This document shows, piece after piece, positions 1 through 62,302 of a DNA stretch of 62,302 bases (position 1 is the stretch's first letter; every line of letters starts with the position of its first letter). Below the pieces are notes generated by a model. That model was not told where the DNA came from, made no database searches, and worked only from the letters and a program-made list of their open reading frames with translations. The stretch comes from a virus. Position numbers and translations under genes: made by a program. The stretch spans positions 1 through 62,302 of the IMG/VR virus record IMGVR_UViG_3300017917_001407; one strand, given 5' to 3'.

Positions 1-546
1 CCCATAATCTGCAAAGTCTTTATACATCTGCTCTACAAGGGATGTCGTCGGAACGACTATCAGAGTATTTTGTCCTTTCTCAACGTAATATCTCACAATC
101 GAATATATCATCAACGACTTTCCAGAGGCAGTTGGAGATATCAACAACTTTCGATTATGTTTTAAAGCGTCGTATACTCCCTCAACTTGGTACTCACGGG
201 GAGCGTACTTGCAAATAGAAGTCATATAATCTTTCACACCTTCTTTTGAAATCATCTCATTGACTTCAAAAGGAAGACCGTAAAACTTATTGTTTACAAA
301 CTCATAAGTATAGTCGTGATTTTCACAGAATCGAGTGAGTTTATCTAGAAGTCCAATATAAATCTCACCAGTCTGTGTATTGAATAAACGTATTTTTCCG
401 TCCCAATGTCTGTTGCGAAACTGGGGCATAAACTTGGCACCTGGCACGTCAAATGTGAACTGATCCGCAAGTTCATAATAGACGTGTGGTTCTGCCTTTA
501 CCTGAAGATATACCTCATTCTTTTTAGATATAATCAAATGTGACAT
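1..546 (-). CDS. uvsW: UvsW-type DNA helicase, N-terminal part (cut by window edge)
   Basis: First 182 residues of a superfamily 2 helicase; the rest lies left of the window. The ATG at 546 opens a protein with a substrate-recognition N-terminal domain, a Q-motif-like REYQ near residue 117, a Walker A PTASGKS at about 138-144 and a motif Ia VVPTTSL at about 164-170. In T4, UvsW unwinds branched intermediates and R-loops and switches replication from origin- to recombination-dependent mode. It follows uvsY on the same strand, and a late-promoter match lies 22 nt upstream, which fits the known late expression of T4 uvsW. The family is clear; the C-terminal motifs cannot be checked here. Confidence 0.9.
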   Translation of the reverse strand, partial: MSHLIISKKNEVYLQVKAEPHVYYELADQFTFDVPGAKFMPQFRNRHWDGKIRLFNTQTGEIYIGLLDKLTRFCENHDYTYEFVNNKFYGLPFEVNEMISKEGVKDYMTSICKYAPREYQVEGVYDALKHNRKLLISPTASGKSLMIYSIVRYYVEKGQNTLIVVPTTSLVEQMYKDFADYG

Positions 547-567
547 ACGTTCATATCAATACAAAAA

Positions 568-575
568 TATTTATT
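568..575 (-). promoter_or_regulatory. late promoter AATAAATA before uvsW
   Basis: On the minus strand the octamer reads AATAAATA, matching the T4-type late consensus NATAAATA, 22 nt upstream of the uvsW ATG in a short AT-rich intergenic gap. The placement matches the other late promoters in this window. Confidence 0.65.
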
Positions 576-601
576 GACAATAAAAAAGAGGCATTTCTGC
601 C

Positions 602-1033
602 TCAGTTGAATCCTGATTGAAATCTATGCCACTCAATAGCATTTTTGATTTGAAAAGTTCTATTTGAAATTGTTTTAATCACTTCTTCTAAGAACTTAAG
701 CATAATATCATAATATCTTATTTTGAGTTCTACTTTACTTAACTTCTCATCGCCATCCATATGCCTCTGTAATGCCTCTTTGTCCCGAACTTTATATGGG
801 AACGGTTCTTCTTCATAAACTTCTATGGGTGCCTTTCCCGTGTAGTAGTTGTAACGTTCAAGTTTGACTCTATTAAAAGTTTCTCTTGCTTTCTCACGGA
901 GTAAAGTAATAGTATTGTAAATCGTATAATATTTGGCGTGGAGTTGAGGTATTTTTAAAGACTCATCATGTAAATTATCAGGATCAATGACAGAATCTCT
1001 CTGCCACATTTCCTGAATTTCATCAAGATTCAT
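602..1033 (-). CDS. uvsY: UvsY recombination mediator
   Basis: 143 residues, close to the 137 of T4 UvsY. It is highly charged, mostly helical and opens with MNLDEIQEMW. UvsY loads UvsX recombinase onto gp32-coated single-stranded DNA during recombination-dependent replication. The start overlaps the stop of the upstream tail-tube-like gene by 4 nt (ATGA), and uvsW follows, as in other T4-like phages. No separate promoter was found, so it is probably co-transcribed. Confidence 0.85.
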   Translation of the reverse strand: MNLDEIQEMWQRDSVIDPDNLHDESLKIPQLHAKYYTIYNTITLLREKARETFNRVKLERYNYYTGKAPIEVYEEEPFPYKVRDKEALQRHMDGDEKLSKVELKIRYYDIMLKFLEEVIKTISNRTFQIKNAIEWHRFQSGFN

Positions 1034-1572
1034 AAGGGCCTGCCGTTAGTTCCTAGGATATTATATACAGTATACTTGAAAGATACATTTGCTGTAAAGT
1101 ACTGAACATCAGACTGTGTCGAATCAAAGTCCAATGATGATAATGATGTTGGAAATAAATCTTTAAACTTGATTATTGCACTTTTTTGGTAGTTACTATT
1201 TAAAACATATAAAGATCCATCACTAAATGCCTTTTTGGGGTCGATGATATTATTCTCAGTTATTAACTCTCTATATTGATCTGTTGTTTCTGGATATCCT
1301 AACCCAGTCAACCAATTATGTATTGCCATATAGTTTTCCATATTTTCATCAACCAAAAATCTTAGATTCAAATCACCATATGTGAGTTTTTCGCCAGGGA
1401 TATCTAAATCTTTCAAATATGATGCTTGTATGGTTGTTGCCAGACTAATTTCTGGTATTCTTGCAGAATTGCAAAAAAAACTCACCTTTGGAGTTTTTGC
1501 TAGACTAAACTCAAATCCAATAGGAGATAAAAAATTTCTATTTTGTATTTGTTTACTAAACGCCGATGCCAT
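1030..1572 (-). CDS. gp19-like tail-tube-fold protein (second copy)
   Basis: 180 residues resembling the gp19 tail tube protein encoded at 7955-8551: an N-terminal segment followed by FEFSLAKTP, a central MAIHNWLTGLGYP and a C-terminal beta-rich FTANVSFKYTVYNIL. It lies between a capsid-targeted protein and uvsY, far from gp18/gp19. A second tube-fold protein could serve as a tube initiator or tail-completion protein (roles of gp54/gp3 in T4), but that is inference. The start is 1 nt past the upstream stop. Confidence 0.6.
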   Translation of the reverse strand: MASAFSKQIQNRNFLSPIGFEFSLAKTPKVSFFCNSARIPEISLATTIQASYLKDLDIPGEKLTYGDLNLRFLVDENMENYMAIHNWLTGLGYPETTDQYRELITENNIIDPKKAFSDGSLYVLNSNYQKSAIIKFKDLFPTSLSSLDFDSTQSDVQYFTANVSFKYTVYNILGTNGRPL

Positions 1573-1573
1573 T

Positions 1574-2182
1574 TTAGTACCTTCCGTACATTAAACCTTT
1601 ACTTTGAGATATTTTTGGTGCTGTTTTTGCTACTGATGGTGAAACATCACGAACATAAACTTTTTGTTTGCCAAACTCTTTAGAAGTTATTTTTTGATTT
1701 CCGCTAACATCTGCGGCAGTTTGACGAGCAAGATCTAGACTAGTTTGTTTATTAAAATCTCCAGAAGGTCCAAAATTTCCAGTGTCTCTTACTGTTGTAG
1801 TTGCAACTGGTGACGAAGTTCCTGGTGCTTTAGTTAACTGTAACTGAGATCCAAATGGTATTGATGGTTTTGTGCTAGTTTTAGATGCATATGGAACCGC
1901 AACTAATCGTTGCTTATCGTCAAACTTATGTCCACTTGCAGTCAATGAACCTGGGGTATCTACTTTACTGTAAGAACTTACAGTTACTGGTTTCCATGCG
2001 TATCTCTGTTGTTCCGCACCTGTATGAGATCTCTGGATAAACTTACCAGTTTCTTTGTTAAGAACTCCTGGTTGATAATTTTTATACGCCAAAACTTGTT
2101 GTTGAGATCCTGGTCTTAGATTTGATTTTGGTGCAAATGGGTTCCAGTTTGCATCTTCACAAAATTGAGAAAAAGATTTCAT
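1574..2182 (-). CDS. putative capsid-targeted virion protein with a double-psi-barrel-like C-terminus
   Basis: 202 residues opening with MKSFSQFCEDA, closely resembling the T4 capsid targeting sequence (MKTYQEFIAEA) that sends internal proteins into the prohead and is removed by gp21 after Glu. The middle is low-complexity (Gln, Ser, Thr, Pro). Residues from about 95 to 180 contain VRDTGNFGPSG and SLDLARQTAAD, reminiscent of RlpA/3D double-psi barrels. The ATG overlaps the stop of the small upstream gene (ATGA). Packaging in the head is inferred from the N-terminus and the late cluster; the barrel assignment is tentative. Confidence 0.6.
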   Translation of the reverse strand: MKSFSQFCEDANWNPFAPKSNLRPGSQQQVLAYKNYQPGVLNKETGKFIQRSHTGAEQQRYAWKPVTVSSYSKVDTPGSLTASGHKFDDKQRLVAVPYASKTSTKPSIPFGSQLQLTKAPGTSSPVATTTVRDTGNFGPSGDFNKQTSLDLARQTAADVSGNQKITSKEFGKQKVYVRDVSPSVAKTAPKISQSKGLMYGRY

Positions 2183-2337
2183 TCTTCAATAATTAGATTG
2201 AACCAAGATTCACTCATACCATTAATAATGCTATTTGCGGACTCTTTATCAATAGCATATCCTTCTTTAATTAAGTGCTCAACAACCTTTTCATAATTTT
2301 TGTAAATTTCTTGAGATTGTCTAGGAGTTGGTTTCAT
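2179..2337 (-). CDS. small conserved-type hypothetical protein (52 aa)
   Basis: An ORF of 52 residues starting MKPTPRQSQEIY, helical and charged, with a stop overlapping the next gene's ATG (ATGA). A variant late-promoter heptamer lies 19 nt upstream and the gp23 terminator just beyond it, so it probably heads the small operon leading to uvsY. Function unknown; similar small proteins recur near gp23 in cyanophages as far as I recall. Confidence 0.6.
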   Translation of the reverse strand: MKPTPRQSQEIYKNYEKVVEHLIKEGYAIDKESANSIINGMSESWFNLIIEE

Positions 2338-2355
2338 TTTCTCTAGTTTTATTTT

Positions 2356-2362
2356 TATTTAG
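2356..2362 (-). promoter_or_regulatory. variant late promoter CTAAATA
   Basis: The minus strand reads CTAAATA 19 nt upstream of the 52-residue gene, immediately after the gp23 terminator. It differs from NATAAATA by one base. The same variant occurs upstream of gp20 and of the 665-residue virion protein at similar distances. Confidence 0.4.
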
Positions 2363-2364
2363 AT

Positions 2365-2392
2365 AAAAAAGACCCCCCTTTCGGGAGGTCTG
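2365..2392 (-). terminator. intrinsic terminator after gp23
   Basis: On the minus strand GACCTCCC and GGGGGGTC form an 8-bp stem (one G-U pair) around a GAAA tetraloop, followed by a run of six T. It lies 19 nt past the gp23 stop and should end the abundant capsid transcript. Confidence 0.9.
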
Positions 2393-2411
2393 AAGAATAT
2401 GTGAATCAAAA

Positions 2412-3821
2412 TCACATTAGGTTTGAAACCTTGACTCTTCTGTAGTAGCGGTTGGAGTTCATCTGCAGGCGACCGAGTCCAGCAGTTGTACCCTCAGCAA
2501 ATGGGTTAGCAACGAGACCATATCTGGTCTTGAAGCCAATCTTAGGCTGGAAGGTGTCCTGACCAACGGCACGTACCATTTGGAGAGGAACATATGGGCA
2601 ATAGAACAGACCAGCATCATAAGGGGAAGAACCCTTATAACCAACAACGTAGTATTGATCTGCAGAAACGTTTGCCGAATAAGGATCGATATAAACACGA
2701 TACTTACCTTGCAGAACACCAGCGAAAGTGTTGCCAGTGTCATCAACATTGAGGTTAGCGTTGAGCGCAGGGGTGTAATCAAGAACACCTGCCATGGTGA
2801 GTGCCGAAGCAACGTCAGCAGAGCAGAGGATCATGTTACCCTTGCCACGACGAGTTCTCTGGGCGATAGCGTTTGCATCACGCTCGATCTGGAAGATCAG
2901 ACCCTTGAACTTCTCAACCGACCAACGACCGTTGGAATCAACGTCGAGGTCGAAAGTACCAGCGGTAGCAACGTTTGCTTGAGCACCAGACTCAGCAACG
3001 TTATAGATGGTACGGATAACTTCGCGGTTGATTTCTGCGAGGATCTCGGTGCTGAGGATGTTAGCAAGCTCAGCTTCTGCATTCAGACCGTGAATGGCCT
3101 TGAGGTCCTGAGCGAGTTCTAATGAGTACTCAGCTTTCAGAGCACGTGATCTTGCAGTAACAGTAACTTTCTCAATCGAGAATGCCATCTCGTTGAAATA
3201 ATCACCAGAACCAGAACCAAGATTTTCTGCCTCATCGGTTCTCATACCCTGACCTACGTTGTAGGTAGTGGCAGTTTGTGAACCTTCTGGATTTAGAAGA
3301 CCTGGGTTTGATCCAGATTGGGCAGTAGTACCAAGACCAACAGCAATATTTGTGCCATTGTTAAGGTTGAAACCACTGTCTTGACCAGAGAATGCGGTGT
3401 TAGCTTCGTTGAAGAGAGCTTCAGTTCCGTTCTGGGTGTTATACTTGGAACGCATTGCGAAAATGAGTCCAGTAGGACCGTTCATTGGTTGAACGCCAGC
3501 CAGGTCATAAGCAACCAGGTTAGGCATTGCACGTCTGATCAGTGAGATCAGAACTGGGTCGAAACCAGCAACAGGTGAAGTTGCCGATGCACTAAATCCG
3601 TGTGCGCTAGCTCCAGCACCACCTGCACTGAATGAACCAGTGTTAACAGTTGGGGATGCTTCCGAAAGGAAAGCTCTTTCCTCACGGAGTTCTCTTTCTT
3701 GGTTTTCGAGCAGGATTGCGGTTACCGATCTACGATGTGAATCTTTGATTGGATCAAGACCCTCATAGTCGAGGATAGGTGCCCACTTCTCCTGCAGATG
3801 CTCAGCATTGAACATTTGCAT
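2412..3821 (-). CDS. 23: major capsid protein gp23
   Basis: 469 residues (T4 gp23 has 521), with an HK97-type major capsid layout. The N-terminal 54 residues form a propeptide ending FLSE followed by ASPT, matching the T4 prohead protease rule (L/I-x-E), so maturation probably cuts after Glu54. It lies directly downstream of scaffold gp22 and protease gp21 and ends before a strong intrinsic terminator. An AGAGGT ribosome site precedes the ATG. The coding region looks more GC-rich than its neighbours, plausibly reflecting high expression. Assignment is secure from sequence and order. Confidence 0.95.
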   Translation of the reverse strand: MQMFNAEHLQEKWAPILDYEGLDPIKDSHRRSVTAILLENQERELREERAFLSEASPTVNTGSFSAGGAGASAHGFSASATSPVAGFDPVLISLIRRAMPNLVAYDLAGVQPMNGPTGLIFAMRSKYNTQNGTEALFNEANTAFSGQDSGFNLNNGTNIAVGLGTTAQSGSNPGLLNPEGSQTATTYNVGQGMRTDEAENLGSGSGDYFNEMAFSIEKVTVTARSRALKAEYSLELAQDLKAIHGLNAEAELANILSTEILAEINREVIRTIYNVAESGAQANVATAGTFDLDVDSNGRWSVEKFKGLIFQIERDANAIAQRTRRGKGNMILCSADVASALTMAGVLDYTPALNANLNVDDTGNTFAGVLQGKYRVYIDPYSANVSADQYYVVGYKGSSPYDAGLFYCPYVPLQMVRAVGQDTFQPKIGFKTRYGLVANPFAEGTTAGLGRLQMNSNRYYRRVKVSNLM

Positions 3822-3873
3822 TTGATTTTACCTCTTTTTAAAAGTGTTGTTGTTTGAACTTATGATTTAAAAA

Positions 3874-5064
3874 TCACTTTTTAGAAGCTCTTGAAAGAGT
3901 CTGAAGATATGCTTGCATCATTGGCGAATATGATTCGGTGACCATGTTGCTAGATGAAGATTCTTCTGAAAGATTTTCAGTTGTGCTTCTTTGAGTACCA
4001 GCGTTTGATGGGAAATACGAATCCCTCAACGTTACCAGCTTCTCACGATAGTCTGCTTCACTATCAAACTCAACATTTTCGGCAAGAGAAGCGAGTTTGT
4101 CCTTCTGAGAAAGTGCTAGACCCTCAGCGACATCTGCAAAGATTACATCAGCAACCGACTCGGCTAATCTTCTATTCAGAGCAACATTTCTTTCGATTTG
4201 CTCGTTGAGTTTTTCTTCCATTTCATCAAGTTTATCTACCATGCTCTCGATTACATCATATCTATCTTCAGGGATTGTTACATAATGATCTTCAAAAAGT
4301 TGCTTCATACCAGAAAGGAAACTCTCAGTCATTTCGGTCTTAAGACCGTGCTCAATTGTGAGAGCGTTCTCTTGGAACCACTCATCAGCAACATACTCAA
4401 GATATGCATCAAGTCTTTCGGTTAAACTTTCCTTAATAGTTTGAAGTTCTTCAACAAGAGCAGCGGCATATGACTCTTGTAAAGATTCTTTGATTTCCTC
4501 AACTTTTGATTTAATTGCCGCTTCGAAGATGGTACGTGCTTTCTCTTGAAATTCCTCAGAAAGCTCCTCACCAGCAAGAAGAGCATTGACATCTTCTTCG
4601 ATGTCAAATGATTCTTCCATTTCTTCTTCCTTTTTTTTCTTCTTACCTTTTTTCTTACCACCCTCTTCTTCCTCTTCCTCCTCTTCTTCCTCTTCTTCCT
4701 CTTCCTCGTGCTTAGCTTCGGTTACTTCCTCTTCTTCCTCATCAATTTCTTCTTCATCAATGAGATCCTCTTCATCTTCAACTTCTTCTTTAGTCAGAGT
4801 ACTCATAGGCTCTGCTTGTGCTGCCTTTGCATTAACTACATCTCTGACCTGAGCAAGAGTTGCTCCAGGAGTATTAAGTTTGGCTGAATCGTCATCTGGA
4901 CGATAATTATCTGGAGTAGGACCACCGAGATCTTCCCATCCACCAGTTTGTCCTGGAGTAGAAACTCCAGAGGCATTCTGTGCAATGTTGTGCATTGGTT
5001 CGGCAGCTGCAGCTCCTTTGGTTACTACGTTTTCCATTTCTTGTAAATTTCTACCAACGGACAT
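3874..5064 (-). CDS. 22: prohead core scaffolding protein gp22
   Basis: 396 residues, longer than T4 gp22 (269). An unstructured Gly/Pro/Ala-rich N-terminus is followed by a very acidic stretch (about residues 90-150) dominated by Glu runs and interrupted by a Lys-rich block, then a long helical, coiled-coil-prone C-terminal half. gp22 forms the inner core on which gp23 assembles and is degraded by gp21 during maturation. It sits between gp21 and gp23 as in T4, with a perfect TATAAATA late promoter 29 nt upstream. The acidic tract resembles the composition of T4 gp67 and internal head peptides. Confidence 0.9.
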   Translation of the reverse strand: MSVGRNLQEMENVVTKGAAAAEPMHNIAQNASGVSTPGQTGGWEDLGGPTPDNYRPDDDSAKLNTPGATLAQVRDVVNAKAAQAEPMSTLTKEEVEDEEDLIDEEEIDEEEEEVTEAKHEEEEEEEEEEEEEEEGGKKKGKKKKKEEEMEESFDIEEDVNALLAGEELSEEFQEKARTIFEAAIKSKVEEIKESLQESYAAALVEELQTIKESLTERLDAYLEYVADEWFQENALTIEHGLKTEMTESFLSGMKQLFEDHYVTIPEDRYDVIESMVDKLDEMEEKLNEQIERNVALNRRLAESVADVIFADVAEGLALSQKDKLASLAENVEFDSEADYREKLVTLRDSYFPSNAGTQRSTTENLSEESSSSNMVTESYSPMMQAYLQTLSRASKK

Positions 5065-5092
5065 TTGTTTCGATTGTGTTATAATCTATATT

Positions 5093-5100
5093 TATTTATA
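5093..5100 (-). promoter_or_regulatory. late promoter TATAAATA before gp22
   Basis: Perfect T4-type late promoter octamer on the minus strand, 29 nt upstream of the gp22 ATG, in the gap after the gp21 stop. It would give high scaffold and capsid expression. Confidence 0.8.
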
Positions 5101-5102
5101 AA

Positions 5103-5753
5103 TTAAAGATTTGAAAGAAATTCATTGAAAAGATTTAACTTATGCTCTTCAAGATTTCTTTGGTCGACAAGAGTATTAATTCTTCTTTGAGTTTGCTCTG
5201 CAATTTTTTCACGAAGAATACCACCTTCCCAAACCCACTCTTTACCTTCCATGATCCCCTGAACAAAGGCATCAGGGGCAGAAGGATCGGCAACAATATC
5301 TGCTGCAGTTGCAAGCATAAAATCTTCACCAACAATTTTATGACCTTCGTTGGTCATTTTTAGTGATCCAACACCACGAGAAGAAACTCCAAGACAAACG
5401 CCTTCACCAATTAAAGATTTGGCAATCTTACCCATTGGTGTTTCGAGAAGTTTTGCCTTACCAATAAAGTTATTACCATCTTTATAAAGTTCACAAATTT
5501 TATGTGAGACTCTATCAAGATTTACAGTTGGTCCATCTGGGTGACCTAGTTCACCGAGAGCACGACCTTTTTGAACAAAGTTTTCATTGTAACGATTTAC
5601 CTCTCTTTCCATTATGGAAAGGGGATACATTCTTCCGTTACGATTAACTTGTTCTGCTTGTAAAAAAATACCTTTGATATAGCACTGTTTTTCAGCGCCT
5701 TTACCTTCGGTAATAAATTCTACTTTTTGAATTTCTTCCGTGATGAGTTTCAT
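5103..5753 (-). CDS. 21: prohead core protein protease gp21
   Basis: 216 residues (T4 gp21: 212), a serine protease of the herpesvirus-assemblin fold. Visible conserved motifs are GELGHPDGP with candidate catalytic His71, GVSSRG with the catalytic serine at 124-125, and DIVADPSAPDA at about 152-162. It cleaves gp22, gp23 and internal proteins after L/I-x-E inside the prohead and then itself. It lies directly upstream of gp22. Secure assignment. Confidence 0.93.
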   Translation of the reverse strand: MKLITEEIQKVEFITEGKGAEKQCYIKGIFLQAEQVNRNGRMYPLSIMEREVNRYNENFVQKGRALGELGHPDGPTVNLDRVSHKICELYKDGNNFIGKAKLLETPMGKIAKSLIGEGVCLGVSSRGVGSLKMTNEGHKIVGEDFMLATAADIVADPSAPDAFVQGIMEGKEWVWEGGILREKIAEQTQRRINTLVDQRNLEEHKLNLFNEFLSNL

Positions 5754-5757
5754 TTTT

Positions 5758-6024
5758 TTAGTTTGTAAATCCTACTTTTGCGCCTTTAATTTTGTTACTA
5801 TCTGCAAATACACAATGACTTGCAGTTTTAACAATCTGTTCAACGGTTCCTGCAGGCATTGTTATTGATCCAATACCCGTTCCACCTTGAGTTTCGACTA
5901 CGGTTATTGTACGTGCAACACTATCAGTATTTACAAGACGAACAACTGTTGCAGCAGTAAAACTTGTAGCTGTACCAGTTGTGGTTGGTAAACTTATTTC
6001 ATCTGCTAAAATTTTTGTTGTCAT
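5758..6024 (-). CDS. beta-rich hypothetical head-cluster protein (88 aa)
   Basis: 88 residues rich in Thr and Val with predicted beta strands (RTITVVETQGG) and a hydrophobic core. It occupies the place of T4 gene 68 between the gp67-like gene and gp21 but shows no likeness to gp68 that I can recognise. Its ATG overlaps the upstream stop (ATGA). It could be a small decoration or core protein; function unproven. Confidence 0.55.
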   Translation of the reverse strand: MTTKILADEISLPTTTGTATSFTAATVVRLVNTDSVARTITVVETQGGTGIGSITMPAGTVEQIVKTASHCVFADSNKIKGAKVGFTN

Positions 6025-6191
6025 TCTTCTTCCTCTTCTGAACCTTCAGTTTCACCAAACATTGAAGATGCTACAACTGGTCTTGCAAGCTCAATTCTTT
6101 CTGCTGCTTTTGCATAAAGAACGTCTTTTATTTTATTACTAATATTAGAAGCTGAAGCATCGGTTACAATCAAATCGACAAGTTCTTCCAT
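6021..6191 (-). CDS. 67: gp67-like prohead core protein
   Basis: A 56-residue ORF. It is helical at the N-terminus (MEELVDLIVTDAS), has a basic/hydrophobic centre and ends in GSEEEEE. Length class, acidic tail and position directly downstream of portal gp20 match T4 gp67 (PIP), a prohead core component that is cut by gp21 into internal peptides. Two TATAAATA late promoters stand just upstream. The assignment rests on architecture and synteny rather than strong identity. Confidence 0.6.
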   Translation of the reverse strand: MEELVDLIVTDASASNISNKIKDVLYAKAAERIELARPVVASSMFGETEGSEEEEE

Positions 6192-6203
6192 AAAATTAAT
6201 CTA

Positions 6204-6224
6204 TATTTATATCTTCTATTTATA
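6204..6224 (-). promoter_or_regulatory. tandem late promoters TATAAATA x2
   Basis: Two perfect octamers on the minus strand, at 6204-6211 and 6217-6224, 13 nt apart and 13-26 nt upstream of the gp67-like start. The second overlaps the gp20 stop codon. Tandem late promoters suggest strong expression of core proteins. Confidence 0.75.
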
Positions 6225-7923
6225 TCTCTGCTTTTTTACTATCTTTTTCATACTTAACATTAGTATCTGCTTCTTGAGAAGTAAGATCTGGTTCAGTTGG
6301 AACTTGACCCATTCCCATTACATCTTGTCCCATACCTTGCATTCCACTACCCTCTCCTGATTGTTGGGGTAATGGTTCGCCAGTAATTGGATCAATTGAT
6401 GATGGATCTGGAATAATCCCATCTTTAATCTCATTTTCTATTTGCTCATTGATTTCTATAATTTCTGAATCAGTTTGACGAAGTATTTTCTTTCGAACAT
6501 ATTCTGACGAATAATACTTACCAATGTAAGGTTCGATAGTAGCGAGAATACCTAATCTGTTGCTAATAAGTTCTGCTTCTTTAAGTTCTGCAAACTGATT
6601 ATCGTATAAGAAATCATATTGAATATGATCTTGCATCACATCCCAATCTTCTGGAGATACGATGTTCTTAAGTATCAGTTGTGTTCTTAACATATCATTG
6701 AACATTTGAGAAAATCTTTTTCTCAAACGACCAACAAACTTGGAAAACTTAAGTTCATCCCTTAAAATCTCAGAGGAACGTCCTAGGTTAAAACCGCCAT
6801 CAGAAGCAATTCTTGATTCTGGTACTCCAAGTGCTCTATAAAGTTTTTTCTGAAAATATTCAATATCTGTAAGTTCGCCAAGATTTTGACCACCAGGAAG
6901 AGTTGTGATTTCAGTTCCTCTACCACCCTCTCTTCTTGGCAACCAAAAATCTTCCATCATACTCATAAACTTACGATCATCACGAACTTCACCTGTATTT
7001 GCATCATAAACCAATTTATTACGATATCGATTCATCACTTCTTTAAGATATTGCTCCGCCTTTACTTTTGGAAGATTTCCGACGTCAATATAAAAAATAC
7101 GACGTTCTGGTGCTCTCGATAATCTATAAATGACTAAAGAATCCTCAATCATTCTAAGTTGATTAAGTGCTTTGATTGCCTTATGTAGATATGAAAGAAC
7201 AGTTCCTTTATTTCTATCAACTAATCCAGAACTGCAGTAGGTTATAGAATCTTTTGCAATTTTAATGGATTTTTGTCCTCCAGCACCTGATATCATCCCT
7301 GTTGGATAGTTTGGTGTTGGTGTATATGCAAAATATTCTTCAAACTCAATATTTAATGCTTTTTGATTAGATTCATTGTTAGGACCAAGGTATATTTCTT
7401 CTCTTTTTTTCTTTTTCTCTTGTCTAATATATCTAATCTTCATTGGGTCAATATATCTCAGTTCCTGTATGCCTAACTGAGGATTTTTTGTATCAATAAC
7501 TTTTAAATAATAAAGTCTTCCATCAACATACCAGTTTCTGAAAATTTCATGGCATTTTCTATCAAAATCCATGATTTCCTTGATATATTTAAACTCTACT
7601 CTAATTCTTTTTTTCAAAGAATCTGACGCATTTAAGTTCGATAGTTCTATTTCTACTGGGGAATCATATAAATCGCTAACTAATGCTTCATTTACAACAT
7701 CTTCAATCGCATTATCACATTCTGGGTGAATAGCCATCTCACGATATCTTTTAATAAGATCGTGTTCTGATCTATAAACACCTTCGATATCAATGTATTG
7801 CCCATAAAACCCACTAGCAATAAAGTTATCAACCCCGTCCTCATTAGTTTGAGGAACGGGGGAAACAACAGAAGGAGATTTTGATTTAGTATCTTCAATA
7901 GAAAAACCAAAAAGTTTTGCCAT
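6220..7923 (-). CDS. 20: portal vertex protein gp20
   Basis: 567 residues (T4 gp20: 524). It forms the dodecameric portal that initiates prohead assembly and takes up DNA with the gp17 motor. Recognisable gp20 segments include YRSEHDLIKRYREMA, RIFYIDVGNLPK, GGRGTEITTLPGG and RALGVPESR, the last being diagnostic for T4-like portals. The C-terminus is Gly/Met/Gln-rich. It lies between gp19 and the core genes as in T4. A CTAAATA variant late promoter lies 29 nt upstream of the start. Confidence 0.95.
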   Translation of the reverse strand: MAKLFGFSIEDTKSKSPSVVSPVPQTNEDGVDNFIASGFYGQYIDIEGVYRSEHDLIKRYREMAIHPECDNAIEDVVNEALVSDLYDSPVEIELSNLNASDSLKKRIRVEFKYIKEIMDFDRKCHEIFRNWYVDGRLYYLKVIDTKNPQLGIQELRYIDPMKIRYIRQEKKKKREEIYLGPNNESNQKALNIEFEEYFAYTPTPNYPTGMISGAGGQKSIKIAKDSITYCSSGLVDRNKGTVLSYLHKAIKALNQLRMIEDSLVIYRLSRAPERRIFYIDVGNLPKVKAEQYLKEVMNRYRNKLVYDANTGEVRDDRKFMSMMEDFWLPRREGGRGTEITTLPGGQNLGELTDIEYFQKKLYRALGVPESRIASDGGFNLGRSSEILRDELKFSKFVGRLRKRFSQMFNDMLRTQLILKNIVSPEDWDVMQDHIQYDFLYDNQFAELKEAELISNRLGILATIEPYIGKYYSSEYVRKKILRQTDSEIIEINEQIENEIKDGIIPDPSSIDPITGEPLPQQSGEGSGMQGMGQDVMGMGQVPTEPDLTSQEADTNVKYEKDSKKAEI

Positions 7924-7951
7924 AGTATAATCTGTTTACTTTTTATTTTAC

Positions 7952-7958
7952 TATTTAG
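7952..7958 (-). promoter_or_regulatory. variant late promoter CTAAATA before gp20
   Basis: The minus strand reads CTAAATA 29 nt upstream of the gp20 ATG, overlapping the gp19 stop codon region. One mismatch to NATAAATA; spacing is like the perfect sites. Confidence 0.4.
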
Positions 7959-8551
7959 TTGATATTTTCTCCACCAGCATTTGGAGCGTTACCTTTAATT
8001 GCTTCCCACCACTGAACTTGAAGCTCTACAGTAAACTCTTGAATACCTTGAGCATCATATGAAAGATCGATCGGTGCGACCTGTGTTGGGAAAACATCAT
8101 AAAAATGATATTTTCTTAAAGTTGCACCGCTTCTATCTAGTTGATAAACATATGCATCTGCTTGATATAATGCTGGATTAGTAATACCAGTATTATCAGA
8201 AACTCTATTAATAGTATTCATCCACTTTTCAAATGCCGAACGAATTGCAAAGTCAGTATCGTTAATGACGGTAACAGTCCAAGAATCGAATGTTCTATCG
8301 CCTGCAATTTTTAACACCCTTCCTCTAAAAGGAACTTCAATCTGAGCAACATTGGATGCTGGTAAGTTTGCACCTTTTACTAAAAATCTAGCTTTTTGTA
8401 AAATATCATTTAATCCATCAACAGCAACGGTGCTTGGGAAAGAAAGTTCAACTTCAAAAAGATTTGAACGCGCACCACCACCAGTTAGCTTACTCTTGAA
8501 GTCAGTAATCTTTCTTAATGGTGGTGGATTTAGTTGATCTCTGGTTGGCAT
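7955..8551 (-). CDS. 19: tail tube protein gp19
   Basis: 198 residues (T4: 163). It forms the inner tube hexamers inside the contractile sheath. Typical features are the N-terminal FKSKLTGGGARSNLFEVELSF, a central GRVLKIAGDRTFDSWTVTVIN and a C-terminal VELQVQWWEA. It lies between sheath gp18 and portal gp20 as in T4. A related second copy is at 1030-1572. Confidence 0.93.
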   Translation of the reverse strand: MPTRDQLNPPPLRKITDFKSKLTGGGARSNLFEVELSFPSTVAVDGLNDILQKARFLVKGANLPASNVAQIEVPFRGRVLKIAGDRTFDSWTVTVINDTDFAIRSAFEKWMNTINRVSDNTGITNPALYQADAYVYQLDRSGATLRKYHFYDVFPTQVAPIDLSYDAQGIQEFTVELQVQWWEAIKGNAPNAGGENIN

Positions 8552-8572
8552 AGCTCTAAACCTCTAATTTAA

Positions 8573-10741
8573 TTAAACGGAACCGATTACTTCTTCAAAG
8601 GCAACACCAGTTCTGGTGGCAATGAAGGTAAGACCGATAAAGTTAATCGATCTTGCTGGTTTAATGTAAATATCTGCGATAAACTCATTTGCATCAATAA
8701 CTGCAGGAGTATTATTTGTGGTATCGCAAATAACAACATAATCAAAAATTCCTCTCTTTGATTGGACATCACGGAGGAATGGTTCAACAATGTTTACGAA
8801 GTTTGTTCTTGTAATTTCATCATTAAACTCAAATAGTTGATCCTTAGCGGCGGCGCTAATTGCATCCTCTAAGTAAATGAACAAACGTCTAACATTAATT
8901 CTATCAAATGCAGATGATTTTGCGTATCCTGTTTTATCACCAAACAGAATAATTCCAGAACCTGGTGAAAGAATAACTGGATTAATTCTATTTGAATATA
9001 ATTTATCTCTTTGAACTTTTCCAGGATTATATGCAAGTTTCACAGCATTTAAAATAGTTCCTCTAGATGTTCCTGCTGGAGAGAACCATGGGAACTGATT
9101 GATATCATTTCTAGCACAAGTTCCAGCAACATCTCCATTTAATGGAACATATCTAAATGTTTCATTGAACCTATCATACATATATTTGTATCCACTGTCA
9201 AAGACACCATAAGTTGTAGATGTAACTGCAGAGTAGAAACTAATGATATTATTGGTTATTGTATCAATATCATTAACCGTTACGGAACCAATAGAGGAAT
9301 CATTTAAGAAAGCTTGTCTATATGGAGAAATAAATGCGATAGCATCCTTTCTTGCTTCTGCAACAGCAATGCATTTATTTGCAAGTGCCTGAGCAGTTTC
9401 TTTTGGATAGTTTGCTGACCCCATTAAAATAAAGTCAACATCATATTCCTCAGTATTTTCGAACAGTGTATATCCTGTAATGATATCATCTAGTCCAGAA
9501 GTAAGTGCTCCACTTGTTGCAGGATCTGCTCCACCATCATAGTTTAAACCACCAGATAATGTATAAGTGTTTGATCCTGAACCTGCAAAAATAATATTGT
9601 CCGCATCTTGATCCCATGCAGTATCTGAACTTAGTTGGAAGGTGGCGGCACCACTTACACTAAATCCAGTTGTTACAACTCCAACTGGTTGTGAACCCCC
9701 AAAAATAAATGAAGAGTTAGTTGCAAGATACTTTCTCCAATAAGATGGACTTCCTACAGAATATTCAGCATCTTTTGCTTTAGAAAGTGACAAGTGTTTC
9801 TCTAAAATTGTTCCTGCATTTCCCGTAATAGATCCCTTATCATCAATAACCACTACATGAACTTCATCAAATCTCGCACCTCTTGCTGCACCATATGCTG
9901 ATGTAGATGGGCGGTTTGAAATTTGATCCCATTCAATAGAACCAACGCTTAAAGTAATTGATTGCTGTTCAAACCAATCTTGATTTCCAGTAAATGCTCT
10001 GGTTGCAAATGAGGATATTTGTCCATTGGTGTGAATCGCAACACTTCCAGTTTGTGGTAGAGCATAAACTCCCGCTGGTTGATAATCAACATTCGTTTCT
10101 GTTCCACCAGTAGAAACAAGGCTGACTAGTTTGGTTGAAATTTGATTAGTTCCAACTTCCGTAATAATACCTTTATAATATCCAGTTAATATTGAAGTAG
10201 ATCCAGATCCAGCTACAACTGTTTGTGCTGGGACAGCGCAAGTAAATCCATATCCTACTTGAATATTTGTAGTAGTAATTCCTGTTAAAATTTGATCTGC
10301 TTTTGCATCAATAACCGCAACTTTTATACCATTTGCCCAAGAACCAGGATTCTTAGCAACAAAAGTTACGTTTGTAATTGTATTCTCATCATATCCCAAT
10401 TGATTGTAGTGCTCTTCACTCTTGATTTTAATATTAGAAGCTGCACCAACAAAAGAATTTTTTAACGAGGTGTCATCTGCCCTCACAACTCTAAGAGTTC
10501 CTCCATATGCCAAGTAGGACGACGCAACCATCCAGTGCTCGTAATGCTTGTCTGTTGAGTATGGTGCTCCAAAAGTATTGAAAAGATCATTTTCATTTTC
10601 AATTAACTGAGGAGAGTCTACAGGTCCTTTTACAAAAGGTGCAACAATTGCACCAACTGAACCAGAAACTGGATCTACTCTTCCAATGGTTAAATCAACT
10701 TCTCTTACTACAATTCCAGGAGATGCTAAATTTAGAGGCAT
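8573..10741 (-). CDS. 18: contractile tail sheath protein gp18
   Basis: 722 residues (T4: 659). The N-terminus MPLNLASPGIVVREVDLT and the C-terminal segments beginning VNIVEPFLRDVQ and ending with an NFIGLTFIATRTGV-like strand are typical of T4-like sheaths, whose terminal strands interlock neighbouring subunits. The middle is a Gly/Ser/Thr-rich variable insertion exposed on the tail surface. A late promoter AATAAATA lies 36 nt upstream. Confidence 0.94.
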   Translation of the reverse strand: MPLNLASPGIVVREVDLTIGRVDPVSGSVGAIVAPFVKGPVDSPQLIENENDLFNTFGAPYSTDKHYEHWMVASSYLAYGGTLRVVRADDTSLKNSFVGAASNIKIKSEEHYNQLGYDENTITNVTFVAKNPGSWANGIKVAVIDAKADQILTGITTTNIQVGYGFTCAVPAQTVVAGSGSTSILTGYYKGIITEVGTNQISTKLVSLVSTGGTETNVDYQPAGVYALPQTGSVAIHTNGQISSFATRAFTGNQDWFEQQSITLSVGSIEWDQISNRPSTSAYGAARGARFDEVHVVVIDDKGSITGNAGTILEKHLSLSKAKDAEYSVGSPSYWRKYLATNSSFIFGGSQPVGVVTTGFSVSGAATFQLSSDTAWDQDADNIIFAGSGSNTYTLSGGLNYDGGADPATSGALTSGLDDIITGYTLFENTEEYDVDFILMGSANYPKETAQALANKCIAVAEARKDAIAFISPYRQAFLNDSSIGSVTVNDIDTITNNIISFYSAVTSTTYGVFDSGYKYMYDRFNETFRYVPLNGDVAGTCARNDINQFPWFSPAGTSRGTILNAVKLAYNPGKVQRDKLYSNRINPVILSPGSGIILFGDKTGYAKSSAFDRINVRRLFIYLEDAISAAAKDQLFEFNDEITRTNFVNIVEPFLRDVQSKRGIFDYVVICDTTNNTPAVIDANEFIADIYIKPARSINFIGLTFIATRTGVAFEEVIGSV

Positions 10742-10776
10742 CTTTATTCTCCGTGCTATCCAGAATTATCTAAAAG

Positions 10777-10784
10777 TATTTATT
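10777..10784 (-). promoter_or_regulatory. late promoter AATAAATA before gp18
   Basis: The minus strand reads AATAAATA 36 nt upstream of the gp18 ATG, in the short gap after the zinc-ribbon gene. Confidence 0.6.
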
Positions 10785-10823
10785 AAAATGATCATTTTGA
10801 TTGGGGAAATCACACGTGAACAT

Positions 10824-11054
10824 TTACCAATCTGGATATTCCCATTTTAAAGTATGTTCTTTTTTCTTTTTAGACTTTGAAACTCTTTTGATGGTACAGT
10901 CTTTGCATTCATATGAATATGCAGATGCAAAAGATCCACGATCTCTTCTGGTTAAATAAAAATCGTCCATCAAGTTTTTAATCTTTTTACAAGAACGACA
11001 TTGCCTATCGAAAAATAAAAGATGTTCAAAATTAATTTGTTTATTTAAATCCAT
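10824..11054 (-). CDS. small zinc-ribbon protein (76 aa)
   Basis: 76 residues with CRSC at about 19-22 and CKDC at about 51-54, a four-cysteine zinc ribbon of the type often found at the N-terminus of phage HNH proteins, followed by a Lys/Arg-rich tail. No HNH catalytic motif is present. It lies between gp17 and gp18, starting directly after the gp17 stop. It could bind nucleic acid or be the remnant of a homing endonuclease; function unknown. Confidence 0.6.
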   Translation of the reverse strand: MDLNKQINFEHLLFFDRQCRSCKKIKNLMDDFYLTRRDRGSFASAYSYECKDCTIKRVSKSKKKKEHTLKWEYPDW

Positions 11055-12701
11055 TTAAAGGTAATCCCACATATAAGAGCGATCTCCATATTCATCGGTA
11101 TACCATCTATCTCCAGATTCATCGGTAAATGATGCCATTTCATCCAATCCATCTGAAATAAATCCAAAAGGAGACATATCTTGTTCTATCTGATTTTTCT
11201 GCTCTTCATATATTCTTTTACGGACATCATTATCTGTCATCTCTTTAAAATAGTCTTGGGCAACTAACCAAGAAAAAATAACAAGACACATTGCTAAATC
11301 ATCATTGCAACCTTCTTCCGCTTCAAAGGAATTGTGTCTCTGTGCAAATGTTGTCAATTCTGATATAATATCATAGTCAACCGTTAAAAGTTTGTCATCT
11401 TCCAGTAAAGTTTTTAAATTTGAACAACCTAGTTTTTTGACGGCAGCAGTCATTCTTACACCAAGTTGAGATTTCTTTCCACTGAATCCAGACCCAACTA
11501 GTTGACCAGCACGACCTCTCATCGCACACATTAAAATATTATCATACTCAAGATCAAAGTGTAAAATATTTGCAACTTGATCACCAATATCATTGACCTC
11601 AATTAATAACCAAGAATTATTATACCCCTTTGCAACTTCATTAATAACACTGGGAAATAGCATTGGTTTGATTTCATTATTTCTATATTTTGCAACTACT
11701 TTATATGGAAACTCTGTGATATCAAAAACAATAAATGCCGAATAGTCATTACCCAAACCACGAGCAACGTCAACTGTCATCAAATAGTTATGTTCTTCTT
11801 TCGGATGTTCATAAACATCTAAACCAGCATTTCTCTTAATAGGATCTTCATATACAAGATTTCTAAGTTTTGCGGGATTAATAAGTGTATTAACCGAACC
11901 TAAGAACTCACACTCAAACTCAACTTTAAATTGTTGCTCTGATGTGTTGGAGATCGTTTGTTCTTTCCACACAGAGTCTCTACCAGGAACTTCGGACCAA
12001 TGCACATCTGTGGGTACATATTCATTTTTACCTCTTTCGGCATCGTGCCACATACGGTAGAAGTGATTCATACCGCGTGGCGTGGATACGATGATTACTT
12101 TCGTGCTTTGTCCAGAAGAAATAGTAGGATAAACAGAGGCAAAGAAGTCATCAGCAATGTGATTCGGGATGAAAGCGAACTCGTCAAGAAAGATGACATT
12201 ATAGGATCCGCCTCTGACAGCAGATGAAGAAGTAGAGTTAGATGAAATCTTGGAGCCATTTTCTAATTCTAAACTACCTTTGTTCCAGGATATAATACCC
12301 TGTTGCATCCACTTTGGTAAGTTTTCATAAGCAAGTTGTAATCTTCCAAGTAGGTCTCTGGCAGTGGATGCTTTGTTTGCTAGAATAGCTATATTAACAT
12401 TATCATTGAATACTGCATAATGTAACAAATATGAAACACAAGTCGTAGATTTACCCGTCTGGCGGGGCATCTTACAAATATTAAATCTATTCTTATGGAA
12501 ATTTTGAATTAGTTTCTCTTGAAATGGATACATCTCAAAAGGAACCAGACCGTGATCAAGAGAAACAATTTTGATATAATTTCTGGCAAAATAAACAGGA
12601 TCTTCTTTACACTTTAAGAACTCTATGATTTGTTCTTCTGTAAATTCAATCTGCGTGTTTGCCTTCTTGAGGTTTGGGTTCCCTAAATAAACTTCACTCA
12701 T
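11055..12701 (-). CDS. 17: large terminase / packaging motor gp17
   Basis: 548 residues (T4: 610). N-terminal ATPase with Walker A MPRQTGKS (78-85) and Walker B VIFLDEF (169-175). C-terminal RNase H-like nuclease with TVDVARG (about 310-316), LIEVNDIGD (about 372) and a distal NDDLAMCLVIF (about 470). It pumps DNA through gp20 and cuts concatemers at headful. Small terminase gp16 is encoded 3.7 kb upstream, separated by three virion genes, whereas T4 16 and 17 are adjacent. Confidence 0.95.
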   Translation of the reverse strand: MSEVYLGNPNLKKANTQIEFTEEQIIEFLKCKEDPVYFARNYIKIVSLDHGLVPFEMYPFQEKLIQNFHKNRFNICKMPRQTGKSTTCVSYLLHYAVFNDNVNIAILANKASTARDLLGRLQLAYENLPKWMQQGIISWNKGSLELENGSKISSNSTSSSAVRGGSYNVIFLDEFAFIPNHIADDFFASVYPTISSGQSTKVIIVSTPRGMNHFYRMWHDAERGKNEYVPTDVHWSEVPGRDSVWKEQTISNTSEQQFKVEFECEFLGSVNTLINPAKLRNLVYEDPIKRNAGLDVYEHPKEEHNYLMTVDVARGLGNDYSAFIVFDITEFPYKVVAKYRNNEIKPMLFPSVINEVAKGYNNSWLLIEVNDIGDQVANILHFDLEYDNILMCAMRGRAGQLVGSGFSGKKSQLGVRMTAAVKKLGCSNLKTLLEDDKLLTVDYDIISELTTFAQRHNSFEAEEGCNDDLAMCLVIFSWLVAQDYFKEMTDNDVRKRIYEEQKNQIEQDMSPFGFISDGLDEMASFTDESGDRWYTDEYGDRSYMWDYL

Positions 12702-12707
12702 AATAAA

Positions 12708-14042
12708 TTACCTACTAATTTCTTCCCAGTCCATAGACCCGTAAATATCTGCACCAGCAACATTAGAAGAAGCAACGAGAGAAAGTTCAAATGGTGTTCC
12801 AGTTAATGCATTCCTCTCTAACTGAAATTTAAATAATGCTTCTTTAAGAATATCTACTGGTGCTGAACCTTGAGCAGAACCATTTAAATAACCAGATGCT
12901 AGTATTCTTCCGCCCGTATAAGTTCCACCATTAATCTTATATTCAACAGCACTATCAAGACCAGCATCAACCCAAGTTCCACCATTAGATGTTCCAGTTG
13001 CTCTTACCTGCCAGTTATAATTAGCATTATTTGTAATACCAAGAATTGAGAGTGCGGTTAGAATTACAATTGCATCTAATCTATTCGGCGTTGCTTTGAG
13101 GCGAATAGATATGACTGTATAATAAGTTCCTGCAGTTCTTAAATCAACTGGTGTTTGAATTGCTGTTCCCACCGCTTGTTGCAATCCACGAAGTTCATAA
13201 CCGCCTTCTGAAATTACAGAAGAACAAACTTGTTTAATTGTACTTGCACTGGTTGTAATTCCAGTATTAGCAATTTCATATCTCAATGGTAATGAAGCTG
13301 TTGTAATATAAGTTGTGTTAATTCTATTTGCGTGATGAAATGAATGACAATGAATAAACTTACCATTAACTACAAATCCAATTCTTACAGTTCCAAGTCC
13401 TAACCATTCAATATCCATCCACATAATTTGTGCTTTAGTAATATCTAAAGTAACTCCTGATGGATTTAAATGTCCAGTGCCCAGCATTGTATCAATATTC
13501 CAGTCTGCTTGTGCTATTCTTGTTTCGGTTACAACTCCTGGAACATAAGTTCTTTCTACAAAATATAAATTACTTCCATCAAGTTCCAGATACATTCCAT
13601 TATCTGCACCATAATAACCCACTCTTTGGCGAAGATTTGTCTTTGCTGGGTTAAATACAAATGTGTTTAATATTTGTAATGATTTTCCTGGTTGATATGA
13701 AAATACTTTCGTGGTTTCTCTTACAATTGAATCAGTGCTTCCAACACCAACAGTCATATTAATCAAACCTTGTGTAGTTGAAAATCCAACTGTTGAACCA
13801 GTACCAACAACTAAATCCCCCCAAAGATTATTATCTCTATATCTGTGCGAACTATCAAAAAGTGTAAGTGGAGTAGACATTCTCAGTCTACCAAATGCAT
13901 CAGTTGCTATCGGTGGTAGAGTAACTGGAAATGGATTATTAATAGTAACTACCTCGCCATTTTTATTGGCGATCATATTCACTTCAAAAAGAGTTCTCTC
14001 TTGATTTAAAAAATCTTGAGTATTTTTATTAAATTGTGCCAT
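12708..14042 (-). CDS. virion structural protein, beta-rich (444 aa)
   Basis: 444 residues, Thr/Ser/Gly-rich and beta-stranded, with NNPFPVTLPPIATDAFGR and LTLFDSSHRYRDNN near the N-terminus. I recognise this as a recurrent T4-like cyanophage virion-associated protein but not its role. It is not a T4 core gene. Position between the terminase genes and the jellyroll-like composition suggest a surface or fibre-associated head/neck component. Whether it is displayed on the capsid is unknown. Confidence 0.6.
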   Translation of the reverse strand: MAQFNKNTQDFLNQERTLFEVNMIANKNGEVVTINNPFPVTLPPIATDAFGRLRMSTPLTLFDSSHRYRDNNLWGDLVVGTGSTVGFSTTQGLINMTVGVGSTDSIVRETTKVFSYQPGKSLQILNTFVFNPAKTNLRQRVGYYGADNGMYLELDGSNLYFVERTYVPGVVTETRIAQADWNIDTMLGTGHLNPSGVTLDITKAQIMWMDIEWLGLGTVRIGFVVNGKFIHCHSFHHANRINTTYITTASLPLRYEIANTGITTSASTIKQVCSSVISEGGYELRGLQQAVGTAIQTPVDLRTAGTYYTVISIRLKATPNRLDAIVILTALSILGITNNANYNWQVRATGTSNGGTWVDAGLDSAVEYKINGGTYTGGRILASGYLNGSAQGSAPVDILKEALFKFQLERNALTGTPFELSLVASSNVAGADIYGSMDWEEISR

Positions 14043-14045
14043 TAA

Positions 14046-14354
14046 TCACTCACTCCAAGACAATCTTTCTGGTTGATACCTTTGTGCGTTTTTAATTATT
14101 GAAGTATTTACCTGATTTGGATAAACGTTATGAACGATTGCTCCAGGATATTCTCCTTGTATTTGTTCTGCAAGTTCATTTTTGGGAAGCATCTTGCCTT
14201 CCACTTCCAAACGATACATCTTTCCTTCCCAAACAACGTCGGCAAAGAAAGACTCGGTTGCTTGTTCTGGTTGAGAGGAACCTACATTTAGAGTTCCGTT
14301 AAAGTCGCCATTAATAGTGATGCTTTCCGATAGAAATTGTTGAAAAGATTTCAT
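14046..14354 (-). CDS. putative capsid-targeted internal protein (102 aa)
   Basis: The ATG at 14354 follows a strong GGAGGTG ribosome site and overlaps the upstream stop as TAATG; a longer reading from a TTG 15 nt upstream is less likely. The product opens MKSFQQFLSES, nearly the T4 capsid targeting sequence, with an L-S-E cleavage site after residue 10. The remainder has a small alpha/beta domain (VVWEGKMYRLEVEG). This fits an internal head protein exported into the prohead and trimmed by gp21. Function after injection unknown. Confidence 0.6.
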   Translation of the reverse strand: MKSFQQFLSESITINGDFNGTLNVGSSQPEQATESFFADVVWEGKMYRLEVEGKMLPKNELAEQIQGEYPGAIVHNVYPNQVNTSIIKNAQRYQPERLSWSE

Positions 14355-16351
14355 TAGTTGCACCTCCAACGACGTAGGGCTTTGTTGATTCTTGAATCAG
14401 GGTCTCTTGCAGTTTTTGCCGAAGTCAGTTTAGACTTCATACCTTTCATACGGCGGCAGAAGTTAGCACGACGCTTTGCTCTTTTGCCTTTTGGATTCTT
14501 TTCCGTTACAGCAGTTTGAAGTTTTGAACCTGGATTTTCGCGGCGATAAGCATCAACTGCTGCTTGACTTAGACCATCAGTTTTGTCTTTACGATTTACT
14601 GATTGCCAATCTTCTATCATATCACCTTCTGGTTCATAATGTGCCTTTTGTAATGTACTCTTAAATAAGTGAACTTTTTCACCCTTTGGTATCATTTTTT
14701 CAAGTTGTTCTTTGGCTGCACGATCCGTTGGTTCTTTCAAAGGAACTCCAATTTGTTCAGAAAGTTCTTTTCTCCAATTAGAATATGAATCTGCCAACTT
14801 TACCAAAGAACCAGGAGATGCTTTTAATGGTGGAAGATCAGGGCCTACTAACTTTTTAACCATTTTTTGTGGAAGTTGTGATCTCTGCTCAGGACTCATT
14901 TTATGTAACTTTTCTTGAGCAGAAGATAGTTTATTTCCACCAACTTCAAAACTTATATTCTCATTAGTTGGTACACAGTTTGGAACCATTTTTTTACCTT
15001 TCTTTTTCATACCAACTGCTTTATAACCATCCCAACAATCTTCACTCACGGTTTTCCAACCACCTCCATGATTTTTGTACCATTTTGAAGCCCATCCATT
15101 TGCATATGCACTTGGATAGACATCAAACTTTTGTTTAGCAAGTGACTTTGCTCTTGACCATAGTGATGGTTTTGTTGGAACATTCTTTTCCTCAATATAT
15201 TCTTCTGTTTGAGGAACTCTTTTTTCACCACCAATAGGAGAAGTTTTTCTTTGATTATCGATTGCTTTATCTACTACTGGTTTGAATTGTTTTAAAATAT
15301 ATGGTAATGCTAAAGATCCTGCTCCAACAGCAATCTTTCCCCACAACTCATCAAGTTGCTTCCATTCTTCACTCATTTCACCACTTTCGACATAATCTGC
15401 GGCAGTATCAATGTAGTCTGCTGCTTTTGTGATTTTTGATTGAACCCAAGCCTCAATGCTTCCTTCACCTTTCTCCATTTTTTTCTTCAACTTAGTGGCA
15501 GCTTTAATAATCGTTGCCAACTCGGAACGGGCCATTGAGTACTCATGATCATATGCCTCTGGCATATTCCCTGGATGAGGAGTGTTTGGAGTATATTTTT
15601 TATCTGATCCTAAAGCAATCGGCATGGAAAACATGTCCCAATATTTTTGACCATATTTGCATTTGTCACGAGTTTCGTCTTTTTTACATTTTGGGCAATA
15701 TCTAACCATAGATGCTTCATTTATTTTATTAGAAACCATTTTAGGTTTTCCTCCTTTACCTTTTCGATTTGCTACAGGATCATTTTTTCTTTTTCTTCTC
15801 ACTGCGGCGGCAATTTCACTTTTAGACATTTTTGCCGACTTTTCATTTGATAAGCATTTTGGTTTTGGTTCTCCAGGTTCACGAGCACAGGGGCCAATCG
15901 CTTCACCTTTAGTATTAAATCTTCTCCAGTTTCCTTTTGGATGATATTTTGAAAACCAATCACGTAAATCTTCATTTACGTCTTTAAACTTTTTGTGTTC
16001 TTTTTTGGCATCTGCCTCCATTTTTTTCAATCTAGTATAATAATCAGGTATTTCGTCTAAATGTTGAAGGGCAATATCCATAGCAAGTTCATGGTCTTTT
16101 GTATGCTCATGCTCAATTGGTTCACCCATATCCAGTTGTTTTTGGATGAAAGAAATATCTAAACGATGCTTCTTTGCAATTTCTTCAACTGTCTTATGTG
16201 TTTTTAATCTAAGCTCTTCGTTGAATGGGGAGTTAGATTTTGTTTTTTCACCTCTCGATCTTTTTTTTCTAGATTCGCAATGAGCTCTCTGTGAAAATCC
16301 TTGTGGGTTTTCACAGTCAATTGATCTTTTATACTTATTAGACCAAGACAT
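14354..16351 (-). CDS. mosaic basic virion protein (665 aa), likely internal
   Basis: A string of small modules: an N-terminal basic Cys-containing motif (NPQGFSQRAHCESRKKR), a DUF5661-like helix pair with HEHTKDHELAMDIALQHL, a basic WFSKYHPKGNWRRF motif, a zinc-knuckle-like CPKCKKDETRDKC, a helical segment, a SAYANGWASKWYKNHGGGW motif and a C-terminal basic NFCRRMKGMKSKLTSAKT module. Overall very Lys/Arg-rich, as expected for DNA-associated head contents. It is followed by the CTS-bearing 102-residue gene (TAATG). I recall these modules as separate genes in other phages; here they are fused. Function unknown. Confidence 0.55.
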   Translation of the reverse strand: MSWSNKYKRSIDCENPQGFSQRAHCESRKKRSRGEKTKSNSPFNEELRLKTHKTVEEIAKKHRLDISFIQKQLDMGEPIEHEHTKDHELAMDIALQHLDEIPDYYTRLKKMEADAKKEHKKFKDVNEDLRDWFSKYHPKGNWRRFNTKGEAIGPCAREPGEPKPKCLSNEKSAKMSKSEIAAAVRRKRKNDPVANRKGKGGKPKMVSNKINEASMVRYCPKCKKDETRDKCKYGQKYWDMFSMPIALGSDKKYTPNTPHPGNMPEAYDHEYSMARSELATIIKAATKLKKKMEKGEGSIEAWVQSKITKAADYIDTAADYVESGEMSEEWKQLDELWGKIAVGAGSLALPYILKQFKPVVDKAIDNQRKTSPIGGEKRVPQTEEYIEEKNVPTKPSLWSRAKSLAKQKFDVYPSAYANGWASKWYKNHGGGWKTVSEDCWDGYKAVGMKKKGKKMVPNCVPTNENISFEVGGNKLSSAQEKLHKMSPEQRSQLPQKMVKKLVGPDLPPLKASPGSLVKLADSYSNWRKELSEQIGVPLKEPTDRAAKEQLEKMIPKGEKVHLFKSTLQKAHYEPEGDMIEDWQSVNRKDKTDGLSQAAVDAYRRENPGSKLQTAVTEKNPKGKRAKRRANFCRRMKGMKSKLTSAKTARDPDSRINKALRRWRCN

Positions 16352-16369
16352 TACATTAAAAAAACACGA

Positions 16370-16792
16370 TTATTCTTTACTATTTAGAAAACCTTGTTTA
16401 AGAAGTTTTGAAAGTTCCGATGTTGATCCGACAAAAACCGCGTTATTGGTAACATTGTTAGTAGTATTTACATTCTGATCCTCAACATCCTTTAGTTTTT
16501 TTTGTAAATCAATCAGTTTGTCTGCTACATCACCAACGCTTTTAATTAACTGTCCAGCAACTTCATAAGCTCTTGGTGAACCACCTTCTCCAGCTAGCTC
16601 CATTATGCCATTAATGGCTTCTTGACCCTTTTCTATTAATGAATATAAATTTGCTCTTGTGTATTCATAATCTTTTTTAATATCATTACTAGATGAAGTT
16701 TCTATTTTAATAGGGGAGACTTCTTTTTCAACATTAATGATTTCGCTTTTAATGTTAAGAGCTTCATCTATTTGGTCATAATTAGTTTTCAT
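16370..16792 (-). CDS. 16: small terminase gp16
   Basis: 140 residues (T4: 164). An acidic, flexible N-terminus, then helical segments with YEYTRANLYSLIEKGQEAING and SPRAYEVAGQLIKSV, then a C-terminal NNAVFVGSTSELSKLL that parallels NATVFMGSPTELM of T4 gp16. It recognises DNA and stimulates gp17. Followed by three virion genes before gp17. Confidence 0.85.
   Translation of the reverse strand: MKTNYDQIDEALNIKSEIINVEKEVSPIKIETSSSNDIKKDYEYTRANLYSLIEKGQEAINGIMELAGEGGSPRAYEVAGQLIKSVGDVADKLIDLQKKLKDVEDQNVNTTNNVTNNAVFVGSTSELSKLLKQGFLNSKE
16381..16387 (-). promoter_or_regulatory. variant late promoter CTAAATA before the 665-aa protein
   Basis: The minus strand reads CTAAATA 30 nt upstream of the 665-residue protein start, inside the 3' end of gp16. 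One mismatch to NATAAATA. Confidence 0.35.
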
Positions 16793-16796
16793 AATA

Positions 16797-17594
16797 TCAA
16801 ATATCTATTTTTCTGGTTGGGCTAAAATCTTTAGAGTCTCCGAAAAATTCCCAGTTTTCATCAAAACCAAAGTTATCAGTTGGTTCCGCATCAATAGGAT
16901 CTGGCACAACTGTATATCTCATCTCTCTCTTTGCAGTTGCAATATCCGTGTTTGTATACATATCAACTTGAACTTTACGAATAAGTCCATCTGATGTTTC
17001 GGCAATTGGACCAAACAGATATGTTTTTGCAGTAAAACTTAATGTATAGATTAATGCTCTTCTTGTTGAATAGTCTCCCTCATAATCATCCTGAAAGGAA
17101 ATATTTTCTAAAACTACGGGAATATCTCTTTTTTCTCCAATTGAATCGACAAGGTCGATAGTCATATTAAATGATGGTTGAAAATATGGTAATATTTGCT
17201 CAACTATTTGTAGAGCATCATCGTTTAGTTTTGTTAAAATATTTAAATCAAACCCAATATTATATGGAACTGGCATGAAAACCTTTTTTAGATTTTGTCC
17301 ATCTAAAGCTTTAAATGTCTGAGTTATATTTGTTTTTCTTGTTGGATCATATCTAATAGATGTCATTTCAAATGACATCCTGGGTAGAGTGATCTGTATC
17401 GGTTTGTTTAATTCTGGTTGTTGTTGTATTCTTGCTAGAAATTTTTGAACAGGTGCATATGCCAAAGGAACTCTTATATCACTAATATCACTTCCATTAG
17501 AGTCTTCATGTCTAATATGAATTTGATTAAACAGTGTTCCAAAAGAAATGACAGTTTTTCTAATGATTTCGTGATAAAAATATGTTCCTAACAT
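16797..17594 (-). CDS. 15: tail terminator / sheath stabiliser gp15
   Basis: 265 residues (T4: 272). It forms the hexameric ring capping the tail tube and sheath and joins the tail to the neck. Typical gp15 segments are YFYHEIIRKTVISFGTLFN at the N-terminus and RVPLAYAPVQKFLAR with PRMSFEMTSIRYDP. Its start overlaps the gp14 stop by 1 nt, in the T4 order 13-14-15-16. Confidence 0.92.
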   Translation of the reverse strand: MLGTYFYHEIIRKTVISFGTLFNQIHIRHEDSNGSDISDIRVPLAYAPVQKFLARIQQQPELNKPIQITLPRMSFEMTSIRYDPTRKTNITQTFKALDGQNLKKVFMPVPYNIGFDLNILTKLNDDALQIVEQILPYFQPSFNMTIDLVDSIGEKRDIPVVLENISFQDDYEGDYSTRRALIYTLSFTAKTYLFGPIAETSDGLIRKVQVDMYTNTDIATAKREMRYTVVPDPIDAEPTDNFGFDENWEFFGDSKDFSPTRKIDI

Positions 17595-19525
17595 TAATAA
17601 GTACCAAATGGATTTGATTCTGTAAAATCTACAATAAGATCTGCTTCTTCTTCAATCTCGTCATTTTGACTATATTTATCATACAAATTATCTTGATTGA
17701 ATATATCAACAGAATATATTGCACCAGATTTAAGTCCTATAATACTTTCACCTGGATAAAATCCCTTAGTTGTTGCTCCAATTCCAATAAAAGAAACTTT
17801 AAGCGTGTTGGTATCTTTATCCCAACTCTTTACTCTCGCTCTTGTTTGAGATCTAGAACCTCTAACTATTTCATTAAAGATATAATCACCAAATCCAGTT
17901 AAAATATTTGGATCTCCAATCGTAACTGTTGGTGCCGATGTATATCCTATTCCAGGATTTACGATGAGTACAGAACTAACAGTATGATCTCCACTTACAA
18001 AGGCAACTGAAGAAATACCAACCGCACGAACATAAGATAGATCTTTAATAGAATCACTATCATCTATCGTCACAGTTGGTGCAACAGTATATCCAAACCC
18101 TGGATTTACAATCGATATGGAAGTTACAGTACCACCAACACCGATAGTTGCAACGGCAAATGCAGTAGATCCAATTCCTGTTGTTGTTGATTGGACTTGA
18201 ATAATAGAATTGTTATTTCCGCCAACAATTGTATACAGACCTCCAGTTACATAACTAAGTCCACCATAAACCACTGATACTGTGGAAACTGCTCCTCCAG
18301 CACCAGTTGTTATTCCAATCAAAGATTGAGTACCTGTTACGCCACCATAATAAGGTGTAAGAGAATACGTTCCTGCAATATATCCAGATCCACCATCACT
18401 TAATGTTATCGTTGAAATAATTCCCAATCTAGATGGTGGACTTGAAATACTAATCGTTGGTGATGTAGTGTAAGCAATTCCTGGATTTGTGATAGTTAAA
18501 GATGTTATTGTTCCAGAAGCACCTACGATCGCTGAAGCATCTGCACCAAAAGACGGTGGTCCGAAAGTTATTGATGGTGGTGTTATATAACCAGATCCAT
18601 CATTTGTAATAGTAACTCTAGTTACACCAAACCTGGTTTTTTCAACTGAGCATGTTGCAGCCGCACCAGATCCTCCACCTCCAGAGATTGTTATTGTTGG
18701 TGCTACAGTATATCCTATTCCAGAATTTGTTAAGTAGATATTTTGAAGTTTGAAAGATTTTCCCTTATAAGTTCCAATGGCAACAGCAGTCGCGGTATCT
18801 CCAGGATATCCTGTTGGTGAGGCACTAAAAGAAACTTTTGGTGGAGAAATATAACTATATCCATCATTATTCAAATATATTTTATCGACATATCCAGATC
18901 CTATAGTTGAGGTTGCTTCTGCTGTAACTCCCAATCCAACTAATGAAAGTGTAGCAATATATCCTTCTTCTTGAACTTGAGTATCAATTTCATCTATAGA
19001 TGTATCAATAACCTCATCCTCATATTCAAATAGTTCACATTTTAACTCATAAACATAGTTTTTTCCTAGTTGATAAAATGGTTGCTCATGCTCAACAAAT
19101 TTAACTTCAAATATTCTCTCCCCCAGAGGAAAATAGATCAAATCCCCTTCTCTTGGGCGAGTTGAAAGAACTATTTCCCCCATTCCAGTTCCATCATCTA
19201 AGCCACCCATAAAAGGTGCTATAAAGTCTTCAAATCTTTCTTTTGATATGGTAATAACCAATTCATCACGTAAACTCATTCCAAATTTTGTAAGAATATC
19301 TCCAGATCCAGAGTATCCCTCATAAGTGTTCACATAAGCTTCAATTGAAAAATTATCATCAAACCTAGAAGACTGAATTTCTTCTATGATTGTTTTTTTG
19401 TTTACAAACTTTCTTGGTATGTAGACAACTTCTACTCCATAGATCTTCAACTGTTCGTTGATTAGATCTTGTACTAATCTTTGTTCCGATGCAGATCCCT
19501 GTAAAAAAAATGGATTAAGTGCCAT
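17594..19525 (-). CDS. 14: neck protein gp14 with a large beta-repeat insertion
   Basis: 643 residues against 256 in T4. The gp14 core is split: the N-terminus (NPFFLQGSASEQRLVQDLI and about 200 following residues) and a C-terminal SQNDEIEEEADLIVDF segment flank roughly 370 residues holding about eight repeats of the form [ND]xGxGYxxxPxITI. gp14 and gp13 form the head-tail connector collar. The inserted repeats probably protrude from the neck. The same repeat type occurs in the gp7-position and DUF4815-type proteins of this window. Confidence 0.88.
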   Translation of the reverse strand: MALNPFFLQGSASEQRLVQDLINEQLKIYGVEVVYIPRKFVNKKTIIEEIQSSRFDDNFSIEAYVNTYEGYSGSGDILTKFGMSLRDELVITISKERFEDFIAPFMGGLDDGTGMGEIVLSTRPREGDLIYFPLGERIFEVKFVEHEQPFYQLGKNYVYELKCELFEYEDEVIDTSIDEIDTQVQEEGYIATLSLVGLGVTAEATSTIGSGYVDKIYLNNDGYSYISPPKVSFSASPTGYPGDTATAVAIGTYKGKSFKLQNIYLTNSGIGYTVAPTITISGGGGSGAAATCSVEKTRFGVTRVTITNDGSGYITPPSITFGPPSFGADASAIVGASGTITSLTITNPGIAYTTSPTISISSPPSRLGIISTITLSDGGSGYIAGTYSLTPYYGGVTGTQSLIGITTGAGGAVSTVSVVYGGLSYVTGGLYTIVGGNNNSIIQVQSTTTGIGSTAFAVATIGVGGTVTSISIVNPGFGYTVAPTVTIDDSDSIKDLSYVRAVGISSVAFVSGDHTVSSVLIVNPGIGYTSAPTVTIGDPNILTGFGDYIFNEIVRGSRSQTRARVKSWDKDTNTLKVSFIGIGATTKGFYPGESIIGLKSGAIYSVDIFNQDNLYDKYSQNDEIEEEADLIVDFTESNPFGTY

Positions 19526-20361
19526 TATCCAATAAAATCATATGGTGGAAGTTCGTGTTCTAGTGCCATAACTTGCTTGAGGCTTTCTAGTTCTCTTTCA
19601 GCGTCTTCATATATTTCTCTACCATTTAACTCAATTCCACCTGGCAACTTAACACCCCTAAACTTAATCAAATTCTGTCCCCATTGTTTTTTAATAAGAG
19701 ATGTTAGATATTTTTTTAGAAAACTATCATTATACACTTTAGTAAAATCATTTGGATCTAAAATTCTATAACAATCTAATATGATGAAATTACCAACTGA
19801 TTGTGCTCCCCAATCAATATCAAGATACAATCTATTTTGCCTTTTGTTAAATCTAAGTTGTTTATCTGTTGTTAATAAAAAATCAATATCCGAAAGATAT
19901 GATTTAACCATAGAATATTGTAAAAGTTCAACAGAGTTAAAATAATATAAGTCGTTTAAAAATAACTGATATTTAATACTAAACATTCCACCCGAAATGG
20001 AACTAGTGTCAAACTTAAATACATTTTCTATACCAATAACAGTATCTGGAACTTGAATATAGTTTGAAGTTTCATACCATGTACTTGCCAAACCTGTCGT
20101 TGATGTTGCAGTTGAAGTGACTATACCAGGACCAGATGGAGTTTTTGATGTTGCTTTTCCTCTATCAATATCTTGTTGAGTGATTGGATGTTTTAAGTAC
20201 ATCCTCTCAACTCCGTCAAAATGTCGCTCTTGAAAATATTGAAGAGCATCATCAACTAAATCATCGATTTGATCATCATCGACATTAATTTCCAAAACAG
20301 GGGCTCCCAGTCTCCTTAAACAATAATCAATCAGTTGTTGTCTACTAGCTGGTTTCGCCAT
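19525..20361 (-). CDS. 13: neck protein gp13
   Basis: 278 residues (T4: 309). Diagnostic segments are the N-terminal SRQQLIDYCLRRLGAPVLEI, a following DDQIDDLVDDALQYFQERHFDG and a C-terminal KKQWGQNLIKFRGVKLPGG. It forms the connector ring under the portal together with gp14 and is needed to complete the head. It overlaps gp14 by 1 nt. Confidence 0.93.
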   Translation of the reverse strand: MAKPASRQQLIDYCLRRLGAPVLEINVDDDQIDDLVDDALQYFQERHFDGVERMYLKHPITQQDIDRGKATSKTPSGPGIVTSTATSTTGLASTWYETSNYIQVPDTVIGIENVFKFDTSSISGGMFSIKYQLFLNDLYYFNSVELLQYSMVKSYLSDIDFLLTTDKQLRFNKRQNRLYLDIDWGAQSVGNFIILDCYRILDPNDFTKVYNDSFLKKYLTSLIKKQWGQNLIKFRGVKLPGGIELNGREIYEDAERELESLKQVMALEHELPPYDFIG

Positions 20362-20366
20362 TTTTC

Positions 20367-20582
20367 CTATTCTTCAGATTTTTTAGATTTTGTTAGTGCA
20401 TCATATTTTTCTTGAAGATTTAAATGTTCTTTAATTAAATCTTCTTTTTCTTTAGAAAAATCGGTTGTTAGAGTTTGAAGTTTTGCTTCTAATAAAATAA
20501 CTTGATTTGTCAACTGAGATAACTTTTGATGATATAATGATATTAAAACGTTTATATCAACTTCACTTTGATTTTGTTGCAT
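20367..20582 (-). CDS. coiled-coil small protein (71 aa)
   Basis: 71 residues, almost wholly a predicted coiled coil with regular Leu spacing (LISLYHQKLSQLTNQVILLE), ending in a charged Lys/Ser/Glu tail. It lies between the fibre-like 541-residue protein and gp13, within 5 nt of both. Likely a small structural trimer or chaperone; unrecognised. Confidence 0.55.
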   Translation of the reverse strand: MQQNQSEVDINVLISLYHQKLSQLTNQVILLEAKLQTLTTDFSKEKEDLIKEHLNLQEKYDALTKSKKSEE

Positions 20583-20584
20583 GT

Positions 20585-22210
20585 TTAAAAGGTTCCTCCG
20601 TCAAGAGTTGAAGTCCACGATGGTTTATTAGTATGTATGGGAGTTACAGTAGAAGGTATTCTGGACATACTTACACTGTTTTTATTAACATTATAAGTGT
20701 TAGTAAAAGTCCCCTCAACACCAGTAAGTGCAATAGTTGATGCAGTTACGGTGGATTTTACAATTCCATATGCACCACTAGTATCTTGAAGTATTATATC
20801 TCCTGCTGTAACTGAAACTGCAGATGAAAATGATAAATTAACTTCAGTTAATGCTGTTAGTATTTGTTTTGATGATATTTCTGGTGAAGATGGATTATTG
20901 GTAGATGTTTGTAATCCCTGAGAATCAAAATATACAACTCCATTTGTATTGTAATCTGCAGTTTGATAATAGATTCCCTTTACATCAAGAAATCCTCTAA
21001 CTCCAGTTGCTGTGCTATTTGAAATTGTTGCGTCTGGAATATATGTCCATGACGATGGTGGTGCATAACTATTTGGATTATTATCATCATCGGTGTAACC
21101 AAAAAATCCAACTTTTGCTGTTCCAGCCGAATAATAGTCAAAAGCAAGACCTCTGTCGGTGTTTGTATCATATTGATGTGTTATAGTCAACTGAGATGAT
21201 GTAGATATGCCAATAGATAATGCTCCACTAAGAGTTATGATTTTTTCAGCACTATTATATCCAGTAACGGTTGCAGATCCAGGTAATCCACCATTTCCAG
21301 TAACTGCATCTCCAGTATTAATTCCTACAATAGAATCTAAACGAATTGTAGATACTCCAATAGATGCTGCTTGGGTAACGGTTCGTACACTAGTAACTTC
21401 ACCGACACGAATAATAGGTTCATTAACTGTAACTGAAGTTGAGTTAACCGAGGTAGTAGTACCATCTACTTGCAAATCACCTTTAATGACCACTTTCCCA
21501 GCATTATCCAATGCATCTGGATATGGATCTAAATATAGAACGTTTCCAGATCCAGAACGAGTTGAAATTACATTATTTCTTATTACAACATCTGCAATAT
21601 CTGCTCCAGATGTAGCATTGATTGTTGATCCAACATATAAACTTTTTTCAATACCAACGCCACCATCAAAAACAACAGATCCAGTATCTTTGCTTGAACT
21701 ATCGGTAGTATTGGCAAAGAAAACTTGAGATCCTTCAATTTCTAATCTATTATCTGCGGATTCATCATATCTTATTTTTAAATCTTTATCCGTACCAAAA
21801 CTCAGATAGGTATCGTCTGGAACATTAACTTCTCCAGTTCCATTTGGATCTAAAATAATATCACCATCAGTATTTGTTGATGATAAAGTATTTAGATCTA
21901 AACGAAGATTATCTACGTTCCATTGATCTACCTTTCTGGAAGAATCTAAAACGGCTACAAATCCACCATCACTATTTCTAGTATTTGTAACACCAGCGAT
22001 TGCACCTGGCGTATGCTCCATCATGGAGGTATAATAATATCCACCAACAGGAAGTACATTTGTACCATCATCACCAACAAAAATTCTATCCTTATATTGG
22101 TTTGTGCCACCGTAACTACCAATACCAGTTACATAGGCAAGTTCACCCCAATTTAGAGATGCAGGTGTTTGTGTTCCAGCAGATCTTTTGATCCTGATAA
22201 TACTTGCCAT
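20585..22210 (-). CDS. fibre-like virion structural protein (541 aa)
   Basis: 541 residues. The N-terminus IIRIKRSAGTQTPASLNWGE is the hallmark adaptor of many T4-like cyanophage tail-fibre and whisker-type proteins. It is followed by repeats of a beta-helical fibre type (DGDIILDPNGTGEVNVPDD, DGGVGIEKSLYVGSTINATSG). It occupies the region of T4 genes 9-12 and wac. Probably a trimeric fibre or whisker touching the host surface; which one is unproven. The C-terminal TLDGGTF resembles the end of the next upstream small protein. Confidence 0.65.
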   Translation of the reverse strand: MASIIRIKRSAGTQTPASLNWGELAYVTGIGSYGGTNQYKDRIFVGDDGTNVLPVGGYYYTSMMEHTPGAIAGVTNTRNSDGGFVAVLDSSRKVDQWNVDNLRLDLNTLSSTNTDGDIILDPNGTGEVNVPDDTYLSFGTDKDLKIRYDESADNRLEIEGSQVFFANTTDSSSKDTGSVVFDGGVGIEKSLYVGSTINATSGADIADVVIRNNVISTRSGSGNVLYLDPYPDALDNAGKVVIKGDLQVDGTTTSVNSTSVTVNEPIIRVGEVTSVRTVTQAASIGVSTIRLDSIVGINTGDAVTGNGGLPGSATVTGYNSAEKIITLSGALSIGISTSSQLTITHQYDTNTDRGLAFDYYSAGTAKVGFFGYTDDDNNPNSYAPPSSWTYIPDATISNSTATGVRGFLDVKGIYYQTADYNTNGVVYFDSQGLQTSTNNPSSPEISSKQILTALTEVNLSFSSAVSVTAGDIILQDTSGAYGIVKSTVTASTIALTGVEGTFTNTYNVNKNSVSMSRIPSTVTPIHTNKPSWTSTLDGGTF

Positions 22211-22443
22211 TAAAAGCTACCTCCATTAATGTCTAAATTTTGAGTATTTCCTGGGGTTAATGTTAATGTAGCATCCCATTTTCTTGTTACTCCGTTGTAA
22301 ACAAGAACCATACCATTGAGCAAATTATCCAAATCTGCATTCACATCAATTAATTCAGACAAAGAAAGACCTTGAGCACCAGCTAAGGAAGATATAACTT
22401 TTACAGCATTTTGTTGGCCGACTCTAACTTTAATATCCGCCAT
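22210..22443 (-). CDS. small fibre-associated protein (77 aa)
   Basis: 77 residues. A beta/helical N-terminus and LSLSELIDVNADLDNLLNG, then MVLVYNGVTRKWDATLTL, a motif common in short phage fibre adaptors, ending LDINGGSF. Its stop overlaps the next gene's ATG by 1 nt. A TATAAATA late promoter lies 30 nt upstream. Likely an accessory subunit or split N-terminal domain of the 541-residue fibre. Confidence 0.6.
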   Translation of the reverse strand: MADIKVRVGQQNAVKVISSLAGAQGLSLSELIDVNADLDNLLNGMVLVYNGVTRKWDATLTLTPGNTQNLDINGGSF

Positions 22444-22472
22444 TTATTTAAATAATCTCAGGATCTAAAATA

Positions 22473-22480
22473 TATTTATA
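22473..22480 (-). promoter_or_regulatory. late promoter TATAAATA before fibre genes
   Basis: Perfect late octamer on the minus strand, 30 nt upstream of the 77-residue gene and just past the stop of the 59-residue gene. Confidence 0.75.
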
Positions 22481-22481
22481 T

Positions 22482-22661
22482 TTACTCGACTCCCATTTTT
22501 GTAAAATTAGATAAAACTTCCTGCTGTTTCAGGTATAGTTTACAATATAGTTTGGCAAACGTTCTCAACTCATCTTCATTTAAAGAATCTATCACTCTTA
22601 CATGTTTTTCATACTCGAATAGTTTATTTAAACTATCGAGATTAATATTATCTGGTTCCAT
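22482..22661 (-). CDS. small hypothetical protein (59 aa)
   Basis: A 59-residue ORF starting MEPDNINLDSLNKLFEYEKH, predicted helical with a leucine-rich surface. It overlaps the end of the 66-residue gene upstream by 14 nt. Small helical proteins at this place recur in T4-like cyanophages from memory; function unknown. Confidence 0.55.
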   Translation of the reverse strand: MEPDNINLDSLNKLFEYEKHVRVIDSLNEDELRTFAKLYCKLYLKQQEVLSNFTKMGVE

Positions 22662-22848
22662 TAACTATCTCCTTTAATAAAGATTTGATTTCTTCTATAT
22701 CTTTTCTAATTTGATCAAGTTCTTCTTTTTCTTGTTGTCTTTTATTTTTTATTGACAAGTATTTTGAATATCCAATTACATCATCGACGATGATTGCACC
22801 AGTTTTTTCGTCACGAAATAAGTTTTTATGCCCTTCTACTGGTATCAT
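22648..22848 (-). CDS. small conserved-type hypothetical protein (66 aa)
   Basis: 66 residues opening MIPVEGHKNLFRDEKTGAII, followed by a charged C-terminal coiled coil (QQEKEELDQIRKDIEEIK). Conserved-looking in cyanophage baseplate regions. It starts 1 nt past the stop of the 2434-residue protein. Could be a trimerising baseplate or fibre accessory. Confidence 0.6.
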   Translation of the reverse strand: MIPVEGHKNLFRDEKTGAIIVDDVIGYSKYLSIKNKRQQEKEELDQIRKDIEEIKSLLKEIVNGTR

Positions 22849-22849
22849 G

Positions 22850-25800
22850 TTATGCTAAAGCGATTGCTCTAAAGTCCTTTAGTTTAACTTGTGCGGACTC
22901 ATTGGGGGAAGACATAACTATCTTAATCACAAATCCAGTAAATGGATCTAAATCATTTGCAGTAAACTGATATTCTAAAAATTCATCTTTTCCACTAGGT
23001 CTTACATAAGCATCAGGGTTTCCACTATTCAATGCGGGATCAATAACCAAATCACCATAACCATCACCATCAGTATCTCTGAGATTATCATATCCTGGGA
23101 ACAAACTATAAGATTGTGGTACTTCACTAGAATCGGATTTAAACAATCTATAGAGAACTCTAAAATCTGCCTGTGGTGGTCTACAAGCTCCAACTAAAAC
23201 TTGTAAAGAAGTTGCTGGTTGTTTTAGATCAACTCTCTTTGTAATAAAAACCGAAGCATGAGGATCTCCAGATAGTTTATTTGATCTATCATCTATAACA
23301 TAACTAGAAACTGGTTTATTTAATCTATTTCTACTTAGTGTAAAATATGCAGTTTGTAAATCTAAAACTGGGGAAAGATTTTTATCTCCAGATTCAAAAT
23401 CTATTCTTAGAGATAGTGATTTATTCAGGGGAAGAGTTCCCAGTCTTGCAACTTCATTTACTCTAGAAGCAACAAGTCTGGGAGTGTTAAAGAATGTTGT
23501 TTTATTCAATGTGATTGGTTCATAACCAAGATCAATAAACGAAGATTCCGATCCACCAGAACTAGTTCCACTGATTGTTCTAACTTGAGATGTTACTGTA
23601 GTTCCATCTCCTGGTGTAATGACATTAAATTCTGGCCTAAAACTACTAAACTGGTGATTTTGAGATATTTTTACATCAGATCCACCTACAGTTTTAGTAT
23701 CAGTAAAACTAAGTTGATTTTCCCCAGAAGACCTTGTTCCCCTGTCTATTTGTAAATAATACTTGTCGAGAGTACCTGAACCAATTAATGTTCTATTTGA
23801 AGGTAATGTATGCGTCTTATTAATTTTAGTTAGTGAAACACCATTTACTTCATATGGTTGAATTGCTGCCCCAACTGGGTGTGGAATAATAGATGATCCA
23901 TCAACACCCCTCAAATCTATTTGCAATAGACCACTTCCAATACTACTGTATGATACAATTTCATTTTCAATAAGAGCATAACCTCTAGAGGTACTTCCTA
24001 TTCCCTCAAATGTTGAGAATGGCGTAGTACTACTTACATACACTGTAGTGTCTGTTGGAGAAAATGCGGAGGTTAAAGTTGTTGATTCTCTATCTGGTTT
24101 AATATCTTGTATTGTAACTTGATTATTCAAACCATGCATTCCATGATTGTATTGAGAAACTTCAATTACATTGCCTGTGTACAGATCACTTATTAATGAT
24201 GAAGATCCATTAATTGATGCGGAAGTAGTTGTTCTAGAATCACCAGCATAATATATTAATGTTTGACCTGATACAAATGATTCTCCCTGAACATTTGTTA
24301 AGTATAGTGTATCTGGTGTACTATCAATTGCATTAACGGACACAGTTGCCCCAGATCCTTTAACAACGTTGCTAGTTGTAATACCAAGAACATCACCAAC
24401 AGCATACCCGTTTCCTCTAGTGCCTGCGGTAACTGTAACCGTCGACACTTTTCCATCCGAACCAGTTACAACTGTTGCAGTAGCTCCGTTACCATTTCCT
24501 CTAATAGAATATAATGGAACATTATTATAAGTTTGTGAAGCATTAAATCCGCTACCAGTGGTAACTAAACTAAGTCCACTACTCGAAGATATAGAACTAC
24601 CAACTTTTTCAATTATTCCAGTCGAACTTGTTCCACCAACAACCCCATAACCAACTTTTCTTCCCGTAGTTAAAACTGAGGTTAAAGATCCCGCACCAGA
24701 AATACCAACTTTAAGTTTTCTTGGTAACGTTTTAATTGGATTTGAGATTAGAGGTTGGCAGTTAATATTTCCTGGGGAAATATCAGTATTATAGAAAGTT
24801 GCAGTTCCTGATGTGACAAATTCTGCTTTATAGAGTTTAAATGTCAAATCCTGATATTGACTCGGGGTCCAAATAGTTCCGTTTTGGGATTTGAACAAAC
24901 TTCCACCAGAATACTGTTTAGTTACAATCACGCTCTGAACGTCTGGGAGATTGCTTGTTTTTACAGTTTTTTGTCCCATAGTGGCAACCCACATTTCAAA
25001 TAAATCTGAAGTCGGTGCCAAAAATACTAACGCATATTCTTTATTTGCTTCCAAGTATATTGGGGATGGGAAAGTTATTCTTGTTGGCAATGACGCGTCT
25101 GAAGAAGTTGTGATATCTGATGGATCTAGTGCAACTCGTGCATAATCTTGAACTAATTGATTTGTAGGTAAACCAAGTTCAACAGTTCTCAACTCAACGA
25201 ATAGGCGAGCAGATGGATCTTTGGATGCAAAATAAACATCAGCACCTGTTAGGAATGCGCCAGTCTCATCAACTGTAAAGGATTGTGCAAGAGGATCTTT
25301 ACCTCCAGCTCTTCTTTCTGGTGGAGTTTCTCTCGTAACAGTATCTCTAACCTCTGGTGGACGTGTTGATGGTGGGGGTGGATTTCTAACACTAACCGAA
25401 CTAGTTTGTTGAGTTAAAATAGTTCCACTTCCACTATAAACACCAGTTGCTTTACTTGCATATGCAGTGCTTCCTGGAACTGGTGTTATTCCAGGTGGAA
25501 CAGCAGTCATTATAAAAGTTCTTTGCCCAGTTCTAACTCTGATAGATGGAGGTGGAGAAGCATTTGGATCCCTGAGGAAAAATGTCCCCAAAATATCACC
25601 ATAAGTATCGGAGACATGCTCATTCTTTATTACTCGTGCAATAGCTCCACTTGTTTCACCATTTATGATTGAACCAGGTGTTATAAATCCACCAATATTA
25701 GGATCCTGACCATTTGAACAAGCTCTAACTCCAACATTTAACAACTTTGAAGTTGGTGAGTAATCTGTTCCTGGTGCTGGTCGAGTTCTATCATAAATGT

Positions 25801-28800
25801 CAACATTATATATTTTTTCAGGTTTATACCAATCTCCAGTCTTGTGATTTGGTGGTGGTACAGGGAATCTCATTATAAGTTGACCATTTAAATGGGCACG
25901 TGCATATTCCCCAACTCTAAACGTTCCAGAAACCATTTCAATTTCGATTAGTTTATTGCAAAAATCAACAGGTTGATTGTCTAAAGAATGCCAATGTGTT
26001 GTTTGTGGTTTTAGACCACTTGCAAAATAAAATACATTTCTAGATCTTAGATAAGGATCCACATCTCCCGATACTTTAATTCGTTCAACATAATCAAACT
26101 CTCTTGATGGCCCTTCTAATACATTTGTGTAAGATGTTATTTCTCTATCAACTCTTAAAGCATCTCTACCAAAAGTTTCTCTAAAATCTGGAGTACTATC
26201 TCTATCTAAAGTCTCCCTAGTTACATTTTTTTGTTCAACCCATGTTGCACCAGTTGATTCTGTTCTATGATTATCAACATAAATCGTTCTAACCCAATTA
26301 TCTGATGCTGGTTCGATGACAATAGCGCCAGCAAACTCAATAACATTGAATGGATTAACATTTTCAACTTGAGACGCTTGTGGTTGTTCTAACCATTTAA
26401 CCTCATTATATTTTAATGTTAAAAGATCTCCAGTTTTTTGAATATTACCATCTAAAAGTTTAAGATTTAACTCTCTATTTGCTGTTATTCTATCAAGACT
26501 AGGGTCGAGAGCAAGTTCTGCATCCATTGACCAGTTATCAACAGCATTTATTAGTTCTTTTTTAATGATATCAACATCACATTTATTATCGGGATCGCTA
26601 AGATCTACAAATGAACTATTTTGGAAATTATCCGCAATAAATCCTGTTTTAAATCTGGTCAATCCATCTGCATCTTGTATTTGTAATGTTTTTGTATCTA
26701 GTTCTAAAAGACTTAAACTTGTTGTAACTTCTAGATTTTTAATTCTAGATTCAAGATTTGCAATATCCCGCATCGTAAATCTTCTATTATCAAAAAATCT
26801 ATATCTAGGTTGAGTTCTGGTGTCATAAAGGTATGGTGGCAGATATATTTCAGCAACATCCATGACATCATCAACATTCAAAGGAATTTGTGGATTTGTT
26901 GAAGATGATCCAGGTATTACAGAAACTTCTCCAAACTTACTAATAGTAACTTTATCTGTTCTTGGTAGATAATGACTATATCCAATTAAAGAACTCTCAT
27001 TAGGTGAAATTATATAATTGACATTGGACTCAAACGATCTACTACTAAATGCAAATGGTGACGCATTAGTTGCAGTAAATCGTACAACTCTTGGACGAAT
27101 ATCAATTGTATCAGATGCCCTTAAAGTATTTCCATCAAGTAATGGTATGTCTTTTTTAAACCTATCTGCAGTATAAGAATTTACAGTAAAAATATCTCCA
27201 CTATTTCCACTTGATACTTGATAATGATTAAAAATAACCATTAACTTTTTAGATGGCACAACTCCACCTTCAGATCTTACTATTCGAGAATAATCATAAT
27301 ATTGGTCTTTTTGCCCCTTGTCTAATGTAAAATTATTAGTTAAATCAACATAACTTCCAGGTCTTATACTTTGAATATTAGATTCAATATTGGATTCTTT
27401 AAATGTAACTGTCTCACCAACTTCAAATCTATTATTGTTTAAATAAACAAATTCAACCTGAGTTGAAGACGATCTAGTAACTAGTTGTGCAACCGCTCTA
27501 CTATTACTTCCAACTATTTTTTCTCCAAGAACAGTGTTAATATCTAATCCCAAACCAGAAACGAATGTTAGTGCATCCAAAACTGGTAAAGAAGTATCTG
27601 TTGATTGATAAATCGCAATAACGTTAACAACATCTGGAAGATTTAGAGAAATCTCACGATCTTCAACTCTTAGACCATAATAATCATTTACCGTTAAACC
27701 ACTAACTGAAGTTGATCCAATTCCAATGGTGCCATTGACAGTTAGTTTGGTGCTTCTAATAAAATCCTTTGTTTTAGATGTTAGTTGTTTTCTTCTAAGA
27801 GTAACAGTTGCTGTAACATTGCTTGTTTGGCTTGCAGTCAATCCTGTAAAGTTAATAGAACTTCCATTTGCTCCTAGAATAAATTGATCCGAAGTAAGAG
27901 GTTCTGTTGACCCATCACTGTAATGAATAGAATACTTTTCGGCATCAAATGGTTCAAAGAAAGCACTAGTAATTCCAACATCTGCTAGTGTAATGGGGGA
28001 AGTTAGTTCTCCCGAAGAATTGGTACTTAACTCATAAATTTGCTTTGTCACAACCAAATTTGCACCAGATAAATTTATAGATGCAATATTTTTTTCTGGT
28101 AGTGGTGTATATAGAGAAGCATTATTTACATTTGCTATTTGAGGAACAGCGACACTAAAAGTAGTTGTTTCGGTTGAGGAGCTTGGGAGAGTTCCATCAC
28201 ATACTCCAGTGACTGATGAATCTAAAGCAGTCACAGTCATTGTAAATCCATCTGCTGATATTGCAGAAACTCTGTTAAAAGTTTCTGCAGAAGCCCCAGC
28301 TTTTTGATATCTTATAATAGAATCTGTTTTGATACCCACGAAAGATTTTCCTGGGCAAGTAACACTACCACCTGTAGTAACACTAATCCTGTCAGTTAAA
28401 CTAAATCCACGTGGTAATGATCTGTATAAAACTGTATCAGCAATAAAATCTCTTTTCAATCTAGAATCTAATGCTGTAGAATCTTGATATACTGATTTAA
28501 TATCGTTAGTTGTATATGCTGTAGATCTTAAAACAGATGCTGAAATATTGCTGTTTTCATTAAAAATTATTTGCTCGCCATCTAAAAATGTTCCAGAAGT
28601 TTGAGTTAAATTTAAGGTATTGGGATTTACTCTATTTGCAACGTAACCAGTTGCACCACTACTTACACCCCTAACAAAAGAAGTTGTTGGAGCTTCGGCC
28701 GCCGTAACAATTCTAGATGTGTATATTGAAGTATATGTTTGAACGTCAAAAAGATATAAATCCCAAGAAGTTGTAGCATTTGTATATGCCGCATCAGTTA

Positions 28801-30154
28801 CATTGTATGCATATACTCTTGCTTCACCAATTTGTGTTCCAGTTCCAGCATTTGTCGTTGAAGTATTTCTTCTTTTATTAAAAAGTTGAACAGTATTACT
28901 ATTATTTAAGCTTATTAGTGGAGATCCAGTTACATTGTTTACTCTCAATAAATTTCCCATTTCAAATGGGATTAGAGAATCGTCTACAGTCCTTATATCT
29001 CTTGGTTTTTTAACATCAATTATTCTGGATCCATCTAAAGTAATATCAAATCCTTTTACGTATGCGGTTCCTGGAGAAACTTTAACGCACATCAAATCTT
29101 CTGATGGAGTGTTACCCTGCTCAGTTTTTTGAGTTTCTGTATAAACACCGCCAGAAGAAATCTCATCATTTAAACACTCTAAAATTTCAACATTGAATGG
29201 ACTTATAGCATAATTTCCAGATTCTTCATAGGTTCTTTTTGCAAGATATTTTTGTATTTCAGAATATACGGACTTATTTTGTAACTTTTTAATTTCACCA
29301 CTATCTACTCTTACAAGTTCGACAAAGTTGGTATCTTCAAAATCATTAATACTTTTTTTACTCAACTTAACACTTATTTTTAATCTATCAGCACCTGGTG
29401 CTGCATAGTTAGAAAAACCTCTAGCATTATCATTTAAGTCAGTATCATCATTTGAGGTTATGATCTCTTCGGAAATAGTCAGACCAACTCTATAGGTTGG
29501 TAAAGTCGAATATGGTTCTAATATAATCAAATCTTTTTGAACATCAACAAATGTTCCTCTAATAAAATAAACTCCATCAGTCAATCCAACGGCAGATCCT
29601 ACAGAAGTTGCATTAGTGGAAACTAGAGTTAATATTGTATCACCCGTATTTAAAGTAGTATTTCCATATTGCACATTTTCTTCAAGGATTAAAACTTCTC
29701 CATCTAAAAATTGTTCTAATTGAGAAGTTGAAGAATCATTTTGAAATATACCAGAATTAAGATATTTTATGTATAAAGTTATATCAGTTGCACCATCATT
29801 TGGTGGGATTGAATAAGATTTTATAGATGCTACTATCTGAGAATTTTCCCCTTTGACTTTTTTTCCAATTAAACTATCTAAGTATACTGTAATATCAATA
29901 CCTAGATGAAATGGATTTACTTTTATACTAAAAAGTCTGTTATCGTATGTAACTGATCCAGGAATAACCATGGATCCTTCTTTAAAAATATGACTACCAA
30001 ATGACTCTATTTGATTTTGAAGGATTGATTGTAATCCAGTTAACTCTCTTGCTTGTACTGGATACCCAGGTTTAAATAATATTTTATAAAAATTATCATT
30101 CTTATCAAAATCATCATAATATGGACTTATATTTAAATTAGTTTTTGCGGGCAT
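22850..30154 (-). CDS. giant baseplate/tail structural protein, DUF4815-type (2434 aa)
   Basis: 2434 residues. The N-terminus (PYYDDFDKNDNFYKILF, GYPVQARELTGLQSILQNQI) matches the DUF4815 type of structural proteins of T4-like cyanophages. Later parts include a baseplate-type segment (PPYLYDTRTQPRYRFFDNRRFTMRD split across several strands), a DPLAQSFTVDETGAFLTG domain seen in phage receptor-associated proteins, a [ND]xGxGY repeat (about residue 1900) and a Glu-Ile-Val-x-Tyr/RG module (about 2070). It lies between gp8 and the fibre genes, the position of T4 gp9-gp12. It probably links the baseplate rim to fibres. Confidence 0.7.
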   Translation of the reverse strand: MPAKTNLNISPYYDDFDKNDNFYKILFKPGYPVQARELTGLQSILQNQIESFGSHIFKEGSMVIPGSVTYDNRLFSIKVNPFHLGIDITVYLDSLIGKKVKGENSQIVASIKSYSIPPNDGATDITLYIKYLNSGIFQNDSSTSQLEQFLDGEVLILEENVQYGNTTLNTGDTILTLVSTNATSVGSAVGLTDGVYFIRGTFVDVQKDLIILEPYSTLPTYRVGLTISEEIITSNDDTDLNDNARGFSNYAAPGADRLKISVKLSKKSINDFEDTNFVELVRVDSGEIKKLQNKSVYSEIQKYLAKRTYEESGNYAISPFNVEILECLNDEISSGGVYTETQKTEQGNTPSEDLMCVKVSPGTAYVKGFDITLDGSRIIDVKKPRDIRTVDDSLIPFEMGNLLRVNNVTGSPLISLNNSNTVQLFNKRRNTSTTNAGTGTQIGEARVYAYNVTDAAYTNATTSWDLYLFDVQTYTSIYTSRIVTAAEAPTTSFVRGVSSGATGYVANRVNPNTLNLTQTSGTFLDGEQIIFNENSNISASVLRSTAYTTNDIKSVYQDSTALDSRLKRDFIADTVLYRSLPRGFSLTDRISVTTGGSVTCPGKSFVGIKTDSIIRYQKAGASAETFNRVSAISADGFTMTVTALDSSVTGVCDGTLPSSSTETTTFSVAVPQIANVNNASLYTPLPEKNIASINLSGANLVVTKQIYELSTNSSGELTSPITLADVGITSAFFEPFDAEKYSIHYSDGSTEPLTSDQFILGANGSSINFTGLTASQTSNVTATVTLRRKQLTSKTKDFIRSTKLTVNGTIGIGSTSVSGLTVNDYYGLRVEDREISLNLPDVVNVIAIYQSTDTSLPVLDALTFVSGLGLDINTVLGEKIVGSNSRAVAQLVTRSSSTQVEFVYLNNNRFEVGETVTFKESNIESNIQSIRPGSYVDLTNNFTLDKGQKDQYYDYSRIVRSEGGVVPSKKLMVIFNHYQVSSGNSGDIFTVNSYTADRFKKDIPLLDGNTLRASDTIDIRPRVVRFTATNASPFAFSSRSFESNVNYIISPNESSLIGYSHYLPRTDKVTISKFGEVSVIPGSSSTNPQIPLNVDDVMDVAEIYLPPYLYDTRTQPRYRFFDNRRFTMRDIANLESRIKNLEVTTSLSLLELDTKTLQIQDADGLTRFKTGFIADNFQNSSFVDLSDPDNKCDVDIIKKELINAVDNWSMDAELALDPSLDRITANRELNLKLLDGNIQKTGDLLTLKYNEVKWLEQPQASQVENVNPFNVIEFAGAIVIEPASDNWVRTIYVDNHRTESTGATWVEQKNVTRETLDRDSTPDFRETFGRDALRVDREITSYTNVLEGPSREFDYVERIKVSGDVDPYLRSRNVFYFASGLKPQTTHWHSLDNQPVDFCNKLIEIEMVSGTFRVGEYARAHLNGQLIMRFPVPPPNHKTGDWYKPEKIYNVDIYDRTRPAPGTDYSPTSKLLNVGVRACSNGQDPNIGGFITPGSIINGETSGAIARVIKNEHVSDTYGDILGTFFLRDPNASPPPSIRVRTGQRTFIMTAVPPGITPVPGSTAYASKATGVYSGSGTILTQQTSSVSVRNPPPPSTRPPEVRDTVTRETPPERRAGGKDPLAQSFTVDETGAFLTGADVYFASKDPSARLFVELRTVELGLPTNQLVQDYARVALDPSDITTSSDASLPTRITFPSPIYLEANKEYALVFLAPTSDLFEMWVATMGQKTVKTSNLPDVQSVIVTKQYSGGSLFKSQNGTIWTPSQYQDLTFKLYKAEFVTSGTATFYNTDISPGNINCQPLISNPIKTLPRKLKVGISGAGSLTSVLTTGRKVGYGVVGGTSSTGIIEKVGSSISSSSGLSLVTTGSGFNASQTYNNVPLYSIRGNGNGATATVVTGSDGKVSTVTVTAGTRGNGYAVGDVLGITTSNVVKGSGATVSVNAIDSTPDTLYLTNVQGESFVSGQTLIYYAGDSRTTTSASINGSSSLISDLYTGNVIEVSQYNHGMHGLNNQVTIQDIKPDRESTTLTSAFSPTDTTVYVSSTTPFSTFEGIGSTSRGYALIENEIVSYSSIGSGLLQIDLRGVDGSSIIPHPVGAAIQPYEVNGVSLTKINKTHTLPSNRTLIGSGTLDKYYLQIDRGTRSSGENQLSFTDTKTVGGSDVKISQNHQFSSFRPEFNVITPGDGTTVTSQVRTISGTSSGGSESSFIDLGYEPITLNKTTFFNTPRLVASRVNEVARLGTLPLNKSLSLRIDFESGDKNLSPVLDLQTAYFTLSRNRLNKPVSSYVIDDRSNKLSGDPHASVFITKRVDLKQPATSLQVLVGACRPPQADFRVLYRLFKSDSSEVPQSYSLFPGYDNLRDTDGDGYGDLVIDPALNSGNPDAYVRPSGKDEFLEYQFTANDLDPFTGFVIKIVMSSPNESAQVKLKDFRAIALA

Positions 30155-30157
30155 TTT

Positions 30158-31711
30158 TTAAAATTCCAGAATGATTTTAACATCTTCTTTTTGACGAGAG
30201 TTTCTATTGATAATTGGTCTATTATCAATGTAAATAATCTCTCCTGATCCTTTATTTATTTCAGAATCTGCTAGTCCATTTGTAAAGTTAACACCTAGAT
30301 TAATAAGTTTAGTTCCAGAGATATTTGTAGTTATTCCCGAGAAACTAACATCGATAGAAGCAGAGAATCCAGAACTTAATCCGTTGATTAAATTTCCAGA
30401 AGATTGGAACGCAAATGGTTTTCCATTAGTTGATATACCAATATAATCAGTCTGATCTAGTGTTGTTTGATTCCAAAATAGAGATCGATCTGCAAAATAT
30501 TTGAGAACTTTAGATTCTGAGTCATATGAAGCTACATATCCTAAAGCTGTTCCACCAGTAACTGACTGTGATATTTTCTCGCCTATTTGAGGAGTTCCAG
30601 TAATAGAAGAAAACTTCAAAGATTTTAACGATGAAAATGTGTTTCCAGTATAAACTTGAGTTGATCCGATAGAAGTTGGATTTTTAACAACTCCAACTTG
30701 TGCAAATTTTGTATCTATTGGAAAATCTTTTGTAGAATCATCAAATCTAGCATATAAGAGAACACGATCTGTTCCCAATTCCGTATAAAGATCATACCCA
30801 TGTCCATTAGATGGTGGTATTATTGGAATAAGTTTTGCACTATTACCTGATGTAGATGAGTTAATAGGTCCTAAATCTACCATCCCATAACTATAATCTT
30901 TACCACCAGAAGAAATGACAGTATTAGTAATTTTTCCACCAGAAACATCAACTCGAACTTTAGCTCCAGTTCCATCACCAAGTATATTCAACTCTTGCCC
31001 AATTCCATTGGAATAATTTGCACCCTGCCTATCGATATAAACTTTTTTTATTTGGTTTTCATTAATAGATGAATTTCCATTTTCTCTTATTGATCTAATC
31101 AAAGGATCTGTGGAGGTATCCCATTGATTTGGAACAGTAATATATTCTGTTGAGTCAAATTTAATAATATCACTTGGTGAAACGCTGAAAAGATATTTCC
31201 ATAGATATCCATCTCCACTATCACCCGCTCTAGAAGGTTCTAAATCTGTGAACTTTGGTTCATCCTGAGATATATTGCCTACAGTATTGATCCCAGATGA
31301 TCCATTATCTATACAGATATAAACTCTATAGTCAGAGTTCATCACATAATAGTTTGCATCATATAATCTAGATGCCCTTGTCAATGGGGATTGATTTAAA
31401 ATGCTATAATCATGACGATACATTTCATATCTTGTTCCACTAACCCATTCAACTTTTCTTACGATTCTACGAACATTCGCTGATGAAACTTTTTTACCAA
31501 ACATCATAACATCACCATAGTGGCTACCGTATGAAAAACTATCAATAGGAGCAGGTGTGTTTGTATTCCAATTTTCAGATCTTCCAAACCCAACAGATGT
31601 GGGATTTGGAAGTCCTAAAAAAACATAATATGAGTTATTAGAATTCTCTATCGACTCTACAAAATTACTAGCATTTAATATTCTAAACTGATCAGTAACA
31701 ATTGCTGACAT
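30158..31711 (-). CDS. 8: baseplate wedge protein gp8
   Basis: 517 residues (T4: 334). The segments FLGLPNPTSVG, VRRIVRKVEWVSGTRYEMYRHDY, YYVMNSDYRVYICIDN and DGYLWKYLFSV are diagnostic of T4-like gp8, a dimeric wedge subunit binding gp7. The C-terminal half is enlarged by beta-rich segments, as in other cyanophage gp8. A TATAAATA late promoter lies 20 nt upstream. Confidence 0.9.
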   Translation of the reverse strand: MSAIVTDQFRILNASNFVESIENSNNSYYVFLGLPNPTSVGFGRSENWNTNTPAPIDSFSYGSHYGDVMMFGKKVSSANVRRIVRKVEWVSGTRYEMYRHDYSILNQSPLTRASRLYDANYYVMNSDYRVYICIDNGSSGINTVGNISQDEPKFTDLEPSRAGDSGDGYLWKYLFSVSPSDIIKFDSTEYITVPNQWDTSTDPLIRSIRENGNSSINENQIKKVYIDRQGANYSNGIGQELNILGDGTGAKVRVDVSGGKITNTVISSGGKDYSYGMVDLGPINSSTSGNSAKLIPIIPPSNGHGYDLYTELGTDRVLLYARFDDSTKDFPIDTKFAQVGVVKNPTSIGSTQVYTGNTFSSLKSLKFSSITGTPQIGEKISQSVTGGTALGYVASYDSESKVLKYFADRSLFWNQTTLDQTDYIGISTNGKPFAFQSSGNLINGLSSGFSASIDVSFSGITTNISGTKLINLGVNFTNGLADSEINKGSGEIIYIDNRPIINRNSRQKEDVKIILEF

Positions 31712-31730
31712 TTTCGGGGTCTTTTTTCTA

Positions 31731-31738
31731 TATTTATA
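31731..31738 (-). promoter_or_regulatory. late promoter TATAAATA before gp8
   Basis: Perfect late octamer on the minus strand, 20 nt upstream of the gp8 start, in the 49-nt gap after the giant gp7-position gene. Confidence 0.75.
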
Positions 31739-31760
31739 CCTTGTTTAAAACTTTTATCCT

Positions 31761-34700
31761 TTACACAACATATCTTATAGCACCAGTATTTCTTAATCCA
31801 TACGCTCTTCTCTGAATAGTTGGGAAAGTTGTTAATCCAGAATCAACAACTAATCCAGTTACACCTATAGATATCGGACTAGATGATCTTGAAAGATTAT
31901 ATAATCTTCCCCAAGAAAATCTTCCTAAAGGAACTGTGCCAAATCCAACACTATATGATGTTGTGTTAATGCCAATGACATTGCTGTTAGAAGCAACATT
32001 ACATATTATAAATCCCTTATCAGAAACATTTGTTTCGGCATGAACATAATAAATGTTATCTAAAAATGTCGTTCCTATTCCAACAATAGAAGAATCACCA
32101 GTGTCAACAGAAACTACTCCACTACCAATTTTTGTATCTGTGATATAAACTGGATACCCAACAACTAAATCATCGGCCGTCAAAACGTCAGCAGTATAGA
32201 AAAATTTCAACGCCAGTGGATGACCACCTACACCTGTAGAAGTTGTAATTCCTGTAATAATGCCAGAAAATCCTTGAACATTTGAAATAGATTTTACCAG
32301 TTCTTTAGAATATGCTGGAGTTTCGGAAATAATATATGGTGGTGTAGTGTATCCAAATCCAGGATTATCTATGTTTACTGAGGCAACAGAACCATTTACT
32401 ATGGAAACTGATGCCGTTGCAGTTGTTCCGATTCCAATTCCAATATTTTTTGGACTTGAAATTCTAATCGGCAGCGATGACGTGCTATATCCATATCCTG
32501 GATTTGTAATTGTTATTCTGGATATTGTACCCCCAGTGCCGACAGTTGCAGTAAACGCGGCACCAACAGGATCAAATCCTGGAAGAACTAGAGCATCGAA
32601 AGTATTAATAGTTATACCATAGTTATTTTCTTCATAGTTAAAGAACTGTGCATCATCAACAAAAATATCTGTAGAACTATTTGTAATATTTTTAATCACC
32701 TTTGCTGATGGATAAATCTGAGGTTCTATAGTCTCTCTAGATTTATAGATGATATCACCTTTAATAACTTTATCAACTTTTTGTTTTTCCCATTCAGTTG
32801 GTTTTAGATTAACCTCATCTATTCCAGGTCCTACATAAGTATCTGTTTCTACAAAATCTGACCCAGCAATGTCAAAGAGAGTTCTATAAGACTCTTGTGA
32901 TAATGTTTGTTGATTGCTGGGGTTTTTGTATACAAATACTCTATCTCCGATCTTAATGGTTTCATTTACGTCAACAAGAGTAATATCAACATTTCTATCA
33001 CCAATATAGAAGAAAATATCAATTTTTGCACTTGATGATGGTGGCTCACTAAACACAAATGAAGTTCCACCAGTAAACTGATAAGCAACATTTGGTTTTT
33101 GTAGCACACCATTTACAAAAATAATTAAAACTGCACTTAAATCTATTGATGAAGATATAGGATCTGCTGGATCTGTTTCAAAACTCAATAGTTGTCCATT
33201 GTAATAAAGTGGGAATCTAGTTCTAGATCCATTTTGCAAGTTTTTAATCGAATCAATATAGTCTAACTCTCCAAATTGCCATGCTGAAAAATAATCATTA
33301 AAAACAGATTCAACAGTTAGTTCAAAGTTTTCCAATGGATTATTCAATCCTCTTGCCGTTACTAAACCTACAGGTCTTATAACATCTCCAACTTGGAATC
33401 CATATCCAGGTCTGGATATTTTGAAAGATTTAACTTGGTGAAGTGTAGATCCGATACCAGTAGTACTTGCTGGACCAACATCAACAGTTAAGAGCATATT
33501 TTTTCCAGTTTCTGTTGTTGCACCAACACCACGTCTGAAAACTCCAGTAACTGGTAGATTTTCGTAAACAGGATCTGAAACTGAAATTTGAGGATTAGTG
33601 TATCCAGAACCTCCACTCAAAATATTAAAACTTAATGTTCCACCCGCACCAACAGTTGCTGTAATGTTTGCAGCAGATCCAGTATGCCCAGTATATTGTG
33701 TAACTCCAACAGAAACAACGCCATTATATCCAGATCCAATAATATCAGTTGAGCCTATACCAACTGCAACGATACTCCCTCCACCATCTAGCACGGCGGT
33801 TACAGAAGCACCAACAAGTGGTGCATATCCCAATCCAGGAGTTGATCCTAAAGAAACAATAATTCCACCTCTGGGTAGTTGATTTTGATTGATATCGAAT
33901 AAAGATTCAACTTGTGTTCCATTTGCTGAAGTGATGCCACTAAAAATAACACTAGAAATGCCAGAATTTTGAATAAAAGTATAATTATTCCCACTATTAT
34001 TAATAGTTGTTGGAGTCTGAAAAACTCCATTGATGAATAAGATACCATTACCTATTGAAACACCAGTGGTATTTGCACCAAGAACTTTTAAACTGTACGT
34101 TTTACCTATACCAGTAAACTGATCAGATATATCGTCAAAAATTGTATTAGTTGTGTAATCACTTCTTAAAAATGTTCTACCATCAAATTCTGCTTTTACA
34201 TATGGTAGATTACTAAGATCACGTCTAGAACGAGTATTACCTTTTGGTGGTGCTGTAAAGTATACTTTACTTCCAACAATATTAAAAGATCCTCTGTAAA
34301 CTTGGGCTACTGAACCATTTAAATGTGAAGTAGCAGCAGTTCCAACAGATCCTCTATTAACTTGAACCAAGGGATATGTATCTATTCCTACTGGGAAAGA
34401 TGTGAGAGATCTAATAGGACCAGATGGTGTTGATCCAAATCCTACGATATTAATCTTAACTATTTCATTATCTATTTTAAACAAATCATTCGGTTGAATA
34501 GTTGAAATGCCACTTAGCGCAATATAAGAAGTTGCGGCACCAATATTCCCATAGAGATAGTGTCTATTTGAAGTGTATGTTATTGGTTGCTGAACAATTC
34601 CATCCAAAGATATTATACTGCGTTCTAATTTTTTAGTCATCTCAAGTTTATGAGCATTCCCATTACCAGTATCGGTAAATGTTACATAGATTCCAGATTG

Positions 34701-37700
34701 TGCATATTCTTTTCTAGTAGAAAGCCTGATCTGATTCGCATTCAATACAATTGGGTAAACATATCCAGGCAATCTATTTGTGACTATGCCAGAATAATCC
34801 ATAGTAACGCCTATACCTATGCTGGATGCACCAACACCGATAAAGGTTGAAGTTGGAGTATAGATCAACTCTTCTGCTGTATTATAGAAATGATTTGGAA
34901 TGGTTATAATCCCAGTTTCCTTATTCAGTTGTGATGTGCTGAATGGATTGAAAGTTTTTACATATATTGGCGTTCCTTGGTAGTTTAAATCAAAGTCAAC
35001 TTTATTTGCTCTGTTTCCATTAATACCATCATAAGAAGATAATAGTAGTTCTTGATTGACGCTACCATACTCTAGAGGTGCTACATAGTTATCAAAATCA
35101 TTGATTGTGTAAAAAACTTCATTGTATGCTTGAACTGTTACTGGAGCAGTATATTGTAAATCTGGGTAGAAATTAACCGTTACGGTATTGCCAATTGAAA
35201 CTACTCCAAAAGTTCCTATTCCACTGGTACTTCCAACTGAAACGAATGGATATTGAGTTATTGCAGAATCTAAAGTATTTTGAACTACTAAGATTTGATG
35301 TAAAGCACTAGTATTTCCGCACGAAACTCTAACAAAAGACTTAACACTAGCATCATTATTTTTATTAAGAGAACAAACTGAAATCGTATTTATTCCTACA
35401 TTATTCAAACTTTCTAAACGACATGATCTCTCAGATCCATCATCTTGTCCAAATGATTTAAATCTATAAGTCCCTATACCACTTGTTTCAGTTAGGATTC
35501 CGATAATATTTGATCTTATTGATACTCTGTTTGAAGTATTATTAATGAATCCTAAAGAAACGGTGTTATCTGAGGTATTAACCGAAGCGGTTATAATACC
35601 GATATTGTTTTGACTTGAAAAAGTGCTAACATCATCAAAATAGTACTCTGCAAGATGTGTATCTCTACCATCATAATCTAATAAAATCTCGGCATAATTA
35701 AGTTTCTTAGTTAGTTCATCCTGAATCTGAACATTCGCAAGTAATGATTTAAATGTTGAAATTGGGTAAGAACATATAGATTGTGCCAATCCAACTGCAA
35801 CGGAAATATTTGAACCAGAAAGTCTAACAGATCCAAATGAATTTGTGCCTATACCTAAAGTATCGGTATTAAAATAGGTTCTTAACACCTTAATATCATG
35901 ATCACTATAGTATGGATCTTCTGGGGTAAATCTTAGACTTTTTCTGAGGAAAGAATCAATCTGAGCATCAACCGTTCCCATTCTTTCCCCAGAAGTGCTT
36001 ACAGAAGATTTTTCTAAAGAAATAACATCCTTTTCTGTAGTCAATACTATAATTTCTATAACTTCTGTTTTTAGATTATCTGGATTTCTGACCTGAACTA
36101 AATATCTTTCAAAATTATTGTCTAGGGTTAGAATATCAACAAATCCATCTTCAAATCCTTTACTAGAAAATCTAGAACTGATGTCATCAATAACCAGAAC
36201 TCTATTAGTTTTACATTTTGTATAATCCGTTAGTTTTCTAGTAGTAAACTTTAAATACTTGGATTTATCTGTACGACTATCGAAATCAACCGTTAAATCG
36301 TAGTTGTTAATAGAATCGACCCTTTTTTCTTCAAGAATATCTAAGATTACCAGATCATTTGTTTTTGATGAATATAAAGTATTAATACCAACATTTGATG
36401 TTATTGATGTATCAGAGAAATTTTTCATTCCTGCTGGATGCAATAACCTATTAACAGGATCTACCATTTTGTCATATGTGATAGAACTTTTTACTGCATA
36501 TGACAGATTTTGATAATAATCATTATCAGGAATCACCTGATAGTCTTCACTTAACTTTCCTGTCTCATTATTCCATCCATAATCTTGTCTACTTGAATAA
36601 TTAATTTCAAAAAATGCCTTATTTGATACTATTTTATTGATAGTTCCTATCGCACCAGATCTTTTACCTCGTATTATATTTCCTGCAGCAAGATCATCTA
36701 CATACGTTCCTTCTAATTTAACATATTCTTTTCTAGAGTCTAAAATATAAACATCTTTTTCGAAGAACCCTCTACCATTATTGACATATATTTGCTCACC
36801 TTTTTCGAAAATCGTTCTATCCTGCAGAACCTCAAAAACTGGATAATGTCTTCTATTTACAATACTGGCATATCCTGCCTGAAATGTCTTAGCTACTCCT
36901 GGATTTGTAGTAAGTCCAGAAACACTAAATTCTAACTTAGCAGGATTTGTGTTTTCATATAATGAAACTGTGAAAAACTTATATTCATAGTCGGAAGAAT
37001 TGAATCCAGTTCCTGGTGTAGCATTTTCGATACCTTCAACATATATTTCATCTCCAGCCTTAAAGATATTTGTACTAAATCCAGTGAATGGTGTTGTTAA
37101 AGTGCAAGTTACAACACCAGACAGACCAGAAGTAATGGAACTAATACCAACACCATTGGAATTGTTGATTGCTATAACTTGATGTCCAGTTGTTTCTAAT
37201 CCATAGATTGGTGCAACTAAATCTACAGAAGAAATTGTTGTATTAGGAACTTTTGCACTTAAAGAAGTCGTATTTACAATTTTTTTACTTGTGGGATTGT
37301 AGAGTATAAGATTTGGTGGAGAAATATAGTTTAAACCACCAAAAATAACATTTATTTTTTCTACCTTATCAGATCCGTTTAAATATACAGATGGCGAAAC
37401 AAATGCTTCTGGTCTTAAAGTTTTATCGGATGCGTATTCATATCCAATATCTAATATTCTAACATTTTTAATTCTACCTATATCTTTAGAATTGGCTTTA
37501 ATATTTGCATTTTGCCCATCAGCACTATTTACAGATACAAATTTTGGTAGTTTTTTATAGTTTAAACCACCAGAAAGAATTTTTAGTCTCTCAATAGGTC
37601 CGCTAACACTTTCCGATGTTGTGGCATATTTTAAAATATCGCAATTTTGTTGTGTATATGAAAAAGATTCTGGAATTTTAGATAATGAGAAATTAAAAGT

Positions 37701-40700
37701 ATTTGTTGTTATACCATAAACCTTATACTCTCCTTGATAATGACTATTTTCATATATTATAGAAGAATAATCTTTAACCTCGACATCAGAGGTACTTATG
37801 TATCCACTTCTTTCCAAAGAGTAATATAGTTTTGATGGTAATTTGTCTGAATACTTTAATGTTACAGATGCTGTTGTTCCCAACCCAACAACTCCGATTG
37901 TACCAATGCCAGTAACATTAAATGAACTGCTTTCTTGTGTGCTTATAAATTCATTAATAAATTTTTGATCCGTAAAAAACTTAAGTTTAGAACCTGCTAA
38001 AGAAGAATCCGTAACATCAAATACTAAATCATTTCCTCTTGTGACAGTTATTGGCGGATTAATCTTAGAAAGTTGGTGCATACTACCACCAATGCCAATT
38101 ATATCAACAATATTTGGAAAATCTTGTTGGGTATCAAAATAAGTTTCTGATAGGGATATATTATTTGAATCAATTCTATCAACAAAATAAAATCCAGTTG
38201 TCAATCCAGATGCAATAGTATCTAAACTCGTATAGAAAACTTTTTCACCATTTTCAAATCCATGGTTGAAAATAGTAATCTTATTTGTAGTTGTGTTAAT
38301 AGCAGCAGAAGAAAATCCTATAGGATTAACTAATAATCTAGCATACTCTTGATTATATTTTAAACGAACAGGTGTAGTTGATCCTATACCAACACTTACA
38401 TTTGGTACTACATTTAAACTTATTTCATCATTATTTTTTAATCCATGTGCGGTTGTGGTTGTTATTTTACTTACCAGTCTATCAACTGTACCAGTAACTT
38501 GCCTAAAGTTGCTGGTTAATAAGTATTCGGAGTTATTAGAACCATTACTATAAAAATATAATCCATTTGTATTTGTTGTCAATCCAACTTGTGTTGTTAA
38601 TCCGATAAAATTATTAGATTTATTAATAATATAAACTTCTGAAGTTTGCGAAACAGTATCTGGTAAATTAAATGTTGTTCCAGACGGATTATTTCCTACA
38701 ATAAATGATGAAGAAGATGGAGTTTTAGTTAAAAATAATTTTTGCCCAGTTTTAAATGGGTGATTTGGTAAATAAATCGATTGTGTTGGAATAGAAATAT
38801 TTTTTGTAATCTCACCAACTGTATGTGCAGTATCAATCTGTAATCCTGAGGTTGTACCCATTCCAACAGATTGAACACCATTAAAATAAACTTTTTCATT
38901 TATTTGTGAATCAAAGTATGGAGATTTTGATGTAATATTAAATCGATTATTTAAAACCGTTACCAGTGCCCCTAAAGTATGTGCAGATCCGACAGAATGT
39001 CTTTTTACTCTTAAAATTGAACCTTCTGGATAAGCATTTAAAATAGTAACTATCTCATCATCAATTTTTATAGAACTACCAATAGAAATACTTTGTGGGA
39101 TTTTGGAAACATAGATATCTTCTATTACTCCACTAGGAACTACGTTTGCTGGAACTGCTTTAAACAAAGAAACAGTTTCTGTGGAAACACCAACATTAAA
39201 AACTCCAGACAATCCTAATATTGAACTACTAAGACCAGATATGATAACAGAATCGTTGTTATTTAAAGTATTATAATTTGATTGATATACTGTTATAGAT
39301 TGGTCATTGTTCCAAACAAAAATTGAATTTTCGTATTTTTCATATGAAGTTTCTATTTTTTCAATATTTTTTCCAGTTATATGACTTACTATTGATTTTA
39401 CACCATATCCATTCGTTCCGCTATCATCAAAAATTGTGTAATCGTTAACCTTATACCCATCACCACCCTCAATAACTTCTAGTGAATCTACTGAACCTTT
39501 AGTAACAGATTCAACAGATGAATACTGTTTAAAAATTTCATTAGATTCTACAATAAAATCATTATTTGCATACTTATCCTGGGTTTTATATGGGAAAGTA
39601 TTTCTAACTAATCCCGAATCATTAAAGTTGAATGTTTGATTTAATGTTTTATTTTCTTGTAAGAATGGCAATTTAAACGTATTGCCAACAAAATATGGAT
39701 ATCTTGGTATTAGTTTAGTAGTAGTTGGATTTCTTTGAACCCCAACAAAATATGCATACGTTCCGTTTGGAAATTCTGGAGTTTTGCAAAATCTACCATT
39801 AGAAAAATCTAAATCTCCAGAATCATCAAATTTATAATCTTCGATTAAAAATCCAGGAGAAAGACTTGGTGGGCGATCTGCAATATTTTCTGCACTTAAA
39901 GTATAACCTGGATTTAGAATTTTTATTGATGAAGTATTATCTGAAGGAATGGAATATCCATATGGGCCATATATTGGATTTCCATCATATGCCCATCCAA
40001 TAATTGGGGAATGACCACTTCCAGTATCTGAAAAATAATTTCTACCCAAATCTTCAGAATATCCAATAATGTTATACGATAAAGTATCATTTTCTTCACT
40101 CAAATATTCTTCACCAAATCTATATTGATCGTTTACTGTCAATCCACGAACTCTAACATCAAATAGTGCCCCAGATCCTTTTGGTTTAACATAAATTGAT
40201 GTATTTGCTGCACTATAACCAATTCCCGATTGTATTACAACTACATCTGTTATCTTTTGATTTGTGACTACTGGTCTTAATAGAGCACCAGATCCATTTC
40301 CAACTACTTCCAAATCTGGTGTAGAAAAATACTCACTCCCACCATTGAGAACCTGAGCATCGATGATTGAACCATTTGCAATTATTGGTTTTATTTCCGC
40401 ACCTTTTCCATTTTTTAAAGAAATGGTCGGTTTTTTTTCAAGATTTAAAATTTCAGATCCATATCCAGTTCCAGATTCATAAAGATATGCATCTACAATT
40501 TTTCCTGTCACTACAGGGGTAATCGAAAAATCTCCAGTTATTGTGCTTCCATATGAAACGACTATTGAAACTTTAATATCTGGATATTTAAAAATATGAT
40601 CTCCAGATCCTCTAGTAGATAGATTTACGTATTTAAACCTATCAAAGTCGGTTGAAGTTATACTTCCTGCTATTCCAGCTCTTGCCAATCTAAAATGATC

Positions 40701-43697
40701 ATTATCAACATTTAGAATATAATACTGATTTGTAGTTGATAATCCAGAAATTGGTGTTCCAGTTGTTTGATATTCGACAATATCTCCGTTCTTAAACCCA
40801 TGATTTTTAAATTCGATAGTATCATAATATGTGGATATTCCAGAAGATTTGACTCGTAAACTTCTATTTTCATACCCACTGCCTGGATTTAATACTTTAA
40901 TAGATCTCAAAGTATTTTTTGATACTGTTCTAAACTTATGAATACCAGAAGATGTAGTTGCACTTGCTATTCCAATAGTATTAATTCCAAGGTTATAATC
41001 CGATAGTTTATTATAAATCTGAATTGTTCTTGGATTTATACTTTTAACATAATAACTAGATCCACTAACTAAAGTTGAAGTTGCAACATTAGAATTTTTA
41101 AAAGTAGAAATACCAATTGGCGTATTTCCATTTTGATTATAAATTATTGCCTCTCCATTTTTAAGATTATGATTGTTAATAAATGTGATTGTTTCATCTG
41201 TAGGATCTAACCCACCACCAAAAAATATGTCTCTACTATCAAACTCTATTTCTCTAAATCTTTCACCCATCACTGGTTCTAAGACACATCCAGTACCATT
41301 TCCACCAGTTAATGTTAATGATATTACTTTTTGAACATCAAAATCTTGAGGATCAACATATACTGCGGATACAATACCACTAATAACTGGATTAACGATA
41401 GCAGTTGTCCCAACAGATGGCGAAGAGATTGTAATATTTGGTGGATTAATTACATCATAATTTTTTCCTGAGTTTATAACTTCAAACTTTTCAAGCGGAC
41501 CATAATAAATTTTATCTTGAGATTCTGGACTTACGATTTCAACACCATTTACTAAAACACCAATAGGACCAATCAGTCTAGAATCTCTAGATTGGATTGA
41601 GCTAAAGTTCCTATTAAATGGAAACTTTCTCAATAAATTTTTAGAAGATAAAGATTTAGACTTATGTTTTTCTAATGTAAAAGTATGAGATCCAGATCCA
41701 GGAGATAAAATATCAAACTCAACATATTGACTACTATTAAGTTGACTTTTTGATTCATAAAGTCTAATCGAAGATGGAGTTAATAGTTTAATATAATATG
41801 ATCTTCCAGAGATTAACCCAGGAATTACATTTAAACTTGCTTCGTAAACTACTTTATCACCATCAATAAATGAAACATTTGAAGTAAATGAAATTATTGA
41901 ATATCTTCCTGTTTGATTACTATATCCAGATATAAAAGGATCTCTTGCCTCTGAGATAGAAGATTGAACTAAATTGGTTTGAATTTGATAACTAGGTAAT
42001 GAGTTGGAAGCAACATACCCATACTCTTCATTTTGCGTATAGACATTTAGAGTATCGGATAATAGTTTATTGTTCCCATATTTGAGTGGAATATTTGATG
42101 ATGTAGATTTCTTAAGTTTTCTTCGTATATCATATTCTAAACTGCTATTAGGTACAAATGAGATTATATTGTTCAATGTCACTTCATTTGTCGCATTGTT
42201 GATTGCTGCAACTACTGCATTATCAACAACGATGGTATTAGATCCTCTCAAAAGAATTTGAACAGTATCACCTAAAGCAAGACTTGATTTGTCAATCGTA
42301 CTTTGCAATCTAAATGTTGATCCAAAAATATCAGATACAAAATATCTTGAACTTGTATTATAAATCCAAGAATTGGCAAAAATTTCTTTATATGTTTTAG
42401 TTTGTGGATTTTTTATGTAATCTCCAAGATTTTTTACAGATATTTTCTCCTTTTCATCGACCAAATAGATATCAGAAGCAGTTTTAAACTTTGAGAGAAC
42501 TCCTGTTATTCTTAACTCAATTTTATTTTCTGGATTTGAATTTCCATAACCATAGATAACTTCATCAGATCTGATTTCATCAGTTTGATTAATTTGATAG
42601 AATATATTAGAGCATCCTAAAAACTGATTAATAGTTTTTGTCTGATAAAGTATGTTTGTATTATTTCCAGAAATAAGAGTTCCAGTTTGCCCAAATCCTA
42701 TTGTAGAATCGACGGAAATAATAGAAGACCCTACAGAAACCGTTTCCAGAACTTTTGTTTTTCCAGGTATTGTAAATGTACCTTCTATTAAATCTCTTTC
42801 ATCATATCCAATAAAAAGAGAAATTTTATAGTAAACCTTACCATCTCTGGTGATTGGTTCAACTTCAGATACGGATGCTTTTGTATTAATATCAGTTGAT
42901 TTGTATATTGTCTGCCCAACTAACTGACTTGGATCTTCTCCCGATATTTTTTCTGCAACAATAACTTCTCTTCTTAGAAATTCTGCAGATGATGGTTTAA
43001 TAAGTCTAGTTTCTAAATCAGCAACTAAAGCATTTTCGCCATAAAGGACATTGAATAAAATTCTAAATGATTCGGCAGTCCCCTTTGATTGATAAAAACT
43101 TCTAGCCTCTTTAATAAAATTAGATACATTCAATCCAGAATAAAAATCTACATCTTCTAATCCAGGAGTTAGATAAAACTTAAGTTTTCTATAAAATTCT
43201 TTTAAAAATAAAGAACTTAGATTTTGTACCGAAGCATTTGATTCATGTGCCGCACTCTTGGATGTAGAAAAAATTAAAGATTTTTGATTTGTTACCGTGG
43301 CAACTCCACTATATCCAGTAACGCCACTAAATCCTCTTATACACCCAATAAAAGTATTTCCAGAAATTCCTGTGTATGTAATGATCTCATCATCAATTTT
43401 TAATAGACCATATTCTTTTGGAAATCCCTTAGTCGATGCAACCTGAATTGTATCTGATGTTGAAGAAATATTATACAGGAGTCTTGTACTACCAACTATA
43501 ATTTCCGAAGTTAAATTATCAAGTTTTAAATATTGATCTAAATTTTCTGCAATATCGGTAGGACCACCCTGATATTCTTGAGAGATATAATATTGTTTCA
43601 AAAACTCAGAAGTTTTTGGAAACTCAGATATTATAAATTCAGGCAAACTATTTTCAATAATTTGATTAATCTGAACTCTTTTCTCAAAAACCGACAT
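31761..43697 (-). CDS. 7: giant gp7-position baseplate wedge protein (3978 aa)
   Basis: 3978 residues in one uninterrupted frame between gp6 and gp8, the place of T4 gp7 (1032 residues), which nucleates wedge assembly. The N-terminus has FLKQYYISQEYQGGPTDIAE and FYQSKGTAESFRILFNVLYG, typical of this cyanophage family. The rest is a long array of beta modules: at least ten [NSDG]xGxxYxxxP repeats, several DDEI[VI]xY/RGxxGT modules, and near residue 1230 a SPIIGWAYDGNPIYGPYGY motif of the YHYH domain. It should be a major determinant of baseplate size. The gp7 name rests on synteny and N-terminal likeness, so treat it as probable. Confidence 0.75.
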   Translation of the reverse strand: MSVFEKRVQINQIIENSLPEFIISEFPKTSEFLKQYYISQEYQGGPTDIAENLDQYLKLDNLTSEIIVGSTRLLYNISSTSDTIQVASTKGFPKEYGLLKIDDEIITYTGISGNTFIGCIRGFSGVTGYSGVATVTNQKSLIFSTSKSAAHESNASVQNLSSLFLKEFYRKLKFYLTPGLEDVDFYSGLNVSNFIKEARSFYQSKGTAESFRILFNVLYGENALVADLETRLIKPSSAEFLRREVIVAEKISGEDPSQLVGQTIYKSTDINTKASVSEVEPITRDGKVYYKISLFIGYDERDLIEGTFTIPGKTKVLETVSVGSSIISVDSTIGFGQTGTLISGNNTNILYQTKTINQFLGCSNIFYQINQTDEIRSDEVIYGYGNSNPENKIELRITGVLSKFKTASDIYLVDEKEKISVKNLGDYIKNPQTKTYKEIFANSWIYNTSSRYFVSDIFGSTFRLQSTIDKSSLALGDTVQILLRGSNTIVVDNAVVAAINNATNEVTLNNIISFVPNSSLEYDIRRKLKKSTSSNIPLKYGNNKLLSDTLNVYTQNEEYGYVASNSLPSYQIQTNLVQSSISEARDPFISGYSNQTGRYSIISFTSNVSFIDGDKVVYEASLNVIPGLISGRSYYIKLLTPSSIRLYESKSQLNSSQYVEFDILSPGSGSHTFTLEKHKSKSLSSKNLLRKFPFNRNFSSIQSRDSRLIGPIGVLVNGVEIVSPESQDKIYYGPLEKFEVINSGKNYDVINPPNITISSPSVGTTAIVNPVISGIVSAVYVDPQDFDVQKVISLTLTGGNGTGCVLEPVMGERFREIEFDSRDIFFGGGLDPTDETITFINNHNLKNGEAIIYNQNGNTPIGISTFKNSNVATSTLVSGSSYYVKSINPRTIQIYNKLSDYNLGINTIGIASATTSSGIHKFRTVSKNTLRSIKVLNPGSGYENRSLRVKSSGISTYYDTIEFKNHGFKNGDIVEYQTTGTPISGLSTTNQYYILNVDNDHFRLARAGIAGSITSTDFDRFKYVNLSTRGSGDHIFKYPDIKVSIVVSYGSTITGDFSITPVVTGKIVDAYLYESGTGYGSEILNLEKKPTISLKNGKGAEIKPIIANGSIIDAQVLNGGSEYFSTPDLEVVGNGSGALLRPVVTNQKITDVVVIQSGIGYSAANTSIYVKPKGSGALFDVRVRGLTVNDQYRFGEEYLSEENDTLSYNIIGYSEDLGRNYFSDTGSGHSPIIGWAYDGNPIYGPYGYSIPSDNTSSIKILNPGYTLSAENIADRPPSLSPGFLIEDYKFDDSGDLDFSNGRFCKTPEFPNGTYAYFVGVQRNPTTTKLIPRYPYFVGNTFKLPFLQENKTLNQTFNFNDSGLVRNTFPYKTQDKYANNDFIVESNEIFKQYSSVESVTKGSVDSLEVIEGGDGYKVNDYTIFDDSGTNGYGVKSIVSHITGKNIEKIETSYEKYENSIFVWNNDQSITVYQSNYNTLNNNDSVIISGLSSSILGLSGVFNVGVSTETVSLFKAVPANVVPSGVIEDIYVSKIPQSISIGSSIKIDDEIVTILNAYPEGSILRVKRHSVGSAHTLGALVTVLNNRFNITSKSPYFDSQINEKVYFNGVQSVGMGTTSGLQIDTAHTVGEITKNISIPTQSIYLPNHPFKTGQKLFLTKTPSSSSFIVGNNPSGTTFNLPDTVSQTSEVYIINKSNNFIGLTTQVGLTTNTNGLYFYSNGSNNSEYLLTSNFRQVTGTVDRLVSKITTTTAHGLKNNDEISLNVVPNVSVGIGSTTPVRLKYNQEYARLLVNPIGFSSAAINTTTNKITIFNHGFENGEKVFYTSLDTIASGLTTGFYFVDRIDSNNISLSETYFDTQQDFPNIVDIIGIGGSMHQLSKINPPITVTRGNDLVFDVTDSSLAGSKLKFFTDQKFINEFISTQESSSFNVTGIGTIGVVGLGTTASVTLKYSDKLPSKLYYSLERSGYISTSDVEVKDYSSIIYENSHYQGEYKVYGITTNTFNFSLSKIPESFSYTQQNCDILKYATTSESVSGPIERLKILSGGLNYKKLPKFVSVNSADGQNANIKANSKDIGRIKNVRILDIGYEYASDKTLRPEAFVSPSVYLNGSDKVEKINVIFGGLNYISPPNLILYNPTSKKIVNTTSLSAKVPNTTISSVDLVAPIYGLETTGHQVIAINNSNGVGISSITSGLSGVVTCTLTTPFTGFSTNIFKAGDEIYVEGIENATPGTGFNSSDYEYKFFTVSLYENTNPAKLEFSVSGLTTNPGVAKTFQAGYASIVNRRHYPVFEVLQDRTIFEKGEQIYVNNGRGFFEKDVYILDSRKEYVKLEGTYVDDLAAGNIIRGKRSGAIGTINKIVSNKAFFEINYSSRQDYGWNNETGKLSEDYQVIPDNDYYQNLSYAVKSSITYDKMVDPVNRLLHPAGMKNFSDTSITSNVGINTLYSSKTNDLVILDILEEKRVDSINNYDLTVDFDSRTDKSKYLKFTTRKLTDYTKCKTNRVLVIDDISSRFSSKGFEDGFVDILTLDNNFERYLVQVRNPDNLKTEVIEIIVLTTEKDVISLEKSSVSTSGERMGTVDAQIDSFLRKSLRFTPEDPYYSDHDIKVLRTYFNTDTLGIGTNSFGSVRLSGSNISVAVGLAQSICSYPISTFKSLLANVQIQDELTKKLNYAEILLDYDGRDTHLAEYYFDDVSTFSSQNNIGIITASVNTSDNTVSLGFINNTSNRVSIRSNIIGILTETSGIGTYRFKSFGQDDGSERSCRLESLNNVGINTISVCSLNKNNDASVKSFVRVSCGNTSALHQILVVQNTLDSAITQYPFVSVGSTSGIGTFGVVSIGNTVTVNFYPDLQYTAPVTVQAYNEVFYTINDFDNYVAPLEYGSVNQELLLSSYDGINGNRANKVDFDLNYQGTPIYVKTFNPFSTSQLNKETGIITIPNHFYNTAEELIYTPTSTFIGVGASSIGIGVTMDYSGIVTNRLPGYVYPIVLNANQIRLSTRKEYAQSGIYVTFTDTGNGNAHKLEMTKKLERSIISLDGIVQQPITYTSNRHYLYGNIGAATSYIALSGISTIQPNDLFKIDNEIVKINIVGFGSTPSGPIRSLTSFPVGIDTYPLVQVNRGSVGTAATSHLNGSVAQVYRGSFNIVGSKVYFTAPPKGNTRSRRDLSNLPYVKAEFDGRTFLRSDYTTNTIFDDISDQFTGIGKTYSLKVLGANTTGVSIGNGILFINGVFQTPTTINNSGNNYTFIQNSGISSVIFSGITSANGTQVESLFDINQNQLPRGGIIVSLGSTPGLGYAPLVGASVTAVLDGGGSIVAVGIGSTDIIGSGYNGVVSVGVTQYTGHTGSAANITATVGAGGTLSFNILSGGSGYTNPQISVSDPVYENLPVTGVFRRGVGATTETGKNMLLTVDVGPASTTGIGSTLHQVKSFKISRPGYGFQVGDVIRPVGLVTARGLNNPLENFELTVESVFNDYFSAWQFGELDYIDSIKNLQNGSRTRFPLYYNGQLLSFETDPADPISSSIDLSAVLIIFVNGVLQKPNVAYQFTGGTSFVFSEPPSSSAKIDIFFYIGDRNVDITLVDVNETIKIGDRVFVYKNPSNQQTLSQESYRTLFDIAGSDFVETDTYVGPGIDEVNLKPTEWEKQKVDKVIKGDIIYKSRETIEPQIYPSAKVIKNITNSSTDIFVDDAQFFNYEENNYGITINTFDALVLPGFDPVGAAFTATVGTGGTISRITITNPGYGYSTSSLPIRISSPKNIGIGIGTTATASVSIVNGSVASVNIDNPGFGYTTPPYIISETPAYSKELVKSISNVQGFSGIITGITTSTGVGGHPLALKFFYTADVLTADDLVVGYPVYITDTKIGSGVVSVDTGDSSIVGIGTTFLDNIYYVHAETNVSDKGFIICNVASNSNVIGINTTSYSVGFGTVPLGRFSWGRLYNLSRSSSPISIGVTGLVVDSGLTTFPTIQRRAYGLRNTGAIRYVV

Positions 43698-43698
43698 T

Positions 43699-45627
43699 TT
43701 ATTCCCTCTCTAATTTTCCGTTAGAATAGCTTGAAGTATAATAATCTCTAGTAAATACGATTCCAGAAATATCCTCTCCCGAGGCGATAACATCTCTTAT
43801 CATATTTATTCTACTCTTGGAAACATCAAAAGTAACATATAAATCCTTAAGACCAACAACATCATTCGATTGTGGATATGCCTGTATCTCTATAATATTA
43901 TTTGGTTTTACGGTAGATGTAATATTAATCGTAGTTAAAATAATCTCACCAGTTGCATAGTTTACGGTTCCAACGGACTTATTAACAACTCTTATCTCAT
44001 TAGTTGAAGTTTTTGCCACGATACTTAGCACACCCACATTACTGCCATCAAGTTTACCTGTCACTGGATCTACATTTGGCACATCGGTTAAATATACGAT
44101 ATCGTTACTACCAAAAACAGTAAATCCAGTGCTCTTAATATTATACACATTTGGTTCAAAATGAAATTGATTACCGAAACAAAGTTCATACTGAGCATAT
44201 TGATTTATTAATACTGGTAAATCTCTTCTAATAATAACTCTAGTAATATTTGAGGTAATAGAATCATTTACTCTATCGATGATTTGCACAATCTTACTAT
44301 ATTTAAATCTACCACCAAATCTATTATTATCTACATTTTGAGAGTATTGATAAAGTGAATTTATAATTGAAGTTTTTAAATCATCTACATTTGTAACTTG
44401 AGGACTATTATAATAAACATACGAATCAAGTTCAACATAAAGAACCTGAAGATCCATTATTTCTTGATTAATACCAGCAATAGAATATCCTTTTAACTTA
44501 TTTTTAATCGATTGCTTATCAAATTCAGATACAAATGTGCCATTTTTTGGTTTTATACTAATAAAAACTTTTCCAAACTGTGGAGGGGTTAACTCTTCCC
44601 CACCAACAACAGCAACTGATTCGGTATTTGGATAGATTTCCCGAATAATAGATTCATAATCTCTTGCCGTGACCGCTCTATACTGTGCAGAATACAGGCG
44701 AGGAGCATAGTATTTGATCGATGCAATGTTTTCTATCTCATCACCATTTCTCGCAGGTGCAACAGTGGTTACAGATACCGTTGTCGATGGAATTACGCGA
44801 TTATTCGAAGCATCTACAAATGTTCCTTGAAAATCAAAAGAAGTTGGACCATTTCCTTCTTTACCATCAGTAATAATATATTTTGCAGTAACGACGGATC
44901 CAGATTGTAACTTTCTACCAAAAATATTATCACCAAATAAAAGTTCATATTTTTCGTCCTGAACTTCTTGTATCAAATAAATCTCAGAATCCTTTCTAAG
45001 ATTTAAAATGTTATCAACTTTTGAATATTCACGACCAAGACCAGTGTCATTAATGTTTTTAATGTATACAACTAGCGTCGAAGTATCGATATTTGGATTA
45101 TCAAGAATAAATCGTTGATTTGTTGATCCATCAACCGTCCACTCCTTTGTCAATAAAGATCCCTGATAAACCTTAATCGGATCTGTAGTGGTTCCAAAAG
45201 TTGCAGAACCACCCAGTATGGGTCTTGTAATATTTTCGGATATTGAAAAAACATATGAACTATTACTAACCGTTCCTACACAAACTAATCCAGCCTCAAG
45301 AGTTAATAGGGGACTTGATGATGTTGTTGGAACAGTAAAACGAACTTCCGCCTTTGCCGCAGTTTTTGAGCGAGGAACATATCCAATATTCCTAGCCAGA
45401 GAAACGACATTTTCTCTGAGAGCAGCTGAATCCAAAAAGGATTCATTGACAATCATGTTTGAGTTAAATGCCGTAATATACGTATTATAAGCAAGAGCGT
45501 CTATTAGTACCGAAAAGTTAGATCCTTCAAAATCAAAATCGGTAAAATTAGAGTTTGCACGAAGATAATCTTTGATTGAAATCTTAATTTGATCGAAATC
45601 AAGATTTGCGAACTGTGTAAAAGACAT
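43699..45627 (-). CDS. 6: baseplate wedge protein gp6
   Basis: 642 residues (T4: 660). The N-terminal FDFEGSNFSVLIDALAYNTY and ESFLDSAALRENVVSLARNIGYVPRS (split here for length) are diagnostic of gp6/gpJ-type wedge proteins. gp6 joins neighbouring wedges into the inner baseplate ring. It lies between gp25 and the gp7-position gene, 1 nt from each. Confidence 0.94.
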   Translation of the reverse strand: MSFTQFANLDFDQIKISIKDYLRANSNFTDFDFEGSNFSVLIDALAYNTYITAFNSNMIVNESFLDSAALRENVVSLARNIGYVPRSKTAAKAEVRFTVPTTSSSPLLTLEAGLVCVGTVSNSSYVFSISENITRPILGGSATFGTTTDPIKVYQGSLLTKEWTVDGSTNQRFILDNPNIDTSTLVVYIKNINDTGLGREYSKVDNILNLRKDSEIYLIQEVQDEKYELLFGDNIFGRKLQSGSVVTAKYIITDGKEGNGPTSFDFQGTFVDASNNRVIPSTTVSVTTVAPARNGDEIENIASIKYYAPRLYSAQYRAVTARDYESIIREIYPNTESVAVVGGEELTPPQFGKVFISIKPKNGTFVSEFDKQSIKNKLKGYSIAGINQEIMDLQVLYVELDSYVYYNSPQVTNVDDLKTSIINSLYQYSQNVDNNRFGGRFKYSKIVQIIDRVNDSITSNITRVIIRRDLPVLINQYAQYELCFGNQFHFEPNVYNIKSTGFTVFGSNDIVYLTDVPNVDPVTGKLDGSNVGVLSIVAKTSTNEIRVVNKSVGTVNYATGEIILTTINITSTVKPNNIIEIQAYPQSNDVVGLKDLYVTFDVSKSRINMIRDVIASGEDISGIVFTRDYYTSSYSNGKLERE

Positions 45628-45628
45628 A

Positions 45629-46030
45629 TTATCTTGTTGCCTCTAATAAAAAGGTAAACTGTTGAGTTGGAATTTCGAGACCAATAATATCAAAATAGAC
45701 ACTCACTTCAAAAGTATTAACATCTGGTTGTGGTTCAACTTGAACGAGCAAATTTGAAACTCTTGGTTCAAAATTTTTAATACTTGTTTTTATTTGATCT
45801 TCAATAATACTGGCAGAAGCATAATCAACAAAATCAAAAAGTTTTTGGCGAATATCAGATCCGAGAATGGAGTTAAAAAACCTTTCACTGGGAATGGTTT
45901 CAACAAGATTTCTAACAGATCTGACAATCGCACGTTCATTTATCAAGGCTGGCAAATCTTTCGTCACTGGATGTGGATCAAAAGATAGACTGATGTCTTT
46001 AAAATATTGCGATTTTTTTTGAATTGCCAT
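45629..46030 (-). CDS. 25: baseplate wedge protein gp25
   Basis: 133 residues (T4: 132). Its lysozyme-like wedge fold is recognisable from AIVRSVRNLVETIPSERFF and RQKLFDFVDYASASIIEDQI, with FEPRV in the middle. gp25 contacts gp6 and starts sheath assembly. It is the first gene of the long baseplate operon, with a TATAAATA late promoter 24 nt upstream. Confidence 0.95.
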   Translation of the reverse strand: MAIQKKSQYFKDISLSFDPHPVTKDLPALINERAIVRSVRNLVETIPSERFFNSILGSDIRQKLFDFVDYASASIIEDQIKTSIKNFEPRVSNLLVQVEPQPDVNTFEVSVYFDIIGLEIPTQQFTFLLEATR

Positions 46031-46053
46031 TGAAAAATGGATTTTCTTGCCAC

Positions 46054-46061
46054 TATTTATA
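46054..46061 (-). promoter_or_regulatory. late promoter TATAAATA before gp25
   Basis: Perfect octamer on the minus strand, 24 nt upstream of gp25, at the head of the baseplate operon. Confidence 0.8.
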
Positions 46062-46066
46062 GAGTA

Positions 46067-46306
46067 TCACCATATTTTTCCATAAACTGGTTCGGTTCCA
46101 TAGTCCCAGTCATCGTAATCTTCATCATTACGAATTTTTTCATGAAGTTCAACTTGTTTTGTAAAATCATGTTTTGGTGCAGTATCGTGCATAATTTCTT
46201 GAATCACTCTTTTTTGTGGTAATGCACCATAATCACTCACTAATTTTGTGGTTCCCCACATTTGATACATGTAATTTGAGTCTCTATCAACGGGTAAATT
46301 TGACAT
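46067..46306 (-). CDS. small hypothetical protein (79 aa)
   Basis: 79 residues opening MSNLPVDRDSNYMYQMWG, soluble and acidic at the C-terminus (RNDEDYDDWDYG). A GGAG ribosome site precedes the ATG. Located between speD and gp25. I recall similar small proteins upstream of gp25 in cyanophages but no function. Confidence 0.6.
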   Translation of the reverse strand: MSNLPVDRDSNYMYQMWGTTKLVSDYGALPQKRVIQEIMHDTAPKHDFTKQVELHEKIRNDEDYDDWDYGTEPVYGKIW

Positions 46307-46314
46307 TTTAGCTC

Positions 46315-46363
46315 CTGTTTTAAAATAAAACAGAACTTTTATGAAGGAGGTTGCTATCTCCTT
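46315..46363 (-). other. two small hairpins in the speD/79-aa gap
   Basis: CTGTTTTA/TAAAACAG (46315-46333, 8 bp, 3-nt loop) ends next to the GGAG ribosome site of the 79-residue gene. AAGGAG/CTCCTT (46344-46363, 6 bp) lies 9 nt after the speD stop. Neither has a clean T run on the minus strand, so they may modulate translation or protect mRNA rather than terminate. Confidence 0.35.
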
Positions 46364-46371
46364 ATTTCTAT

Positions 46372-46713
46372 TTAACGGTCGACTTCGCGGAGAGAATAGT
46401 TATCGGAATTGAGATATTTTAAGATTTCAAGAGCAATCAATCGTGGATTTCCTTCACCACAAGTATAGACATCGACTGCCAAACACCCATTTTCTGGCCA
46501 AGTATGACAAGAAACATGACTTTCTGCAAGTGCAATCACGACTGTACACCCTTGTGGAAAAAAACAATGCGAAAATGTATTCAAAATCGTCATTTTTGCA
46601 CGTTCTATGCCCTTAATCATGACGTTCTGTAGAGATTCTACGTCATTAATCAAGTCAAATTGAACATTATACACCTCTAGGAGCAGGTGTTTACCCATCG
46701 AGAACTGTTTCAA
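46372..46713 (-). CDS. speD: S-adenosylmethionine decarboxylase (auxiliary metabolic gene)
   Basis: 113 residues, a prokaryotic class 1 AdoMetDC proenzyme. The self-cleavage site lies in ALAESHVSCHTWPENG: Glu64/Ser65, where Ser65 becomes the pyruvoyl cofactor. His70 and Cys85 (DVYTCG) are the conserved processing and catalytic residues. The enzyme makes decarboxylated AdoMet for spermidine synthesis. speD is a known auxiliary gene of T4-like cyanophages. A late-promoter octamer lies 22 nt upstream, suggesting late expression, possibly linked to polyamines for DNA packaging (inference). Confidence 0.92.
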   Translation of the reverse strand: MKQFSMGKHLLLEVYNVQFDLINDVESLQNVMIKGIERAKMTILNTFSHCFFPQGCTVVIALAESHVSCHTWPENGCLAVDVYTCGEGNPRLIALEILKYLNSDNYSLREVDR

Positions 46714-46733
46714 CTCAATTTTTCAGTAAAAAT

Positions 46734-47189
46734 TTATTTATTTCTGATTTTTTGTACGGCATCGTAGTCTTTTTCTAAAATTTTCTTCAAATAATCATCG
46801 TCCCATAGATCATAATAGTTTGTTTTCGCCAAAATTTGCCTCATCTTGGTTAAAAATTCGGCATTTTGATACAAAATCAAGTTGTACATACCATTATTAG
46901 TCCGAACACCATTGATAAAACTCGGTTCATCTCTAAAATCATCAAAGAATTTATATTTTGGATATTTCTCATTCAGTTCTTCAATCTTTTGTCTGGCATA
47001 ATCAAGATCAAGATCGTCTTCAACAACAAAAATAACGACACCAAACTCTTCATCAAGAGGTTGAATGTCGTTAATCGATGTTTTTATGATTTTATATGTA
47101 TTTGCTTTGGCAAAAGGGCAAATTGAATGACCTTTTAGATCTGGATGAGATTTTTGTATTTGTTTTATCCAGTTCTCAAGATCTTTCAT
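46734..47189 (-). CDS. hypothetical protein with a CPFAK motif (151 aa)
   Basis: 151 residues. The N-terminal HPDLKGHSICPFAKA resembles the DUF1415-like pattern, followed by an alpha/beta domain (FGVVIFVVEDDLDLDYARQK) and a helical C-terminus. It is encoded just upstream of speD and overlaps the speD late promoter at its 3' end. A conserved Cys-Pro dipeptide could suggest redox or metal binding, but nothing proves it. Similar proteins occur in cyanophages near this position from memory. Confidence 0.6.
   Translation of the reverse strand: MKDLENWIKQIQKSHPDLKGHSICPFAKANTYKIIKTSINDIQPLDEEFGVVIFVVEDDLDLDYARQKIEELNEKYPKYKFFDDFRDEPSFINGVRTNNGMYNLILYQNAEFLTKMRQILAKTNYYDLWDDDYLKKILEKDYDAVQKIRNK
46735..46742 (-). 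promoter_or_regulatory. late promoter AATAAATA before speD
   Basis: The minus strand reads AATAAATA 22 nt upstream of the speD ATG, overlapping the stop of the upstream gene. Spacing matches the confident late promoters here. Confidence 0.6.
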
Positions 47190-47342
47190 TCAACCTTTAC
47201 CCTGTCCTCTATACTTTTTACGTGCTCCATTGCGAGAAGACGCTGCATACTTGGTTCCTCCACCCTCGCCTTGGCGAGACTTTTTAGGGGGCCCAGGACT
47301 ATAAGAAGTTCTTTTGTTTAATCCACCAGCTTTTGCTGCCAT
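47190..47342 (-). CDS. small basic Gly-rich protein (50 aa)
   Basis: 50 residues (MAAKAGGLNKRTSYSPGPPK and a Lys/Arg/Gly-rich remainder ending YRGQGKG). Disordered and strongly basic, so nucleic-acid binding is plausible. Its stop lies directly before the next ATG and its start overlaps the upstream 64-residue gene by 25 nt. I recall this as a recurrent tiny cyanophage gene of unknown role. Confidence 0.6.
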   Translation of the reverse strand: MAAKAGGLNKRTSYSPGPPKKSRQGEGGGTKYAASSRNGARKKYRGQGKG

Positions 47343-47512
47343 ACATTATCCTCCAATAAAATTTCAGTTTCAAGATCTTCAGGTCGTGGAGAACCTTTCT
47401 GATAGAACTCTATCGAAAGATCCTCCATAATGTCGAAATATTCTTCTTCTGTGAGAGAAGTGTAGATTCTTCTTCCTTTGCAAAGAATATTATAGCGTTC
47501 GTTAGACATCAA
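47318..47512 (-). CDS. small acidic hypothetical protein (64 aa)
   Basis: 64 residues starting MMSNERYNILCKGRRIYTSL with a following LTEEEYFDIMEDLSIEFY helix. It overlaps the glycosyltransferase-like stop by 4 nt (ATGA) and the next gene start by 25 nt, so translation is coupled. A family I recall from cyanophages; function unknown. Confidence 0.65.
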   Translation of the reverse strand: MMSNERYNILCKGRRIYTSLTEEEYFDIMEDLSIEFYQKGSPRPEDLETEILLEDNVWQQKLVD

Positions 47513-48276
47513 ATCACTCTTGTTTTCTCGTGCCCAACGCGAATGCGTGGATCACACCAGATTTCAAATCCTGCTTCCTTTGCATCCAAACAGAATGATA
47601 CGTCTTCTCCACACATGTCTTGAACCTGACCAGATTCAAAAACTTGCATTTTGGGTGCAAACCAGGGATACTTCATTTCTGAATGTTCAAAGACTCCTTT
47701 TTTGATCAGAAGCCATCCAAATCCCGCATAATCAACTGTAAATGGTTTGCGACGTTTTTGAATGGTTTCACTGGTTTCATGATTCATCACTCCACCATTG
47801 TTACGGAAATCATCCTCTTCCATCCAATGTGCAACAGATGTGGTGTGACCGTCTTCCGTCATATACCAACCTGATGCAATATCTTTGTCCATCAGTATAA
47901 GTTGCCAGAACTTATTGGTATCAAAAATAATGTCACTATCAATCCACAACTGCCAGTCATAGTTAAGTTTTCCGTCCCATGGCAGCTGATCGGGACCACG
48001 GAGAACATTTGCACCCAAACATTTGCATCGTGCAAAGTTCACCATGGACGAATAGTCCTGAGAAATTTGAATGCTTGCACCCGCCTGTACAAGGTCAAAG
48101 CAGAGTTGTACAAAGTTTTTGAGATATGAATAAGAAACTGTTCTACCAGGCAAACAGAACACTACTGATTTACCACGAACCATTTCTCTGGCAAGATTAT
48201 AATCCCAATCTTCTGTCGTAAGAACGGGTTTCTGTGCTATTGGGCTTTTTGCTTTTACTGTAAATCCTTTAGCCAT
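47509..48276 (-). CDS. GT-A-fold glycosyltransferase-like protein (255 aa)
   Basis: 255 residues. A DxD metal/nucleotide-sugar motif (WIDSDIIF, residues 111-118) sits in a GT-A-like setting, followed by GWYMTEDGHTT and a C-terminal GEDVSFCLDAKEAGFEIWCDPRIRVGHE (acceptor/metal region, split by convention). Such enzymes transfer sugars to surface polymers, DNA or virion proteins; the acceptor is unknown. It is the first large gene behind a good sigma70 promoter and next to speD, a familiar cyanophage neighbourhood. Confidence 0.75.
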   Translation of the reverse strand: MAKGFTVKAKSPIAQKPVLTTEDWDYNLAREMVRGKSVVFCLPGRTVSYSYLKNFVQLCFDLVQAGASIQISQDYSSMVNFARCKCLGANVLRGPDQLPWDGKLNYDWQLWIDSDIIFDTNKFWQLILMDKDIASGWYMTEDGHTTSVAHWMEEDDFRNNGGVMNHETSETIQKRRKPFTVDYAGFGWLLIKKGVFEHSEMKYPWFAPKMQVFESGQVQDMCGEDVSFCLDAKEAGFEIWCDPRIRVGHEKTRVI

Positions 48277-48298
48277 AATTTGAATCGATTACTTCAGT

Positions 48299-48328
48299 AT
48301 CATAACATAGTATCTATAAACGTGTCAA
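48299..48328 (-). promoter_or_regulatory. sigma70-type promoter TTGACA-18-TATGAT
   Basis: On the minus strand TTGACA (48323-48328) is followed after 18 nt by TATGAT (48299-48304), 23 nt before the glycosyltransferase-like ATG. A host-like early or middle promoter that would also serve the small genes down to speD. Confidence 0.75.
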
Positions 48329-48522
48329 CACAAAGAATTTTGTGCCACATCTTGATTCATCATGACTTCTTCATATGATAAGTCTTCTTTCGTATAGTCA
48401 GTATCCAATACTGTTACTAACCGATTTAAAGATTTCCATGTAATCTCAAATTCATTTTGATTAATTGAATGAAAGATACATCTATCTTTTGCATATATGT
48501 GATATATTTTTTCTTCTGCCAT
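48325..48522 (-). CDS. conserved-type small protein (65 aa)
   Basis: The start at 48522 (MAEEKIYHIYAKDRCIFHSI) is chosen because AAGGG stands just upstream and it follows the 54-residue gene's stop; a longer in-frame start at 48603 would overlap that gene. The remainder has NEFEITWKSLNRLV and an acidic C-terminus. I recall this as a widespread small cyanophage protein; role unknown. Its 3' end carries the -35 box of the next promoter. Confidence 0.7.
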   Translation of the reverse strand: MAEEKIYHIYAKDRCIFHSINQNEFEITWKSLNRLVTVLDTDYTKEDLSYEEVMMNQDVAQNSLC

Positions 48523-48523
48523 T

Positions 48524-48688
48524 TCAACCCTTTTCGTTAAGTATAACATATGTTCCTTCCAATGAGAGTTGAATCTCAGTATCTTCGTACCATGAAAGAT
48601 CATTTATCATCCATTCTGGTATTGTCACATAATATTCACCAGTGATTGGATCAATCTGAACCGATCGAATATCGTTATTTTTTTTCAT
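48524..48688 (-). CDS. AbrB/MazE-like small protein (54 aa)
   Basis: A 54-residue ORF: a linker (MKKNNDIRSVQIDPITG) then TIPEWMINDLSWYEDTEIQL, the pattern of swapped-hairpin AbrB-type DNA-binding folds. Could be a tiny transcriptional regulator. A late-promoter octamer lies 18 nt upstream. It is followed by the 65-residue gene at 1 nt. Confidence 0.6.
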   Translation of the reverse strand: MKKNNDIRSVQIDPITGEYYVTIPEWMINDLSWYEDTEIQLSLEGTYVILNEKG

Positions 48689-48705
48689 TCCTTTTTAAAA
48701 TCATT

Positions 48706-48713
48706 TATTTATT
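48706..48713 (-). promoter_or_regulatory. late promoter AATAAATA before the AbrB-like gene
   Basis: The minus strand reads AATAAATA 18 nt upstream of the 54-residue gene. AT-rich surroundings raise the chance of coincidence. Confidence 0.45.
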
Positions 48714-48719
48714 TTTCAG

Positions 48720-48917
48720 ATTATATATCAACCTTGTGGGGCAAAAATTTTACCGAAAAAAATTTTGAATTTCATGGTATAAAGGTCTCGTTTGGGTAAC
48801 ACTTTATAGCTTAGGGGATCCTATCGAATTTAATTTAGGGGGGTATACGGCGGCGCGGCGGCCACCACCACATAAGGGGGGCACTGCCTACCACGAACGA
48901 ATGGGAGGGCGCCCCCA
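48720..48917. other. composition boundary, no gene seen
   Basis: About 200 nt without a supported gene. The left half is AT-rich like the late region. From about 48838 the sequence becomes runs of G and C with short GGC/GCC palindromes. At 48891-48902 a relic of the mini-gene leader element (CATTCGTTCGTGG on the minus strand) remains without a following gene. It marks the edge between late and early-type DNA. Confidence 0.6.
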
Positions 48918-49097
48918 CTACACCCCCCGCACCTCATCGGCATGAGTCTCAGCGTACTGGGCGGCGATCACGGAAGCGGGCAGACCCCAGTGCTGGTATC
49001 CAGTGGGGCGGTAGGCGTTGCGCTCCTGATCAGCACGGGAGATCCATTTGATCTGACGGGTCTGGAGGTCAGAGCACATGGAGAGAGGGAAGATCAT
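48918..49097 (-). CDS. mini-gene product (59 aa)
   Basis: The start at 49097 is chosen because the promoter-like TGCTACAAT lies 23 nt upstream, the spacing seen in the neighbouring mini-genes; the open frame continues further but would cross that promoter. MIFPLSMCSDLQTRQIKW leads into a soluble ISRADQERNAYRPTGYQHWG segment. GC-rich codons. The last gene of the GC-rich array. No family recognised. Confidence 0.6.
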   Translation of the reverse strand: MIFPLSMCSDLQTRQIKWISRADQERNAYRPTGYQHWGLPASVIAAQYAETHADEVRGV

Positions 49098-49132
49098 CAG
49101 GTTGGTTACGAACGAATGAATTGTAGCACGAA

Positions 49133-49357
49133 TCAGAGAGGGTTTGCCAGGTCCAGGAAGCGATTCACGAACCACCCCAGACCAGTGCCAGGAATCAGAA
49201 CGCGGGCAATGTCGCGGCGGCGGATGCGATGGGCAGACTCATGACCGCTCTGCCAATCGATGTAGCACGTGCCCGCCAGGGGAAAGATCTCCAGAGCGGC
49301 AACGGCAACGGAGGGGCGGCGGATCGTGAAGGACAGGTCGGTGATGGGGTTGGGCAT
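49133..49357 (-). CDS. mini-gene product (74 aa)
   Basis: The start at 49357 is placed 24 nt after a TTGACC-16-TACAAT promoter. A beta-rich N-terminus (MPNPITDLSFTIRRPSVAV), FPLAGTCYIDWQSGHESAHR and a helical C-terminus with RRRDIARVLIPGTGLGWFV. HESAH resembles a zincin HExxH variant, but His-Glu-Ser-Ala-His alone is weak evidence. Stop abuts the next promoter. Unrecognised. Confidence 0.6.
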   Translation of the reverse strand: MPNPITDLSFTIRRPSVAVAALEIFPLAGTCYIDWQSGHESAHRIRRRDIARVLIPGTGLGWFVNRFLDLANPL

Positions 49358-49380
49358 CGGGGGTTGTCTGAACTGAGAGA

Positions 49381-49408
49381 ATTGTAGCAGGTCGGGGGGA
49401 GGGGTCAA
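49381..49408 (-). promoter_or_regulatory. sigma70 promoter TTGACC-16-TACAAT
   Basis: The best-formed member of the array promoters: TTGACC at 49403-49408 overlaps the upstream gene's TGA stop, and the extended -10 TGCTACAAT is at 49381-49389. It drives the 74-residue mini-gene. Confidence 0.7.
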
Positions 49409-49587
49409 CCCTCCCAGTCATCCGATGGGGTCAGCGCCCAGACCAGCGACTCCAGCTGGCAGGCGTAGATGTACTCCTGCCCGTGATGGCGGACCTTCCA
49501 TGTCTGGGCGCCCGTGATGCCAGGGATGCGGTCGATCCGCTCCACCCCGTAGGGGGCAAGCATCACCATCGCTTCGGAGATCAGCAT
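49405..49587 (-). CDS. mini-gene product (60 aa)
   Basis: 60 residues beginning MLISEAMVMLAPYGVERIDR, then VRHHGQEYIYACQLESLVWAL, a compact alpha/beta protein. TACAAT promoter 24 nt upstream; its TGA lies within the TTGACC -35 box of the following gene. Function unknown. Confidence 0.6.
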   Translation of the reverse strand: MLISEAMVMLAPYGVERIDRIPGITGAQTWKVRHHGQEYIYACQLESLVWALTPSDDWEG

Positions 49588-49632
49588 GAGGGGGGGGGTG
49601 AACTGAGAGTATTGTAGCAGGTCGGGAGAGGG

Positions 49633-49797
49633 TCACTGCCCGTTGGTGTAGTCTCCGACAATCAGACCATTGCAGCGGACCTGAGCGTAACCGTACTCCA
49701 CCGACAGGTCAAAGCACAGATCCCAGGCAGAGTCCTTGTCGGTGGTCGTGTTCTCCCAGGGAGCGGAGGGGCAGATCACGTCGTAGCGGGTCATCAT
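49633..49797 (-). CDS. mini-gene product (54 aa)
   Basis: A 54-residue ORF starting MMTRYDVICPSAPWENTT, with ending NGLIVGDYTNGQ. A TATACT -10 box lies 23 nt upstream, behind an intrinsic terminator. A second ATG follows the first. No family recognised. Confidence 0.55.
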   Translation of the reverse strand: MMTRYDVICPSAPWENTTTDKDSAWDLCFDLSVEYGYAQVRCNGLIVGDYTNGQ

Positions 49798-49819
49798 CGG
49801 TTTCGTTTGAACTGAAGTC

Positions 49820-49853
49820 AGTATAGAGGCAAAAGGGAAGGGGGATGCCCCTC
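49820..49853 (-). terminator. intrinsic terminator followed by TATACT promoter
   Basis: The minus strand reads GGGG-CAT-CCCC followed by CTTCCCTTTT (49831-49853). Immediately after it TATACT (49820-49825) serves the 54-residue gene. Terminator and promoter back to back insulate neighbouring mini-genes. Confidence 0.6.
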
Positions 49854-49868
49854 CGTTGTGCCACTATC

Positions 49869-50063
49869 TCAGGCGGCGATCGGTTCGGGATTCAGGCGGA
49901 GCACGTCATCCTCCCAGCGGTAGAAGGTCAGAATCTCATCGTAGATCCGATCGGCAACCTGATCAACGTAGCGGCGCTCATCTGCCTTCAGGATTGCCGC
50001 TTTGCACTGGGCGGCGATCTCATCGATGTTCAGAGCGCGGTCGGTGCGGGGGTTGTAGCGCAT
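49869..50063 (-). CDS. mini-gene product (64 aa)
   Basis: The start at 50063 is chosen by the TACAAT box 28 nt upstream; a longer frame from 50141 would read through that promoter. Predicted helical throughout (NIDEIAAQCKAAILKADERR, VDQVADRIYDEILTFY). The stop TGA is at the ninth to eleventh base of a degenerate copy of the 22-nt dyad (intact half GTGCCAC at 49858-49864). Unrecognised. Confidence 0.6.
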   Translation of the reverse strand: MRYNPRTDRALNIDEIAAQCKAAILKADERRYVDQVADRIYDEILTFYRWEDDVLRLNPEPIAA

Positions 50064-50137
50064 TTGGGGTGTCCTTTGGTTGACTTGAGTATTGTAGAGC
50101 AGGTTAGGGTCGGTGCTCAGGACCTTGTGCCAGTGCC

Positions 50138-50314
50138 TCAATCGGCATAGAGGGATTGAAAGTCCTCCACAAACTCCCGTGCCTCATCACCGCTCATGCG
50201 GGAGAGCATCTCACGGGCGACGGTCTCCCAGGAGAAGTCGTCTGCCAGGTCACAGATAGCGGACCGTGCCTGAGAGGCGCTGAGGTGAGCAGCGGTGATC
50301 TGAGCGTAGGTCAT
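50138..50314 (-). CDS. mini-gene product (58 aa)
   Basis: A helical 58-residue protein (MTYAQITAAHLSASQARSAI then DDFSWETVAREMLSRM). TACAAT box 26 nt upstream. The stop sits in a degenerate dyad with intact half GTGCCAG at 50127-50133. Function unknown. Confidence 0.6.
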   Translation of the reverse strand: MTYAQITAAHLSASQARSAICDLADDFSWETVAREMLSRMSGDEAREFVEDFQSLYAD

Positions 50315-50350
50315 CGGTGTGGTTGGTTGAACTGAGAGTATTGTAGCAGA

Positions 50351-50542
50351 TCAGCGGCGGTCGGTGAGTGCCAGGAAGGCAAACCCAGCAAGGCAGATCA
50401 GGGCGACGATGCCTGCGGCGGTCACATCCTGCTGCGTCAGTTGGGGGCGGGGTCCGCTGGGAGCAGAGACGCTGCTGCTGTGAGGCTTCGCCGTGAAGCA
50501 ACTTGTGCAGACGGGAACGTAAGCGGCAAAGGGGGCAGGCAT
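50351..50542 (-). CDS. mini-gene membrane protein (63 aa)
   Basis: 63 residues. An N-terminal CTSC pair, a Ser/Pro linker, then a C-terminal hydrophobic helix (AAGIVALICLAGFAFLAL) ending in TDRR: a tail-anchored layout. TACAAT box 23 nt upstream and the stop 4 nt before the next promoter's extended -10. It may insert into a host membrane; unproven. Confidence 0.6.
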   Translation of the reverse strand: MPAPFAAYVPVCTSCFTAKPHSSSVSAPSGPRPQLTQQDVTAAGIVALICLAGFAFLALTDRR

Positions 50543-50584
50543 CGGGTCCGTTGCGGTTGAGAGTATTGTAGGGGGTGGCGCCCC

Positions 50585-50830
50585 TCAGAACGCCACCAGT
50601 TGATCCAGATCCCATTGTGGCACAAGCGCCACCTTAGCATAGGTGCTAGCGTTGGCGGTCAACCAGCGGTTGACGTGCTTCGTGGTGGTGACGCTGTAGG
50701 TCTGCTCCGTCCGCATCCACCCACGCCCAGGCACCAGGGCGGCGACGGGGGTGGAGTAGGAGAACAGAACCTCAGTCCCGTCCGCCAGGGAGACCTGGGT
50801 GCTGGTGGTGGTGACTTGCTTGACGCGCAT
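50585..50830 (-). CDS. mini-gene product, conserved-type (81 aa)
   Basis: 81 residues, beta-rich (MRVKQVTTTSTQVSLADGTE, LFSYSTPVAALVPGRGW, SVTTTKHVNRWL). I recall this kind of small protein, with an SYxTPVAAL motif, from other cyanophages and from host-derived phage genes; no function. TACAAT box 24 nt upstream. Confidence 0.65.
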   Translation of the reverse strand: MRVKQVTTTSTQVSLADGTEVLFSYSTPVAALVPGRGWMRTEQTYSVTTTKHVNRWLTANASTYAKVALVPQWDLDQLVAF

Positions 50831-50864
50831 TGGGGTTCCTTTGAACTGAAAGTATTGTAGCAGG

Positions 50865-51032
50865 TCAGCGGGCGATCAGGTCGCCTGCAGTGTACAGTGC
50901 CTGCGCTGTCACATTGCGGATGGGGCGGATCGGTTCCCAGAGCAACCACAGCAGCAGAGCACCAACGGTCAGGCGGAGCATGGTAGCGCGGTGGAACTCA
51001 GGGGAACGGGAGCGGGTCAGGGATCGCATCAT
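50865..51032 (-). CDS. mini-gene membrane protein (55 aa)
   Basis: A 55-residue ORF. The start at 51032 overlaps the upstream stop (ATGA), indicating translational coupling; an internal ATG at 50981 is possible. The hydrophobic segment MLRLTVGALLLWLLWEP predicts one membrane helix, then a short soluble tail. It is the only member of the GC-rich block without its own promoter. Confidence 0.55.
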   Translation of the reverse strand: MMRSLTRSRSPEFHRATMLRLTVGALLLWLLWEPIRPIRNVTAQALYTAGDLIAR

Positions 51033-51169
51033 GGCGCCAGGTGAGCAGGGGAACCGCAGGAGCGGTAGAACTCTACCATCCGCATTGCCTCATCATAGGT
51101 GCGGAAGAACTGAGAGCGCCACTCACAGGCATTGTAGGGCACCTGGTAGCGGACTTCGTAGCGGATCAT
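51029..51169 (-). CDS. mini-gene product (46 aa)
   Basis: 46 residues (MIRYEVRYQVPYNACEWRSQ, then FFRTYDEAMRMVEFYRSCG), a small beta/alpha protein resembling short cyanophage proteins that pair a strand with a DEAxRxxEF helix. TATACT box at 51192-51197, 23 nt upstream. The stop overlaps the next start. Confidence 0.6.
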   Translation of the reverse strand: MIRYEVRYQVPYNACEWRSQFFRTYDEAMRMVEFYRSCGSPAHLAP

Positions 51170-51228
51170 AGGGTTCGTTTGATCTGAGATCAGTATAGAG
51201 GGAGGATGGTGGCAGAGTCAGGGGTAGG

Positions 51229-51283
51229 GTGCCAGTTCAAAAGGTGGCACAGGGTCGGCCGACCAGTTTGTGACACTAACTGT
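51229..51283. repeat. two dyads flanking a perfect 12-nt palindrome
   Basis: 51229-51250 is a 22-nt dyad in the orientation opposite to the other copies (GTGCCAGTT-n4-AGGTGGCAC on the plus strand). 51253-51264 is the perfect palindrome GGTCGGCCGACC. 51269-51283 (GTGACACTAACTGTC) is a shortened copy overlapping the EcoRI-like stop. This sits exactly at the border between the GC-rich and moderate-GC parts of the array. Confidence 0.7.
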
Positions 51284-51815
51284 CAATGATGTTAGTGATA
51301 GTCTGCAGCATAATGTCGGTCATCTCATCAACACTGAAACCCTCCACTTTACAGTGCAGGTTGTTGACACCAATCTGCACTTCATTCATCACACCATAGA
51401 GACCTTGGTGTGCAATGTGCAGAATGCGATGAATCGGATTGCCAACAACGACACCCTCACCCGATGCAAACGTCACATAAGTTGCAGTCGGATTGATAGC
51501 ACGAACGATGAAATTATTCTTAAACCAACGTTCGATTGCGTTACCTTTTGCACCTTGTTTCTTACTCTCAAAGGCAGCAATCAGTTGACCTTTGTAGAAC
51601 CAAACTCCACCATCAGGGGCACACGAACCAACACCACCAGGAATTTGGGATTGGTCTAACTTAGACTGTGCAACCAGTTCAGGATAGGAACTCTGCAGAA
51701 TCTCAGCAACACGAATCATAGCGGACTTTGCATTGTCGTCCATTGCCTTTGATTCTTCATCAAGTGCAGTCGTGCCACACTGAATCCCGCCACGAAAATT
51801 GTTGTGATGTGCCAT
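51276..51815 (-). CDS. EcoRI-like PD-(D/E)xK nuclease (179 aa)
   Basis: 179 residues. The segment APDGG (Asp68), 13 residues later FESKKQG (Glu83, Lys85), then GNAIERWFKN (91-100) reproduces the EcoRI core order PDGG...EAKHQG...GNAIERSHKN, where Asp91, Glu111 and Lys113 are catalytic and the NAIER region contacts DNA. EcoRI has 277 residues; the insertion between the EAK and NAIER segments and much of the C-terminus are missing, so this is a minimal version. No methyltransferase is visible in the window. It has its own TTGACA-18-TATTCT promoter. It could degrade host DNA or act against rivals. Catalytic activity and site are inferred. Confidence 0.7.
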   Translation of the reverse strand: MAHHNNFRGGIQCGTTALDEESKAMDDNAKSAMIRVAEILQSSYPELVAQSKLDQSQIPGGVGSCAPDGGVWFYKGQLIAAFESKKQGAKGNAIERWFKNNFIVRAINPTATYVTFASGEGVVVGNPIHRILHIAHQGLYGVMNEVQIGVNNLHCKVEGFSVDEMTDIMLQTITNIIDS

Positions 51816-51837
51816 TGCCTTTGTTTGAACTGATCTT

Positions 51838-51867
51838 AGAATACGAAGAGAACAGGAGGTCTGTCAA
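51838..51867 (-). promoter_or_regulatory. sigma70 promoter TTGACA-18-TATTCT
   Basis: On the minus strand a perfect TTGACA (51862-51867) is followed after 18 nt by TATTCT (51838-51843), 23 nt before the EcoRI-like ATG. The strongest-looking -35 in the array. Confidence 0.75.
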
Positions 51868-51874
51868 GTAGTTT

Positions 51875-51896
51875 GCACCACCTATTCAACTGGCAC
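51875..51896 (-). repeat. 22-nt dyad copy
   Basis: The minus strand reads GTGCCAGTT-GAAT-AGGTGGTGC. The TGA stop of the ligase-like gene occupies positions 9-11 of the element. Confidence 0.7.
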
Positions 51897-52782
51897 ACTG
51901 AAACCGACCGCTGTTGAAGTTAGCGTTAGAAAAGACCTCACGATTCACCAGTTTGAACATACCAAACTCATTCACCAGAACGTAACCCTCAGCATCGATT
52001 CTGTTGCCGTACAGATAAGCAGCAGGACCATCATTGCGGCAGAGGAACAAACAATCATCTTTGATCGACTTCACCAATGCCCACAGGCGCAGCAGGTTAG
52101 TATCACAATCAACGTCAGCAGGATTGACTTCTTCACCAGCACGAATGCAAGCGTTAATTTGTTGCTTAATCTTTGCTGCCTCTTTATCACTCACAAACGT
52201 TGCAGTTTGTGCTATTTGACGGGCAAACTTGCAGACCTCTTCTACATCAGCGAACGACTCCTGATTGTGCAGGATGTATGCATTCGGTTTCACGAACTTC
52301 ACCGTTTCGGTATCAGTCCAAACGGCACGATCAGGGTATGCTTCCGCGTCACGAAGATCACTCTCAGCATAGTAGCAAGTGTGTGGAGCGATGATAATTT
52401 TCTGGGAAACTACCTCAGGAAACTTGTAAGTGATCGTGTTGGGATGATACTCATCATCACCACCAAACCCAATGAAATCACCCTGATAGATGGTCTCAAA
52501 GCGAGGCAGATAATCGAAGCAAGCGTGAAGAATGTCTGCCACGTTGCCTTCATAGTGTTGATCAATCTCAGCGTGAGAGTGAGCAATACGAATCTTCTTT
52601 TTATTGAAGACTGCCTTAGTGCCCACGAAGAACTCACCGCAGGCAGGGTCAATCCCCCACACGATTGCAGGGGCACCGTCAATCTTAACGCTCAGATTGC
52701 CAGGCGTCACGAACCAGTCCAGGACGCTCAGATCGCCCGTGAGGATGGTATCTTCGGGGTGCTCTTGGTGCTTGTTCTGCAT
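51886..52782 (-). CDS. ligase-like nucleotidyltransferase, DUF6267-like (298 aa)
   Basis: 298 residues. LSVKIDGAPAIVWG (Lys33) resembles the KxDG adenylation motif I of ATP-dependent ligases; FVGTKAVF (52-59) and QGDFIGFGG with PNTITYKFP follow; EGYVLVNE (265-272) and FKLVNR (about 276-281) fit motifs IV-V. The same set marks DUF6267-type phage proteins as I remember them, proposed covalent nucleotidyltransferases. The substrate could be nucleic acid ends or protein; unknown. CATACT box 22 nt upstream, behind an intrinsic terminator. Next gene downstream is the EcoRI-like nuclease. Confidence 0.65.
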   Translation of the reverse strand: MQNKHQEHPEDTILTGDLSVLDWFVTPGNLSVKIDGAPAIVWGIDPACGEFFVGTKAVFNKKKIRIAHSHAEIDQHYEGNVADILHACFDYLPRFETIYQGDFIGFGGDDEYHPNTITYKFPEVVSQKIIIAPHTCYYAESDLRDAEAYPDRAVWTDTETVKFVKPNAYILHNQESFADVEEVCKFARQIAQTATFVSDKEAAKIKQQINACIRAGEEVNPADVDCDTNLLRLWALVKSIKDDCLFLCRNDGPAAYLYGNRIDAEGYVLVNEFGMFKLVNREVFSNANFNSGRFQCAS

Positions 52783-52803
52783 CGGTTCTCTGTTGATGGA
52801 ATC

Positions 52804-52839
52804 AGTATGGCACGAAAAAGGGGGGACCGCAATCCCCCC
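52804..52839 (-). terminator. strong intrinsic terminator plus CATACT promoter
   Basis: The minus strand GGGGGG-ATTGCGGT-CCCCCC-TTTTT (52815-52839) ends the 53.8-52.8 kb small-gene operon. It is bracketed by TGGCAC and GTGCCA, which would extend the stem. CATACT (52804-52809) begins the ligase-like transcription unit directly after it. Confidence 0.85.
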
Positions 52840-52840
52840 T

Positions 52841-52862
52841 GTGCCACTTACTGAACCGTCAC
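52841..52862 (-). repeat. 22-nt dyad copy
   Basis: The minus strand reads GTGACGGTT-CAGT-AAGTGGCAC. The TAA stop of the 71-residue gene occupies positions 13-15, a different offset from other copies. Confidence 0.75.
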
Positions 52863-53063
52863 ACTCTCAATCAATTCTTGAATCACATCTTCATCATAAA
52901 CATACGAAATCTCACCTAACACTTCTTCTTCATCTTTACCACGCAGGTTCTCAACAATCGTATCGAATACAAATTGCATCAAACACTTAACGTCCATGTC
53001 ATCAACAATACGCTCAGCGTAGTTGTCAATCAGTTGGTCAAGTTGGTTGTCAGTGAGAGTCAT
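52848..53063 (-). CDS. conserved-type small acidic protein (71 aa)
   Basis: 71 residues, helical and acidic (MTLTDNQLDQLIDNYAERIV then FVFDTIVENLRGKDEEEVLG). I recall this as one of the most recurrent small early proteins of T4-like cyanophages; function unknown, possibly host takeover. ATGA overlap with the upstream gene. Ends inside a dyad copy before a terminator. Confidence 0.7.
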   Translation of the reverse strand: MTLTDNQLDQLIDNYAERIVDDMDVKCLMQFVFDTIVENLRGKDEEEVLGEISYVYDEDVIQELIESVTVQ

Positions 53064-53218
53064 TTGAGGAGTGCGGTGAAGTTGTCACAAACGATGTTGC
53101 AAAGAGCATCCAGAACATCATCGTTCAGGAAGAATTGCTCATCATCAATCAGACTAGCATAGGAGAGAATGTCCTCCTGGATTTGTTCACGAACTGAAAT
53201 AATGTCGGTTTGTGTCAT
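53060..53218 (-). CDS. small acidic protein (52 aa)
   Basis: An ORF of 52 residues (MTQTDIISVREQIQEDILSY), helical and acidic, related in style to the 71-residue protein that follows. ATGA overlaps on both sides show tight translational coupling. Confidence 0.65.
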   Translation of the reverse strand: MTQTDIISVREQIQEDILSYASLIDDEQFFLNDDVLDALCNIVCDNFTALLK

Positions 53219-53409
53219 CGGAGAACGTGACGATAATCAATGGATTTGATGCGCCAACCTGTTGCACAGGTGATCTCTTCTACTAAATCATCCTCATCAT
53301 CTGCCTCCCAGATTTGACCGATTGTTTCATCCATCAACCGATTGTATTCGTCGGTGTGGATGTCTTCATCATCAAAATCAAACTCAATGTCAGTAACTTG
53401 AAATAACAT
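53215..53409 (-). CDS. conserved-type small acidic protein (64 aa)
   Basis: 64 residues (MLFQVTDIEFDFDDEDIHTD; EEITCATGWRIKSIDYRHVL). The strand-acidic-loop-helix-strand pattern is one I recall from many cyanophages. Coupled on both sides (TGATG/ATGA). Role unknown. Confidence 0.7.
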   Translation of the reverse strand: MLFQVTDIEFDFDDEDIHTDEYNRLMDETIGQIWEADDEDDLVEEITCATGWRIKSIDYRHVLR

Positions 53410-53573
53410 CAGACTTCATCCCTCATTTCAGTGAGTTTGTCATAGAGATCACTGCAGATACCTGCATCATAACCAGTGATCTCAACCATTTCATGCCAAC
53501 TTTCTTTTGTGTGGTGCTCAATGATTGCCAGAATGGCATCCAGTTCCTCAAAGGTGAGAGTGGTGGGAGTCAT
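53409..53573 (-). CDS. conserved-type small helical protein (54 aa)
   Basis: A 54-residue ORF (MTPTTLTFEELDAILAIIEH; EITGYDAGICSDLYDKLTEM), predicted helical. Same operon, coupled to its neighbours. Function unknown. Confidence 0.65.
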   Translation of the reverse strand: MTPTTLTFEELDAILAIIEHHTKESWHEMVEITGYDAGICSDLYDKLTEMRDEV

Positions 53574-53677
53574 CGGATTAGAAACACAAGCAAAGGAAGA
53601 ACAATCAAAAGATGATAAACCTTCAGAGTTTGAGAAGTTCCATCTTTATAGTGAATGATGAGAAGATCGCTATTCAT
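53570..53677 (-). CDS. micro-protein with a C-terminal membrane helix (35 aa)
   Basis: MNSDLLIIHYKDGTSQTLK followed by VYHLLIVLPLLVFLIR: a short strand pair and a tail anchor. The stop overlaps the next ATG (ATGA). Very small, but coupling on the 3' side and Shine-Dalgarno-independent overlap favour it being real. Confidence 0.5.
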   Translation of the reverse strand: MNSDLLIIHYKDGTSQTLKVYHLLIVLPLLVFLIR

Positions 53678-53680
53678 GAT

Positions 53681-53806
53681 TCAGTAATCGTAATCAGCGG
53701 CAAGGTACTCATTGACATCGAACTTTTCATCACGAAGTTCAGGAATGTCAAGGTCAAAGATTTCACCAGGAGCGTCTTGGATTTCAGACCAGAGTTCATC
53801 AAACAT
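53681..53806 (-). CDS. small acidic protein (41 aa)
   Basis: 41 residues (MFDELWSEIQDAPGEIFDLD; ends YLAADYDY). First gene of the 53.8-52.8 kb operon. Its 33-nt promoter/leader is identical to that of the cyAbrB-ArdA gene at 55.07 kb. Confidence 0.65.
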   Translation of the reverse strand: MFDELWSEIQDAPGEIFDLDIPELRDEKFDVNEYLAADYDY

Positions 53807-53836
53807 GGTGTGTCTCTCAGGGACGAATGTAATGTA
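53804..53836 (-). repeat. 33-nt leader repeat (copy 1)
   Basis: Identical base for base to 55065-55097. Includes two overlapping TACATT boxes (53826-53836), the CCTGAGAGACACACC leader and the ATG. A shared early promoter and 5' UTR. Confidence 0.8.
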
Positions 53837-53843
53837 TCAGGGA

Positions 53844-54092
53844 TCAGGAGCGTTTGGTAGTTTTCTGTGCCACTTTCACAACTGGCACATCAGTGTCAAC
53901 AACTACCAACAATTGAGTCACGATTGTGTTAATAAAGCGCAGCACGGTTTGAATCACCTTGCGAACTTTTTCGTTGCCGTTGTTTTCTTTGTAAGCACGA
54001 ACACCAAATTGTACAGTGCCCACAACGATTGCGGCGATGGTAGCAACATTGAAAATCAGAGTTTGAATGAATTTGTCAGAAAAGAGTTTCAT
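53844..54092 (-). CDS. small membrane protein (82 aa)
   Basis: The start at 54092 (MKLFSDKFIQTLIFNVATIA) is chosen because the upstream extension crosses the TACATT/CATACT promoter (54139-54149). Hydrophobic helix at about 10-32, then basic YKENNGNEKVRKVIQTVL and a second hydrophobic stretch ending VVVDTDVPVVKVAQ. The VPVVKV segment is encoded by a full dyad copy. Possibly an inner-membrane early protein. Confidence 0.65.
   Translation of the reverse strand: MKLFSDKFIQTLIFNVATIAAIVVGTVQFGVRAYKENNGNEKVRKVIQTVLRFINTIVTQLLVVVDTDVPVVKVAQKTTKRS
53867..53888 (-). repeat. 22-nt dyad copy inside a coding 3' end
   Basis: The minus strand reads GTGCCAGTT-GTGA-AAGTGGCAC, translated as VPVVKVA in the 82-residue protein, ending 21 nt before the stop codon. 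Confidence 0.75.
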
Positions 54093-54180
54093 TACATTTG
54101 GGGTGTGGGAGGTGAGTGTAGAGAATTCCTCAACCACGAATGTAGTATGGCACGGGGTTCGGGTAGGCACAAGGGGTCTT

Positions 54181-54202
54181 GTGCCACTTGCTGAACTGGC
54201 AC
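54181..54202 (-). repeat. 22-nt dyad copy, intergenic
   Basis: The minus strand reads GTGCCAGTT-CAGC-AAGTGGCAC, followed by a second hairpin GGCACAAG-ACCC-CTTGTGCC that shares its GGCAC. No gene ends here; it stands about 90 nt upstream of the 82-residue gene. Confidence 0.75.
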
Positions 54203-54300
54203 AAGATATCTTGACTGTTGCCCTTTGGGTCTTTAAAGTGGCTAAACCCTTCGGATCAACGATACCAAAGGTATCTATAATATTTAAGATTTCTAGATAT

Positions 54301-54332
54301 TATTCTCAATAAGGAAGATTTTATTGAGAATA
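54301..54332. repeat. inverted repeat TATTCTCAATAA-n8-TTATTGAGAATA
   Basis: Perfect 12-bp arms around an 8-nt loop. The 11-nt core of the arms is identical to the inverted repeat at 55689-55718, which also has an 8-nt loop of different sequence. Confidence 0.85.
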
Positions 54333-54533
54333 TAAACAAAGCACATCTAGATGGTGTGGGAAGGGGTGAGTGGGGTGAAGCACATATTCTTGCACATAAG
54401 GCGGGCTCATGATCCCGTGTGTGTCAAGAATGCCCGCACATATTCTTGCACATCTAGACGCTCATGTGTATGTGTGTCGAGATGTATGTTATATGTGTCG
54501 AGATCTAGTTTATCGTATATTGTATATCGATAT

Positions 54534-54573
54534 AAAAAAGGATCTCGACGAGTTTGTATGTCTCATCGAGATC
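54534..54573 (-). terminator. intrinsic terminator after the cyAbrB-ArdA gene
   Basis: The minus strand GATCTCGATGAG and CTCGTCGAGATC form a 12-bp stem with one G-U pair around a 9-nt loop, followed by CTTTTTTAT. It lies 20 nt past the stop codon. Confidence 0.85.
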
Positions 54574-54593
54574 ATGATGTCATCTAGTCGAGA

Positions 54594-55067
54594 TCACCAG
54601 TTCTTGTTAAACACGAACCCATCTTCGAAATCAAAATCATAACGAAGATTGCAGTTCCAGGTAGCATCCCAGTCAACTACCACGAACGAAGGAGCATCAT
54701 AACCGTATACATCAGTGGTAAACTGTTCGGCAAAGTCTGCTTCAGAATCATAAGAACCCTGATAAGCATCTTCGAAATGTCCCAGATCATTCTCATCATA
54801 GAGTTCCAGAAATGCATCAATTGCATCTGCACCATAACGATTGCAGAGTTCCTGATACACTTCCTGATTCTCTTCGGAGATGTCATTCTCCAAAGTCTCA
54901 TTGTTGATCAGACCCTTAACAGTCAGCAGTTCAGTGTAGAATGCAGTATACTGAAGTTTGCCATCGTGATCATACCCACAGGCACGAACGATTTCAGACA
55001 TCTTAGCAGGCGGGTTTTGTGCTTGCATCTCATTGACCTTAGCAAGCAGATTGGAACCAGTCAGCAT
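54594..55067 (-). CDS. cyAbrB-like / ArdA-like anti-restriction fusion (157 aa)
   Basis: The start at 55067 is chosen from the 33-nt leader repeat; the longer frame crosses the promoter. Residues 2-54 (LTGSNLLAKVNE, RACGYDHDGK, FYTELLTVKGL) follow the N-terminal pattern of cyanobacterial AbrB-like regulators. Residues 68-157 (NRYGADAIDAFLELYDEND, FEDAYQGSYDSEADFAEQF, VVDWDATW, EDGFVF) follow the ArdA DNA-mimic anti-restriction pattern, very acidic. ArdA blocks type I restriction enzymes by mimicking DNA. The fusion could place the mimic under host-regulator interactions. Terminator 20 nt downstream. Functional reading is inferred. Confidence 0.7.
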   Translation of the reverse strand: MLTGSNLLAKVNEMQAQNPPAKMSEIVRACGYDHDGKLQYTAFYTELLTVKGLINNETLENDISEENQEVYQELCNRYGADAIDAFLELYDENDLGHFEDAYQGSYDSEADFAEQFTTDVYGYDAPSFVVVDWDATWNCNLRYDFDFEDGFVFNKNW

Positions 55068-55097
55068 GGTGTGTCTCTCAGGGACGAATGTAATGTA
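55065..55097 (-). repeat. 33-nt leader repeat (copy 2)
   Basis: Identical to 53804-53836. TACATT boxes at 55087-55097, leader and ATG of the cyAbrB-ArdA gene. Confidence 0.8.
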
Positions 55098-55128
55098 GAA
55101 CGGATTCAGGCGGAGCACAAGGGGGTGT

Positions 55129-55150
55129 GTGCCACTTTGGTAACTGTCAC
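55129..55150 (-). repeat. 22-nt dyad copy
   Basis: The minus strand reads GTGACAGTT-ACCA-AAGTGGCAC. The TGA stop of the 68-residue gene is at positions 2-4. Confidence 0.75.
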
Positions 55151-55353
55151 ACCTCAGCAAGCAGGAGTTTGTGAATACGATCTGCCTCTTCTAGGATATC
55201 ACCTTCCAGGCGATCCCATTCTACCCAATCATAGGCAGATCCTGCGGTTTCATATGAACCATCGGGCAGCAGCGGAGCATACATCAAAACCCGCTGATTG
55301 TTTGCATCCAGAGTATACGTGCAGTTGTTCAGTTTTGAGATGGCAAAAACCAT
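55147..55353 (-). CDS. small conserved-type protein (68 aa)
   Basis: 68 residues, beta then helix (MVFAISKLNNCTYTLDANNQ; ending GDILEEADRIHKLLLAEV). TACATT box at 55371-55376, 18 nt upstream of the ATG with the shared ACATTCGTnCCTGAGA leader. I recall similar cyanophage proteins. Function unknown. Confidence 0.65.
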   Translation of the reverse strand: MVFAISKLNNCTYTLDANNQRVLMYAPLLPDGSYETAGSAYDWVEWDRLEGDILEEADRIHKLLLAEV

Positions 55354-55412
55354 TGGATTTCTCAGGAACGAATGTAGAATAACCCCTCACGATTCAAACC
55401 GCAAGGGGTCTT

Positions 55413-55434
55413 GTGCCACTTATTCAACTGTCAC
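55413..55434 (-). repeat. 22-nt dyad copy
   Basis: The minus strand reads GTGACAGTT-GAAT-AAGTGGCAC. TGA stop of the 59-residue gene at positions 9-11. Followed by CCCCT/AGGGG (55383-55408), a weak terminator-like hairpin. Confidence 0.75.
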
Positions 55435-55603
55435 AAGTGTTGATTAAACCTTCCTCAATCAGATCACGAAGAAACCGACCATAAAACCCTTGCAACCAAG
55501 TGTATGCTTTGGTGTCATAGATCTGTTGGAAAAGTGTAATCACCTCATCATCAGAATCCAGACCAGTTTGCTCAAACCGAATCAGCAGATCAGTGTCAAG
55601 CAT
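55424..55603 (-). CDS. small helical protein (59 aa)
   Basis: The start at 55603 is set by the TACATT box at 55624-55629, 21 nt upstream. MLDTDLLIRFEQTGLDSDDE and AYTWLQGFYGRFLRDLIEEG give a helical protein whose LQGxYGRxxxxLIExG pattern I recall in small proteins of marine phages. Function unknown. Confidence 0.65.
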   Translation of the reverse strand: MLDTDLLIRFEQTGLDSDDEVITLFQQIYDTKAYTWLQGFYGRFLRDLIEEGLINTCDS

Positions 55604-55665
55604 TGTGAAATGTTTTGAGAACGAATGTATACTAACCCACCACGTGGCAGATATCAACCCCCCAT

Positions 55666-55687
55666 GTGCCAGTTTCCCAACTGTCCT
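55666..55687 (-). repeat. 22-nt dyad copy (diverged arm)
   Basis: The minus strand reads AGGACAGTT-GGGA-AACTGGCAC; here the inner part is fully complementary. It stands 37 nt upstream of the TACATT box of the 59-residue gene, with no stop codon of a gene inside. Confidence 0.6.
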
Positions 55688-55688
55688 C

Positions 55689-55718
55689 ATTCTCAATAAC
55701 AAGAGTCTTATTGAGAAT
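55689..55718. repeat. inverted repeat ATTCTCAATAA-n8-TTATTGAGAAT
   Basis: Perfect 11-bp arms, 8-nt loop, adjacent to the dyad at 55666-55687. Arms identical to those at 54301-54332; loop different. No T run on either strand. Confidence 0.85.
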
Positions 55719-55720
55719 CA

Positions 55721-55742
55721 GAACCAGTCTTATAACTGGCAC
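55721..55742 (-). repeat. degenerate 22-nt dyad
   Basis: The minus strand begins GTGCCAGTT, then ATAA and a decayed right arm GACTGGTTC. It starts 1 nt after the TAA stop of the 50-residue gene at 55744-55896. Confidence 0.5.
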
Positions 55743-55743
55743 A

Positions 55744-55896
55744 TTACTCGAACGGATCGAACTCTTTCACCCTACAATGGATATCCTCATCACCTTCGAG
55801 TTGCAATAGTTCTCGCCAATTAATATTATCTAGATCCAGATCATCATAACACATGATGTCGAGTGTAACCTGTATGATGCGCTTTTGTGCTAACAT
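55744..55896 (-). CDS. mini-gene product (50 aa)
   Basis: An ORF, MLAQKRIIQVTLDIMCYDDL followed by DLDNINWRELLQLEGDEDIH and an acidic end. An internal ATG at 55854 (MCYDDLDLDN) is an equally likely start. The TAA stop is directly followed by a decayed dyad, as in other members of the array. No family recognised. Confidence 0.5.
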   Translation of the reverse strand: MLAQKRIIQVTLDIMCYDDLDLDNINWRELLQLEGDEDIHCRVKEFDPFE

Positions 55897-55927
55897 GAGG
55901 TCTAGATGTATATGTGTCTAGATTCTA

Positions 55928-56080
55928 TCATGCATAATGTCGATATGCAAGTGATTCGTAATCTTGCCCATCTCGTGCATAATCTTCGTCGAGTTCCTGT
56001 GCATCTCGTGCATAGTACTCATCGAGATCTGCGTAATCGTTGCCACTATAAGTGTAGTCGAGATCGTAGTCGTCGTACAT
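55928..56080 (-). CDS. Tyr/Asp-rich mini-gene product (50 aa)
   Basis: 50 residues rich in Asp and Tyr (MYDDYDLDYTYSGNDYADLD; EYYARDAQELDEDYARDGQD). It has a good promoter TTGCAT-17-TACAAT with the TGC extension, 31 nt upstream. Acidic/tyrosine-rich, possibly a nucleic-acid or protein mimic. Repeated CTCGACGAG motifs lie in and around it. Confidence 0.6.
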   Translation of the reverse strand: MYDDYDLDYTYSGNDYADLDEYYARDAQELDEDYARDGQDYESLAYRHYA

Positions 56081-56110
56081 AAGCTCGTCGAGATTTGTGA
56101 ACGCTTTCGT

Positions 56111-56139
56111 ATTGTAGCATAAAACTCGACGAGATGCAA
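56111..56139 (-). promoter_or_regulatory. promoter TTGCAT-17-TGCTACAAT
   Basis: On the minus strand TTGCAT (56134-56139) and TACAAT (56111-56116) with the TGC extension, the same -10 as the GC-rich array although the surroundings are AT-rich. Serves the Tyr/Asp-rich gene. Confidence 0.65.
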
Positions 56140-56341
56140 TCTAGACTAGATGTAGAGCTCGTCGAGATTCATACCAGTATATATACGGTCTCGCTGAGTT
56201 TATGAGTATTCTCGTTTAGATTTTAACACGAACTTATAAGAATGTCAAGTCTATTCGAGATCTTGTGTGGGTCTCGGAGCATTTCGGCGGGCGGTGGGAC
56301 TTGACAACTGCGCGTTCTTATGGTACGCTCGCTAAGCCCAC

Positions 56342-56488
56342 AAGACCCAGAAGGTTTCTACAAGCATTAACACAAGACCCAGAGGCATTAACACAAGACC
56401 CAGAAGGTTTCTACAAGCATTCAGAAGCATTAACACAAGACCCAGAAGGTTTCTACAAGCATTCAGAAGCATTAACACATAAGACCAG
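56342..56488. repeat. 21/42-nt tandem repeat block
   Basis: AAGACCCAGA recurs at 56342, 56374, 56395 and 56437, with a decayed fifth unit at 56481. Spacings are 32, 21, 42 and 44 nt. Long units add GGTTTCTACAAGCATTCAGA. The block is open in the plus frame, so it could be read as short peptide repeats, but no credible gene surrounds it. Confidence 0.8.
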
Positions 56489-56620
56489 GCATTCTCAACA
56501 ATATACTCATTTGATTCTCATTTACAAAATATTATTGAGAATATTATAAAAAACACAAATATATTTTTCTTAAAGATAGGTTAAATGTACCTCCGAATAC
56601 ATAACCCACAAATTTCGGTA

Positions 56621-56650
56621 TTGTATAGAATAGGTTTCTCATAGTATACT
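56621..56650 (+). promoter_or_regulatory. possible promoter TTGTAT-18-TATACT (plus strand)
   Basis: A weak -35 and a good -10 about 53 nt before the GIY-YIG start. A TATAAATC late-promoter near-match (56650-56657) overlaps it. Which is used cannot be told. Confidence 0.35.
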
Positions 56651-56702
56651 ATAAATCACATTTCACTATATACTATACACTTTGTTACACCATACAATAA
56701 CT

Positions 56703-57446
56703 ATGGAAAGAGGCATCATTTACCTTATTCTCAACAAGCAAACAGGTGAAAAATACGTCGGAAACACCACACTTGCGATGAACAAAGAATGGGTACACCA
56801 CATAGATCGTTCTAAAAGAATGTCATCCGAACCCTTACATAAGGCATTTCGTCAGTATGGTGTGCATAACTTTATGATAAAAGAACTGGATGAATATGAT
56901 AATACATGTTTAGACAGTAAGTTAAATGAATGGATTGAAAAATATAAACCCGAATACAATCCTGCTCCTGTTAATGTAGAAAAAGCGGAGGAAATAATAC
57001 AGGAAAAACGGAAGATACCTGTAAAAAGAAACTATAATGCAGATAACTTAAAACCATTTAATGAGCATACACGTGGTAATGGTAAACATCTTGGATTAAA
57101 GATAAGAGGTAAGAACTTACAAACTGGTGTATGCAAAGATTATGACAGTGCAAGAGATGCGGCAACAGATGTGACAGGTGATCCGAATGCAAATGGAAAT
57201 ATACTAAATGCTGCCCGTAAATATAGAACTGCCTATGGTCATCGCTGGCAGATCTTAGAAGACAAGAATAAGAAAAAAGCGGTATTTGGTGTCAATAAAA
57301 AAACCGAACTCATTGAAGTTCGGTATGAAAGTATTGCCGCTGCTGTGAGAGATCTTGGTGGTTCAGAATACAATACTGAAATTGTAAGAAGTCTACGCAA
57401 TCCTGGTAAGTATACCTGGCGTGGTTACTTTTGGTTCTTCGGTTGA
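56703..57446 (+). CDS. GIY-YIG homing-type endonuclease with two NUMOD-like repeats (247 aa)
   Basis: The only plus-strand gene. The start at 56703 is preferred over an upstream in-frame ATG because it leads directly into the domain. GIIY (4-7) and KYVG (17-20) form the GIY-YIG signature. HIDRSKR, ELDEYD and EWIEKYKPEYN supply the conserved Arg, Glu and Asn. After a basic linker, two copies of a NUMOD/IENR1-like DNA-binding unit follow: GKNLQTGVCKDYDSARDA... near 135-185, and ELIEVRYESIAAAVRDLG with TWRGYFWFF at the end. Such enzymes are mobile or mediate marker exclusion between phages. It lies beside repeats, probably as a free-standing insertion. Confidence 0.85.
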   Translation: MERGIIYLILNKQTGEKYVGNTTLAMNKEWVHHIDRSKRMSSEPLHKAFRQYGVHNFMIKELDEYDNTCLDSKLNEWIEKYKPEYNPAPVNVEKAEEIIQEKRKIPVKRNYNADNLKPFNEHTRGNGKHLGLKIRGKNLQTGVCKDYDSARDAATDVTGDPNANGNILNAARKYRTAYGHRWQILEDKNKKKAVFGVNKKTELIEVRYESIAAAVRDLGGSEYNTEIVRSLRNPGKYTWRGYFWFFG

Positions 57447-57487
57447 ATCTCATTCTTATAGTGCAGAAAGTAGACAATAGATAGAAA

Positions 57488-57643
57488 TCAGAAGATTGGG
57501 AGTATTTCTGAATCTATGTAACCTTGTTTCTTCACGTGTTGTTCCCATAATGTGGCATCCTCAATGTTATAAAAAATTGCGGTTTGTTTGGTGATTTTGT
57601 TCTTCTTGGATTTGAAGTATACAACTTGGTATTTCATTGTCAT
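57488..57643 (-). CDS. small conserved-type protein (51 aa)
   Basis: A 51-residue ORF (MTMKYQVVYFKSKKNKITKQ; FYNIEDATLWEQHVKKQGY), strand pair plus helix ending in a short strand. I recall close relatives in cyanophages. It overlaps the C-terminal tail of the membrane protein upstream by 77 nt, so the true end of one of them is uncertain. Start could also be the second ATG at 57637. Confidence 0.6.
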   Translation of the reverse strand: MTMKYQVVYFKSKKNKITKQTAIFYNIEDATLWEQHVKKQGYIDSEILPIF

Positions 57644-57809
57644 TCCAATGTCTTACGACTCCTGCAATAATGAATAAGTTAGTAATGAGATAAGTGCCGA
57701 ATATAACAGTCCGTAAACGAGCAATGTGATCTGCTTCTCTGTCATTTTTTGATGCCTTTTCGCCTAGTGCCTTTGCCCAGAATCTCCATAACGTTTTTCT
57801 CCTTTTCAT
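57567..57809 (-). CDS. small membrane protein (80 aa)
   Basis: 80 residues. A basic N-terminus (KTLWRFWAKALGEKASKNDR) then one membrane helix (TVIFGTYLITNLFIIAGVVRHW). The FWAKALGEKAsxxDREAD pattern recurs in cyanophage early regions from memory, usually ending soon after the helix; the last 25 residues here overlap another gene and may reflect loss of the usual stop. Role unknown. Confidence 0.65.
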   Translation of the reverse strand: MKRRKTLWRFWAKALGEKASKNDREADHIARLRTVIFGTYLITNLFIIAGVVRHWNDNEIPSCILQIQEEQNHQTNRNFL

Positions 57810-58108
57810 TTTGGTCCCTTAGGTGGATAACCTCCATAATACTTGACATTCAGTTGAAGATCTCTTAACTTTTGTCCTGGGTTTCTTGAATCAATATGAA
57901 TTAGATTTGGTTCATTTGGAATTTGCGATTGACCTGGTGTCAGTTGAGAAGTCTTGTAACGATCACCGATCTTTGGATTAAACGGAAGTAAATCCGCCTC
58001 AATCTTGATTTCTTTCTGCTTTTGTTGAGAACTACGAAGATCAAGCATATTCGTATTCATTAACTTTGGAGCAGTCATTTGTTCTTGAAACTGTTTGAAA
58101 GTTTTCAC
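57806..58108 (-). CDS. putative capsid-targeted protein (100 aa) under a late promoter
   Basis: 100 residues opening MKTFKQFQEQM, strongly like the T4 capsid targeting peptide (MKTYQEFIAEA). The remainder is Gln/Lys/Pro-rich: ADLLPFNPKIGDRYKTSQL and GQKLRDLQLNVKYYGGYPPK. It lies among early-type genes but has its own AATAAATA late promoter 28 nt upstream, the expected timing for a head protein. ATGA overlap on both sides. Packaging with the genome is inferred. Confidence 0.6.
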   Translation of the reverse strand: MKTFKQFQEQMTAPKLMNTNMLDLRSSQQKQKEIKIEADLLPFNPKIGDRYKTSQLTPGQSQIPNEPNLIHIDSRNPGQKLRDLQLNVKYYGGYPPKGPK

Positions 58109-58371
58109 TTCTCTTTTCTGATAATGGTCTCAGAATATTTATTTTCACGATGACCCAGGCATACCAGTTCTTTCCACTGTCGTTTATAACATAAAGCTAA
58201 TAAACGATCGTTACGGTGAATCGAACATGCCTCATAGTTCTTATCATCTTTGGGTTTGACTCCCATCTCAATCGTGATGTATTCATCGCCCTTGAAATAG
58301 ACCCACCCCTCAATGTGTTCTTTCCACTTCACATAATCATTGACCTTTGGTTCATACATAGGCAGATTCAA
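58105..58371 (-). CDS. small conserved-type protein (88 aa)
   Basis: 88 residues, a beta-rich SH3-like layout (YVKWKEHIEGWVYFKGDEYI; EMGVKPKDDKNYEACSIHRN; ALCYKRQWKELVCLG). I recall relatives in cyanophages. The 3' end carries the late promoter of the next gene. Function unknown. Confidence 0.65.
   Translation of the reverse strand: MNLPMYEPKVNDYVKWKEHIEGWVYFKGDEYITIEMGVKPKDDKNYEACSIHRNDRLLALCYKRQWKELVCLGHRENKYSETIIRKEK
58136..58143 (-). promoter_or_regulatory. late promoter AATAAATA inside an early-type operon
   Basis: The minus strand reads AATAAATA 28 nt upstream of the capsid-targeted 100-residue gene, within the preceding coding sequence. Confidence 0.6.
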
Positions 58372-58633
58372 GTGGAGTTTGTTTTGGAATCATTGCGGAA
58401 TAAGGAGTCGTATTCTCAATGTTTACTTTATCACCGATTGTCTTGGAGTTGGCAGGAGCGTGGTAACACTTGGTTTTTTGATTGTAGAATCCCCAGATAC
58501 TACGAGCAGTCCCACCGCCATTGTAACTAAACCTGTGATGATTATGAATCCAGATTGCAACAACATGAGTTTTAAATGAAACTTGTTCATAAGAATAACC
58601 TTCTGGTGGTGAATGAGGAAAATCAATCGACAT
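58352..58633 (-). CDS. conserved-type protein (93 aa)
   Basis: The start at 58633 (MSIDFPHSPPEGYSYEQVSF) overlaps the upstream stop by 11 nt; a longer frame from 58687 is less likely. FKTHVVAIWIHNHHRFSYNG and VRSIWGFYNQKTKCYHAP-like segments (here ARSIWGFYNQKTKCYHAP) suggest a small beta-rich protein with several His residues. Recurrent in cyanophages from memory; unknown role. Confidence 0.65.
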   Translation of the reverse strand: MSIDFPHSPPEGYSYEQVSFKTHVVAIWIHNHHRFSYNGGGTARSIWGFYNQKTKCYHAPANSKTIGDKVNIENTTPYSAMIPKQTPLESAYV

Positions 58634-58787
58634 CGGGAACGGCACGAAGATGATTGGGATTGTATCCACTTTCGATGTAAATCTCAAGTTGTTGCCTACA
58701 TTCTTCTTTTGTCAGTTTGCGCTGATGTGGTTCGATTAAACTCCATCCAGTGGTGGAGTAATCTTCAATACGATACAGTTGTTCCAT
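58623..58787 (-). CDS. small conserved-type protein (54 aa)
   Basis: A 54-residue ORF (MEQLYRIEDYSTTGWSLIEP; TKEECRQQLEIYIESGYNPN): strand-helix. The start overlaps the stop of the oxygenase-like gene by 1 nt. The pattern TxxGWxLI...LTKExCxxxLExxI is familiar from cyanophages. Role unknown. Confidence 0.65.
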   Translation of the reverse strand: MEQLYRIEDYSTTGWSLIEPHQRKLTKEECRQQLEIYIESGYNPNHLRAVPDVD

Positions 58788-59440
58788 TATTTCAGTTCAA
58801 GAGGTGAAGAAATTTTTGAAATTTTTCCCCTGAACATGAGATTGAAACTGAGTGTGACTCGAACATCATCGTTCTTAAATGGCATCTCAGATTCGTTCAC
58901 GGAATGTGGCAACCAGGAGGGGAAGATTAAAACATTTCCAGGGTGAAAAGGAACGGTATAACGACTGGTATTGAATAGAGTCGGTTTTTTATAGTCTGGT
59001 TCCAAAACCTGTACGGCGGGGCGTGGATCACAAAATGTTGTTCCAGAACAAAACTCTGGTCCCTTCAGATGAATCACACCACTCAAATATGAGTTTGGAT
59101 GAATGTGTTGAGGATGAACATAGGTTTCGGACGTTGAAAAGTTTGCCCACATACTGGTGATGTACAGATCATCATAAACCAGTTGATTGAACTCACAAAT
59201 GCTCTTCCCCAGTTTAAGAATGCCATCACAAAACTCCTGCATTTCATCAAGAAGATGCAGTTGATCTCCCTTACGCAAATGTACCGCCGAACTACTCGTC
59301 GTCTCTTGCTTCTTCAAAAAATGAACAACATGGTCGATTAACGCCGAAGAGTCGTTGAAGTTTTGATCAAATGTTGTGATAAAAACTGGAGAGGTAAAAA
59401 GAGACAGAACTTCTCCATTGGTATTTGTTTGTTCTTTCAT
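58787..59440 (-). CDS. 2OG-Fe(II) oxygenase-like protein (217 aa)
   Basis: 217 residues resembling the TIGR02466-type 2-oxoglutarate/iron oxygenases common in T4-like cyanophages. Candidate iron ligands lie in HPQHIHPNSYLSGVIHL (His112/His114) and FPSWLPHSV (His179); Arg194 in RVTLSFN is the likely 2OG anchor. Possible substrates are nucleic acids, proteins or metabolites. It is expressed with the early-type operon. Family likely; reaction unknown. Confidence 0.75.
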   Translation of the reverse strand: MKEQTNTNGEVLSLFTSPVFITTFDQNFNDSSALIDHVVHFLKKQETTSSSAVHLRKGDQLHLLDEMQEFCDGILKLGKSICEFNQLVYDDLYITSMWANFSTSETYVHPQHIHPNSYLSGVIHLKGPEFCSGTTFCDPRPAVQVLEPDYKKPTLFNTSRYTVPFHPGNVLIFPSWLPHSVNESEMPFKNDDVRVTLSFNLMFRGKISKISSPLELK

Positions 59441-59667
59441 GTCGTAAATGCATCAATGATACCAGATTCATATTCATCCACCAAAGCAAACTTCTGCGCC
59501 TTAACAACATTTGGCATGATCAGATTATGATATCGATCATCAAAACCTTCTTCTTCTGAAAGAAGTTCAAATGCTTCCGTATCATTTTCGGCAATCAGTG
59601 AAACGACTCCACCATATTCGGAAGACGGAAACGGAACCCAGTAGTCAACAATGTAAAGAGATTTCAT
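59437..59667 (-). CDS. small conserved-type protein (76 aa)
   Basis: 76 residues (MKSLYIVDYWVPFPSSEYGG; VSLIAENDTEAFELLSEEEG), beta-alpha, acidic. The stop overlaps the oxygenase-like start (ATGA). I recall it as a cyanophage family often next to such oxygenases. Note that MKSLYIV is not a capsid targeting peptide (no QF). Confidence 0.7.
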   Translation of the reverse strand: MKSLYIVDYWVPFPSSEYGGVVSLIAENDTEAFELLSEEEGFDDRYHNLIMPNVVKAQKFALVDEYESGIIDAFTT

Positions 59668-59719
59668 TGGTATTTCTAAATTACTCCTCGATTTTAAATG
59701 AATGAGAAAGATTTGTCAA

Positions 59720-59866
59720 CTACCATAGAAATTCTGCCGTAAAATAATCAACGGTCATTTCAAGACGAGCAGCAGTGTTTTCAATGTAATCATCAACCAG
59801 TTCAGGGCAATCTTCTTGAAGAATCAGATAATACTGATACCAGAGCGGAGAAAGAGAGGCAATCAT
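59720..59866 (-). CDS. small helical protein (48 aa)
   Basis: An ORF of 48 residues (MIASLSPLWYQYYLILQEDC; AARLEMTVDYFTAEFLW), predicted helical. Coupled to the upstream gene by ATGA. Unknown function. Confidence 0.6.
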   Translation of the reverse strand: MIASLSPLWYQYYLILQEDCPELVDDYIENTAARLEMTVDYFTAEFLW

Positions 59867-60012
59867 TTTGCGTAACGACAATTGGGGTGAGATTGTGAAT
59901 GTTCGACACAGATTTGATCATATGCCTTGAACATTTCTTGATCACGTTTGATGATCAGTGCATTCCAGATCAGAATGGCAATCAAAGCAAGAAAGATATA
60001 GGACGTTTTCAT
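59863..60012 (-). CDS. small membrane protein (49 aa)
   Basis: An N-terminal membrane helix (KTSYIFLALIAILIWNALII) followed by a basic/helical tail with two cysteines (EMFKAYDQICVEHSQSHPNC). Recurrent cyanophage micro-protein from memory. Coupled on both sides. Confidence 0.65.
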   Translation of the reverse strand: MKTSYIFLALIAILIWNALIIKRDQEMFKAYDQICVEHSQSHPNCRYAK

Positions 60013-60287
60013 CAGCAGGCACCATGAAAAGGATTACCAACCTGAGGTAGATTCGCATTATCACGGGTTTCGATGTAACCCAGTGCCAAACGCTCACGAA
60101 TCTCCAAAAGCATCTCCACACGGTTCAAAAACTTCTTGGACATTTGACCCGCTTCTTTGAAGGTCAGAATCTTCAAATACCACTCTTTGCTAATATCACC
60201 ATAGGGAGTCTTCACAGGATAGAAGTCAACAATCATGTTGCCGTCTTTGCTGGTTAGTTGTGGCGTGGAGAGTTGTGCCAGTGCCAT
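60012..60287 (-). CDS. conserved-type protein (91 aa)
   Basis: 91 residues (MIVDFYPVKTPYGDISKEWY; FKEAGQMSKKFLNRVEMLLE), alpha/beta. The stop overlaps the next start (TGATG). Family known to me only as conserved hypothetical in cyanophages. Confidence 0.65.
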   Translation of the reverse strand: MALAQLSTPQLTSKDGNMIVDFYPVKTPYGDISKEWYLKILTFKEAGQMSKKFLNRVEMLLEIRERLALGYIETRDNANLPQVGNPFHGAC

Positions 60288-60320
60288 CAGGTCCTCCCTT
60301 GATTACTTTTGTATTATAGG

Positions 60321-60524
60321 TCAGAAGGACGGCACCACATCGTTGCGTATGCCAGTTTCTGAAGTGTCCATCTGCTCCCAGTAGGAATAGAGTTTGTTAT
60401 ACAGTGCCGAAACACTTCCATATTCTCTTGCGATCATTCTTTCATCAGAAATTGTTAAGTTCTGCAATGCGGAAAGAACGATACCTACTTCATAAACATT
60501 TAAATTTACATTAATTTCTTCCAT
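60321..60524 (-). CDS. small conserved-type protein (67 aa)
   Basis: The start at 60524 (MEEINVNLNVYEVGIVLSAL) rather than the in-frame 60629, since the latter would overlap the signal-peptide gene heavily; the chosen start overlaps it by nothing. DERMIAREYGSVSALYNKLY is highly characteristic of a recurrent cyanophage family. Function unknown. Confidence 0.7.
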   Translation of the reverse strand: MEEINVNLNVYEVGIVLSALQNLTISDERMIAREYGSVSALYNKLYSYWEQMDTSETGIRNDVVPSF

Positions 60525-60528
60525 ACAT

Positions 60529-60900
60529 TTAGTCCCAAGATACGTTTTGAACATAAAAACCAGGCATGACACTTGACCATGATCCAAGTTGACCAACACT
60601 ACCAAATTTATATTCCCATTTATAGGCAAACTTATTATGACTGTCCCAAGTCATAAAACCTTCTTTCTTATCAAACCAAGATTTGATTGATAGACCAAAA
60701 CGATTTGAAAAGATGTTACGAGTGCGAAGAAATCCACCTTTTTCACGGGTTTCAATCACAACACACAAGTCAGTCATTGGTTCACCCTGATACATCAAAG
60801 CACAAGAAGTTTCATAACGAAATGGTTGATAAGTTTTTGCCTCTTGTGCATATGAAGGTGATGTGAACAAAAGTGTGGTCAAAAGAAGAAACTTTTTCAT
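60529..60900 (-). CDS. secreted/periplasmic protein with signal peptide (123 aa)
   Basis: 123 residues. The N-terminus MKKFLLLTTLLFTSPSYA is a textbook Sec signal with cleavage after SYA (residue 18). The mature part has two cysteines (Cys33, Cys46) suited to a disulphide, TRNIFSNRFGLSIKSWFD and FMTWDSHNKFAYKWEYKFG. An exported phage protein could modify the host envelope or block superinfection; this is inference. ATGA overlap with the upstream gene. Confidence 0.75.
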   Translation of the reverse strand: MKKFLLLTTLLFTSPSYAQEAKTYQPFRYETSCALMYQGEPMTDLCVVIETREKGGFLRTRNIFSNRFGLSIKSWFDKKEGFMTWDSHNKFAYKWEYKFGSVGQLGSWSSVMPGFYVQNVSWD

Positions 60901-61043
60901 ACGATAGATTTCTTTGAATTCATCATAGCACGGCGGGCAGAATATGCCTCAAACTCAGATGCAAATGATGCAATAGTCTGTCCAGTATCGGTCCAGACCA
61001 GATACCAACGATTCACAAACTGTCGAATGTAAATGGGTTTCAT
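60897..61043 (-). CDS. small protein (48 aa)
   Basis: A 48-residue ORF (MKPIYIRQFVNRWYLVWTDT; TIASFASEFEAYSARRAMMN). Strand pair followed by an FxAYxARRA helix. Coupled at both ends (ATGA). Function unknown. Confidence 0.65.
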   Translation of the reverse strand: MKPIYIRQFVNRWYLVWTDTGQTIASFASEFEAYSARRAMMNSKKSIV

Positions 61044-61201
61044 ACAGACAAACTCACATCAATCTCTTTAACATTCAATCCACACAGTTGTTCATAAACA
61101 CGATTGCAGATGAGAGTTGGTGCTTTCTTTGCTTTGGATTTCTCATACCAGATGGTCATACAACCATCGTAGGTTTCAACACGAACACGATAGTTTTTCA
61201 T
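61040..61201 (-). CDS. small protein (53 aa)
   Basis: A 53-residue ORF (MKNYRVRVETYDGCMTIWYE; KKAPTLICNRVYEQLCGLNV). Beta-hairpin then helix, in the same style as the 48-residue neighbour. TGATG junction with the upstream gene, ATGA with the next. Confidence 0.65.
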   Translation of the reverse strand: MKNYRVRVETYDGCMTIWYEKSKAKKAPTLICNRVYEQLCGLNVKEIDVSLSV

Positions 61202-61410
61202 CAGTTTTCCTCAGGATAGAGTTTCCATCCATCAGGGCAAATGCCCATTTCTTCACAGCGCACCTCATAAACAATGCGCTTCAACAAATGCAGAGGCATT
61301 TCCTGCTCAATCGTTTTCTGAATGGTGCGGCGGATCTGTTGATCTTGAACGGTGTCGCTAACCATACTAAGTTCTTTTACTTTTGCCAGAAGGGCATCAC
61401 CAGTAAGCAT
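61201..61410 (-). CDS. small protein with a cyAbrB-like N-terminus (69 aa)
   Basis: 69 residues. MLTGDALLAKVKELSMVSD repeats the N-terminal module of the cyAbrB-ArdA fusion and of cyanobacterial AbrB-like regulators, but the following domain differs: EQEMPLHLLKRIVYEVRCEE then GICPDGWKLYPEEN. A TATAAT box (61437-61442) 27 nt upstream gives it its own promoter. It could be a decoy or partner of host AbrB (inference). Confidence 0.6.
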   Translation of the reverse strand: MLTGDALLAKVKELSMVSDTVQDQQIRRTIQKTIEQEMPLHLLKRIVYEVRCEEMGICPDGWKLYPEEN

Positions 61411-61436
61411 GAGAGGTGCGTGTCGATTACCTTTGT

Positions 61437-61442
61437 ATTATA
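61437..61442 (-). promoter_or_regulatory. TATAAT -10 box
   Basis: Perfect TATAAT on the minus strand, overlapping the stop of the SprT-like gene, 27 nt before the LTG-module gene. A weak -35 (TCCGAA) lies 17 nt further upstream. Confidence 0.55.
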
Positions 61443-61914
61443 CTGCCTGCATGAGGCGGTTCGGAAACCACCGTACCACTTTGGGAACTGGCACACCTCT
61501 TTTTTCAGTCAGATACTCCACATATAGTGTTTCTTCTTGCTCCCGTGCCTCAATTTCGTGTGGTTGATGCCAATAGTCATAAAGTTCGACTGGAACTTTA
61601 CCATAATACATTTTTCCACGCTTGGACCGCAGCGAACCGACCACCCACTGTCTCAGATGAGTCAGTTCGTGCAAAAGAGTTTTTATATACAACTCCTCAT
61701 CAAAATAGGTGCTAATTTCAATCAGAAACTCACGGGGTCGATAAGATTCACCCACAACGTCGCAATAACCATAAACACCTTCACGTCTTAACCCCCGATG
61801 AAGAATCTCTACCTCAATTTTGTGACGGGGCAGAAACTTATTCAGAAACCAAGTGGTAACGTCCTCACAGAGGCGTTTGTTATAACCATATCCAGAAGTT
61901 TGAATGAAAGACAT
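61438..61914 (-). CDS. SprT-like zinc metalloprotease-like protein (158 aa)
   Basis: The ATG at 61914 is used; a TTG 21 nt upstream would add seven residues. HELTH (82-86) in LIKTLLHELTHLRQWVVG-like context is a zincin motif, and HQPHEIEAREQE downstream could give the third ligand. SprT/Wss1-type proteases act on DNA-bound proteins. Its 3' end contains a 22-nt dyad copy translated GVPVPKVV, so the C-terminal tail may be dictated by the DNA element. Confidence 0.7.
   Translation of the reverse strand: MSFIQTSGYGYNKRLCEDVTTWFLNKFLPRHKIEVEILHRGLRREGVYGYCDVVGESYRPREFLIEISTYFDEELYIKTLLHELTHLRQWVVGSLRSKRGKMYYGKVPVELYDYWHQPHEIEAREQEETLYVEYLTEKRGVPVPKVVRWFPNRLMQAV
61473..61494 (-). repeat. 22-nt dyad copy inside a coding 3' end
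   Basis: The minus strand reads GTGCCAGTT-CCCA-AAGTGGTAC, translated VPVPKVV in the SprT-like protein, 35 nt before the stop. The same peptide pattern (VPVxKV) arises from the copy at 53867. Confidence 0.75.
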
Positions 61915-61962
61915 TGACCCCAATGCAAAAACCAAATGAATGAAGAGATGAAGATCAGTTTG

Positions 61963-62064
61963 TCAGTTGTCGTCATCAGGTGTTTCAATAAGATGCCCAG
62001 TAACTATTCCAACGGGAATAGAAAGTAAAATCCATAAAAGTAACCAAATCAATATTGTCGTCAT
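61963..62064 (-). CDS. micro membrane protein (33 aa)
   Basis: 33 residues with one membrane helix (TILIWLLLWILLSIPVGIV) and an acidic tail (ETPDDDN). ATGA overlap with the upstream gene supports it. Confidence 0.5.
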   Translation of the reverse strand: MTTILIWLLLWILLSIPVGIVTGHLIETPDDDN

Positions 62065-62297
62065 CGTGCAATAATGTCCAGAGATTCTAACAGCATCAGT
62101 GCAAGTTCCATTTGATTATCTTCATCAATCACAGGAATGTTTGCATCTACAAACTCACTTGCAAGTTGATGCAAAAGTTCAGTCGTTCGTTCATCTGCAA
62201 ATACTGATGTAGCAAACTCACTCTTGAAACCATTACACAGAAGTCGCAAGGACTTTGTGACAGTCAAGTCTTTAATTTCTTGTTGATAGTCAGTCAT
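62061..62297 (-). CDS. conserved-type protein (78 aa)
   Basis: 78 residues (MTDYQQEIKDLTVTKSLRLL; CNGFKSEFATSVFADERTTE), helical. I recall this as a widespread conserved hypothetical of T4-like cyanophages. The start lies 5 nt from the window edge, so its promoter or upstream partner is outside. Confidence 0.7.
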   Translation of the reverse strand: MTDYQQEIKDLTVTKSLRLLCNGFKSEFATSVFADERTTELLHQLASEFVDANIPVIDEDNQMELALMLLESLDIIAR

Positions 62298-62302
62298 TCC
62301 AA

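Follow-up and report, generated by a model that had tools for sequence, protein, structure and literature searches.

A palindromic element upstream of sigma70-type cyanophage promoters matches a site at host yfr2 genes and is a likely target of the host regulator PlmA

Introduction

Does a short palindrome that recurs at the gene boundaries of a viral genome belong to the end of the gene before it or to the start of the gene after it, and which protein, if any, reads it? The window analysed here is a 62,302-base virus record (IMG/VR IMGVR_UViG_3300017917_001407), the left half of which codes for T4-like head, tail and baseplate proteins. An earlier note on this DNA had described a 22-nt dyad at the ends of early genes, with stop codons embedded in it, and had offered three roles: an operator for a phage or host regulator, an mRNA 3′ stabiliser, or a homology joint for the swapping of early-gene cassettes.

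Results

A 24-bp palindrome recurs in the window

Searching both strands of the window at up to three mismatches, we found 15 matches to the element, where shuffled sequence gave a mean of 0.03 and a maximum of 1. All 15 are confined to 51.2–61.5 kb, and the structural half of the window holds none at this threshold. The near-intact copies that had been located at 51229, 51875, 52841, 53867, 54181, 55129, 55413, 55666 and 61473 are all present, as are the weaker ones at 49858, 50127 and 55721. The dyad is real, but the conserved unit is 24 bp long rather than 22 and takes in the flanking T and A: it reads TGTGMCASTTn4AASTGKCACA, with the flanking A kept in 95% and the flanking T in 89% of 155 exact copies among the matches listed from the scan described below. 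Searches of the window for tRNAs and Rfam families returned zero matches, which ruled out a known RNA family there.

Every clear copy in the window lies 57–61 nt before the next ATG, except the one at 54181 (87 nt). On the minus strand, perfect elements are found at 53866..53889 (−10 TACATT; ATG at 53806, 59 nt), 55128..55151 (−10 region TTCTACATTACATT; ATG at 55067, 60 nt), 55412..55435 (−35 TTGCGG, −10 TATTCT; ATG at 55353, 58 nt) and 54180..54203 (−35 TTGTGC, −10 CATACT; ATG at 54092, 87 nt). The first of these sits within the 3′ end of the upstream open reading frame and, read straight from the sequence, is translated as VPVVKV, in agreement with the translated-through copy noted earlier. 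The second stands before the gene of an anti-restriction-like protein (phrog_36653). The last has TTGACT plus a weak −10 on its plus side, where a divergent promoter is possible. Also on the minus strand are copies at 51874..51897 (TGTGCCAGTTGAATAGGTGGTGCA; −35 TTGACA; ATG at 51815, 58 nt), 52840..52863 (−10 CATACT; ATG at 52782, 57 nt, of a DUF6267 protein) and 61472..61495 (TGTGCCAGTTCCCAAAGTGGTACG; −10 TATAAT; ATG at 61410, 61 nt), together with one at 55665..55688 whose distal end is damaged (GAGGACAGTT...; −35 TTGATA, −10 TAGTAT; ATG at 55603, 61 nt).

The copy at 51228..51251 (−10 TATACT) had been called inverted. Read on the minus strand, it precedes the ATG at 51169 by 58 nt, much as the other copies precede theirs, and is an ordinary minus-strand promoter whose sole inverted feature is the G/C asymmetry at position 8. 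Two minus-strand copies had been described as decayed, and they are weak; nevertheless, both retain the promoter-proximal half (AGTGGCACA at 49857..49880 and ACTGGCACA at 50126..50149), a −10 box (TATACT and TACAAT, respectively) and an ATG 59–62 nt downstream (at 49797, 59 nt, and at 50063, 62 nt). A further degenerate copy (20/24), absent from the earlier list, lies on the minus strand at 60348..60371 with −10 TATAAT and an ATG at 60287 (60 nt). The degenerate copy at 55720..55743 (20/24), to which no strand was assigned, is without a clear promoter or gene. It adjoins an inverted repeat, ATTCTCAATAA..TTATTGAGAAT.

The element is placed at a fixed distance from promoters and gene starts

A pattern scan of IMG/VR found the element in at least 119 stretches, and 155 non-redundant exact copies among the matches listed were aligned for their geometry. 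Within this set, TTG begins at +9 after the 22-mer in 62 copies and a −10 hexamer, TANNNT, lies at +31/32 in 105, with mirror-image peaks of both on the element's other side. Together the TTG and the −10 hexamer make up a sigma70-type promoter with a 16–17 bp spacer. Measured from the promoter-side end of the 24-bp palindrome, the −35 box is 8 bp and the −10 box 30 bp away; judged by the position of the −10 box, transcription would start about 53 bp downstream of the element's centre. A search with the symmetric pattern yielded 576 phage copies. A −10 lies at the exact offset from one or both ends in 465 of them (81%) and from both ends in 128, whereas control offsets give 37–57 copies (about 8%). 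The element functions whichever way it faces, and a single copy can serve a divergent pair of promoters. A sigma54 −24 box (TGGCAC..TTGC) was ruled out by its wrong spacing and a T4-type MotA site by its wrong position. To our knowledge, cyanobacteria are without sigma54.

We measured 27 sites in the phage ACG-2014f against its annotated genes. The distance from the site to the next annotated start has a median of 60 nt (IQR 58–61), and 89% of sites lie 55–70 nt before a start, compared with 4.6% of random positions. The earlier note had expected hits within 40 nt of stop codons, and 89% of the ACG-2014f copies do fall there, but distances to the previous stop spread more widely (IQR −13 to 0) than those to the next start. 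Its picture of a gene-end element with embedded stops is thus correct as to the overlap, whereas the constant distance is to the next start codon; the overlap with stop codons arises because a 60-nt promoter unit is packed between genes that almost touch. That the element is a promoter mark, not a gene-end signal, is well supported by these measurements.

The element marks early genes in Mic1 and is found in many cyanophages

Mic1, a Microcystis siphophage that is unrelated to the T4-like phages, carries 48 copies of the element, and all 48 lie inside 52.6–72.2 kb, the gp49–gp73 block. In published Mic1 RNA-seq, the early class comprises gp49–gp73 minus gp61 and gp67, and gp69–gp73 and gp49 are the first to reach their peak (PMC11237433). 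The element is found 67–79 nt upstream of 13 of the 23 early genes, gp69–gp73 among them. Of the two genes outside the early class, gp61 lies on the other strand, and both it and gp67 are without the element; gp49, also immediate-early, has zero copies. The timing evidence used here is this Mic1 RNA-seq: in Mic1 the element marks early genes, and we infer that it does the same in other phages. The genes behind it in the window would likewise be expressed early, going by the Mic1 timing and by the fact that an anti-restriction-like gene follows the copy at 55129.

The element is plentiful in S-PM2, P-SSM2, S-CRM01, S-SRM01, ACG-2014f, S-SSM7 and Mic1, and copies are few in S-CAM4 and Syn9, the latter having two at up to two mismatches, near 48.6 and 53.0 kb. 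The pattern scan found none in T4, Ma-LMM01, S-TIM5, PSS2 or P-SSP7, nor in HTVC008M, a kyanovirid infecting Pelagibacter. A reversed control pattern gave 0–1 matches in the same phages. The transcriptome paper on Ma-LMM01 reports no phage-specific motif, which agrees with the zero copies there.

The same element lies upstream of host Yfr2 genes

An exact-core scan of all GTDB genomes (257 Gb of cellular sequence) gave 13 matches, about chance level by our estimate. The reading of host copies as chance occurrences was overturned by a search of cyanobacteria only, run with a control pattern: across 386 cyanobacterial genomes, the symmetric pattern at up to one mismatch found 28 sites, compared with 5 for the control. 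At 10 loci with a site, one of them reached by a separate search, the Rfam family Cyano-1 (Yfr2) begins 39–41 nt downstream. For the reverse test, 49 Yfr2 genes were picked by Rfam alone, independently of the element. The best site fell at a gap of 36–44 in 24 of these 49 genes, where 5.5 were expected (p=6e-11), and about half of the 49 are without a good element. At picocyanobacterial yfr2 promoters the distal half alone is clear. Across 121 genomes of the picocyanobacterial family, the half element TGTGACAGTTnnGATA was found 8 times, and 6 of the 8 occurrences are at Yfr2. Away from yfr2 the site is rare in host genomes, as these counts of 28 sites in 386 genomes and 8 half-sites in 121 indicate. 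The phage copies match the element far better than most host yfr2 promoters do. The host gene for the Yfr2 sRNA and the phage early promoters thus carry the same element in the same register.

PlmA is the likely regulator

According to published work, yfr2 promoters with the motif CGRE1 are bound by PMM1637, a GntR regulator that all cyanobacteria share, and in the MED4 genome CGRE1 occurs at yfr2 promoters and nowhere else (PMC6778093). PMM1637 is a member of the PlmA family, whose proteins associate with the PII–PipX complex (PMC6243067). Compared by position at yfr2 rather than by letters, the element described here would be equivalent to the published CGRE1. Because host yfr2 carries the same site, the viruses probably borrow a host regulator to begin infection, and that regulator is most likely PlmA. 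We consider it likely that host PlmA binds the element and, from this upstream position, activates early sigma70-type promoters of Kyanoviridae and Mic1. Phage early promoters would, on this proposal, hold near-perfect versions of the host yfr2 (CGRE1) site, and at infection the PlmA that the cell already contains would bring host RNA polymerase to dozens of early promoters. PlmA should then bind the phage copies and presumably activate, not repress, the promoters behind them; a centre near −53 is more in keeping with an activator site than with a repressor site. The operator for a phage or host regulator proposed in the earlier note is supported in one form, as a site from which a host regulator activates the promoter downstream. 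PlmA is present at ~400 chains per cell in S. elongatus (review, PMC6243067), which is few for dozens of sites and counts against the assignment to PlmA.

A less favoured explanation, unlikely but deserving of weight, is that the site in the early promoters, whether activating or repressing, is read by another protein, either a phage regulator, maybe one involved in early shut-off, or a different host factor, for example one of the CRP family. Many dimeric regulators read palindromic sites, PlmA is put forward as the binder from sequence comparison, and the better match of the phage copies than of most host yfr2 promoters also speaks for a different protein. A shared phage regulator, however, would need to lie beyond the reach of blastp. 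By that method no Mic1 protein has homologues in all element-positive phages and in no others, the nearest case being a Dam-like methylase found in only four of the positive phages, and a GntR domain is present in three of three cyanobacterial genomes tested and in none of nine element-positive phages. On these grounds we rejected a phage-encoded regulator common to Mic1 and Kyanoviridae, and the lack of any Mic1 protein exclusive to and shared by the element-positive phages argues for a host factor. Any protein other than PlmA must also contend with the element marking host yfr2 in the same register, where PMM1637 is the published binder.

That Ma-LMM01, S-TIM5, PSS2 and P-SSP7 go without the element implies that the presence of the host factor does not force its use. 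We lean, with less assurance than for PlmA itself, towards the view that at least two unrelated cyanophage groups, Kyanoviridae and Mic1, each placed near-perfect host PlmA sites upstream of their early promoters.

The palindrome does not behave as an RNA stem, and a recombination role is a possible side effect

It is highly improbable that the element is a gene-end RNA hairpin, whether a terminator or an mRNA 3′ stabiliser. The stop codons that copies overlap in ACG-2014f would fit such a role, as would folding energies of −11 to −12 kcal/mol for some copies, but several perfect copies reach only about −4 kcal/mol, no T-run follows the element, both orientations work, and what is constant is the distance to the next start. 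We examined pairing between the arms in 337 copies flanked by a promoter on just one side. Positions 5/20 pair in 51% of these, compared with 50% expected for independent columns, and positions 8/17 are anti-paired, with GG or CC in 69%. As the arms do not covary, this test ruled out an RNA hairpin or terminator, and the stabiliser proposed earlier falls with it, as the T-run is absent and it is the promoter and start codon of the following gene that lie at a fixed distance. The conserved G-G mismatch that the earlier note had reported is real, and its remark that an unpaired G-G speaks against a plain RNA hairpin fits the arm test. The note had further held that independent variation of the arms, like that of an ordinary terminator stem, would tell against its reading; independence was found at 5/20 and anti-pairing at 8/17, a combination that tells against any RNA stem. 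At the DNA level, position 8 tends not to be the same in both half-sites (TGTGMCAGTT and TGTGMCACTT).

Least probable of all is that element-promoter cassettes are maintained for recombination, or at least serve it, as points at which early genes are swapped, as proposed for PeSLs: two of the indels that distinguish ACG-2014f isolates extend from one cassette to another in register (C9 43215–43472, offsets −41/−42; 36342–38257, offsets −49/−50) and an HNH gene insertion bears a cassette on one side, but most indel ends lie away from elements in an alignment that is noisy and in part artefactual in divergent genes, and the promoter spacing and host yfr2 sites are explained without recombination. 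The homology joint suggested earlier may persist as a secondary effect, since two indels are in register although most are not; a recombination role is compatible with the promoter role as its by-product, and a PeSL-like side effect is possible.

Discussion

If PlmA reads the phage sites, the start of infection would be wired into the host's PII–PipX–PlmA nitrogen and light sensing, so that early infection success would depend on the nitrogen and light state of the host, and phages of different families would share one entry point into host regulation. Tens of high-affinity phage sites could in addition titrate PlmA off the host Yfr2 network. The proposal names a host protein as the likely activator of early promoters in abundant cyanobacterial viruses, and is directly testable. 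The order of a 24-bp site, 30 bp and a −10 box also offers a simple signature for early promoters and genes in uncultured cyanophages.

Several known systems resemble the one described here. The promoter early stem-loop (PeSL) cassettes are known from T4-like coliphages (Arbiol 2010; Comeau 2014; as cited in PMC4503421). Both systems have short promoter cassettes between small early genes and some gene gain and loss between cassettes. The dyad found here differs in that it lies upstream of the −35 and forms no conserved RNA stem or terminator: neither the pairing covariation nor the T-run of a PeSL-type terminator stem-loop is seen in the cassette. T4 middle promoters likewise place an activator site, the MotA box, in sigma70-type phage promoters. 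There the MotA box takes the place of the −35 region, near −30, whereas many promoters described here retain a −35 and the element has its centre near −53.

Closer to the present case, Doron et al. reportedly described in 2016 a new regulatory element before early genes of Syn9 and other T4-like cyanophages, said to be conserved across the group and distinct from T4 MotA-type control. Matched by description rather than by sequence, that element and ours, which share T4-like cyanophages and early genes as their setting, are probably identical. The copies reported here are more numerous, and are also found in a siphophage and in host yfr2 promoters. CGRE1, the motif at yfr2 bound by PMM1637, is said to have been described by Lambrecht et al. 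in 2018. It lies upstream of yfr2, as does our element, which keeps the same register at many of these genes when they are positioned by Rfam; picocyanobacterial copies show TGTGACAGTT. The phage copies, in contrast, are full 24-bp palindromes that occur in tens per genome at protein-coding early genes. An early regulatory element in T4-like cyanophages has thus already been reported, and the points of interest, as far as sequence comparison can suggest them, would be its use across phage families and its match to the host yfr2 site.

Repeated sequences in the window

The leader TACATTACATTCGTCCCTGAGAGACACACC-ATG is identical upstream of two different early genes, at 53806 and 55067 of the window, and this sequence identity suggests that the entire promoter-leader cassette was recently duplicated. 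The non-coding stretches at 54290-54600 and 55860-56250 contain many copies of TCTAGA, and short palindromes of the CTCGACGAG/TCGAGAT type are also abundant there. At 56335-56480 and 56703-57446 (+), direct repeats of ACACAAGACCCAGAAGGTTTCTACAAGCATT adjoin a homing-endonuclease-like gene (phrog_3404) that lies on the plus strand, opposite to neighbouring genes.

The element and related sites in other genomes

The site TGTACCAGTTTTRYAAGTGGCACA is conserved across four cyanobacterial genomes (L280-L283), and Rfam detected no Yfr2 sRNA at any of the three loci tested (L280, L281 and L283); TGTACCAGTTTTRYAAGTGGCACA may therefore mark another host target of the regulator proposed for the element. 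In small picocyanobacterial genomes (L348-L352), the yfr2 promoter bears the half element, and immediately upstream of this promoter is the gene for the sRNA Yfr10 (RF02362).

A contig (L138) in a MAG labelled Flavobacteriales TMED113 carries the cyanophage element twice, each time linked to a promoter, and may therefore belong to a cyanophage and have been binned wrongly. In the Microcystis siphophage Mic1, approximately 40 copies lie at 65.9-72.1 kb, arranged as tandem promoter units of 56-62 bp, with two to five consecutive units preceding single immediate-early genes, a promoter array of an uncommon type.
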